DNA from: a virus
Strand: one strand, 5' to 3'
IMG/VR virus record: IMGVR_UViG_3300035670_001318
Location: 1 to 22,626 of that record
Length of the DNA stretch: 22,626 bases
Positions within the stretch are counted from its first letter, which is position 1. Every line of letters begins with the position of its first letter. This document shows, piece by piece, positions 1 through 22,626 of the stretch. The position numbers and the translations under genes were made by a program. The notes beneath the pieces are model-generated. The model did no database searches, had not been told where the DNA came from, and saw only the letters and a list, made by a program, of their open reading frames with translations.

Positions 1-290
1 TACGCCTAACGTGGATCGTGCAGAGATTAGATGACTGACGGAGCCACCCTGCTGTCGGCTACTTTTCACCGGATTGCTCCGGTTGCCATTTGCGCTTCCC
101 GACGATACGCCGCGCACCCACAGGCTGGCTGCCCCGGTGTGGGTTTAAGGTCATCTTGCGCGTAGTTTCCCCGACCAAGATGCCCGAGTGGTTAGGCGTG
201 GTGGGGTGGTTGACAGGACTAGAACAGTCCTTCAGACTTCCATCACGCTCAAATCGCAAATTAAGCGTAAGGCAGCCCCCCTGCCGCGTC
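1..290. other. Region with no supported gene, containing hairpins
   Basis: I see no convincing gene here. Open frames exist on both strands, but their translations are basic and low in hydrophobic content with no recognisable domain. The minus frame 59-340 would begin at the cro stop (TAATG overlap) but has no ribosome binding site of its own. Two perfect hairpins are visible: ACCGGA-TTGC-TCCGGT at 68-83 and AGGACT-AGAAC-AGTCCT at 215-231. The second overlaps a TTGACA at 210-215 with only a weak CAGACT box downstream. The stretch could be an untranslated leader, a small RNA, a packaging or end region, or the tail of a feature lying outside the window. Confidence 0.5.
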
Positions 291-325
291 AAGCCCCCAT
301 CGTGTTTCCCGATTGGGGGTTTTTC
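291..325 (+). terminator. Rho-independent terminator
   Basis: CCCCCATCG and CGATTGGGGG form a G/C-rich stem with a one-base bulge around a short loop (GTGTTTCC region), followed directly by TTTTT. The T run follows the 3' arm only on the plus strand, so it stops plus-strand transcription coming from upstream of the window or from 1-290. On the minus strand no T run follows, so it should not end cro transcripts. Confidence 0.8.
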
Positions 326-339
326 GTTTCTAGCGTCCA

Positions 340-507
340 TTAACGTCCTTTAGGCGGCTTTACAGCCCCGGCTTTAATCTGCCACAGCCTGGCCGCAGGG
401 ATCGCCCCTGCTTTGACCCATTGGCTGACAGCACCTTTCGTTACCCCAAGTGCCAGGGCCACAGCCTGCTGGCTACCGTATCGTTTGATGAGCTTGTGTA
501 TGTCCAT
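340..507 (-). CDS. cro: Cro-like helix-turn-helix repressor
   Basis: A 55-residue protein, MDIHKLIKRYGSQQAVALAL at the N terminus, with a lambda/P22 Cro-type helix-turn-helix: Q13-Q14-AVALALGV (helix 2), TKGAVSQWVKAG (recognition helix, about 23-34), then IPAARLWQI, the segment conserved in Cro-family proteins. The basic C-terminal tail is AVKPPKGR. It is transcribed away from the early operon, the usual arrangement of a repressor opposite the promoter it controls. The start is the only ATG giving the full domain. It lacks a Shine-Dalgarno sequence and sits at the predicted transcript start, so the mRNA may be leaderless. It probably binds the three GTTTAG-N4-CTAAAC operators at 516-531, 560-575 and 1221-1236 (inference). 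No CI partner is in the window. Confidence 0.85.
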   Translation of the reverse strand: MDIHKLIKRYGSQQAVALALGVTKGAVSQWVKAGAIPAARLWQIKAGAVKPPKGR

Positions 508-514
508 GCTGTGC

Positions 515-543
515 AGTCTATCCGCCTAAACTTTTTTTGCCTA
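515..543 (-). promoter_or_regulatory. Putative cro promoter
   Basis: On the minus strand TAGGCA (543-538), a 17-nt spacer and TAGACT (520-515) form a modest sigma70-like promoter, each box matching consensus at 4 of 6 positions. Individually weak, it gains support because its -10 sits at exactly the same place in the 16-bp operator as in the two plus-strand promoters. The expected transcript start is near 508, immediately before the cro ATG. Confidence 0.5.
516..531. promoter_or_regulatory. Operator at cro promoter
   Basis: Read on the minus strand the site is GTTTAGGCGGATAGAC: one half-site is perfect (GTTTAG) and the other is 4/6. It matches the P1 operator at 13 of 16 positions and starts 6 nt after the putative -35. 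This suggests negative autoregulation of cro, with weaker binding than at P1 (inference). Confidence 0.55.
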
Positions 544-548
544 GGGTG

Positions 549-576
549 TTGACAGGATTGTTTAGGCTGCTAAACT
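549..576 (+). promoter_or_regulatory. Early promoter P1
   Basis: A consensus -35 TTGACA (549-554), a 16-nt spacer and TAAACT (571-576). The transcript start is expected near 583, 34 nt before the first gene at 617. It fires rightward and is divergent from cro. The -10 overlaps the right half of an operator palindrome, so repressor and polymerase should compete. Confidence 0.8.
560..575. promoter_or_regulatory. Operator at P1
   Basis: Perfect palindrome GTTTAG-GCTG-CTAAAC. It covers the spacer end and most of the -10 of P1. Its centre is 44 bp, about four helical turns, from the centre of the cro operator, placing both sites on one face of the helix. Confidence 0.75.
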
Positions 577-616
577 GGCCTCGTTGATAGATACAACCCA
601 CAGAGAGGAACAAGTC

Positions 617-838
617 ATGTATTTGAACGATTCGCAGATTGAAGATATGGCCGGCGCCGCGGTGAATGCTTATGAGGTTGCTGCCGATTGGAATGCCGCA
701 ATCCGTGCCGCGCGTGAATACGCCATTGACGAGTTTGGCGTAAACCCTAGCAAGGGTGCCGTGTTGTTAGCGGTCAAACTTGCCAAGGTTCGCTGGATTG
801 CTATTTCCCAGGGTGTGCGCCAGCAGTTGCTGGCCTAA
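617..838 (+). CDS. Hypothetical early protein
   Basis: 73 residues beginning MYLNDSQIEDMAGAAVNAYE; I do not recognise the family. The ATG at 617 is preferred because AGAGAGGAA (601-609) precedes it at normal spacing. A TTG upstream at 584 would extend the frame by 11 residues, but it lies at the predicted P1 transcript start and has no ribosome binding site. The protein is probably all-helical, with many Ala residues and a segment AIDEFGVNPSKGAVLLAVKL (about 53-72 of the longer frame). As the first gene behind a Cro-controlled promoter it is an immediate-early product. No function can be assigned. Confidence 0.75.
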   Translation: MYLNDSQIEDMAGAAVNAYEVAADWNAAIRAAREYAIDEFGVNPSKGAVLLAVKLAKVRWIAISQGVRQQLLA

Positions 839-863
839 CCCATTCCACAGATAGGAGAGTCGT

Positions 864-1061
864 ATGAAAGCCCAACAAGCCAAGATGCTGGCCTCACAAT
901 CGGCCATGTATATGCACTACAGCCACAGCCACCAGCTCTGGCATCTGTACCACCTCGAGAACCTTAACCGCCCGGCTGAATACATCAGCCCTCGGCAGTT
1001 GCGCGAGTTTACGATCCCCGAGTTCCAGCGCCTGATTAAGCTGGTGCGAGGTGGCGTATGA
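864..1061 (+). CDS. Hypothetical early protein
   Basis: 65 residues with a strong ribosome binding site (ATAGGAGAG) just before the ATG at 864. The N-terminal half is rich in His, Tyr and Trp (MYMHYSHSHQLWHLYHLENL), followed by SPRQLREFTIPEFQRLIKLV, which looks like two short helices. I do not recognise it. Its TGA overlaps the ATG of the next gene (ATGA), so the two are translationally coupled. The His cluster could bind metal, but no recognised motif supports that. Confidence 0.7.
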   Translation: MKAQQAKMLASQSAMYMHYSHSHQLWHLYHLENLNRPAEYISPRQLREFTIPEFQRLIKLVRGGV

Positions 1062-1213
1062 ACATGGAAGCTGACCTGGCTTATGCCGTCGAGCGTCTGA
1101 TCCAGATGATCCTGCGCCTCGATCCTCAATGCCACCAGGCCGAGCTGTTGGCCGCGGGCCGCCTGCTGATGCAGTACGAGCAGGCCCGTCGAAATCAATC
1201 ACAAGCTGCTTGA
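1058..1213 (+). CDS. Small helical early protein
   Basis: 51 residues, MNMEADLAYAVERLIQMILR at the N terminus, then a second helix HQAELLAAGRLLMQYEQARR. It starts within the stop of the previous gene (ATGA), which supports real translation despite its size. Its own TGA (1211-1213) lies inside the -35 box of promoter P2 (1210-1215), so this gene closes the P1 proximal unit exactly where the second controlled promoter begins. The composition fits a small two-helix protein. Family and function are unknown. Confidence 0.6.
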   Translation: MNMEADLAYAVERLIQMILRLDPQCHQAELLAAGRLLMQYEQARRNQSQAA

Positions 1214-1237
1214 CACATCCGTTTAGATTGCTAAACT
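1210..1237 (+). promoter_or_regulatory. Early promoter P2
   Basis: TTGACA (1210-1215), a 16-nt spacer and TAAACT (1232-1237). Boxes and spacing are identical to P1. The expected start near 1244 leaves a short leader with AGGAG at 1259-1263 before the gene at 1273. It provides independent transcription of the recombination operon. Confidence 0.8.
1221..1236. promoter_or_regulatory. Operator at P2
   Basis: Perfect palindrome GTTTAG-ATTG-CTAAAC, differing from the P1 operator only in two central bases (AT for GC). It begins 5 nt after the -35 box, exactly as in P1, and its right half overlaps the -10 box. Confidence 0.75.
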
Positions 1238-1272
1238 ACAAACCGTTGACATACACAACAGGAGCAACAGAT

Positions 1273-1551
1273 ATGCGTAAAAACAATTTATTCTGCGCTT
1301 TTGGCGAGTTCTACGCCCTCGGTAACCGATTCGAGGCGCGCGTCGAATACAGCCAGGATCTCGAGGGCTTTGTCAGCCTTGAGGGTGCCGACATTATTGG
1401 CATCTATCTCGATGGCGATAAGAAGCCAACCACCCTCAACCATGACATTCAGATTGACCTGGATTGCATATCCGATGGTCAGCTCGAGAGCCTGCGCGAA
1501 TTAGCCGAGCAGGACGCCGAGCAAAGCGGCCCGTGGGATGACGGACGATGA
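1273..1551 (+). CDS. Hypothetical early protein
   Basis: 92 residues beginning MRKNNLFCAFGEFYALGNRF. The ATG at 1273 has AGGAG (1259-1263) upstream and lies downstream of the P2 start, so longer in-frame extensions reaching through the promoter are rejected. The first half reads as a small beta-sheet domain (FEARVEYSQDLEGFVSLEGA, IGIYLDGDKK). The second half is acidic and helical, ending AEQDAEQSGPWDDGR. The high acidity would suit a DNA-mimic or protein-binding role, but that is speculative. It is the first gene of the P2 unit and is coupled by ATGA to the next gene. Confidence 0.75.
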   Translation: MRKNNLFCAFGEFYALGNRFEARVEYSQDLEGFVSLEGADIIGIYLDGDKKPTTLNHDIQIDLDCISDGQLESLRELAEQDAEQSGPWDDGR

Positions 1552-1673
1552 GCCGCTCACCCTGGCCGCAATTTATCGGTTTGATCATTTTGTTTGCACT
1601 TGCCGCCATTAACGACCCTTGTGGTGACGGCGGCTGCACCCCACAAGAGGAGCGCGCAGCTCATGGACGATGA
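1548..1673 (+). CDS. Small single-pass membrane protein
   Basis: 41 residues: a short polar N terminus, a hydrophobic stretch QFIGLIILFALAAI (about 8-21) that could span the membrane or act as a signal anchor, then a Cys-containing tail DPCGDGGCTPQEERAAHGR. Two cysteines spaced by four residues sit just after the hydrophobic segment, on the predicted periplasmic side if it is a signal anchor. The start overlaps the previous stop (ATGA) and the 3' end overlaps the next gene by 11 bp, so the frame fits the packed operon. The function is unknown; a superinfection or host-membrane effector is possible. Confidence 0.55.
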   Translation: MSRSPWPQFIGLIILFALAAINDPCGDGGCTPQEERAAHGR

Positions 1674-1836
1674 CGATATGACCTGGTGGCATCAACAGGA
1701 TCTCGAGATGCAGGAACGTGAAGAACAAGAGCGCATAGAAGCCTGTAACAAGGCATTAGCAGAACTTGATGAAGCATTGGCGGCTCTCCGCGCCGCTCTC
1801 ACAGAACTAAAGGAAAACAACGATGAAGGTATATGA
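1663..1836 (+). CDS. Small acidic coiled-coil protein
   Basis: 57 residues starting MDDDDMTWWHQQDLEMQERE. The ATG at 1663 is chosen because AAGAGGAG (1645-1652) precedes it at good spacing; the frame is open further upstream but would overlap the previous gene heavily. From about residue 12 to 52 it is a continuous charged helix with heptad-like leucines (ACNKALAELDEALAALRAAL), so a coiled coil is likely. It overlaps the ERF gene start by 14 bp, implying co-translation. I do not recognise it; the linkage suggests a helper in the same process or simply an early-operon small protein. Confidence 0.7.
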   Translation: MDDDDMTWWHQQDLEMQEREEQERIEACNKALAELDEALAALRAALTELKENNDEGI

Positions 1837-2518
1837 AAAGATTGCGGCGGTCACCGCCGAGCTGTCCAAAATCGGAATCAGCAAGGAAAGCCAAAATCAT
1901 TCGCAGGGCTACGCTTTCCGCGGCATTGACCAAGTTTATGGTGCGCTGTCGCCGCTGCTGTCAAAGCACGGCCTTTGCATCTTGCCGCGCGTCAAGGATC
2001 GGCAAGTTATCGAGCGTCAGAATCGAGCAGGCACGGCGCTGTTCTACGTCACGCTGACTGTAGAGTTTGACTTCGTATCCGCCGAGGATGCCAGCAAGCA
2101 CACCGTGGTCACAATCGGTGAGGCGATGGACTCGGGCGACAAGGCCAGCAATAAGGCCATGTCTGCGGCTTACAAGTACGCCGCCTTTCAAGCGTTCTGC
2201 ATCCCGACCGAGGGCGATAATGACGCTGACGCCCAGACGCATGAGGTGGCTGCCAAACCCGCCTTTACGAATGATCCTCGAGGCGATCTAGGCAAAGAAT
2301 TTGACCCAGCGCGCCGTGACGAGCTTGTGAAAGAGTTTCGCGCGGCGTTTGACCTAGACGCCGAGGAGAAAGACATCGCCCTGGCGGTGCTGGCCGTCCA
2401 TGAGCGCGTCAATTCCGACCACGACCTGTATATCGCCGTCGCCGACGCCATGACGGCCAAGGAACGGTCAGCCATCAAGAAGTACATTCAAATAGCAAAG
2501 GAGCAAAACCGTGCCTGA
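1823..2518 (+). CDS. erf: ERF-family single-strand annealing protein
   Basis: 231 residues. The ERF core runs from about 1 to 131: MKVYEKIAAVTAELSKIGIS, SQGYAFRGIDQVYGALSPLL (28-47, the usual Y-x-FR-GIDDVY-type element), a beta region, and the hallmark block GEAMDSGDKASNKAMSAAYK through CIPTE (99-130). P22 Erf-type proteins form rings on single-stranded DNA and anneal complementary strands, repairing or circularising phage DNA. The C-terminal 100 residues are variable and charged, as in the family. AAGGAAAAC precedes the ATG at 1823. The next gene encodes a small protein with an SSB-like tip, and a NinB-like protein and nucleases follow, making a recombination cluster. Confidence 0.9.
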   Translation: MKVYEKIAAVTAELSKIGISKESQNHSQGYAFRGIDQVYGALSPLLSKHGLCILPRVKDRQVIERQNRAGTALFYVTLTVEFDFVSAEDASKHTVVTIGEAMDSGDKASNKAMSAAYKYAAFQAFCIPTEGDNDADAQTHEVAAKPAFTNDPRGDLGKEFDPARRDELVKEFRAAFDLDAEEKDIALAVLAVHERVNSDHDLYIAVADAMTAKERSAIKKYIQIAKEQNRA

Positions 2519-2798
2519 TTATGACCCGAACCAAAAAGGCGTTCTGTTCAAAAACAACGCCAAAGGTGACAACCCGAAGCGCCCCGACTACCGCGGCTCA
2601 TGCGTGATTGACAACGTAGATTTCAACATCTCCGCGTGGATCAAGACGAGCCAGAAAAGCGGCGATCGGTACATGAGCTTGAAGTTTGAGCCAAAGGGCG
2701 AAGGCAAACTTTCCCGCGGTGGCGAGCCGCAGCGCCAGGCCACCAAGAAGCCAGAAATCAACGAGGGGAATTGGGATGACCTGGACACCCCTTTCTGA
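2511..2798 (+). CDS. Small DNA-metabolism protein with SSB-like C-terminal tip
   Basis: 95 residues with a GTG start (2511) supported by AAAGGAG at 2497-2503 and an 8-bp overlap with the ERF gene. Residues 1-65 form a compact beta-rich domain (GVLFKNNAKGDNPKRPDYRG, NVDFNISAWIKTSQKSG, YMSLKFEPKG), reminiscent of small phage proteins near recombination genes (DUF736-like in flavour; I am not sure of the family). A basic linker follows, and the protein ends GNWDDLDTPF. Acidic-then-hydrophobic ...D-x-PF ends are the partner-recruiting tips of bacterial SSB proteins. Position behind an annealing protein fits a single-strand-DNA role (inference). The end overlaps the glycosyltransferase gene by 23 bp. 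Confidence 0.75.
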   Translation: MPDYDPNQKGVLFKNNAKGDNPKRPDYRGSCVIDNVDFNISAWIKTSQKSGDRYMSLKFEPKGEGKLSRGGEPQRQATKKPEINEGNWDDLDTPF

Positions 2799-3462
2799 TC
2801 TGCGGGTGTTTGTCGGGTGGGATAGCCGCGAGGACATCGCCTATCAGGTGTGTCGCAAGTCAATCTTGCGTCACGCCTCCATCCCGGTGGACATCCAGCC
2901 GATTAAACAGTCAGAGCTTCGTGAACATAATCTTTACTGGCGGGAGTTTGATCCGTTCTCGTCTACCGAGTTTAGTTTCACGCGGTTCCTGACGCCGTAT
3001 CTCGCCGGATACAACGGGTGGGCCGTTTTCGTTGATTGTGATTTTTTGTTTCGCGGCGACATCGCCGGGATATTGGATTACGTTGACGGAGCCAAGGCGG
3101 CCTTTCTTGTAAAACACGATTATCGGCCGACCGAAACCACGAAGATGGATGGTCAGGTACAAACTGTTTATCCCCGTAAAAACTGGTCGTCGTTTATGTT
3201 TATCAACTGCGGGCATGAGCAAGTCAAGGCTCTGACGCCCGAGGTGGTGAACCGTCGATCGGGAATGTATCTGCACCGCTTTGAGTGGCTGTCCGACGAT
3301 GTTATCGGTGAGCTGCCCATTAGCTGGAACTATCTCGAGGGCTGGCATACCCGCGACCAATGCCCGAACCCGATCGCCGTGCATTTCACCCGCGGTGGCC
3401 CCTGGTTCAAGGATTGGCAGGATGTCGAGTATGGCCGCGAGTGGCTTGAGGCCAGCCGGTGA
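2776..3462 (+). CDS. Glycosyltransferase (GT8-like, DxD)
   Basis: 228 residues. It opens with a Rossmann-like strand LRVFVGWDSREDIAYQVCRK (9-28). A DxD metal/nucleotide-sugar motif lies in GWAVFVDCDFLFRGD (81-95, D87-C-D89), and HFTRGGPW (203-210) resembles the late metal-binding His element of GT8-type retaining transferases. The family moves a sugar from a nucleotide donor onto a glycan, protein or DNA base. The ATG at 2776 has GAGGGG (2763-2768) at 7-nt spacing; longer upstream in-frame extensions overlap the previous gene and are not needed. It sits inside a recombination operon, an unusual location. It could modify phage DNA bases, the host surface or a virion protein; the sequence does not say which. 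Confidence 0.8.
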   Translation: MTWTPLSDLRVFVGWDSREDIAYQVCRKSILRHASIPVDIQPIKQSELREHNLYWREFDPFSSTEFSFTRFLTPYLAGYNGWAVFVDCDFLFRGDIAGILDYVDGAKAAFLVKHDYRPTETTKMDGQVQTVYPRKNWSSFMFINCGHEQVKALTPEVVNRRSGMYLHRFEWLSDDVIGELPISWNYLEGWHTRDQCPNPIAVHFTRGGPWFKDWQDVEYGREWLEASR

Positions 3463-3872
3463 AGCGGATCTTCCCCAAGGGAACCACAGAGCCGCAGATG
3501 GTGGCAGCGGTGGCGCGCATGGTGCAGGGGCTTGACCCTGCCCGTGTGTGGTCTATTGAAGTAACCGAGTGGAAAAAACCGAAAACCAATCAGCAGTCGC
3601 GGTATCTCTTTGGAGTGGTCTATCCCATGATCATGGAGGCGGCGGGCGAGAGCTTAAGAGGCTTCACTCGAGACGATCTACACGACTTTTTCTTGGGGGA
3701 GATCTGGGGGTGGGAGACGATAGAAGGGTTTGGCAGAAAACGTCTGCGGCCCTTAAAACGAACATCCCGCATGACCAAGCAAGAATTCACCGAGTACCTG
3801 TACGGCATTGAGAACAAGTGCATTGAGATGGGAATTGGCCCGTTACCCGAGCCGATTCACGTTGAGGATTAA
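3459..3872 (+). CDS. NinB/Orf-like recombination mediator
   Basis: 137 residues from a GTG start overlapping the previous stop (GTGA), with GAGG at 3448-3451. The layout resembles lambda Orf/NinB: an early strand WSIEVTEWKKPKTNQQSRYL (31-50, the family's R/N-x-QN-x-x-L-type segment), a helical middle (YPMIMEAAGE, DDLHDFFLGEIWGW), and the late block RTSRMTKQEFTEYLYGIENK (101-120) like the family's TS-x-M-x-x-x-EF element. Lambda Orf (146 aa) binds single-stranded DNA and helps load annealing protein. Placement two genes after ERF supports the call. The similarity is motif-level, so a related uncharacterised family is possible. Confidence 0.6.
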   Translation: MKRIFPKGTTEPQMVAAVARMVQGLDPARVWSIEVTEWKKPKTNQQSRYLFGVVYPMIMEAAGESLRGFTRDDLHDFFLGEIWGWETIEGFGRKRLRPLKRTSRMTKQEFTEYLYGIENKCIEMGIGPLPEPIHVED

Positions 3873-3874
3873 CA

Positions 3875-4438
3875 ATGCCCTTCTCCATCATCGTGCCGCG
3901 ATTCGTTATTGATGAAAGCTGGCGGTTTACCAAGAAAATTAAGATGGGACACCGCAACGATGGGAGCGATGGCAACGCAGAACAACAGCTCGTTGGGGTG
4001 ATCGGCCAAAACATGGTCAACCTGGCGCTGTGCAAACCCTTGATGGAACATGACACCGGGTTTGATGGTGGCGTGGACTTTGAGGCTTTTGGGATGCGGT
4101 TTGACGTTAAGACGATGGGCCGCACTAGCGAGCCAAAGCCGAGTTACGTCAACAACCTGTTGCGATCACAGATCAAATTCAACTGTGATGCGTACCTGTT
4201 TTTGAGCTTCAACAAAACTAACAGCGAGCTGACGTTCTGCGGGTGGATCACCAAGGAATCGTTCCTATACCGCGCTACGGTGTACCACAAAGACACGGTT
4301 CGAGAGCGTAGCGATGGCTCGTCGTTCAAGCTAAAAGCCGATACGTTTGAGATTGAGAACCGACAACTTAATCAAGATTTCGCCAACTGGCCGGAATTGG
4401 TAGCCAGCTGGCATAACTACGCAACGGAGCTGTTATGA
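3875..4438 (+). CDS. PD-(D/E)XK-like nuclease candidate
   Basis: 187 residues; start 3 nt after the previous stop. The N-terminal half shows a restriction-fold pattern: helix GNAEQQLVGVIGQNMVNLAL (33-52) with E36, then FDGGVDFEAFGMRFDVKTMG (63-82), where D68 and D77-V-K79 match the D-x(n)-(D/E)-x-K catalytic arrangement of PD-(D/E)XK nucleases. Later strands (CDAYLFLSFNKT, LTFCGWITKE) fit the core sheet. Such proteins cut DNA in recombination, repair or host takeover. Neighbours (NinB-like, DUF1364) fit a resolvase or repair role. No family name is recognised; the call is from motif and context only. Confidence 0.6.
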   Translation: MPFSIIVPRFVIDESWRFTKKIKMGHRNDGSDGNAEQQLVGVIGQNMVNLALCKPLMEHDTGFDGGVDFEAFGMRFDVKTMGRTSEPKPSYVNNLLRSQIKFNCDAYLFLSFNKTNSELTFCGWITKESFLYRATVYHKDTVRERSDGSSFKLKADTFEIENRQLNQDFANWPELVASWHNYATELL

Positions 4439-4719
4439 CGTTACGCAAACAAGCCAGAGGTCGAGCTTGCATGGTGCGCCTCGAGGGCATATGCAACCAC
4501 AATTCCGAAACGGTAGTGCTGGCCCACATAAGATTATCAGGGGTTAGCGGCATGGGATTGAAGGCTGACGATGCTTTAGGCGCCTGGGCGTGTTCCGCTT
4601 GCCATGACGCCGTAGACCGGCGCTCACATACCGACCGCGATCCGTTTAACGTGCGCCTTGCTCACCTTGAGGGCATGGTGCGAACCATTGCACAACTACG
4701 CAAAGAGGGATTGATATGA
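4435..4719 (+). CDS. DUF1364 HNH-like phage protein
   Basis: 94 residues with the pattern of DUF1364: LRKQARGRACMVRLEGICNH (3-22), SETVVLAHIRLSGVSGMGLK (24-43), then AWACSACHDAVDRRSH (50-65). C12, C20, H31, C53, C56 and H57 are the likely zinc and active-site residues; the family is viewed as HNH-nuclease-like and is common in lambdoid ninR-type regions. It starts on the ATGA overlap with the previous stop. The length is typical. A role in DNA processing with the neighbouring NinB-like and nuclease genes is likely, but its substrate is not known to me. Confidence 0.85.
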   Translation: MTLRKQARGRACMVRLEGICNHNSETVVLAHIRLSGVSGMGLKADDALGAWACSACHDAVDRRSHTDRDPFNVRLAHLEGMVRTIAQLRKEGLI

Positions 4720-4734
4720 CCCGCGACGACATCA
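4716..4734 (+). repeat. 19-bp direct repeat, copy 1
   Basis: ATGACCCGCGACGACATCA, spanning the ATGA stop/start overlap and the codons MTRDDI. The identical copy is at 4916-4934, with a 200-bp period. Confidence 0.85.
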
Positions 4735-4919
4735 CAATGCCAATTGACGGATTAGTTATCAAACAGCCCGAGTATGACTGCCCTACGCACGGAACCGTTG
4801 TTAGCACTATTACATTTAGCCGTGCTGATACCGGAACCATGCGGCGGTTCTGCATGGAATGTTGCTTTGACAAAATGGTTGAGATTGGCGTGTGCGAAGT
4901 GACGGAGAAGAAGCCATGA
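4716..4919 (+). CDS. Small zinc-ribbon-like protein
   Basis: 67 residues, MTRDDITMPIDGLVIKQPEY at the N terminus, then CPTHG (22-26) and CMECC (46-50), giving a C-x2-H...C-x2-C pattern that would bind one zinc. It starts inside the previous stop (ATGA) and ends with an ATGA overlap onto the next gene. The first 19 nt are identical to the start of the next gene exactly 200 bp downstream. Family not recognised; zinc ribbons of this size usually mediate nucleic-acid or protein binding. Confidence 0.7.
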   Translation: MTRDDITMPIDGLVIKQPEYDCPTHGTVVSTITFSRADTGTMRRFCMECCFDKMVEIGVCEVTEKKP

Positions 4920-4934
4920 CCCGCGACGACATCA
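4916..4934 (+). repeat. 19-bp direct repeat, copy 2
   Basis: Identical to 4716-4734 and at the same position relative to a start codon and stop overlap. The downstream coding sequences of the two genes are unrelated, so only the start region is shared. Confidence 0.85.
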
Positions 4935-5134
4935 TCCGACTGGCGCGAGAAGCGTTAAAACACGATCCTGGCTTTGCAGCGTGGACGTTATCCACGCCGC
5001 ATTTAGAAATAATTGTGAACATGGCAATAAAAATTGAGCGAGAAGCGTGTGCCAAAGTCGCTGAAGCCTACGAACCGCGCTGTGATACCTGCCCAAGCGG
5101 TGTAGCGACCGCCATCCGTGCGAGGGGCGCATGA
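4916..5134 (+). CDS. Conserved small phage protein (EREACAKV type)
   Basis: 72 residues: MTRDDIIRLAREALKHDPGF at the N terminus, a middle helix LEIIVNMAIKIEREACAKVA (30-49), and a tail CDTCPSGVATAIRARGA. Small proteins with an N-terminal MTR-x-DI-I-x-x-AREA, a central EREACAKV and a C-terminal AIRARG are common in phages and prophages of proteobacteria. I know no established function. It starts on an ATGA overlap and hands over to the next gene through another ATGA. Confidence 0.75.
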   Translation: MTRDDIIRLAREALKHDPGFAAWTLSTPHLEIIVNMAIKIEREACAKVAEAYEPRCDTCPSGVATAIRARGA

Positions 5135-5682
5135 GCTTTATGGTGGATACGCCGTACACCACGGCCTACATACGAAACGAGTTCTTATATGACCAAGAGC
5201 AGGGCCACGGAGACTTCACGCTGGCTACCGTCCTAGGCTTCAGAGCGGAGCCAATGCGCGTCCCCATGTTCAGCGTCATGCTCGAGTGTGGCGCTATGTG
5301 GGCAAGGATGCCCATACACGCGATCTGCTCCAAGCCCTGCGACCCGCTACCGCTCGACATCTGCGTGTGGTGGGACAGCTTTAGCCGGTTCTGCGAAGTG
5401 CGCGAAATGCAGTTCCTGCGTAACCACCGCGTGAAAGCAATCGGGCGAGATGGCGTCCAGCGTCCTGGCGTGTACCAGTTTTCGGTGTTCTGGGCCAACG
5501 GTGGATGGTCAGAGATCCCCGACCAGAGCAAAGATCATCACATCATCGCGTTAGATTCCGGCCAATGGATCGCATACCCGAACAATCGCCTGTTGTGGGT
5601 AGATCCGTCGCATATTCGAGGGGAAGTCCCTCGAGGCTGGAAGTCACCCTCGAGCAACTACAGCGTGGAGGCTTTGCCATGA
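5131..5682 (+). CDS. Hypothetical early protein
   Basis: 183 residues with no domain I recognise. It is rich in aromatic residues (ICVWWDSFSRFCEVREMQFL, GVYQFSVFWANGGWSEIPDQ, DSGQWIAYPNNRLLWVDPSH), which suggests a compact beta-sheet protein. Five cysteines are spread through it without a zinc pattern. Translation starts on the ATGA overlap at 5131 and ends in ATGA with the next gene, so it is a real member of the early operon. It has no signal peptide or clear membrane segment. Confidence 0.7.
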   Translation: MSFMVDTPYTTAYIRNEFLYDQEQGHGDFTLATVLGFRAEPMRVPMFSVMLECGAMWARMPIHAICSKPCDPLPLDICVWWDSFSRFCEVREMQFLRNHRVKAIGRDGVQRPGVYQFSVFWANGGWSEIPDQSKDHHIIALDSGQWIAYPNNRLLWVDPSHIRGEVPRGWKSPSSNYSVEALP

Positions 5683-5792
5683 GATGGCTTATTGACCTAT
5701 GGCGTAAACTCAAGGCTAACCGTGACCGTGAATGGCGCTCTGTGCCATATCCAAACTGGCGCTGCTCACGCGGAGGGCGAGACATATGGTGA
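5679..5792 (+). CDS. Tiny basic protein
   Basis: 37 residues, MRWLIDLWRKLKANRDREWR then SVPYPNWRCSRGGRDIW. It is strongly basic and Trp-rich with an amphipathic N-terminal helix. Evidence for translation is the ATGA overlap with the preceding gene and the overlap of its end with the next start. It could bind nucleic acid or membrane surfaces, but nothing specific is recognisable. Confidence 0.5.
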   Translation: MRWLIDLWRKLKANRDREWRSVPYPNWRCSRGGRDIW

Positions 5793-5953
5793 ACGACGAA
5801 GATGAAGCATTTGAGCTGGAGCTAAAAGCCGCTCCCTGGGGTTACGGGCAACCCATCGACATCTGGTTTGTCATCGCCCAGCTACAGCGCCACGGCCTTC
5901 ACAGAGAGGCTAAATGGCTGCTCGAGGAGTGGGAGATCCTGACCCTCAAATAA
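5786..5953 (+). CDS. Small acidic protein
   Basis: 55 residues, MVNDEDEAFELELKAAPWGY at the N terminus and a helical C-terminal half DIWFVIAQLQRHGLHREAKW. ATG 5786 is preferred over GTG 5789 because GGAGG (5772-5776) is 9 nt upstream; both starts overlap the preceding stop. It is the last protein gene of the early operon and ends 4 bp before the tRNA. Unknown family. Confidence 0.6.
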   Translation: MVNDEDEAFELELKAAPWGYGQPIDIWFVIAQLQRHGLHREAKWLLEEWEILTLK

Positions 5954-5957
5954 CGGG

Positions 5958-6031
5958 TGACGGGTCGTCTAATGGCAGGACACAGGGTTTTGATCCCTGT
6001 TATCTAGGTTCGAGTCCTAGCCCGTCAGCCA
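5958..6031 (+). tRNA. tRNA-Gln (TTG), CCA encoded
   Basis: A complete 74-nt cloverleaf. The acceptor stem is TGACGGG/CCCGTCA. The D-stem is GTCT/GGAC. The anticodon stem is CAGGG/CCCTG with loop TTTTGAT, so the anticodon is TTG (reads CAA, and CAG by wobble). The T-arm is CTAGG-TTCGAGT-CCTAG. Discriminator G and encoded CCA are at 6028-6031. It lies 4 bp after the last early gene and is probably processed from the early transcript. Its 3' 32 bp overlap the endolysin gene on the other strand. A tRNA 3' end is also a classic integration target, but no integrase is present in the window. Confidence 0.95.
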
Positions 6032-6503
6032 TATACAGCGCGCGCTCATCTTGGCGTCGCTTGACCAACCCAGGCAGCACCCGCCCGCCTGCCTTCGTCC
6101 ACTTCATAAACTCGTCGGCGGCGTCGTCAAACTCGCCACGGTTAGTTTTCATGCGTAGGCTAGAGCGTTGCAGGTTGCCAAGGCCGACGTTGAAGGCAAA
6201 ACTCACCAATGCGTCAAACCGGCCTTGATGACCAACAGCAGCAGGGCAAAGTCGGGCCACGCCGCGCTCAAACCGCGCAAGGTCTTGAGCAAGGATAGCG
6301 TCCACCTCGTCCATCGTGAGGCTGCGATCCCAATTATCGGGTATCGATAAATCCCGTCGTTCTGCAAACGGCACCTTGGCGTGGCTAGGATCAATAACGT
6401 GGCCGACCCCGACCGTCCATAGCAGGGCCGGACACCGATAAGGGCGCGTCCTTACGCCCTCATGATGTTTAATCATGCGGATCGCGGCAGGGCTGACCTT
6501 CAC
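6000..6503 (-). CDS. GH24 endolysin (T4/P21-type lysozyme)
   Basis: 167 residues; hydrolyses the peptidoglycan glycan backbone to release progeny. The GH24 catalytic layout E-x8-(D/C)-x5-T is exact: E15 in KHHEG, C24 in RCPALL, T30 in WTVGVGH. Later family elements include FDALVSFAFNVGLGNLQRSS (about 96-115) and GRVLPGLVKRRQDERALYMA (138-157). There is no signal peptide or SAR-like transmembrane N terminus, so export should depend on a holin. It overlaps the holin candidate by 4 bp. The final nine codons (ADGLGLEPR) and the stop lie antisense to the tRNA-Gln, so this tail is probably an acquired extension beyond the domain. Confidence 0.92.
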   Translation of the reverse strand: MKVSPAAIRMIKHHEGVRTRPYRCPALLWTVGVGHVIDPSHAKVPFAERRDLSIPDNWDRSLTMDEVDAILAQDLARFERGVARLCPAAVGHQGRFDALVSFAFNVGLGNLQRSSLRMKTNRGEFDDAADEFMKWTKAGGRVLPGLVKRRQDERALYMADGLGLEPR

Positions 6504-6985
6504 TTTTTACCGAAAGCCTGCGTACCGAACCAGAAAGCAATGATGGACGACAAAATCAGCATCTCGTCATCGCTAAATACGTTTTCCATAGCGATCGCAA
6601 ACGGGATGCCGGTGGTGTAGGCATACCAAACGCCCGCGATGTTCAGCGCGACCAGCTCCAGCACAAAGATGTAGGTCACAACCGGGCGCACCGAGGCACG
6701 AAGGTTGATCATCCATTGGGATGCGCCTTTGCCGATCTCAACGTCGTGGCTATACAGCGCCTGACGTTCCTCGGCAGCCGTTTGCACCTGCACCTGCTCT
6801 AGTTTGATTTCCTCAACCCGTGCCTGCGCGATAAACCCCCGCTCTGCAAGGGCTAATTCACGCTCCTTTTGGGCGGCGACAAGGGCAAGCTCATGCTTCT
6901 TGTCCTGCCGGTCTTGAAAGATTTGCAGGATCTTGGGCAGACCACCCGCGAGGAACGACAGGAACGTGCTAACCATCGTCATCAT
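6500..6985 (-). CDS. Holin candidate with three membrane segments
   Basis: 161 residues. Hydrophobic segments lie at about 5-23 (VSTFLSFLAGGLPKILQIF), 101-122 (PVVTYIFVLELVALNIAGVWY) and 141-158 (EMLILSSIIAFWFGTQAF), separated by a charged helical region (24-90, KERELALAERGFIAQARVEE). This resembles the 3-TM holin family described for gene-transfer-agent release (GTA_holin_3TM). Position directly before the endolysin with a 4-bp overlap, and the endolysin's lack of its own export signal, support a membrane-permeabilising role. The long central helix is unusual for a minimal holin, so a spanin-like or scaffold role for that part is possible. Confidence 0.65.
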   Translation of the reverse strand: MMTMVSTFLSFLAGGLPKILQIFQDRQDKKHELALVAAQKERELALAERGFIAQARVEEIKLEQVQVQTAAEERQALYSHDVEIGKGASQWMINLRASVRPVVTYIFVLELVALNIAGVWYAYTTGIPFAIAMENVFSDDEMLILSSIIAFWFGTQAFGKK

Positions 6986-7395
6986 TTGCTTGCCCTCACT
7001 ACGTCATCGCCCTTGGTGACGGTCACATGATCGCCCTCAACGTCTACTCGCATGGGCTGCTCTTTGCGATCCAACCGATCTAGTTTGGCGATGAGTTCCT
7101 TAATAACCTCAAACTCGGGCTTTTCTTCCTTTTCCACCGTGCCTGCGATGCTGGCGAGCATGGAAATGAGAGCGGTCAGCGAGGCGCCGAGCAAACCCAT
7201 CACAGCGGCGATCTTGTCGCTATCCAGCGCAAGGCTAGATAACACACCAATCACCACGATCGCTGTAATGTATTTTAGGCCGTCCTTGCCGATAGCCTTA
7301 CCCGCGACATCCTTGGCGCTGCTGTGAGCCTCTAGGCGCTGCAATTCGGCCTGTATCTGTACCTTTAGCAATTGGATGTCGGTAGGTTCGGTCAT
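6982..7395 (-). CDS. Two-pass membrane protein of the lysis region
   Basis: 137 residues with a helical, charged N terminus (1-38), two hydrophobic segments (about 41-57, KYITAIVVIGVLSSLAL; 62-85, IAAVMGLLGASLTALISMLA) and a charged C terminus (VEKEEKPEFEVIKELIAKLD). The termini should lie on the same side of the membrane. ATGA-type overlaps link it to genes on both sides. It may be a second holin, a holin regulator or an antiholin; family not recognised. Confidence 0.6.
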   Translation of the reverse strand: MTEPTDIQLLKVQIQAELQRLEAHSSAKDVAGKAIGKDGLKYITAIVVIGVLSSLALDSDKIAAVMGLLGASLTALISMLASIAGTVEKEEKPEFEVIKELIAKLDRLDRKEQPMRVDVEGDHVTVTKGDDVVRASK

Positions 7396-7586
7396 TGCTG
7401 CAACGCCTGCAAGAGCAACATTCCCATGCTGCCGAGTGCGCCAAGGAGGATGAGGATAATTGCGCCGCCTACCTTCAACATGAGCTGCTCAAGGCGCTTC
7501 AGTCGCGCATGGATCGCCTCGTAACGCACCGCGCAAACATCAATGTGGCTCGTCACGGTCGTCTCTAGCTCTTGCACCGTCGTCAT
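7392..7586 (-). CDS. XhlA-like small membrane protein
   Basis: 64 residues: an N-terminal coiled-coil-like helix (MTTVQELETTVTSHIDVCAV, then RYEAIHARLKRLEQLMLK) followed by one membrane segment (39-60, VGGAIILILLGALGSMGMLL). This helix-plus-C-terminal-TM layout resembles the haemolysin XhlA family, which works with XhlB-type holins. The ATG at 7586 has GAGGAAA upstream at normal spacing; the frame is open for 23 more codons but that extension overlaps the preceding gene. It ends in an overlap with the 137-residue membrane protein. Confidence 0.65.
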   Translation of the reverse strand: MTTVQELETTVTSHIDVCAVRYEAIHARLKRLEQLMLKVGGAIILILLGALGSMGMLLLQALQQ

Positions 7587-7735
7587 TGCTTCGTTTCCTC
7601 TACCTTCGGCACTTGCAACTCGGCCTGTTCCTTGATTTTCAACATTAGCGGCCAAGCGCCTACCTTGGTCGGCAGGTCGCCCAGCACTTGCAGGATGGCG
7701 TTCACTTCCTCAACGGATAGTTCCAACTTAATCAT
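7583..7735 (-). CDS. Conserved small phage protein
   Basis: 50 residues, MIKLELSVEEVNAILQVLGD then LPTKVGAWPLMLKIKEQAEL. Small proteins with this pattern (KLEL-x-V-x-EVN-x-IL-x-x-LG-x-LP, then KIKEQAE) are frequent in phage tail/lysis regions and have no established function that I know. The gene is linked by overlaps on both sides: it begins in the stop of the preceding gene and its TGA overlaps the ATG of the XhlA-like gene. Confidence 0.75.
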   Translation of the reverse strand: MIKLELSVEEVNAILQVLGDLPTKVGAWPLMLKIKEQAELQVPKVEETKQ

Positions 7736-8046
7736 TCTGCGCTCCACGGCAGCGGCTTGGCGACGGTCGGCGGGTTAACGAGCATATCCAACTCACGCGC
7801 TACGTTCGCCTCTACAGCGTCCTTGTCCACGCCGTTTGCCCACACCCAGCCCAGCACATCGGCTTCGGTTAGGTCGGGATACGCCACGAAGTTATCGCCC
7901 GGCGAGGCAAAGCCCATGCTGCCGTAGTTGGATGCCGTCTTATCGCCATCGCTGGCCGAGCAACGGTAGGCAGCGGTCACCACAACGTCGGTGTGCGAGC
8001 CGTCTTGCGGCTTAACGATCATGCTTTCAATTTTCCAAGTAGCCAT
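7732..8046 (-). CDS. DUF7936-like tail-region protein
   Basis: 104 residues, beginning MATWKIESMIVKPQDGSHTD, with the later block DLTEADVLGWVWANGVDKDA (58-77). Proteins starting MATW-x-IE with a two-strand repeat (VVVTAAYRCSASDGD) and ending in LTE-x-x-VLGWVW...VDK are common just downstream of fibre genes in podovirus-like phages; I place it in the DUF7936 type from memory. GGAGG precedes the ATG at 8046. It is probably a virion or assembly component; no enzymatic motif is seen. Confidence 0.65.
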   Translation of the reverse strand: MATWKIESMIVKPQDGSHTDVVVTAAYRCSASDGDKTASNYGSMGFASPGDNFVAYPDLTEADVLGWVWANGVDKDAVEANVARELDMLVNPPTVAKPLPWSAE

Positions 8047-8062
8047 TTAAGCCTCCATTAAA

Positions 8063-10552
8063 TTACGGGCCAGCATCACGCCACTGACCAGTTGAATAGA
8101 AATACAGTTTGTTGTTGGTCGTATCTACGACAATCGGTGCCATGCCGGTGATTGCAGTCGGTGTGCCGGTCGGCGTACCCGCGCAAGTCGGGACATACAA
8201 GAATCCATCTGTGGCGGTGGTGGCGAGGGCTGCGCTGGCTCCTGCGACGATGTTACCGGCAGCGGTAATACGCATCCGTTCGGTGCTTGCCGAATAAAAT
8301 GCAAGTGCTTGATCGGTAATAATGTTTGACAGCCCGCTTTGATGCCCAACCCAAAGCGTTGAGTTAATGCCGTCTGAAGTTCGGAACGAATAATTTTGAC
8401 CGCCAGATGCATAGTATTTAATTACCGACAATCCGGCTTGAGTTGATGCGCTTGTTGTGCCTATTCCGGTATAGCCCGCAAAATAATTATCCGCCGTCCC
8501 GTTTGCATAGAAGTTCCAGCGGTTAGAGCCAGAGGCGATGTTGCTGTAGAAGCCGAAGTTGTTGGTGGCTTCTGTTAAACCGCTTGACGCAAAAAATCCG
8601 TACTGATTGCCAATGGTTGAACCAGCGCCTTTTGCAACCGGATTAGCATAAAAGTGCAACTGGTCAGTCAATGTAAAGGATGCTGCCGCCGTACTAAAGT
8701 TGGACAGAAATCCGTATGCAGCAGACGTTGATCCGCTAGGGCTTGTCCCGCTGCTTGCAATTCCAATAGATGTATTGCTGCTTGTCGGCAAGGTTCCTTT
8801 AATTTGTGTTTTGACGTCCGCATCCGCCGTCCCGCCGATCCCGACGTTGCCGGAGGAGTCAATGCGCATCCGTTCGGTGTAAGTTGTGCCGTCAGACACT
8901 GATATTTGACCAAACGTCATCGCCGCATCTGATGGCGCAAAAGACCGGAAATCCCCCGACTGAACGCCAAAACCTGCTTTTGAATTGCTGCTGCGGAAAA
9001 CAAACAACTTTTGAGCGGTAACGTCGGTGCCTAAATCTAGTTTTGCTCCCGGCGAGGTTGCGCCAATACCGACGTTGCCAGCAAAGTAATTGTCAGCCGT
9101 ACCCGCCATATATACGTTATAGCGGTTGGTACCAGATGCTATGTTTCCGTAGAAACCATAGTTGTTGGTGGCTCCGGTGAGGTTACCGTTAGCAAGAAAA
9201 CCGTACTGATTTGTTACAGTTGACCCTGCGCCAAAAGTATCTTGATTTGTTCTGTAATGAACCAAATCCGATAGGGTAAATGATGCGGCTTGCGTTGAAG
9301 GAAAAGTGTTAAACATCGCCGCAAGCGTAACTGTTCCGCTTGGTATAGTGCCTTTTTGCGCCAAACCGATAGAGAATCCTAAATTTGTAGGATATGTGCC
9401 AAGTACATCAATTTTGGTTTCAGCCCCCGGCGTCCCGCCAATTCCGACATTGCCCGACGTATCGCTAATAACAATCGCCGCCGTGCCGTCTTTTGCTTTG
9501 ACGTTGGTGACTTCTACGTTGGTAGCGTCTACGGTGGTGGCGTTGACGTTTGTAATATTTGCCGTAACGCCGTTCATGGACGCAATAGATGCGCCGGTAA
9601 CGGTCAGCCCTGTTACCACAGCCGTGCCGACGTTAGCCGACGCCACACTAGCTCCGGTCGCCGTCAGCGTTGTTACCGTGCCTGTGGTGATAAGCGCCAC
9701 GCCGACGTTGGCAGAGGCGACCGAGGCACTAGTGGCGGTCAGATTGGTGACGGTGCCGTTGGTGACAACCGCTGTGCCGACGTTGGCCGAGGTGATGGAC
9801 GCACCGGCTGCGCTCAAGTCGGTTATAACCGCCACAGCCGCGTTTGCGGAGGCGGTAGAGACGGTGGGCAGGTCTGACTTGCCCGTAACCGCGAGGGTGC
9901 TACCGAGCGTTGCAGCGCCCGTCACGGCAAACGTGCCGCCGACTGATAGCGCCGAGGTGACCGACACATTGGCTTGCAGGCCGGTGTTGCCCGTAACCGT
10001 CAAGGTGCCGTTGATCGTCGTGTTGCCGAACGAGTTGGCGGCATTGATCATCTGAAAGCGGGTGCCGTCGTAAATCACAACGACAATCTCGCCCGAATTG
10101 ATGTCGCCAGCGGCCAGCGCCGTGCTGCCGTCGCGGGTAATGGCTTTGGCTCCAAGGCCGTCCACGTTCAGCGTCACCGCGCCTGTGTTTGCGCCACCAG
10201 CCACAAAGTAGAACAACTGACCCGCAGCGTAGGCGGTCAGAGTGGGCGACATCGTGCCGAGAACGGTGTCGGTGCCAGTAATGGAGATGAGCTTGGCGAC
10301 GGTGGACTGCACTTGCCCGAGGTTGGCGGCGTCCCCGATCAGCGTACCGTTAGCAAGGCCGGTGATCTTGTTGCTGCCCATCGGGATGTTGGCCGTAGGC
10401 GTGGACTGACCGTCCTTGGTGATGCAGTTCGTTAAGCCCGAGGCAAGGTCTGCCGTCAGGGCGTTAAAGACCGTCGCCGAAATGACGGTGTTGGCAACAA
10501 CGGGCTGACCCGTTGAGTTGATGAGAAATGTGCCGGAACCGTTGAAAGACAT
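8063..10552 (-). CDS. Modular tail fibre / receptor-binding protein
   Basis: 829 residues. The N terminus (1-180) holds small beta domains typical of phage fibres, with GQLFYFVAGGANTGAVTLNV and GEIVVVIYDGTRFQMINAAN. Residues 180-360 are low-complexity Thr/Ala/Val triple-helix-like repeats (for example ASVASANVGTAVVTGLTVTG). Residues 366-497 and 567-697 are two copies of a module starting SGNVGIGGT and containing DNYFAG. The protein ends TTNNKLYFYSTGQWRDAGP, a frequent fibre C terminus. There is no S74 chaperone here; that domain sits in the Gln-rich protein instead. Thr/Ala-rich repeats indicate a trimeric beta-helical shaft. CGAGGT precedes the ATG. It is the most likely host-range determinant. 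Confidence 0.85.
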   Translation of the reverse strand: MSFNGSGTFLINSTGQPVVANTVISATVFNALTADLASGLTNCITKDGQSTPTANIPMGSNKITGLANGTLIGDAANLGQVQSTVAKLISITGTDTVLGTMSPTLTAYAAGQLFYFVAGGANTGAVTLNVDGLGAKAITRDGSTALAAGDINSGEIVVVIYDGTRFQMINAANSFGNTTINGTLTVTGNTGLQANVSVTSALSVGGTFAVTGAATLGSTLAVTGKSDLPTVSTASANAAVAVITDLSAAGASITSANVGTAVVTNGTVTNLTATSASVASANVGVALITTGTVTTLTATGASVASANVGTAVVTGLTVTGASIASMNGVTANITNVNATTVDATNVEVTNVKAKDGTAAIVISDTSGNVGIGGTPGAETKIDVLGTYPTNLGFSIGLAQKGTIPSGTVTLAAMFNTFPSTQAASFTLSDLVHYRTNQDTFGAGSTVTNQYGFLANGNLTGATNNYGFYGNIASGTNRYNVYMAGTADNYFAGNVGIGATSPGAKLDLGTDVTAQKLFVFRSSNSKAGFGVQSGDFRSFAPSDAAMTFGQISVSDGTTYTERMRIDSSGNVGIGGTADADVKTQIKGTLPTSSNTSIGIASSGTSPSGSTSAAYGFLSNFSTAAASFTLTDQLHFYANPVAKGAGSTIGNQYGFFASSGLTEATNNFGFYSNIASGSNRWNFYANGTADNYFAGYTGIGTTSASTQAGLSVIKYYASGGQNYSFRTSDGINSTLWVGHQSGLSNIITDQALAFYSASTERMRITAAGNIVAGASAALATTATDGFLYVPTCAGTPTGTPTAITGMAPIVVDTTNNKLYFYSTGQWRDAGP
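8462..8854 (-). repeat. Fibre module, copy B
   Basis: Encodes fibre residues 567-697, the diverged duplicate of copy A, separated from it by about 70 residues containing TERMRIDSSGNVGIGG. Confidence 0.75.
9062..9457 (-). repeat. Fibre module, copy A
   Basis: Encodes fibre residues 366-497. It shares with copy B the series SGNVGIGGT, a GT-x-PS-x-T loop, AASFTL(S/T)D, GAGST(V/I)-x-NQYGF, ATNN-x-GFY and TADNYFAG. Confidence 0.75.
9593..9805 (-). repeat. Intragenic fibre repeats, 20-26 residues
   Basis: Fibre residues 250-320 contain three consecutive degenerate units of the form AS(I/V)-x-SANVG-x-A-(V/L)-(I/V)-T, followed by TVT-x-LTAT. They probably extend the shaft, and may vary in copy number by slippage. 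Confidence 0.7.
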
Positions 10553-10595
10553 TATTTATACCTCGGTGATGGCATAAAGAGGGAAAACACTAGAA

Positions 10596-12296
10596 TTAAA
10601 AGGCTCCAAGCGTGGTTGCAAATGGCGTCGGACGTTCTTCCTCTCCGTAGATGCCAGCACCTGCTCGTAATGCCACAACCAATGCGTCACGCTCTTTTTG
10701 CGATAGTTTGCGCTTAAACTTTTCTTCAAATTCCTGGATTTTTCTTTGAACTGGCAAGCCGCCCGTCATTAGTTGGCGCGCCAATTGAGATCCCTTTGAC
10801 TCGCCGTAAAGCGGATACGTTAAACCGCCCATGACATAGCCAGCGAGCTGACTTGGCGATTGCCTGCCAGTTTGCGGTTGTCTGTTTGTGAAGGTTTCCG
10901 ACGCTTCCATCGAAATATCACGCATTGGGCCACCGCCCCTGGCGTACTTGCCCTTTGACTGCGTTGCTTCACGAACTTCTAACGCAAATTGAGAAGGCGT
11001 AAACCCTTCCGGCCTATTTGTTGCGCGATAAACCGCGTTCTCTACAACCTTTTTATTGACATACTTGGCATCAATTGCTCGCAAAGCGGCGCTTACATCT
11101 GGTGGAAGCTGCGACTCTAACGCTTCAGTAATTTTGCTTTCGGCGTTTTCTAGCAAGTCGTCAGCTTCGTACAGGTTTGCGTTCGGATTTTTACGCAAGT
11201 CACGAATCTTGGATCTGACTCTTGATCGTAAATCTAACAAGTCATCGCTATTAACGTAACCGTTACCCGCTTTGGCTTGCTTAACAAGCCTTGACATTTC
11301 GTCATCCAAAAACTTGTTGACGTAATTACGCGACGGCCCTTTAACCGGCGCATTTGGCGGCACTACTAATGCGGTTCGGAGTGGTTGATTGCCGCCTTGC
11401 GTTCTAACAATTGACAGCTGAATTTTTGGAAATCCTTTGGCAACGTCATACGCTTGACTGTATGCGTTTTCCAAATCTTCCATCATTTCTTGGACGCTTT
11501 CTTTTGGCGTAATCTTAAATCCTGGGGGAGCTGCCTCTTGCGCGATAACGCCCTGGGTTTCTCGCCAACCTTGCGCCCGAGCCTTGGATACTCGCGCACC
11601 AAAGCCAGGAATGCCCATCATGGCTTCTTCAATCATTGCCCAATTGCTTTCTGGATCTGCCTGCCCTGGCGTTAAGGTCACGCCGCGGCGGGACAAATTT
11701 CGCGCTGCGTCAGTTGTATCAACACCGCGAGCAAACAGATTGTATGCGCCGCCAATGGTCGGAACGGCCAACGATGTTCCAGCGCCAAAAAACGCGCCTT
11801 CCTTGCGCTGTCCTGGGCCGGCTGTAATTGCGCCAGATAAACCGCCTTCTGTAATTGCTCGAGTAACTGGGCCGCCATATCCCAAAAATTCAAGGCCAGC
11901 TGCGCCGGTTCGACCAATCGGGCCAAGGAACGGAGTTAATGCGGCAGTTTCGCCGATGAACTCGCCTGTAGCGCCTGCTGGGCCTTGCGTAAACGGGACG
12001 TTTCGCTCAAGTCGCTCGGTGGCCTTTTCGGTCGGCACAATGCCCGCCATTTCACCTACGTTGGTGATGACGTTTTGAGTGCCTGCGCCTACGCCCATCA
12101 ATGCGCGAACCAGCGGATTAACCTCACCGCCAATCGTGCCGGTTTTGGGGTCGTACATACGCGCTTGCGGCGTTCCACTTGGAAGCGAAACCGGCGTAGA
12201 CGCGGTATGCGTCATTGCAAGCTCCGTGGCTCGCCGCTGTTCTTCTTCAAAACGCTTTTTGAAGCGTTCGATTTCTTCTGGCGTAAAATCGTCCAT
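10596..12296 (-). CDS. Putative internal virion / ejection protein
   Basis: 566 residues, starting MDDFTPEEIERFKKRFEEEQ. The ATG at 12296 overlaps the preceding stop (TAATG) and has AAAGGGGG upstream. Residues 50-190 are rich in Gly/Ala and hydrophobics (GEFIGETAALTPFLGPIGRT, GAFFGAGTSLAVPTIGGAYN), suggesting membrane-active segments. The rest is a long charged helical region (SRVRSKIRDLRKNPNANLYE, KITEALESQLPPDVSAALRA). Large helical proteins of this type between tail hub and fibre genes in short-tailed phages are usually carried in the capsid and ejected to form a channel for DNA (known for T7 and P22; inferred here). No lytic enzyme motif is seen. Its base composition is more AT-rich than the flanking genes. 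Confidence 0.6.
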   Translation of the reverse strand: MDDFTPEEIERFKKRFEEEQRRATELAMTHTASTPVSLPSGTPQARMYDPKTGTIGGEVNPLVRALMGVGAGTQNVITNVGEMAGIVPTEKATERLERNVPFTQGPAGATGEFIGETAALTPFLGPIGRTGAAGLEFLGYGGPVTRAITEGGLSGAITAGPGQRKEGAFFGAGTSLAVPTIGGAYNLFARGVDTTDAARNLSRRGVTLTPGQADPESNWAMIEEAMMGIPGFGARVSKARAQGWRETQGVIAQEAAPPGFKITPKESVQEMMEDLENAYSQAYDVAKGFPKIQLSIVRTQGGNQPLRTALVVPPNAPVKGPSRNYVNKFLDDEMSRLVKQAKAGNGYVNSDDLLDLRSRVRSKIRDLRKNPNANLYEADDLLENAESKITEALESQLPPDVSAALRAIDAKYVNKKVVENAVYRATNRPEGFTPSQFALEVREATQSKGKYARGGGPMRDISMEASETFTNRQPQTGRQSPSQLAGYVMGGLTYPLYGESKGSQLARQLMTGGLPVQRKIQEFEEKFKRKLSQKERDALVVALRAGAGIYGEEERPTPFATTLGAF

Positions 12297-13546
12297 TAAC
12301 GCCCCCTTTGGCTTCGCAGCCAACGCTGATAACGAACTTCATCGTCATCAATCTTTTTATACGGAATCAAAGAATCTTTGAATGTTGATTTATAGTCATC
12401 AATCAACGAATCATATTCGTCAATCACTTCAAGCTGTTTACCGCGAATAATGTTACCAATTGCTACGCGCGCTTGCGGGCTGTTGATAATTTGCGGGAAC
12501 ATTTGCATCAAGATTGCAGTTTCTTCTTTAGTAAATCCGCGAGCGCCGCCCAAGGCTGCTTGCGCTGCCATTACCAAATCACTTACCTGCGCGTTAAACG
12601 CTTCTGTGTTACTTAAAGTTTCTGGGGCAATCTTCAAACCGATGCTATTTAAGAATTGACCTGCGCCAACTGCGGTTGGAGCAAGAGATCCTGTAAACGT
12701 GCCTTTTTGCGTCAACCGATCCAGGTTGTTCACAGCGCGAATGATATTGGTAGCTGCATAAGCCCTCGGGCGCATACTTCCAATTTCTTTCAAGATAATT
12801 TCTTGACCAACTAGGCTTCCTTTATCGCCAAGATCAATTTTGAACGGAGGTTGCGTCGTCGTTTCCTTGGAAATCGCAGCATCCCAAATGGCAATACGCG
12901 GATCGCCTGGCTTGAATTGATCGCGCTCGCTGACCAATTTCATTAGCGAACTGCCTGCCGCGGGCTTGGGTGCTGCAGTTACAGGTTTGCCGCCCATAGT
13001 GACGGGCGTAGCAACGCCATCCGTAACATTTAACAGTTGATCGCCAAATTCCATCGTTTGCGGTTTTGGCTGACGAGACAACATCAGCTCTGCATAACGC
13101 TGCGCGCGCGGGCCGCCCGTTGCCATTGCTTGAACAAGGCGATCTTCGCGCTCTTGCGGAGTTGGCATCACCGTCTGGGTGACAGGCGGAGTGTATTTGC
13201 CGGCCATCTCCATTGGATCGCCGAACATATCGGGGCCGGTGACTTGGGTCTGCGGGCCAAGGTCACGGCGCAACGCCTCAAACTCGGCCACATCGGCTTC
13301 ACGGGCCTTGCGCTCGGCTTCCTCTGCCTTCTCTCCAATCTTCTTGGACGTATAGGCCGACAAGATGCGGGCCAGGGCGTTTGTTGGCGTCGGCATCGCA
13401 CGGAACCCCTGGTAAGTCGGCGACTCCGGCTCTTGCATAAAAGCCTGTTGGCGGAGGACTTCGGCTAGTTGCTGCTGACGCTGCGCCCGCAGCATCTCCT
13501 CCTCATACGGCGACGGTGCGCGAAATACAGGACTAATCTTGGCCAT
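12296..13546 (-). CDS. Putative internal virion protein
   Basis: 416 residues starting MAKISPVFRAPSPYEEEMLR. ATG 13546 is preferred over the upstream TTG because AGGAG lies 9 nt before it. Residues 15-100 are a charged helix, 100-190 a Pro-rich low-complexity part (PPVTQTVMPTPQEREDRLVQ), and 200-416 a helical domain with GSLVGQEIILKEIGSMRPRA, ARGFTKEETAILMQMFPQII and IRGKQLEVIDEYDSLIDDYK. I do not recognise a family. Position next to the other large helical protein suggests a second ejection protein. The part encoding the C-terminal domain is strongly AT-rich while the 5' part is GC-rich, which points to a recombination junction within the gene. Confidence 0.6.
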   Translation of the reverse strand: MAKISPVFRAPSPYEEEMLRAQRQQQLAEVLRQQAFMQEPESPTYQGFRAMPTPTNALARILSAYTSKKIGEKAEEAERKAREADVAEFEALRRDLGPQTQVTGPDMFGDPMEMAGKYTPPVTQTVMPTPQEREDRLVQAMATGGPRAQRYAELMLSRQPKPQTMEFGDQLLNVTDGVATPVTMGGKPVTAAPKPAAGSSLMKLVSERDQFKPGDPRIAIWDAAISKETTTQPPFKIDLGDKGSLVGQEIILKEIGSMRPRAYAATNIIRAVNNLDRLTQKGTFTGSLAPTAVGAGQFLNSIGLKIAPETLSNTEAFNAQVSDLVMAAQAALGGARGFTKEETAILMQMFPQIINSPQARVAIGNIIRGKQLEVIDEYDSLIDDYKSTFKDSLIPYKKIDDDEVRYQRWLRSQRGR

Positions 13547-13940
13547 AGTCAAAATCTCCTCGGTAACCGCCTCCCTGCGGGGTCGTCAAACCCGGCGACG
13601 AGGGCATACGCGGTCGAGATCCCATGCCGCCCACCTGCGGCGAACGCCCCATCAAGCCACCCGCTCGAGGCATTCCCATTTGCGGCCTGCTCATGCCCAT
13701 CTGCGGGCGCCCGGTCGGCATACCCGGCTGCGGTGACGTCATGGGGCCGTTGAAGTTCATTGCCTGCGGCGGCACACCTGGCGCTGCGTTAGGCGTCGGC
13801 TGCGAGAAAGCCAGGCCAGGCACTTGGCGCATGGCCATATCACGCTGCCCCGGCGGCGCGCCGAGGGACGTATTGCGCTCCTGCGCTGCCAGCATCTGTG
13901 CAAGCTGTTGCGGCCTGCGATCGGGTGAGTATCCGTTCAT
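13533..13940 (-). CDS. Pro/Gly/Met-rich low-complexity virion protein
   Basis: 135 residues. After a short helix (RRPQQLAQMLAAQERN, 8-23) it is disordered, Pro/Gly/Met-rich, with short tandem elements RPQMGMSRPQMGMPRAGG (about 78-95). It overlaps the preceding small gene by ATGA and the next by 14 bp. Stop is TAG at 13533-13535. It is probably a linker or internal component of the ejection apparatus; the function is unknown. Confidence 0.65.
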   Translation of the reverse strand: MNGYSPDRRPQQLAQMLAAQERNTSLGAPPGQRDMAMRQVPGLAFSQPTPNAAPGVPPQAMNFNGPMTSPQPGMPTGRPQMGMSRPQMGMPRAGGLMGRSPQVGGMGSRPRMPSSPGLTTPQGGGYRGDFDYGQD

Positions 13941-14197
13941 GCTAAACCGCCTGTGTTGAATGGCGTGGTGGTGCTATATGTGCGTTTTCCGACGTTTTGC
14001 GCGTTTCGCGCCGTTTGTCGGTTCATCATTTCGCGCATCTTCAGCAGATCTTGCGGGTCAACTGATGCTGACGGCGTTGCCATCATCGGAATCGCTGCGT
14101 AATCGGTGTTGACCGCTTGGTTGGCCTCCTGCATCGCCAACATCTGCGCGAGCTTCTGTGCGTCGGTGCGATCTTTGTACGTTTTGAAGTACGGCAT
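13937..14197 (-). CDS. Small helical virion-associated protein
   Basis: 86 residues, MPYFKTYKDRTDAQKLAQML at the N terminus. The segment LAQMLAMQEAN resembles LAQMLAAQERN in the following gene, suggesting duplication of a short docking helix. The middle is MATPSASVDPQDLLKMREMM, with a polar C terminus. It starts 1 nt after the stop of the Gln-rich gene and ends by ATGA overlap. No family recognised. Confidence 0.65.
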   Translation of the reverse strand: MPYFKTYKDRTDAQKLAQMLAMQEANQAVNTDYAAIPMMATPSASVDPQDLLKMREMMNRQTARNAQNVGKRTYSTTTPFNTGGLA

Positions 14198-14198
14198 A

Positions 14199-16682
14199 TT
14201 AGAGCGCCCCGTAGTTGACCATCTTAAAGCCGCTCGAGTGCGTCAGTACCGCTTCCGGCTTGACCTGCTCCACTTCGTCGGCCATCACGCCAATCTGACG
14301 CTCGCCGAAAATATCGTAGGCGTAGATTCCGATGCCGAGCGAATGCGTACCTAAACGCACAATGTTGGACTTCAAGCGGCGATCGGAAGCCATGATGGCT
14401 GCGCTGCCAAGCGATCCCGCCAAGTTGAACAAACCGCCTGCGTTGGCTGCCGCTTGGTTTGCCGCGATGCCATAACGCTGCATTGCTGCTGCGTCTTGCG
14501 CCTGGCCGCCCTGGAAGATCGGCGCGGGAGCGACGGTGACGCCTTGGTAGCCTTGGAATTGCGGCAGAGCCACCTGACCACCTGACAACAAGGCGCTGAT
14601 CTCGTTGATCGGCATTGAGCGTATCGCTGCCTGTTGCGCGAGAGCTTGTTGGATGGCCGTATTGCGGAACTGTTGCTGCGCGATGCCTTGTTGGAAGGCT
14701 TGTTGTTGCGCGGCATTGATGAAAGCTGCGCGTTGAGCGTCTTGCGCGAACCGCTGCCCAAGGGCGGCGTTGCGAGCTTCTTGCTGCGTAACGGTTTGCC
14801 CAAACAACTGCGCTTGCGCTTGGTTCTGCGCTGCCTGACGCGCCAGTTCTTGCTGCATCGCTTGTTGCTGCGCTTGGTTGTAAAACTGCGCGGCTTCTTG
14901 CGACTGACCGACCTGTTGCGCTTGGCGAGCAAGGTTGGCCTGTTGTGCGGCAAGTTGTTGCTGGAAGTTCTGCCCTGCGGCAGCGTTTTGCAACTCTTGC
15001 ACGTTGACGTTCTGGCCGAAAAGCTGCTGCAACGCTTGGTTGGTCGCTTGGTTTGCGGCCAATTGACGCTCGTAGTTTTGCGCGATGGCTTGGTTTTGCA
15101 GTTCTTGGGCCTGCTGCCCCATGCCAAATTGCGCCATCAACGCTTCTCGGTTGAATTGACCTGTGCCGAGTGCCTGCTGATATGCCTGTTGCTGCGCCTG
15201 ATTTTGCGCCTGCTGTGCAGCGAGGGCTTGGTCAAAGTTCTGACCAATGGCCTGATTGGCAGCCTGTTGCGCTTGTTGTTGGGTGCCAAACGATGCCAGT
15301 TGCGCCTCGCGGCCAAACTCACCCGCTTGCAAACGCTGCTGGAATGCTTGTTGTTGAGCTTGGTTTTGCGCGGCTTGCGTGGCAAGCGACTGTTGGAGGT
15401 TCTGCCCCAACCCGGTGTTATACAGACCGGCTTGCTCCATGCCCGCACCAAAGCCCGAGAGGGCGGCTTGGTTGGCGAACATAGCGCGAGATTGTTGTTC
15501 GTTAAACGCCTGCTGACGCGCTGCTTGATCAAGGCTGATGCCCTGCGCGGCGGCTTGCAGCAGAAGGTCGTTTTCCTTCTGCATCTGTGCGGCCATCGCG
15601 GAGTTATACGCCTCACCACCCGGTCGCAGACCTTGGTTGATGAGTTGCGTTTGTAACGCTTGCCGTTCACCCTGCAACTGCGGTGACAGACGCGACAGGA
15701 TCGCTTGCTGCGCCGTCATGCCGGCGTTGACCGGCCCTTGCGGCAGGTTGCCGATGTCAATTTCGCGTTGCAGTTCTGGCCCTTGGACAAACTGCTGCGC
15801 GTAGCCAAACTGGCCTTGCTGCGGGCCACCGGCCACACCGCCAACGCCTGATAGGTCAAGTCCTTGCAGATTTAACCCTTGCGGGCCTGCACCGGCTAGA
15901 CCAAACATTCCGGCAAAGAACGGCATCTGCGAAACCCGGCTGACGCCCGAGAGGTCAGCGCCTTGCAGTTGCGGTGCAGCAGGGCCGCCTTGCGCCACGC
16001 CATACGCTTCGGCTTGTACGGGCAACTGTGCGCCCTGCACGGCGACGTTGGCTTGCGCCATCTGCCCCGGCCCAACTTGCCCCGGTAACGCTTCCATGCC
16101 GTATTGGCCGGTCGGCGCATATGAGGCTGTCGGTGCTGATCGGATGCCCTGCTGGGCATAACTGATGTCGGTATATCCCGGCGTCTCTTGGCCAGGCAAA
16201 TACCGCTCCATCGGGCCAGAGTAGCCGATGGTGTAATCAATGCTCGGTAGGCTGCTTGTGTCAAACGGCCTGGCTACCGGCAAATCTTTAATGCCATACG
16301 CAGCGTTTTTAGCTGCTAAATTTAACCAGTAATCAGCAGCTTGCTCTTGCTCAAACGCCATCTGACCTAGATCGGTCAGTTTTTGCGTGATGGTCGGCTG
16401 TTCAATGTAGGTAGTAAATGCTGATTCGTCCGGCGCTTCACCTGCCATTTCGGGGTTGGTGAACAACCGCTGCTGGTAGGCTTCCATCGCCTTGTTATAG
16501 GCGTCTCTGTCTACCGTTGGCGTCTTTTGCCAAGTCACCGTCTGCGACCCGGTGGGGCCGTAGATGTTGGGATTGGACATATAGGCCGTTTGCTTGGCTG
16601 CTGCCAAGTTTTCGGCTCCTTGCTGCCGCGCTAACGCGGCGTAATCAGGTGCTGGCGGTGGCGCCGGTGATCTTTTGCCCAT
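14199..16682 (-). CDS. Gln-rich virion protein with C-terminal S74 chaperone domain
   Basis: 827 residues. The N terminus (1-320) is Pro/Gly-rich (KRSPAPPPAPDYAALARQQG). Residues 320-690 are extremely Gln/Ala/Asn-rich with 54-residue tandem repeats, likely a long helical or coiled-coil rod. Residues 766-827 are an intramolecular chaperone domain of the peptidase S74 type (SDRRLKSNIVRLGTHSLGIG, then GVMADEVEQVKPEAVLTHSS and MVNYGAL), with the Ser766-x4-Lys771 dyad expected to cleave just before Ser766 after trimerisation. The S74 domain normally folds fibres or spikes; here it follows a Gln-rich rod next to ejection proteins. It could be a short tail fibre or an internal rod. Confidence in S74 is high, in the role moderate. 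Confidence 0.8.
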   Translation of the reverse strand: MGKRSPAPPPAPDYAALARQQGAENLAAAKQTAYMSNPNIYGPTGSQTVTWQKTPTVDRDAYNKAMEAYQQRLFTNPEMAGEAPDESAFTTYIEQPTITQKLTDLGQMAFEQEQAADYWLNLAAKNAAYGIKDLPVARPFDTSSLPSIDYTIGYSGPMERYLPGQETPGYTDISYAQQGIRSAPTASYAPTGQYGMEALPGQVGPGQMAQANVAVQGAQLPVQAEAYGVAQGGPAAPQLQGADLSGVSRVSQMPFFAGMFGLAGAGPQGLNLQGLDLSGVGGVAGGPQQGQFGYAQQFVQGPELQREIDIGNLPQGPVNAGMTAQQAILSRLSPQLQGERQALQTQLINQGLRPGGEAYNSAMAAQMQKENDLLLQAAAQGISLDQAARQQAFNEQQSRAMFANQAALSGFGAGMEQAGLYNTGLGQNLQQSLATQAAQNQAQQQAFQQRLQAGEFGREAQLASFGTQQQAQQAANQAIGQNFDQALAAQQAQNQAQQQAYQQALGTGQFNREALMAQFGMGQQAQELQNQAIAQNYERQLAANQATNQALQQLFGQNVNVQELQNAAAGQNFQQQLAAQQANLARQAQQVGQSQEAAQFYNQAQQQAMQQELARQAAQNQAQAQLFGQTVTQQEARNAALGQRFAQDAQRAAFINAAQQQAFQQGIAQQQFRNTAIQQALAQQAAIRSMPINEISALLSGGQVALPQFQGYQGVTVAPAPIFQGGQAQDAAAMQRYGIAANQAAANAGGLFNLAGSLGSAAIMASDRRLKSNIVRLGTHSLGIGIYAYDIFGERQIGVMADEVEQVKPEAVLTHSSGFKMVNYGAL
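15084..15407 (-). repeat. Two 54-residue tandem repeats in the Gln-rich protein
   Basis: Residues 426-479 and 480-533 align without gaps. Each begins GQN-x-x-Q-x-LA, contains QNQAQQQA(F/Y)QQ and (E/Q)F-x-REA, and ends NQAI. A shortened third unit starts at 534 (AQNYERQLAANQATNQALQQ). By my count 37 of these 108 residues are glutamine. Confidence 0.8.
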
Positions 16683-17085
16683 ACCGAGGCTCCAAATAAC
16701 GACACTTGTCTGGTGTCTGCGTCATAAAAACAATGTCTCCATCGGGTGCGGCGTTTTTAATCCGCGCTTCCTCTGAAAACCCCATTTTCGTGACCAATTT
16801 GAGCGCGCGGGTATGCTTGCTGCTGATTGGCCCTATGATCTTATCAACATTTGCGACGTTATAGGGATAGTCATATACCGCGGCGAGGTATGCCGGGGTA
16901 ATCTGATCCCAAGTGATGTGACAAACGACCGATCTGCCGTTCCACATCTCATAAACCGTACCGGCAACCAGCTCACCGTCTTTCTCGAGGCCAATGGCGA
17001 CAGAACGGTCAGCGTGATAGCCGCCGTCCGTGCGCGACATGACCCAATGGCCCACATGGGGGCCGTTTACGATGCGCCAGCCCAT
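16645..17085 (-). CDS. GNAT-family N-acetyltransferase
   Basis: 146 residues from ATG 17085 (MGWRIVNGPHVGHWVMSRTD). A start 11 codons upstream (17118) is possible, but neither has a good ribosome binding site and the shorter form fits the domain. Core strands are VAIGLEKDGELVAGTVYEMW (about 29-48) and SVVCHITWDQITPAYLAAVY. The family's acetyl-CoA region is followed by IGPISSKHTRALKLVTKMGF, the usual N-x-x-A-x-x-x-x-x-K-x-GF GNAT ending, and EEARI. Transfers an acetyl group from acetyl-CoA to an amine. It overlaps both neighbours in the late structural operon, so a virion or host-surface protein could be its target (inference). Similar genes occur in other short-tailed phages. Confidence 0.75.
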   Translation of the reverse strand: MGWRIVNGPHVGHWVMSRTDGGYHADRSVAIGLEKDGELVAGTVYEMWNGRSVVCHITWDQITPAYLAAVYDYPYNVANVDKIIGPISSKHTRALKLVTKMGFSEEARIKNAAPDGDIVFMTQTPDKCRYLEPRYGQKITGATAST

Positions 17086-18644
17086 CCGAGTTGATAAACA
17101 ACGTCCGTTGATGCCCATTCCAAGGAGACGTTCTTGCTGGCGCTGTTGAAAACCAAGCCGCCGCAGTAACCGATGCCTTGGATACCTACGAAATTGTTAG
17201 TGATGATGAGATCCGCACCCCACACCGACTGATTCCACAGCCCAACGTCCCACAGCCCGTATTGCGTTGCCACGAACGACAGCGCGCCAAGGTCGGCGTT
17301 GGTCTGGAAATCCACGTTCATGCCGATGTTGATGGTCGGCTGACCGTTGCTATATAGCGTCGGGCGAGCGCGGGTGAAATACTTGATGACGCCTCGCGTC
17401 TCAAAGTAATTAAACGCCTGCAACGCGCGGGTGTTGATGGCCACTCCATCATCATTGAAACCAGTTGTGCCAGTTCCTGTCGTCCAAGCCTCGGCAACAT
17501 AGCCGTTACCGCCGAAATACGGTTTATCGTTGAGCAATGCAAAGCAGTTTGCCGCCCATCCCGTAAATCGACACCAGGCTTTTGTGATGTTGTTCATCAC
17601 AAATTGCTCTTGGTTGCCCGTGCTAACCGGCACGTTGACGATAAGAGCGTTATTCAGCGGGTTGTATAGCAATGCCCAGCCAAAACTGGACTTGTACGTT
17701 CGTGCCGCAGCTGCAAATGCGCCTTGGATTTTGTCCGACAACGCGACCTGCGGATCTAGTCGTGACGATTGCAGCGCCGACGCAAACGGAATCAAGCCGT
17801 CAAGCGTCAAAATCAGCAAATCGCCGCCGTATTTCTGCACACAACGGCGAGAAATGGGAGAGCCAATGATCCAAACACCAATCAACGCCCAGGTAGAGGC
17901 GCTTGAGGGATCGGTGCCGCGGTAGACGATGACTTCGCCCTGATCGGTAATGAAAACGAGGTTGTCGTCAACGCCATAACCTGCGTCAATCGTCCATGAC
18001 GCCATCGCAATGAGCGTACCGCCCAAATGAGCGACCGAGGACAGATCAAGCACTTGTGCCGCACCACCCACCGAAGCTGTCGGCAAGTACCACGCTTTGA
18101 GCGTGTTTTTCTGAATAAACCACATCCTGTTTTTGAACAGAGTGGGTTGAATTAAATCAGTTGTCGTGACGCCCGTAATGGCAGGGCTGGATGCGCCGTC
18201 AATCGGCGTCCAAGTGGTACCGTCAAACAGTAACGGCTTGTCAACACCGTTGGCGGTATACAAATATCCGCCGCCCGACGTTGTGATGTTGGTGAATTCC
18301 CAGCGACTGTTAGAAAGGCCGGTGACTTTCGCAGCACCGACCGCCCCTGCCGAGGTGACGTCATAGATGTTGCCGCCAACGACGGCATACATCTTATCGT
18401 TTGTGCCAGCGTTATAGACGAGCAGGCTTTCTACCTGGCCCGTCATGCCGGTGGCGTGTTTGGCATAACCTCCGCGCAGCGACACGCTCGAAACGCCTGG
18501 GAACAGGTTATCAAGCGTTACCGCATCAGTCGGCGCCATGTTGGCGAGCGAGTCGCGGGCGTTCCAGCCACCGACAGGCGCCGGTAATGACGCCACGTTG
18601 TTGGTGGTGCGCTGGATTAGCCGTCTGCGAACGGGCGACGCCAT
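17067..18644 (-). CDS. Beta-rich tail nozzle / stabilisation protein
   Basis: 525 residues with repeated beta blades: MASPVRRRLIQRTTNNVASL then LPAPVGGWNARDSLANM (about 20-36), a common opening of phage stabilisation or tail-hub proteins; blades such as LFDGTTWTPIDG, VLDLSSVAHLGGTLIAMASW, VVYRGTDPSSASTW-like, GGDLLILTLDGLIPFASALQ and KPYFGGNGYVAEAWTTGTGT. The pattern of successive four-stranded units suggests a propeller, as in P22 gp10-like and related nozzle proteins. The position after the adaptor gene (TAATG overlap) and before fibre/ejection genes supports a tail nozzle role. Family identity is by pattern only. Confidence 0.65.
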   Translation of the reverse strand: MASPVRRRLIQRTTNNVASLPAPVGGWNARDSLANMAPTDAVTLDNLFPGVSSVSLRGGYAKHATGMTGQVESLLVYNAGTNDKMYAVVGGNIYDVTSAGAVGAAKVTGLSNSRWEFTNITTSGGGYLYTANGVDKPLLFDGTTWTPIDGASSPAITGVTTTDLIQPTLFKNRMWFIQKNTLKAWYLPTASVGGAAQVLDLSSVAHLGGTLIAMASWTIDAGYGVDDNLVFITDQGEVIVYRGTDPSSASTWALIGVWIIGSPISRRCVQKYGGDLLILTLDGLIPFASALQSSRLDPQVALSDKIQGAFAAAARTYKSSFGWALLYNPLNNALIVNVPVSTGNQEQFVMNNITKAWCRFTGWAANCFALLNDKPYFGGNGYVAEAWTTGTGTTGFNDDGVAINTRALQAFNYFETRGVIKYFTRARPTLYSNGQPTINIGMNVDFQTNADLGALSFVATQYGLWDVGLWNQSVWGADLIITNNFVGIQGIGYCGGLVFNSASKNVSLEWASTDVVYQLGWAGAS

Positions 18645-19555
18645 TATTGGCTGTCCGTGCCGTAGCCGCTATCGGGGATGTTGTCGTAACCGATCAACAC
18701 CGTACCCGGTCGCGGGGCAAACGAGAGGTTGGCGGCAGCGGTGTCTTGCGCCACAGCCGTCTCAAACTCCATCAGATAATCGCGGTACAGCGCCGTGGTA
18801 TCAAAACCCTTGGCCTCAAAATACTTGAGCTTTGTACCCAATACCATCAGGCGATCGGGGTAAATACAAGTATCGTTGTCGTTTGTGAAACTGTTTTGCG
18901 GGGTGCCGTCAGGCGCGTATGCCCAGGCTTTACTGCGATACTCAAAGCCGAGCAGCTCCCCGCCGTTCATGCCCGGCCAAATCTGGAAGTATTGACCGAG
19001 CAGACGCCAGCGAATACGCGGGCCGGTGCTGATATATCCCGAGAGCAGCCATTGCCATTGCTGTGGCGACTCTGGGCCAAGCATCTCCCATCGCTTGCTT
19101 TTATCCCAATGGGTGCGGTTGACCGACGAGCTGTAGTCTGCCGGCAGCGCGTACTTTACCTTTTGAAAGATAACCTGGCCGCCAACAACCGTCTCCGTGA
19201 CCTGATAGTTCAGCGTGACGCTCGTAGCACCGACAGAGGTGATGTAAGTGGCGTTCGGAATGCCGACCCCTTGCACCTGATAGGTCGTGTCTAGCCCCGC
19301 CGTAGAGGCAAGCCCGGTAATCGTGGCGACACCGTTGACCCAATTCCCCGTCGCGGTCGTCGCTTCGGTGTAAAAGGTGTAAGGGCGCGTCAGCTCTCGC
19401 CAATCAGCACGACGGAGCAACTCATACCCGCAGGCGTTCATCAGGGCCAACAACTGCACAACGTCCTGGCTGTTGTTGCCCGCGACCGTGGAGGGGGTCG
19501 GAATACCGAGTTCTTGCGTACACTCGGTGATGAGTTGAACCATCGTGCTGCCCAT
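18644..19555 (-). CDS. Head-tail adaptor (SU10-type / P22 gp4-like)
   Basis: 303 residues. It starts MGSTMVQLITECTQELGIPT, followed by NNSQDVVQLLALMNACGYEL and LRRADWRELTRPYTF (about 47-61), the classic helical front of podovirus adaptor proteins that dock under the portal. A beta insertion (70-130) follows, then LPADYSSSVNRTHWDKSKRW, and a helical end KLKYFEAKGFDTTALYRDYL plus ATAAANLSFAPRPG-like tail. GGAGG lies 6 nt before the ATG at 19555, fixing the start. It forms the dodecameric ring between portal and nozzle (family knowledge). The gene order adaptor then nozzle matches short-tailed phages. Confidence 0.75.
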   Translation of the reverse strand: MGSTMVQLITECTQELGIPTPSTVAGNNSQDVVQLLALMNACGYELLRRADWRELTRPYTFYTEATTATGNWVNGVATITGLASTAGLDTTYQVQGVGIPNATYITSVGATSVTLNYQVTETVVGGQVIFQKVKYALPADYSSSVNRTHWDKSKRWEMLGPESPQQWQWLLSGYISTGPRIRWRLLGQYFQIWPGMNGGELLGFEYRSKAWAYAPDGTPQNSFTNDNDTCIYPDRLMVLGTKLKYFEAKGFDTTALYRDYLMEFETAVAQDTAAANLSFAPRPGTVLIGYDNIPDSGYGTDSQ

Positions 19556-19556
19556 A

Positions 19557-20102
19557 CTATGCCTCCGTTAGTTCTTTCGGCGGCCGCCCTCTTTTCGGCT
19601 TATCCGCCACCAGGGACGCCATCTGCGCCTGCAATTCAGCCAACTGGCGCTTGGTTTCCTCAAGCTCCGCATTGTTCTCAACGCGGTTCTTGCGGTTCAA
19701 GTATTGGCGCGCTCGCTCGCGCAAGCCGACGCCACCCATGCCGATGCGCTGCAACTGGCCATCAGATGCCAGGGCAAGCTGCTCGACCGTTAAAAACTTA
19801 AGAATGCTCAACTCCGCGATCTGATCGCGGTTAATCTCATCAGGAGCGTCCTTCTGCCATTGCGATAGCGGGGTGCCGATCTGCGCTGCGGCGTTCTCGT
19901 TCTGGTGCATTTGGAAATACAACCATTGCCGCGGGAAACGCTCTTTGTGATCGTCGCGCACCGGCTGGTCGATCACGTTCGTTTTGTCGCCAGGCGCCTG
20001 GATTCGCACATACGGATTGCCCTTGTTGGGGCCATCCTCGCGCAAATAAAACTCAACGTGCAGTTGGGCGTCGGCGTTGTTGATGTCGCTATCTAATGCC
20101 AT
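19557..20102 (-). CDS. Conserved phage protein with AT-hook tail
   Basis: 181 residues. Residues 13-65 (LHVEFYLREDGPNKGNPYVR, PGDKTNVIDQPVRDDHKERF, PRQWLYFQMHQN) and 102-130 (KFLTVEQLALASDGQLQRIG, MGGVGLRERAR) form a pattern common in podovirus structural operons. A coiled coil (about 138-166, VENNAELEETKRQLAELQAQ) is followed by KPKRGRPPKE (167-177), an AT-hook minor-groove binding motif with the RGRPP core. AGGAG lies 8 nt before the ATG. The function is unknown; an AT-hook on a head-region protein suggests contact with packaged DNA or with the scaffold (inference). Confidence 0.7.
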   Translation of the reverse strand: MALDSDINNADAQLHVEFYLREDGPNKGNPYVRIQAPGDKTNVIDQPVRDDHKERFPRQWLYFQMHQNENAAAQIGTPLSQWQKDAPDEINRDQIAELSILKFLTVEQLALASDGQLQRIGMGGVGLRERARQYLNRKNRVENNAELEETKRQLAELQAQMASLVADKPKRGRPPKELTEA

Positions 20103-20122
20103 TGTCTTTGCTCCTGTGGGGA

Positions 20123-20935
20123 TTACAGACTTACTTCGTTAACCGTCAGAATCACGGCGGGTATCGCCGGGTAAACTGACGTTGCTGACGCAGCAAGCAG
20201 AACCACGTTTGTACTGTCTGCCGTCCACATCAACTCCACATACTGTCCCGCAGTAAGGGACAGCATAAAATTCCATGAGGCAACCGTTTCTGCGTCGTTG
20301 CCTTTGATGCGTAGTGTACTCGCAGAGTCAGGCACATTGGTGCCATTGACTCGCGGCCATATCCACACCTGTTGGTCGCCGCCCGAGGTGTTATCCACTT
20401 GTGCTGAAAATTGGATGTCGTACACGCCTGTGTCGGCTACTACCACACGCGAGGCAGGACTGCCGATGGACACGCCGTAGGCGGGCGTAATGGTCGTAAA
20501 TACAACAGCGGTGGCTTCGTTAGCTGATGCAAGGGTTTGCGTCGGAGTGGCTATTAGGCCGCCGTAACGCTTCTTTGGCAGTTGCTTATAACCTTGCAGC
20601 GTCACCCATGTCGTGTTGGAGGTTGCCGACAGCAGCACAGAGCCACCGGGCAGCAACTCGCTGCTAACCGCACCATTAATCGTACTATTCGTGTCGTAAG
20701 GGTAAACGGTCAGTACATCGCTGCCCGAGTTGACGATTTCAATAGTCTCGCCCTGCTCGGTCTGCGGCAATTTCACGCCCGTTCCCGAGGTGACGTTGTT
20801 GTAGACGAACGTGAGTTGCGTGGCATCGCCTGCTGACGTACCAGCAGCCGTCACCGCAGCATTGCCGTCACCGCAAATGGAGACGGTGGATAGGCCGTTG
20901 ATGCCCGATCCAAGTACGCGAGAGGGAATAGCCAT
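20123..20935 (-). CDS. C1q-like jelly-roll virion protein
   Basis: 270 residues. Residues 20-115 are a beta domain (TQLTFVYNNVTSGTGVKLPQ, GETIEIVNSGSDVLTVYPYD, GGSVLLSATSNTTW). Residues 140-268 form a C1q/TNF-like jelly roll (GVYDIQFSAQVDNTSGGDQQ, WIWPRVNGTN, SWNFMLSLTAGQYVELMWTA). Such trimeric domains decorate heads or fibres in phages. Its ATG overlaps the previous stop (ATGA) and lacks a strong ribosome binding site, so translation is coupled to the DUF115-like gene. It is probably a head fibre or decoration component. Confidence 0.7.
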   Translation of the reverse strand: MAIPSRVLGSGINGLSTVSICGDGNAAVTAAGTSAGDATQLTFVYNNVTSGTGVKLPQTEQGETIEIVNSGSDVLTVYPYDTNSTINGAVSSELLPGGSVLLSATSNTTWVTLQGYKQLPKKRYGGLIATPTQTLASANEATAVVFTTITPAYGVSIGSPASRVVVADTGVYDIQFSAQVDNTSGGDQQVWIWPRVNGTNVPDSASTLRIKGNDAETVASWNFMLSLTAGQYVELMWTADSTNVVLLAASATSVYPAIPAVILTVNEVSL

Positions 20936-21708
20936 CAGGCTGCCATCCGTTCGTGACGCACTCGCATGATCTCGGCAATCAAGCCGGGGCCACGCGCATC
21001 CACGTTGATGTCGCCCATCACCTCAAAGAGTTTCTGGAATTCGTTGGCTTGCTGGGCCATTGCCATGTTGCAGTTGAACTTCTTGCCGGTCGGGCCGCCT
21101 ACCCATACGTCAATTGCAGGGCCGGTGTGTTCGCCCGTAAATCGCTTCAAGCCATCTGCCCGGTTGCAGCTGTCGTAACCGTACAGCACGAAGTTGCGGA
21201 ACCCGAGCAGATAGCCAATGTTGATGGCACGAAGTCCCGATGTCGTCCCGCCACCCACGGCGAGCTTGTTCGGGCCAATTGCCTGCATCTCGGGGCCGTC
21301 TGCCCAGGAATGCCACAGCCATACGTTTTTGCCTTTGAGGTAATCAAACGTGACGGGTGGGCAGCGTGAGGCGACGAGGTACACGGTACGATCGTTGGCC
21401 TTTTGGATGCCGCTAGTGCGGTCACGCGGATCTAGATTGACCCACAAATCAGGCTGGATGCCGTTCTCGCACAGGAAGTCATGCGCTGCCTTAATCGCCA
21501 CGATGGGCCGACCGGCTTTGCGGTGCGCTCTGATTTCCTCTACGAAATCGGGCATAGACCACCCACTCGCCACGCACACGAATGTTCCATCGTGCTTGAT
21601 GGGAGTGGGCGTCAGTTCTGGTAGACCACGGCCAAGCGCCGAGCGGATGTTAGAGCAAAGCTCCTCCGCCGTACCCGCCGCCTGAACCGTGATCTCCAGA
21701 GGCTGCAT
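20935..21708 (-). CDS. DUF115/MptE-like Rossmann-fold protein
   Basis: 257 residues from ATG 21708 (MQPLEITVQAAGTAEELCSN); a start 17 codons upstream overlaps the previous gene and is not supported. The Rossmann pattern is TFVCVASGWSMPDFVEEIRA (42-61), PIVAIKAAHDFLCENGIQPD (68-87), LWVNLDPRDR (88-97), VWLWHSWADG, VGGGTTSGLRAINIGYLLGF (151-170) and NFVLYGYDSC (172-181). This is the DUF115/MAF_flag10 (MptE-like) pattern, found in proteins linked to flagellin glycosylation and in many phages. The enzymatic role in phages is not settled. It sits between capsid decoration and C1q-like genes, so virion glycosylation is a possibility (inference). Confidence 0.75.
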   Translation of the reverse strand: MQPLEITVQAAGTAEELCSNIRSALGRGLPELTPTPIKHDGTFVCVASGWSMPDFVEEIRAHRKAGRPIVAIKAAHDFLCENGIQPDLWVNLDPRDRTSGIQKANDRTVYLVASRCPPVTFDYLKGKNVWLWHSWADGPEMQAIGPNKLAVGGGTTSGLRAINIGYLLGFRNFVLYGYDSCNRADGLKRFTGEHTGPAIDVWVGGPTGKKFNCNMAMAQQANEFQKLFEVMGDINVDARGPGLIAEIMRVRHERMAA

Positions 21709-21710
21709 CG

Positions 21711-22187
21711 TTAGAACCCGACAACGCCCGTGGCGATGTGCGGATAGCCCGCGATGCAAGTGACAGCGGAAGCCGAAGCCGCCGACGTCGTGGCCACAAG
21801 GCCCGCCACCAAGCCGCCCGTCACGGTCGCGTCGTCAAGGACGCCGCCCGTGGCAGTCGTGAACAACGGCACCGACGGCTCGCAAGCCGTAGCGACGTTG
21901 ACACGCGGCTTACCGCCCAACTGCACCCAGCCGTAAGAGGCAGAGGCAATGGACACTTGAGCAAAGCCAACAGCCTTGCTACCAGCCGAGTTGGTGGTGG
22001 TCAACGGGACCACGGAATCGTCTACGCGAACGGAAACCGCCGCGTAAGCCGCTACCGCAGAAGCCGCCTGAACGTACACAGCCTGCCCACCGTCGTCCAA
22101 GTTCACGGTCGTGCCGAGATTGAACACGGGAGAAGTGTCTACGTTGCCGAGAGCCACGCCAATGACACCAGAGGTAGAAATTGCCAT
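21711..22187 (-). CDS. Head decoration / capsid-associated protein
   Basis: 158 residues, MAISTSGVIGVALGNVDTSP at the N terminus, rich in Ala/Val/Thr with many short beta segments (GGQAVYVQAASAVAAYAAVS, VGFAQVSIASASYGWVQLGG). AAGGAG precedes the ATG at 22187. Directly after the major capsid gene, this position and composition fit a head decoration or stabilising protein (DUF2190-like in flavour). No signal peptide or enzyme motif. Confidence 0.65.
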   Translation of the reverse strand: MAISTSGVIGVALGNVDTSPVFNLGTTVNLDDGGQAVYVQAASAVAAYAAVSVRVDDSVVPLTTTNSAGSKAVGFAQVSIASASYGWVQLGGKPRVNVATACEPSVPLFTTATGGVLDDATVTGGLVAGLVATTSAASASAVTCIAGYPHIATGVVGF

Positions 22188-22200
22188 TTTCGTGTACTCC

Positions 22201-22626
22201 TTAAGCGATCAACACGCCTTGGAACTGACTACCCGAGCAGGTCAAGTTACCGGCCCAGCCAATCAGTTTAACAATGGCGTCTTGGTTGACGGCCTGCCGC
22301 TCGCCGCCGATCGGCACAAAGTTACGATCTTTGTGCGGGCGGAAGTGCAGGTACTTGGTGTTGAGGAACCACATATGGTTCGCGTTGCCAGCACCGCTGT
22401 TGTACGTTGAGGAACCGATACCACCGTCCAACACAACGTCGGACGCCATACCAGCACCGTAGTACTTAAGCGACGCAAAGCCCGCGCCAGCGAGGCCCGA
22501 ACCACTCTCGGTAATACGCTGGATCGCCTGAAGCGATTGCAGGTAGAAACGATAGTAGTTGTTGTCGGCCACGATCAGGTCAGGCTTGTCGGTGCCACGC
22601 ACCAACTGGACAGCGAGAGCGTCCAT
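22201..22626 (-). CDS. Major capsid protein, C-terminal part
   Basis: 141 residues are visible; the frame runs off the window, and the Met at the edge is likely internal. It contains VADNNYYRFYLQSLQAIQRI (about 20-39), MWFLNTKYLHFRPHKDRNFV (85-104), RQAVNQDAIVKLIGWAGNLT (110-129) and GSQFQGVLIA at the end, the usual C terminus of HK97-fold capsid proteins in short-tailed phages. The next genes are decoration and head/tail genes, which supports it. The missing N-terminal part should lie upstream on the minus strand, outside the window. Confidence 0.8.
   Translation of the reverse strand: MDALAVQLVRGTDKPDLIVADNNYYRFYLQSLQAIQRITESGSGLAGAGFASLKYYGAGMASDVVLDGGIGSSTYNSGAGNANHMWFLNTKYLHFRPHKDRNFVPIGGERQAVNQDAIVKLIGWAGNLTCSGSQFQGVLIA

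Follow-up and report, generated by a model that had tools for sequence, protein, structure and literature searches.

CTCGAG excess in a freshwater phage lineage and short-site loss linked to early phage genes

Introduction

The window analyzed here, the whole 22,626-nt stretch of DNA, comes from a freshwater phage lineage in which CTCGAG occurs about sixfold over expectation and is nearly absent from close relatives. CTCGAG is best read as a HIP1-like iterated palindrome whose cause is probably host-side. An iterated palindrome in a phage whose close relatives nearly lack it provides a natural experiment on the origin of such motifs. A possibly larger consequence is that, where a short site is missing, its absence may reveal what an unannotated phage gene recognizes.

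Results

CTCGAG excess in the window

A previous sequence-only reading had reported a CTCGAG excess in the first 6 kb that codon choice could not explain. All 12 positions that it gave are exact matches and four copies follow after 6 kb (Table 1), for a total of 16 that was reached by none of 100 dinucleotide shuffles (largest shuffle value 10). Between positions 1 and 6000 CTCGAG is the most frequent of all hexamers. The other NTCGAG hexamers on the + strand (ATCGAG 2, GTCGAG 3, TTCGAG 3) add up to 8, the approximate number first estimated. Markov models of orders 1, 2, and 3 predict 1.33, 1.22, and 2.78 copies for this region. A maximal-order model yields 11.1, near the observed 12, because the pentamers CTCGA and TCGAG are themselves in excess. 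The prediction that null models would fall short therefore holds for orders 1 to 3 and for the synonymous shuffle described below, but not for the maximal order.

Synonymous-codon shuffling of the 16 early genes gave a mean of 1.89 copies and a maximum of 7, with 0 of 2000 shuffles reaching 12, which rules out codon usage as the source of the excess. The early copies read Leu-Glu (8, as first noted), Pro-Arg (2), Thr-Arg (1), and Pro-Ser-Ser (1). Frames 0, 1, and 2 contain 8, 3, and 1 copies, compared with 1.32, 0.43, and 0.14 in the synonymous shuffle; the similar excess across all three frames indicates pressure at the level of DNA and not of protein. The late genes of the window, with 4 copies vs 2.61 in the synonymous shuffle, show no excess. 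The claim that the motif is confined to the early region is correct for this window only, but even in its late region (6031-22626) CTCGAG accounts for 4 of 13 TCGA where approximately 5% is expected (P 3e-3), and relatives bear the excess outside the early region and on the opposite arm, terminase included. A TCGA-free stretch within the late region is probably a block derived from a TCGA-free lineage.

Table 1. Features of the window
Feature	Position	Strand	Details
CTCGAG-rich block	954..5926		Copies at 954, 1360, 1483, 1702, 2277, 3334, 3667, 4480, 5281, 5630, 5649, 5921; exact matches and synonymous shuffle
Erf-like single-strand annealing protein	1823..2518	+	phrog_155, E 1.6e-33
Two overlapping genes	2511..3462	+	2511-2798 (putative SSB, working label); 2776-3462 (putative GT, working label; phrog_28018)
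NinB/Orf-like recombination mediator	3459..3872	+	phrog_72, E 3.2e-12
187-aa gene of CTNAG-poor carriers	3875..4438	+	D64-G-G-x-D68...D77-V-K79 motif; putative site-specific endonuclease
YbcO-family putative nuclease, right border of 3875 slot	4435..4719	+	PF07102, E 3.7e-35
Conserved early protein	5131..5682	+	phrog_3704; three CTCGAG in three different frames
tRNA-Gln (TTG), end of rightward early genes	5958..6031	+	
TCGA-free stretch	7001..10000		Three 1-kb bins, all 0/0; resembles TCGA-free relatives
Four late CTCGAG	11858..16989		At 11858, 13664, 14233, 16984; 4/13 TCGA of 6031-22626

CTCGAG across related phages

Relatives were fetched using the Erf-like gene as the query. Each scan covered at most 80 loci, and lineages were assigned by percent identity. 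Counts refer to loci and not to independent genomes, as a contig is shared by L005/L162, L002/L244, L133/L254/L414, and L463/L608, among others; the bacterial loci L319-L412 were excluded from phage counts. Groups H, Z, and M (10, 10, and 8 loci, some on one contig) were hand-picked among the longer loci, and one count of the H set left out, by name, ten loci belonging to other lineages.

The enrichment anticipated in related phages was found: ten hand-picked CTCGAG-rich loci contain 144 copies vs 27.8 expected (z 22), placing the motif at the top of all hexamers, the next having a z of 13.6. Ten TCGA-free loci have 0 TCGA vs 644 expected. Relatives with 83-88% TerL identity hold 0 or 1 CTCGAG, and the rich state returns in lineages with lower TerL similarity than the poor ones. 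The excess is independent of frame in three further loci as well, where synonymous shuffles gave 15 vs 4.67 (L162), 17 vs 3.50 (L170), and 13 vs 2.83 (L001), with 0 of 400 shuffles reaching the observed count in each. Taking all 22 amidase loci that have some TCGA but no more than 0.7 of the expected number, CTCGAG constitutes 45 of 175 TCGA (approximately 5% expected). As 43 of these 45 fall in 6 of the 22 loci, gain in the late block is not general, and the small P values of those six are biased because the loci had been chosen as CTCGAG-rich.

Rich blocks carry 93 CTCGAG in 60,571 bases, or approximately 1500 per million. Independent TCGA flanks predict 82, so a preference for the half-site TCGAG does not separate cleanly from one for the palindrome. 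Retention between lineage members is 0.61, 0.76, and 0.81 vs 0.55, 0.72, and 0.82 for the average hexamer, and is not exceptional. Where lineage members differ at a site, the other sequence is most often CTTGAG/CTCAAG (185 of 521 non-independent alternative states). Orthologous positions in TCGA-free relatives read CGCGTG, CTGGAA, CTAGGG, or CTTGAG, differing by one to several bases; no single mutation type thus yields CTCGAG sites.

Early genes and the loss of short sites

Three early genes are associated with the loss of three different sites, and we consider a link between early genes and site purging likely. Many of the loci counted as non-carriers are fragments, and the gene may sit elsewhere in those genomes. 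The first, c24 (for example L260:8188-8664), is a 158-aa gene of sister phages located between the 2511-2798 and 2776-3462 genes and absent from the window. Its carriers are almost without TCGA: among the slot loci listed, those with c24 (n=76) have 6 TCGA vs 3204 expected, and those without (n=56) have 1051 vs 1954. Since the sister phages are purged of TCGA, CTCGAG cannot occur there. Loci L415-L418 have no TCGA despite having no c24; they bear the 3875-type gene. The structure model of c24 is poor (pLDDT 40). The PHROG matched by the neighboring 2776-3462 gene, phrog_28018, has no assigned function.

The second gene, at 3875-4438 in the window, is flanked by NinB and YbcO genes. Its carriers are almost without CTNAG, L448 (8 vs 12 expected) being the one exception. 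In the GC-0.4 group, 11 carriers on 8 contigs have 2 CTNAG vs 545 expected. The 73 non-carriers of this group have 1677 vs 2637, with a lowest ratio of 0.26. The protein returned no Pfam, NCBIfam, PADLOC, or PDB match and no significant PHROG match, and its AlphaFold2 model is poor (pLDDT 44).

The third gene is c100 (for example L307:4387-4875). Its carriers (79 loci listed) contain 1 AGCT vs 2261 expected; among loci without it, 33 of 144 have no AGCT.

By eye, two of the three families contain a D...(D/E)xK-like motif and the third an E-V-R-R. Searches with PDB profiles gave no match for two families and only chance matches for the third (E 0.34 or worse). Going by these motifs, we regard a PD-(D/E)xK-like nuclease identity of the purge-linked genes as fairly probable.

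No methyltransferase gene adjoins the 3875-type gene in the window's lineage. Among 50 further carrier records, many of them fragments, PF01555 was found in 8, PF00145 in 7, and PF02086 in 0; in all, 15 of the 50 hold a DNA methyltransferase gene and none was seen in 35. GC-0.6 carriers have PF01555 in 6 of 7, with an N6/N4 methyltransferase close to the gene in L430.

Searches for the source of the excess

Among the ORFs of ten loci, no gene is both common to all CTCGAG-rich lineages and restricted to them. DNA methyltransferase families searched in 50 phage records, mostly fragments, gave PF02086 in 0, PF01555 in 2, and PF00145 in 9 (8 over the cut-off), and none tracks CTCGAG. The phage C5 methyltransferase at L002:5189-6514 was rejected as the cause, as its carriers include CTCGAG-rich phages as well as TCGA-free and intermediate ones.

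The suggestion that candidate host genomes might share the signature was not borne out: no genome in the partly overlapping sets of 25, 299, and 398 bacterial genomes reaches the phage density of approximately 1.5 CTCGAG per kb, the highest being approximately 1.3 (Nocardioides, 1.3). Of 13 further genomes, 12 were ranked by hexamer and the last was counted only; in the 12 (GC 0.64-0.73) the best rank of CTCGAG was 17. Erf relatives in named genomes are too distant to point to a host. A literature search of titles and abstract openings, with subscription journals and preprints outside it, found no CTCGAG excess in phages and no purge tied to phage nucleases.

Discussion

We tentatively propose an explanation in two layers, gene-linked purges and a host-side rise of CTCGAG, which as a whole we rate at somewhat below even odds. 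In the first layer, the relatives able to hold CTCGAG differ from the others in early-gene content. Sister phages with c24 are purged of TCGA and so lack CTCGAG, and the window's lineage, without c24, mostly has a 3875-4438-type gene, which goes with a CTNAG purge. The purge-linked genes would encode site-specific endonucleases directed against host or competing DNA, with their own sites removed by selection. In the second layer, where TCGA is allowed, CTCGAG would be raised approximately sixfold, in every frame and via several different substitutions, by a HIP1-like process at a host-methylated site. A host-side cause appears the most likely because none of the phage genes examined tracks the excess and because lineages other than the nearest relatives show it again. 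Host methylation itself, arrived at by elimination, is a possible cause more than a probable one.

Alternatively, CTCGAG could be the binding site of a phage or host DNA-binding protein acting in genome organisation, transcription, or as a recombination hot spot, selected to approximately one per 650 bases. While the independence from frame and the presence on both arms would fit, the absence of a shared and restricted gene noted above, the lack of a strong extended consensus in the flanks of 66 sites, and the slight elevation of half-sites make this unlikely. Very-short-patch-like repair or a deamination bias interconverting CTTGAG and CTCGAG would account for the commonest alternative state, but rich blocks show no shortage of CTTGAG (42 vs 29.5) and many sites align to CGCGAG, CGCGTG, CTGGAA, or CTAGGG and require other substitutions; we judge this mechanism improbable.

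A comparably improbable alternative to the first layer is that the hosts of carriers have CTNAG, TCGA, and AGCT restriction systems and the phage genes are bystanders. Many further sites are purged in these phages with no known phage gene, and in the main group CTNAG is scarce even where the 3875-type gene is missing (542/4530 = 0.12; zero in 42 of 147 loci). Against this, homologues in phages of GC ~0.30, 0.40, 0.55, and 0.62 share the purge, GC-0.6 carriers having almost no neighboring genes in common with the other groups (GC-0.4 carriers have some), and GC-0.4 relatives without the gene are not purged of CTNAG.

It is very unlikely that CTCGAG acts during co-infection as a decoy that the c24 product does not cut, or as a form of TCGA protected from it. 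TCGA-free blocks within rich genomes do suggest exchange with TCGA-free phages, but in rich blocks most other non-palindromic contexts of TCGA occur about as often as expected, with little sign of attack, and protection accounts for tolerance, not excess. That CTCGAG is what remains once dozens of restriction sites are forbidden is hardly tenable: the lineage does avoid 45 motif classes, a list drawn from the same lineage with the window included, and its early genes hold 1 such motif vs 94.8 in shuffles, but forbidding all 45 in the synonymous shuffle keeps the expectation at 2.03, with 0 of 150 reaching 12.

Returning to the two-layer proposal, we lean slightly towards a broader reading of its first part. 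Freshwater phages may hold small putative endonucleases of differing specificity (3875-4438 family, CTNAG; c24, TCGA; c100, AGCT) in interchangeable early-operon slots, often without a methyltransferase and self-protected by genome-wide target purging, as weapons against host or rival DNA. The CTCGAG excess of the window would be the counter-image in a lineage without the TCGA member, shaped by a host-side HIP-like process. Our confidence in this reading was lowered because 15 of the 50 further carriers hold a DNA methyltransferase gene. If true, part of phage site avoidance would be explained without host restriction, and enzyme specificities would be predictable from sequence alone.

Comparison with known systems

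The type II restriction endonucleases DdeI, TaqI, and AluI recognize CTNAG, TCGA, and AGCT, the predicted target sites of the phage genes. Unlike these enzymes, the genes described here are phage-borne, and neither PDB nor family libraries gave a sequence match to their products. No methyltransferase was seen beside the gene in the window's lineage; GC-0.6 carriers do have an N6/N4 one near.

Cyanobacteria carry HIP1 (GCGATCGC) and alternate palindromes, likewise highly iterated, at 1000-2000 per million with a motif that varies by lineage, and PMC4390886 treats the origin of HIP1 as unsettled. Like HIP1, CTCGAG is a short, lineage-specific palindrome far over expectation (144 vs 27.8) and of similar density (93 in 60,571 bases). 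The HIP1 likeness raised by the sequence-only reading is thus upheld in density and palindromy. It fails in that no cognate methyltransferase tracks the motif among the 50 phage records, mostly fragments, and in that the one-base deviations of HIP1 concentrate on its outer bases (PMC4390886), whereas the commonest one of CTCGAG lies at the central CG (185/521). CTCGAG also differs in its motif and in residing in a phage genome; the main text of PMC4390886 contains no CTCGAG.

Passages of PMC6286503 describe phage genomes without short recognition sites and pair phages with restriction endonucleases of host genomes. The phages described here likewise miss short sites. They differ in that CTCGAG is in excess, and in that the CTNAG, TCGA, and AGCT purges follow phage genes instead of host restriction endonucleases.

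CTCGAG is over-represented in the early genes

The sequence-only reading had listed 12 early copies of CTCGAG; all 12 positions are exact by exact-match count, and four further copies lie further on in the window. CTCGAG is the top hexamer of window 1-6000, where Markov models of orders 1-3 expect 1.2-2.8 copies and the maximal-order model, in which the hexamer and its own pentamers are not told apart, expects 11.1. The decisive test was a synonymous shuffle of the early genes, which gave a mean of 1.89 and a maximum of 7 against the observed 12 (0/2000 shuffles reached 12), bearing out the earlier claim that codon choice alone is insufficient. The three frames hold 8, 3 and 1 copies against 1.32, 0.43 and 0.14 after shuffling, a similar fold excess in each; 8/13 Leu-Glu pairs are written CTCGAG, with CTC making up 21/134 Leu codons. 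The late genes are without excess (4 against 2.61).

Site avoidance in the early genes (617-5953) is very heavy: 45 avoided motif classes, a list taken from the window's own lineage (e.g. CACGAG, CTNAG, CASTG, GGWCC, CTCTTC, GAAGAC), total one copy against 94.8 in shuffled sequence. A squeeze by these motifs is not the source of the excess, as forbidding them leaves the CTCGAG expectation at 2.03 (0/150). Other allowed sites also exceed expectation, more weakly than CTCGAG, in window 1-6000 and related loci L162, L166, L170 and L167; CCWGG (1.84x) and CGATCG (2.3x) are almost absent from sister groups.

The CTCGAG-rich state among relatives

The window is a linear IMG/VR record of 22,626 bases, and nothing in the annotated phage collection matches it closely. 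Close relatives were gathered by Erf, amidase, TerL and phrog_3704 scans, with at most the best 80 loci per scan, and their CTCGAG content is bimodal. Among the best 80 TerL loci, the top clade (L161-L172, 98-100% identity) is rich in 12/12 cases, with 4-18 copies each in 4-13 kb on the arm that the window does not cover, while the remaining 68 (83-88% identity) hold 0 or 1, many without any TCGA (0/70 expected in L199). Pooled hand-picked loci gave 144 CTCGAG against 27.8 expected in the rich group, the highest z among all hexamers, so that the enrichment extends to related phages; hand-picked TCGA-free loci had TCGA at 0/644 expected, and a third hand-picked group was nearly without AGCT (4/402). 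Judged by identity, the rich state spans more than one clade, since the distant L137/L139 (TerL 77%) and L421/L422 (TerL 31%) are rich whereas the nearer TCGA-free L199 and AGCT-free L210 (84-85%) are poor. Rich genomes are mosaics, with some TCGA-free blocks such as window 7001-10000.

At the lineage's CTCGAG positions, TCGA-free relatives differ by one substitution or several (CTTGAG, CTGGAA, CGCGAG, CGCGTG and CTAGGG are among the variants), and CTTGAG is not depleted in rich blocks (42 against 29.5). CTCGAG accounts for 4/13 TCGA in the window's TCGA-poor late region against about 5% expected (P 3e-3), and for 35-50% in six further TCGA-poor blocks (P to 7e-7, biased by their choice as CTCGAG-rich). 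Of the best 80 amidase loci, 56 lack TCGA, and in the 22 with TCGA at <=0.7 of expected, CTCGAG makes up 45/175 TCGA. Because 43 of these 45 sit in six loci earlier picked as rich, and the other 16 loci show only 2/75, the gain is real but specific to the window's lineage, with no general route to regained TCGA. Ordinary retention among lineage members and mildly high half-sites both count against strong constraint.

Early-operon genes linked to site loss

Three genes accompany loss of particular sites (counts are observed/expected; slot loci span the early-operon slots). Among slot loci, the 76 that carry c24 total 6/3204 TCGA and the 56 that lack it 1051/1954; L415-L418 and L274 depart from this pattern. 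Carrier ratios peak at 2/20 (L255) and, beyond the slot set, at 2/15 (L004). AGCT was 0/1717 in 48 c100 loci and 1/544 in 31 more distant ones; among slot loci it was 0/909 in 28 with c100 and 0.40 in 144 without, 33 of these zero. The distant carriers L518-L548 have also lost CCWGG (1/621), which points to another purge, perhaps another gene. No slot locus combines c24 with a 3875-type gene.

Coordinates and features of the genes discussed
Gene	Locus and position	Description
3875 gene	window 3875-4438 (+)	187 aa; flanked by NinB and YbcO; no adjoining methyltransferase
3875-type gene	L247:2315-2818	in-frame ~20-residue deletion loses D...DVK motif; contig CTCGAG-rich
c24		158 aa; early slot of TCGA-free phages; motif D-I...I-E-V-K
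c100		162 aa; same NinB-YbcO slot as 3875 gene; motif P-D-V-G...E-V-R-R
C5 cytosine methyltransferase	L002:5189-6514	control region adjoining Erf in some relatives
N6/N4 DNA methyltransferase	L430:10721-12064	~1.1 kb from 3875-type gene; family in 6/7 GC-0.6 carriers

The 3875 gene occurred in 13 rich, 6 intermediate and 0 TCGA-free loci when the states were compared; the rich L248 and L249 lack it, and the TCGA-free L415-L418, found later, carry it. These last four have neither TCGA nor AGCT, lack c24, and may hold further genes of this purge-linked kind. A k-mer screen found 3875-type carriers to be without CTNAG (12/2010 in 76 loci, 8 of the 12 in L448); L448, with a 52%-identity homologue and 8 CTNAG against 12 expected, is an exception. 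CTNAG was 0/160 in L430-L436 (~55% identity, GC 0.6), 9/838 in L437-L467 (51-55%, mostly GC ~0.4 but including main-group L467) and 0/68 in L468-L469 (37-39%, GC 0.3), against a ratio of 0.62 in background Erf relatives. The GC-0.6 copy has hardly any neighbours in common with other groups, and GC-0.4 copies share theirs in part. In a GC-0.4 control set fetched by the gene adjoining the 3875-type gene, CTNAG was 2/545 in carriers (11 loci, 8 contigs) and 1677/2637 in 73 non-carrier loci (lowest ratio 0.26). The contrast is weaker among main-group slot loci (2/623 in 25 with the gene; 542/4530 in 147 without, 42 of these zero) because non-carriers there are also CTNAG-poor. The L247 copy is apparently inactivated, judging by its deletion.

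Family and PDB searches gave no convincing match for any of the three proteins, and structure models of two (3875 and c24) were poor. Their motifs, shared slot and associated purges suggest that they are putative site-specific endonucleases. Methyltransferases were seen in 15/50 further 3875-type carrier records (N6/N4 in 8, among them 6 of the 7 GC-0.6 carriers, C5 in 7, D12 in 0) and not in 35/50, many records being fragments. The L430 enzyme is a possible restriction-modification partner, and GC-0.6 copies may be part of, or descended from, such a pair; CTNAG is absent also from the GC-0.6 carriers.

Origin of the CTCGAG excess

In 50 records, D12 methyltransferases were found in none, N6/N4 in two, both TCGA-free phages, and C5 in nine, spread over all CTCGAG states. 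The L002 C5 enzyme was rejected as a driver, its carriage not being tied to CTCGAG. ORFs of ten loci yielded no gene family common and restricted to all rich lineages, and counts of CTCGAG and its reversed-motif control gave no host-like match in sets of 25, 299 and 398 bacterial genomes, the densest of which have ~1.3 CTCGAG per kb and are GC-rich where sampled. By elimination, the cause is probably host-side.

Together, these results suggest that in the sisters TCGA was purged in step with c24, leaving no room for CTCGAG, whereas absence of c24 from the window's lineage would have permitted TCGA there; something, probably host-side, would then have multiplied CTCGAG. As an association, the link between c24 and TCGA loss has good support; the multiplication is reached by elimination.

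Two features of cyanobacterial highly iterated palindromes (HIP), a methyltransferase following the motif in the same genome and one-base deviations at the outer bases, were checked and not seen, and we therefore call CTCGAG HIP-like rather than HIP. These palindromes, which PMC4390886 describes as occurring with a cognate methyltransferase at 1000-2000 per million, are the closest known phenomenon, with a density like the ~1500 CTCGAG per million of the rich blocks.

Follow-up and report, generated by a model that had tools for sequence, protein, structure and literature searches.

A coil-less Peptidase_S74 domain at the end of a Gln-rich, probable first ejection protein of a podophage

S74 domains trimerise fibres and tailspikes, such as T5 pb1 and the K1F endosialidase. 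In the viral record IMGVR_UViG_3300035670_001318, analysed here over its whole 22,626 nt (the window), the sole S74 domain ends a Gln-rich protein of 827 aa and the long tail fibre has none: which kind of protein is this, and what does the domain do there? The original prediction proposed a novel needle or rod, trimerised by S74 and released by self-cleavage before Ser766. Its description of the locus was accurate. The S74-bearing ORF lies where it was placed (Table 1); the domain exceeds the PF13884 cut-off on aa 766–813 (E 2.2e-5, 25.1 bits versus 22), with Ser766 and Lys771 as claimed; profile searches match 6f45 (E 8e-8) and 7dc3 (E 0.004); and the 829-aa fibre has neither an S74 nor any other Pfam match. 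The 370-residue Gln/Ala/Asn region and its 54-residue repeats are likewise borne out by composition (Gln 28%, Ala 21% and Asn 7% over residues 331–700) and by composition-preserving shuffles (score 1.16 at lag 54, z = 12; best shuffle maximum 0.30).

Table 1. Features of the S74-bearing gene and its neighbours (positions in the window)
Feature	Position	Strand	Basis
Whole S74-bearing ORF, 827 aa, S74 at the C-terminus (ATG at 16682, stop at 14199)	14199..16682	-	ORF call, PF13884, PHROGs
aa 1-147, N-terminal conserved part of the short family (hmm 1-117)	16242..16682	-	body HMM
aa 148-303, Gly/Pro/Gln-rich insertion, predicted disorder, not in short orthologs	15774..16241	-	
aa 304-451, conserved core (L-P..., NQG..GGEAYN), predicted helical hairpin	15330..15773	-	
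aa 425-690, Gln/Ala-rich array, 18-residue units, 54-residue super-repeat	14613..15410	-	
aa 691-708, family-conserved PINEISALLSGGQV motif	14559..14612	-	
aa 745-765, weakly hydrophobic Gly/Ala-rich segment	14388..14450	-	S74-less orthologs stop within it
aa 766-827, Peptidase_S74 without coil, putative cut before Ser766, Lys771 at +5	14202..14387	-	
GNAT-type acetyltransferase, P22 gp14 / IVPA position	16645..17118	-	phrog_4470 E 3.6e-26; PMC10386132
Tail nozzle / tubular tail B type protein	17067..18644	-	phrog_5107 E 2.6e-124; homolog annotated tubular tail B
Probable second ejection protein, 418 aa	12296..13552	-	weak; via the 550-aa protein of L010
Probable third ejection protein, 575 aa	10596..12323	-	position and Gly-rich weakly hydrophobic stretches
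Long tail fibre, 829 aa, without S74	8063..10552	-	Pfam search

The 827-aa protein matches phrog_6121 (PHROGs, E 3.5e-50), with a secondary match to phrog_4287, labelled "DNA ejection protein". A body HMM, built after cutting away the S74 from eleven short relatives (those of Mx8, PhiGT1, pCB2047-C, RHph_N2, EBPR podovirus 2, BUCT555, MW202489 and four viral contigs), recognises it with E 1.3e-32—E-values from our Python scripts refer to very small databases—in three colinear blocks, aa 1–147, 304–451 and 656–762. The protein thus reads as one of the short family enlarged by two insertions, residues 148–303 and the Gln-rich array. Fold prediction, from an alignment drawn on the loci of our relatives scan (L-numbers) and not on annotated phage records, gave helix/strand/helix for aa 1–147 with pLDDT up to 89, the two models as a whole being weak (pLDDT 51.1 and 60.8); this weakness accounts for the empty Foldseek search of the PDB with both models. 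Against BFVD, Foldseek returned only family members, named "Intramolecular chaperone auto-processing domain containing protein".

As expected of phrog_6121 members, the gene follows those of the nozzle and of the acetyltransferase; the latter overlaps its start by 38 nt. The order nozzle, acetyltransferase, S74 protein, lytic or internal virion proteins is common to PhiGT1, pCB2047-C, RHph_N2, EBPR podovirus 2 and BUCT555, and the short podophage relatives overall (about 260–350 aa) lie between a gp14/IVPA-type acetyltransferase and lytic ejection proteins. The acetyltransferase of PhiGT1 has been equated with P22 gene 14 and T7 IVPA (PMC10386132). In P22 the needle gene 26 stands before gene 14, and gene 7, encoding a DNA ejection protein, comes next after it: the slot of the 827-aa protein is that of gp7. 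Its body has no homology to gp7 detectable by HMM or hhalign, so that the link to gp7 is one of position and architecture only. The claim that the gene lies beside ejection proteins holds by gene order and by the relatives; on the other hand, neither the 418-aa nor the 575-aa neighbour matches a family by itself. The former matches, at its N-terminus, a 550-aa protein of L010, which in turn resembles phrog_2534, the P22 gp20-type family, but weakly (E 1.4e-4). Altogether, we consider that the 827-aa protein is very probably an ejection protein.

Some further features of the surroundings may be recorded here. The label "amidase" of phrog_5107 is a misnomer for the nozzle/tubular tail B protein, and has been copied into RefSeq records. 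An ORF of 86 aa (13937–14197, minus strand) lies directly downstream of the S74 gene and is missing there in L010. Within the head gene cluster are found an MptE-like protein (PF01973, E 1.4e-14; 20935–21759, minus strand) and a protein with a BclA_C-like C-terminal domain (20123–20935, minus strand; E 1.5e-4, below the curated cut-off), possibly a head decoration or fibre protein. A tRNA-Gln (TTG; 5958–6031, plus strand) adjoins the phage lysozyme gene, in the same phage that encodes a Gln-rich virion protein.

The array has a base unit of 18 residues, with periodicity peaks at 18, 36, 54, 72, 90 and 108; on the DNA, TRF does not detect its repeats, which are too diverged. Measured between the anchors E/Q-N-D and P-x-N-E, the segment spans 192, 246, 264, 282, 300, 318 (the target), 336, 354, 444, 462 or 516 residues in the homologs (L003–L053), and all differences among these 11 lengths are multiples of 18, as would result from recombination between 54-nt repeats; the short relative L083, which has no array, falls outside this series. 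Within the units a sharp hydrophobic period of 4.5 residues appears, with Phe, Tyr or Leu at position 5 in most of them, and they are helical in the low-confidence models.

The S74 tail is of a particular type. Its chain ends 61 residues past the Ser, and ejection-type copies generally end 60–85 residues past it, with few exceptions (1/99; BUCT555, 89), whereas the fibre-type S74 of the same phage group extends 89–107 residues and carries a C-terminal coiled coil such as KAIQELTARVAELEAK. Compared with the intramolecular chaperones (CIMCD/ICA) of endosialidase, T5 pb1 and MYRF, the target shares the PF13884 core and the Ser-Lys pair spaced by five, but it has neither the C-terminal coil nor a predicted upstream beta-helix; our low-confidence models place a helix there instead. 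In MYRF trimerisation depends chiefly on the coil, the trimer is required for cleavage, and mutating either Ser or Lys abolishes cleavage (PMC8326128). The predicted trimerisation by S74 is thus not supported. At the opposite, the view that the carrier is unusual and its catalytic-type pair strongly constrained is supported: Ser, Asp at +1 and Lys at +5 are invariant in 156 of 156 distinct S74 copies, internal ones included, although the HMM that gathered them was seeded on SD-containing examples and may bias toward invariance. Five columns are invariant in all, Ala at +35 and Pro at +43 being equally so. With a dN/dS of about 0.04–0.15 the domain is under purifying selection, which rules out a vestigial S74; and the low dS of this C-terminal cassette on otherwise diverged backbones suggests that the cassette is exchanged.

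Some relatives nevertheless do without it. In L010, L011 and L031 the same protein lacks S74 and ends with GGPLGGAIGKGLFGG or similar; L027 and L031 are near-identical in DNA around the site, the S74 codons being cleanly present in the one and absent in the other. The proteins of MW202489 and of loci L114, L117 and L118 likewise end in the Gly/Ala-rich segment, whose hydrophobicity maximum in the target (1.16 on the Kyte-Doolittle scale) is below that of a usual transmembrane helix. Since the scan included the S74 peptide among its patterns, such relatives are under-sampled. The fibre ORFs of two of them (L010:14031–17279 and L011:10025–13141) end with a canonical S74 and coiled coil; that of L010 has the same start as the fibre of the window and a different end. 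This suggested one S74 per genome, on either the fibre or the ejection protein, an idea ruled out by 7 of 50 records with two; several phages bear S74 on both proteins, so that the two occurrences are independent.

In the relatives of another ejection protein the domain is internal. In MW202675 "internal virion protein D" and about 80 viral contigs, an S74 of the target's type again belongs to the gene after the acetyltransferase gene, but one or two internal copies and a lytic transglycosylase are, unlike in the target, joined in a single ORF. The S74 of these relatives lies 757–1360 residues from the ORF end; of their closed frames, 36 have one copy and 14 have two, with Ser and Lys in all. 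Their N-terminal body is homologous to the unfused gp27 of Sinorhizobium phage phiM5, whose S74 is C-terminal (E 4e-17). Read from these sequences, the S74 domains are located where separable ejection proteins meet; this speaks for a cutting role and, as if a polyprotein were being cut, makes self-cleavage plausible. We regard self-cleavage by the target's own S74 as quite possible, if short of probable. The single ORFs of L094 (8179–11736) and L121–L200, in which one or two internal S74 domains are flanked by an ejection-type body on one side and a lytic transglycosylase part on the other (in L094, PF01464 is downstream of S74), might be self-cutting ejection polyproteins.

We propose the following explanation, which as a whole seems to us somewhat probable. 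In a podophage whose structural module is of the Mx8/PhiGT1 type, the 827-aa protein would be packaged and act as the first ejection (internal virion) protein. Two insertions extend its conserved body, and one of these, the array, consists of probably alpha-helical 18-residue units that can be gained or lost one at a time. The coil-less S74 would cut itself off before Ser766 during assembly, thereby exposing a C-terminus that is rich in Gly and Ala and possibly membrane-active, as in the S74-less orthologs and P22 gp7. This end might then take part in crossing the membrane, a role proposed for the T7 gp14 class, to which a review assigns P22 gp7 (PMC8954989). Presence in the virion, ejection, self-cleavage and a membrane role are what we infer here. 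Some points speak against this explanation: no homology to gp7 was detected in the body, the Gly/Ala-rich segment is less hydrophobic than a usual transmembrane helix, the fold models are weak and, by analogy, cleavage of MYRF depends on a trimer that its coil keeps together (PMC8326128), a coil that the target lacks.

The same missing coil can be turned to another account, in which the S74 tail is a non-cutting docking, folding or oligomerisation domain, its Ser and Lys being kept for the fold or an interface. The Ala and Pro columns, just as invariant, agree with it, and an uncut fused chain would hold the ejection proteins together at a fixed ratio; but the residues of MYRF cleavage are precisely those kept in every copy, even the internal ones, and orthologs without S74 exist, so that we find it rather unlikely. 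As for the needle or rod, an external trimer that S74 would fold and self-cleavage would release, the repeats are predicted to make a long helical rod, the gene adjoins tail genes, and trimerising is what S74 does for fibres and tailspikes. However the family (phrog_6121, virion/ejection) and the gp7 position are those of ejection proteins, the P22 needle gp26 is a separate gene, the protein does not match the needle families phrog_1219 and phrog_1030 in PHROGs, coil and predicted beta-helix are lacking, and the persistence of S74-less orthologs indicates that S74 is unnecessary for building a rod. This part of the original prediction is hence abandoned as very improbable.

Tape measure proteins have periodic aromatic repeats and are ejected before the DNA. 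A similar role could be imagined for the array, which would set the reach of an ejected periplasmic tube, the S74 being incidental: its length varies by steps of 18 only, an aromatic residue or Leu recurs at a fixed place of most units, and the hydrophobic period is sharp. Multiples of 18 would, however, arise from unequal recombination between 54-nt repeats alone, and the array is wholly missing in the short relatives; we hold this role to be improbable, and retain the self-cut ejection protein as the preferred reading.

The occurrence of S74 extends beyond the target. S74 C-termini of the same type are found on annotated ejection, injection or transfer proteins—the virion and ejection annotations of relatives being the depositors' wording—of Salmonella phage 7-11, Pseudoalteromonas H6/1 and Vibrio 199E37-1, and similar ones in PAE2 and PVA1. 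The statement that S74 usually ends fibres was therefore too restrictive, given that the first ejection protein bears it in several podophage groups. The bodies of the 7-11, H6/1, 199E37-1, PAE2, PVA1 and phiM5 groups have no relation to the target body detectable by HMM. Several first ejection proteins of unrelated kinds and the joints of fused ones have in common a separable domain with an invariant catalytic-type pair. In podophage ejection proteins at large, the coil-less S74 might even serve as a self-cleavage module: where C-terminal, it would trim the first ejection protein so that a membrane-active Gly-rich end is exposed, and where one or two copies are internal, they would divide a fused polyprotein, all without the trimeric coiled coil supposed to be necessary for S74; this generalisation we advance with some doubt. 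The maturation of ejection proteins, and their solubility and silence inside the head, are poorly known, and the recurrent S74 offers a testable handle. Annotators should beware of labels such as "tail fiber domain-containing" or "tailspike/chaperone", which such genes often carry wrongly. Our literature search found no paper on S74 in ejection proteins, and the PhiGT1 paper handles the internal virion proteins only briefly (PMC10386132).

Among known systems, P22 gp7 (phrog_598, E 2e-95) resembles the target by its position after a gp14-type gene, its Gly-rich C-terminus and its rank as first of three ejection proteins; it differs in having no S74, in being trimmed at its N-terminus and in its body. 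Its relatives in PAE2, H6/1 and 199E37-1, whose S74 proteins match phrog_598, do bear S74 as the target does, and the phrog_6121 matches of such gp7-type proteins may rest on S74 itself. The phiM5 gp27 (phiM5_27), the one such protein recorded as detected in the particle proteome, has like the target an S74 C-terminus and adjoins internal virion proteins, three in its case, but it has no repeat array, its body is non-homologous by HMM, and it was deposited as "putative tailspike". Finally, Mx8 p54, PhiGT1 gp17, pCB2047-C SUBG_00009 and RHph_N2 EVC05_012, all of phrog_6121, share with the target a homologous body, an equal gene position and a coil-less C-terminal S74 with its Ser and Lys; they are only about 330–345 aa long, without the Gln-rich array and the Gly-rich insertion. 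The phrog_6121 family is a known one.
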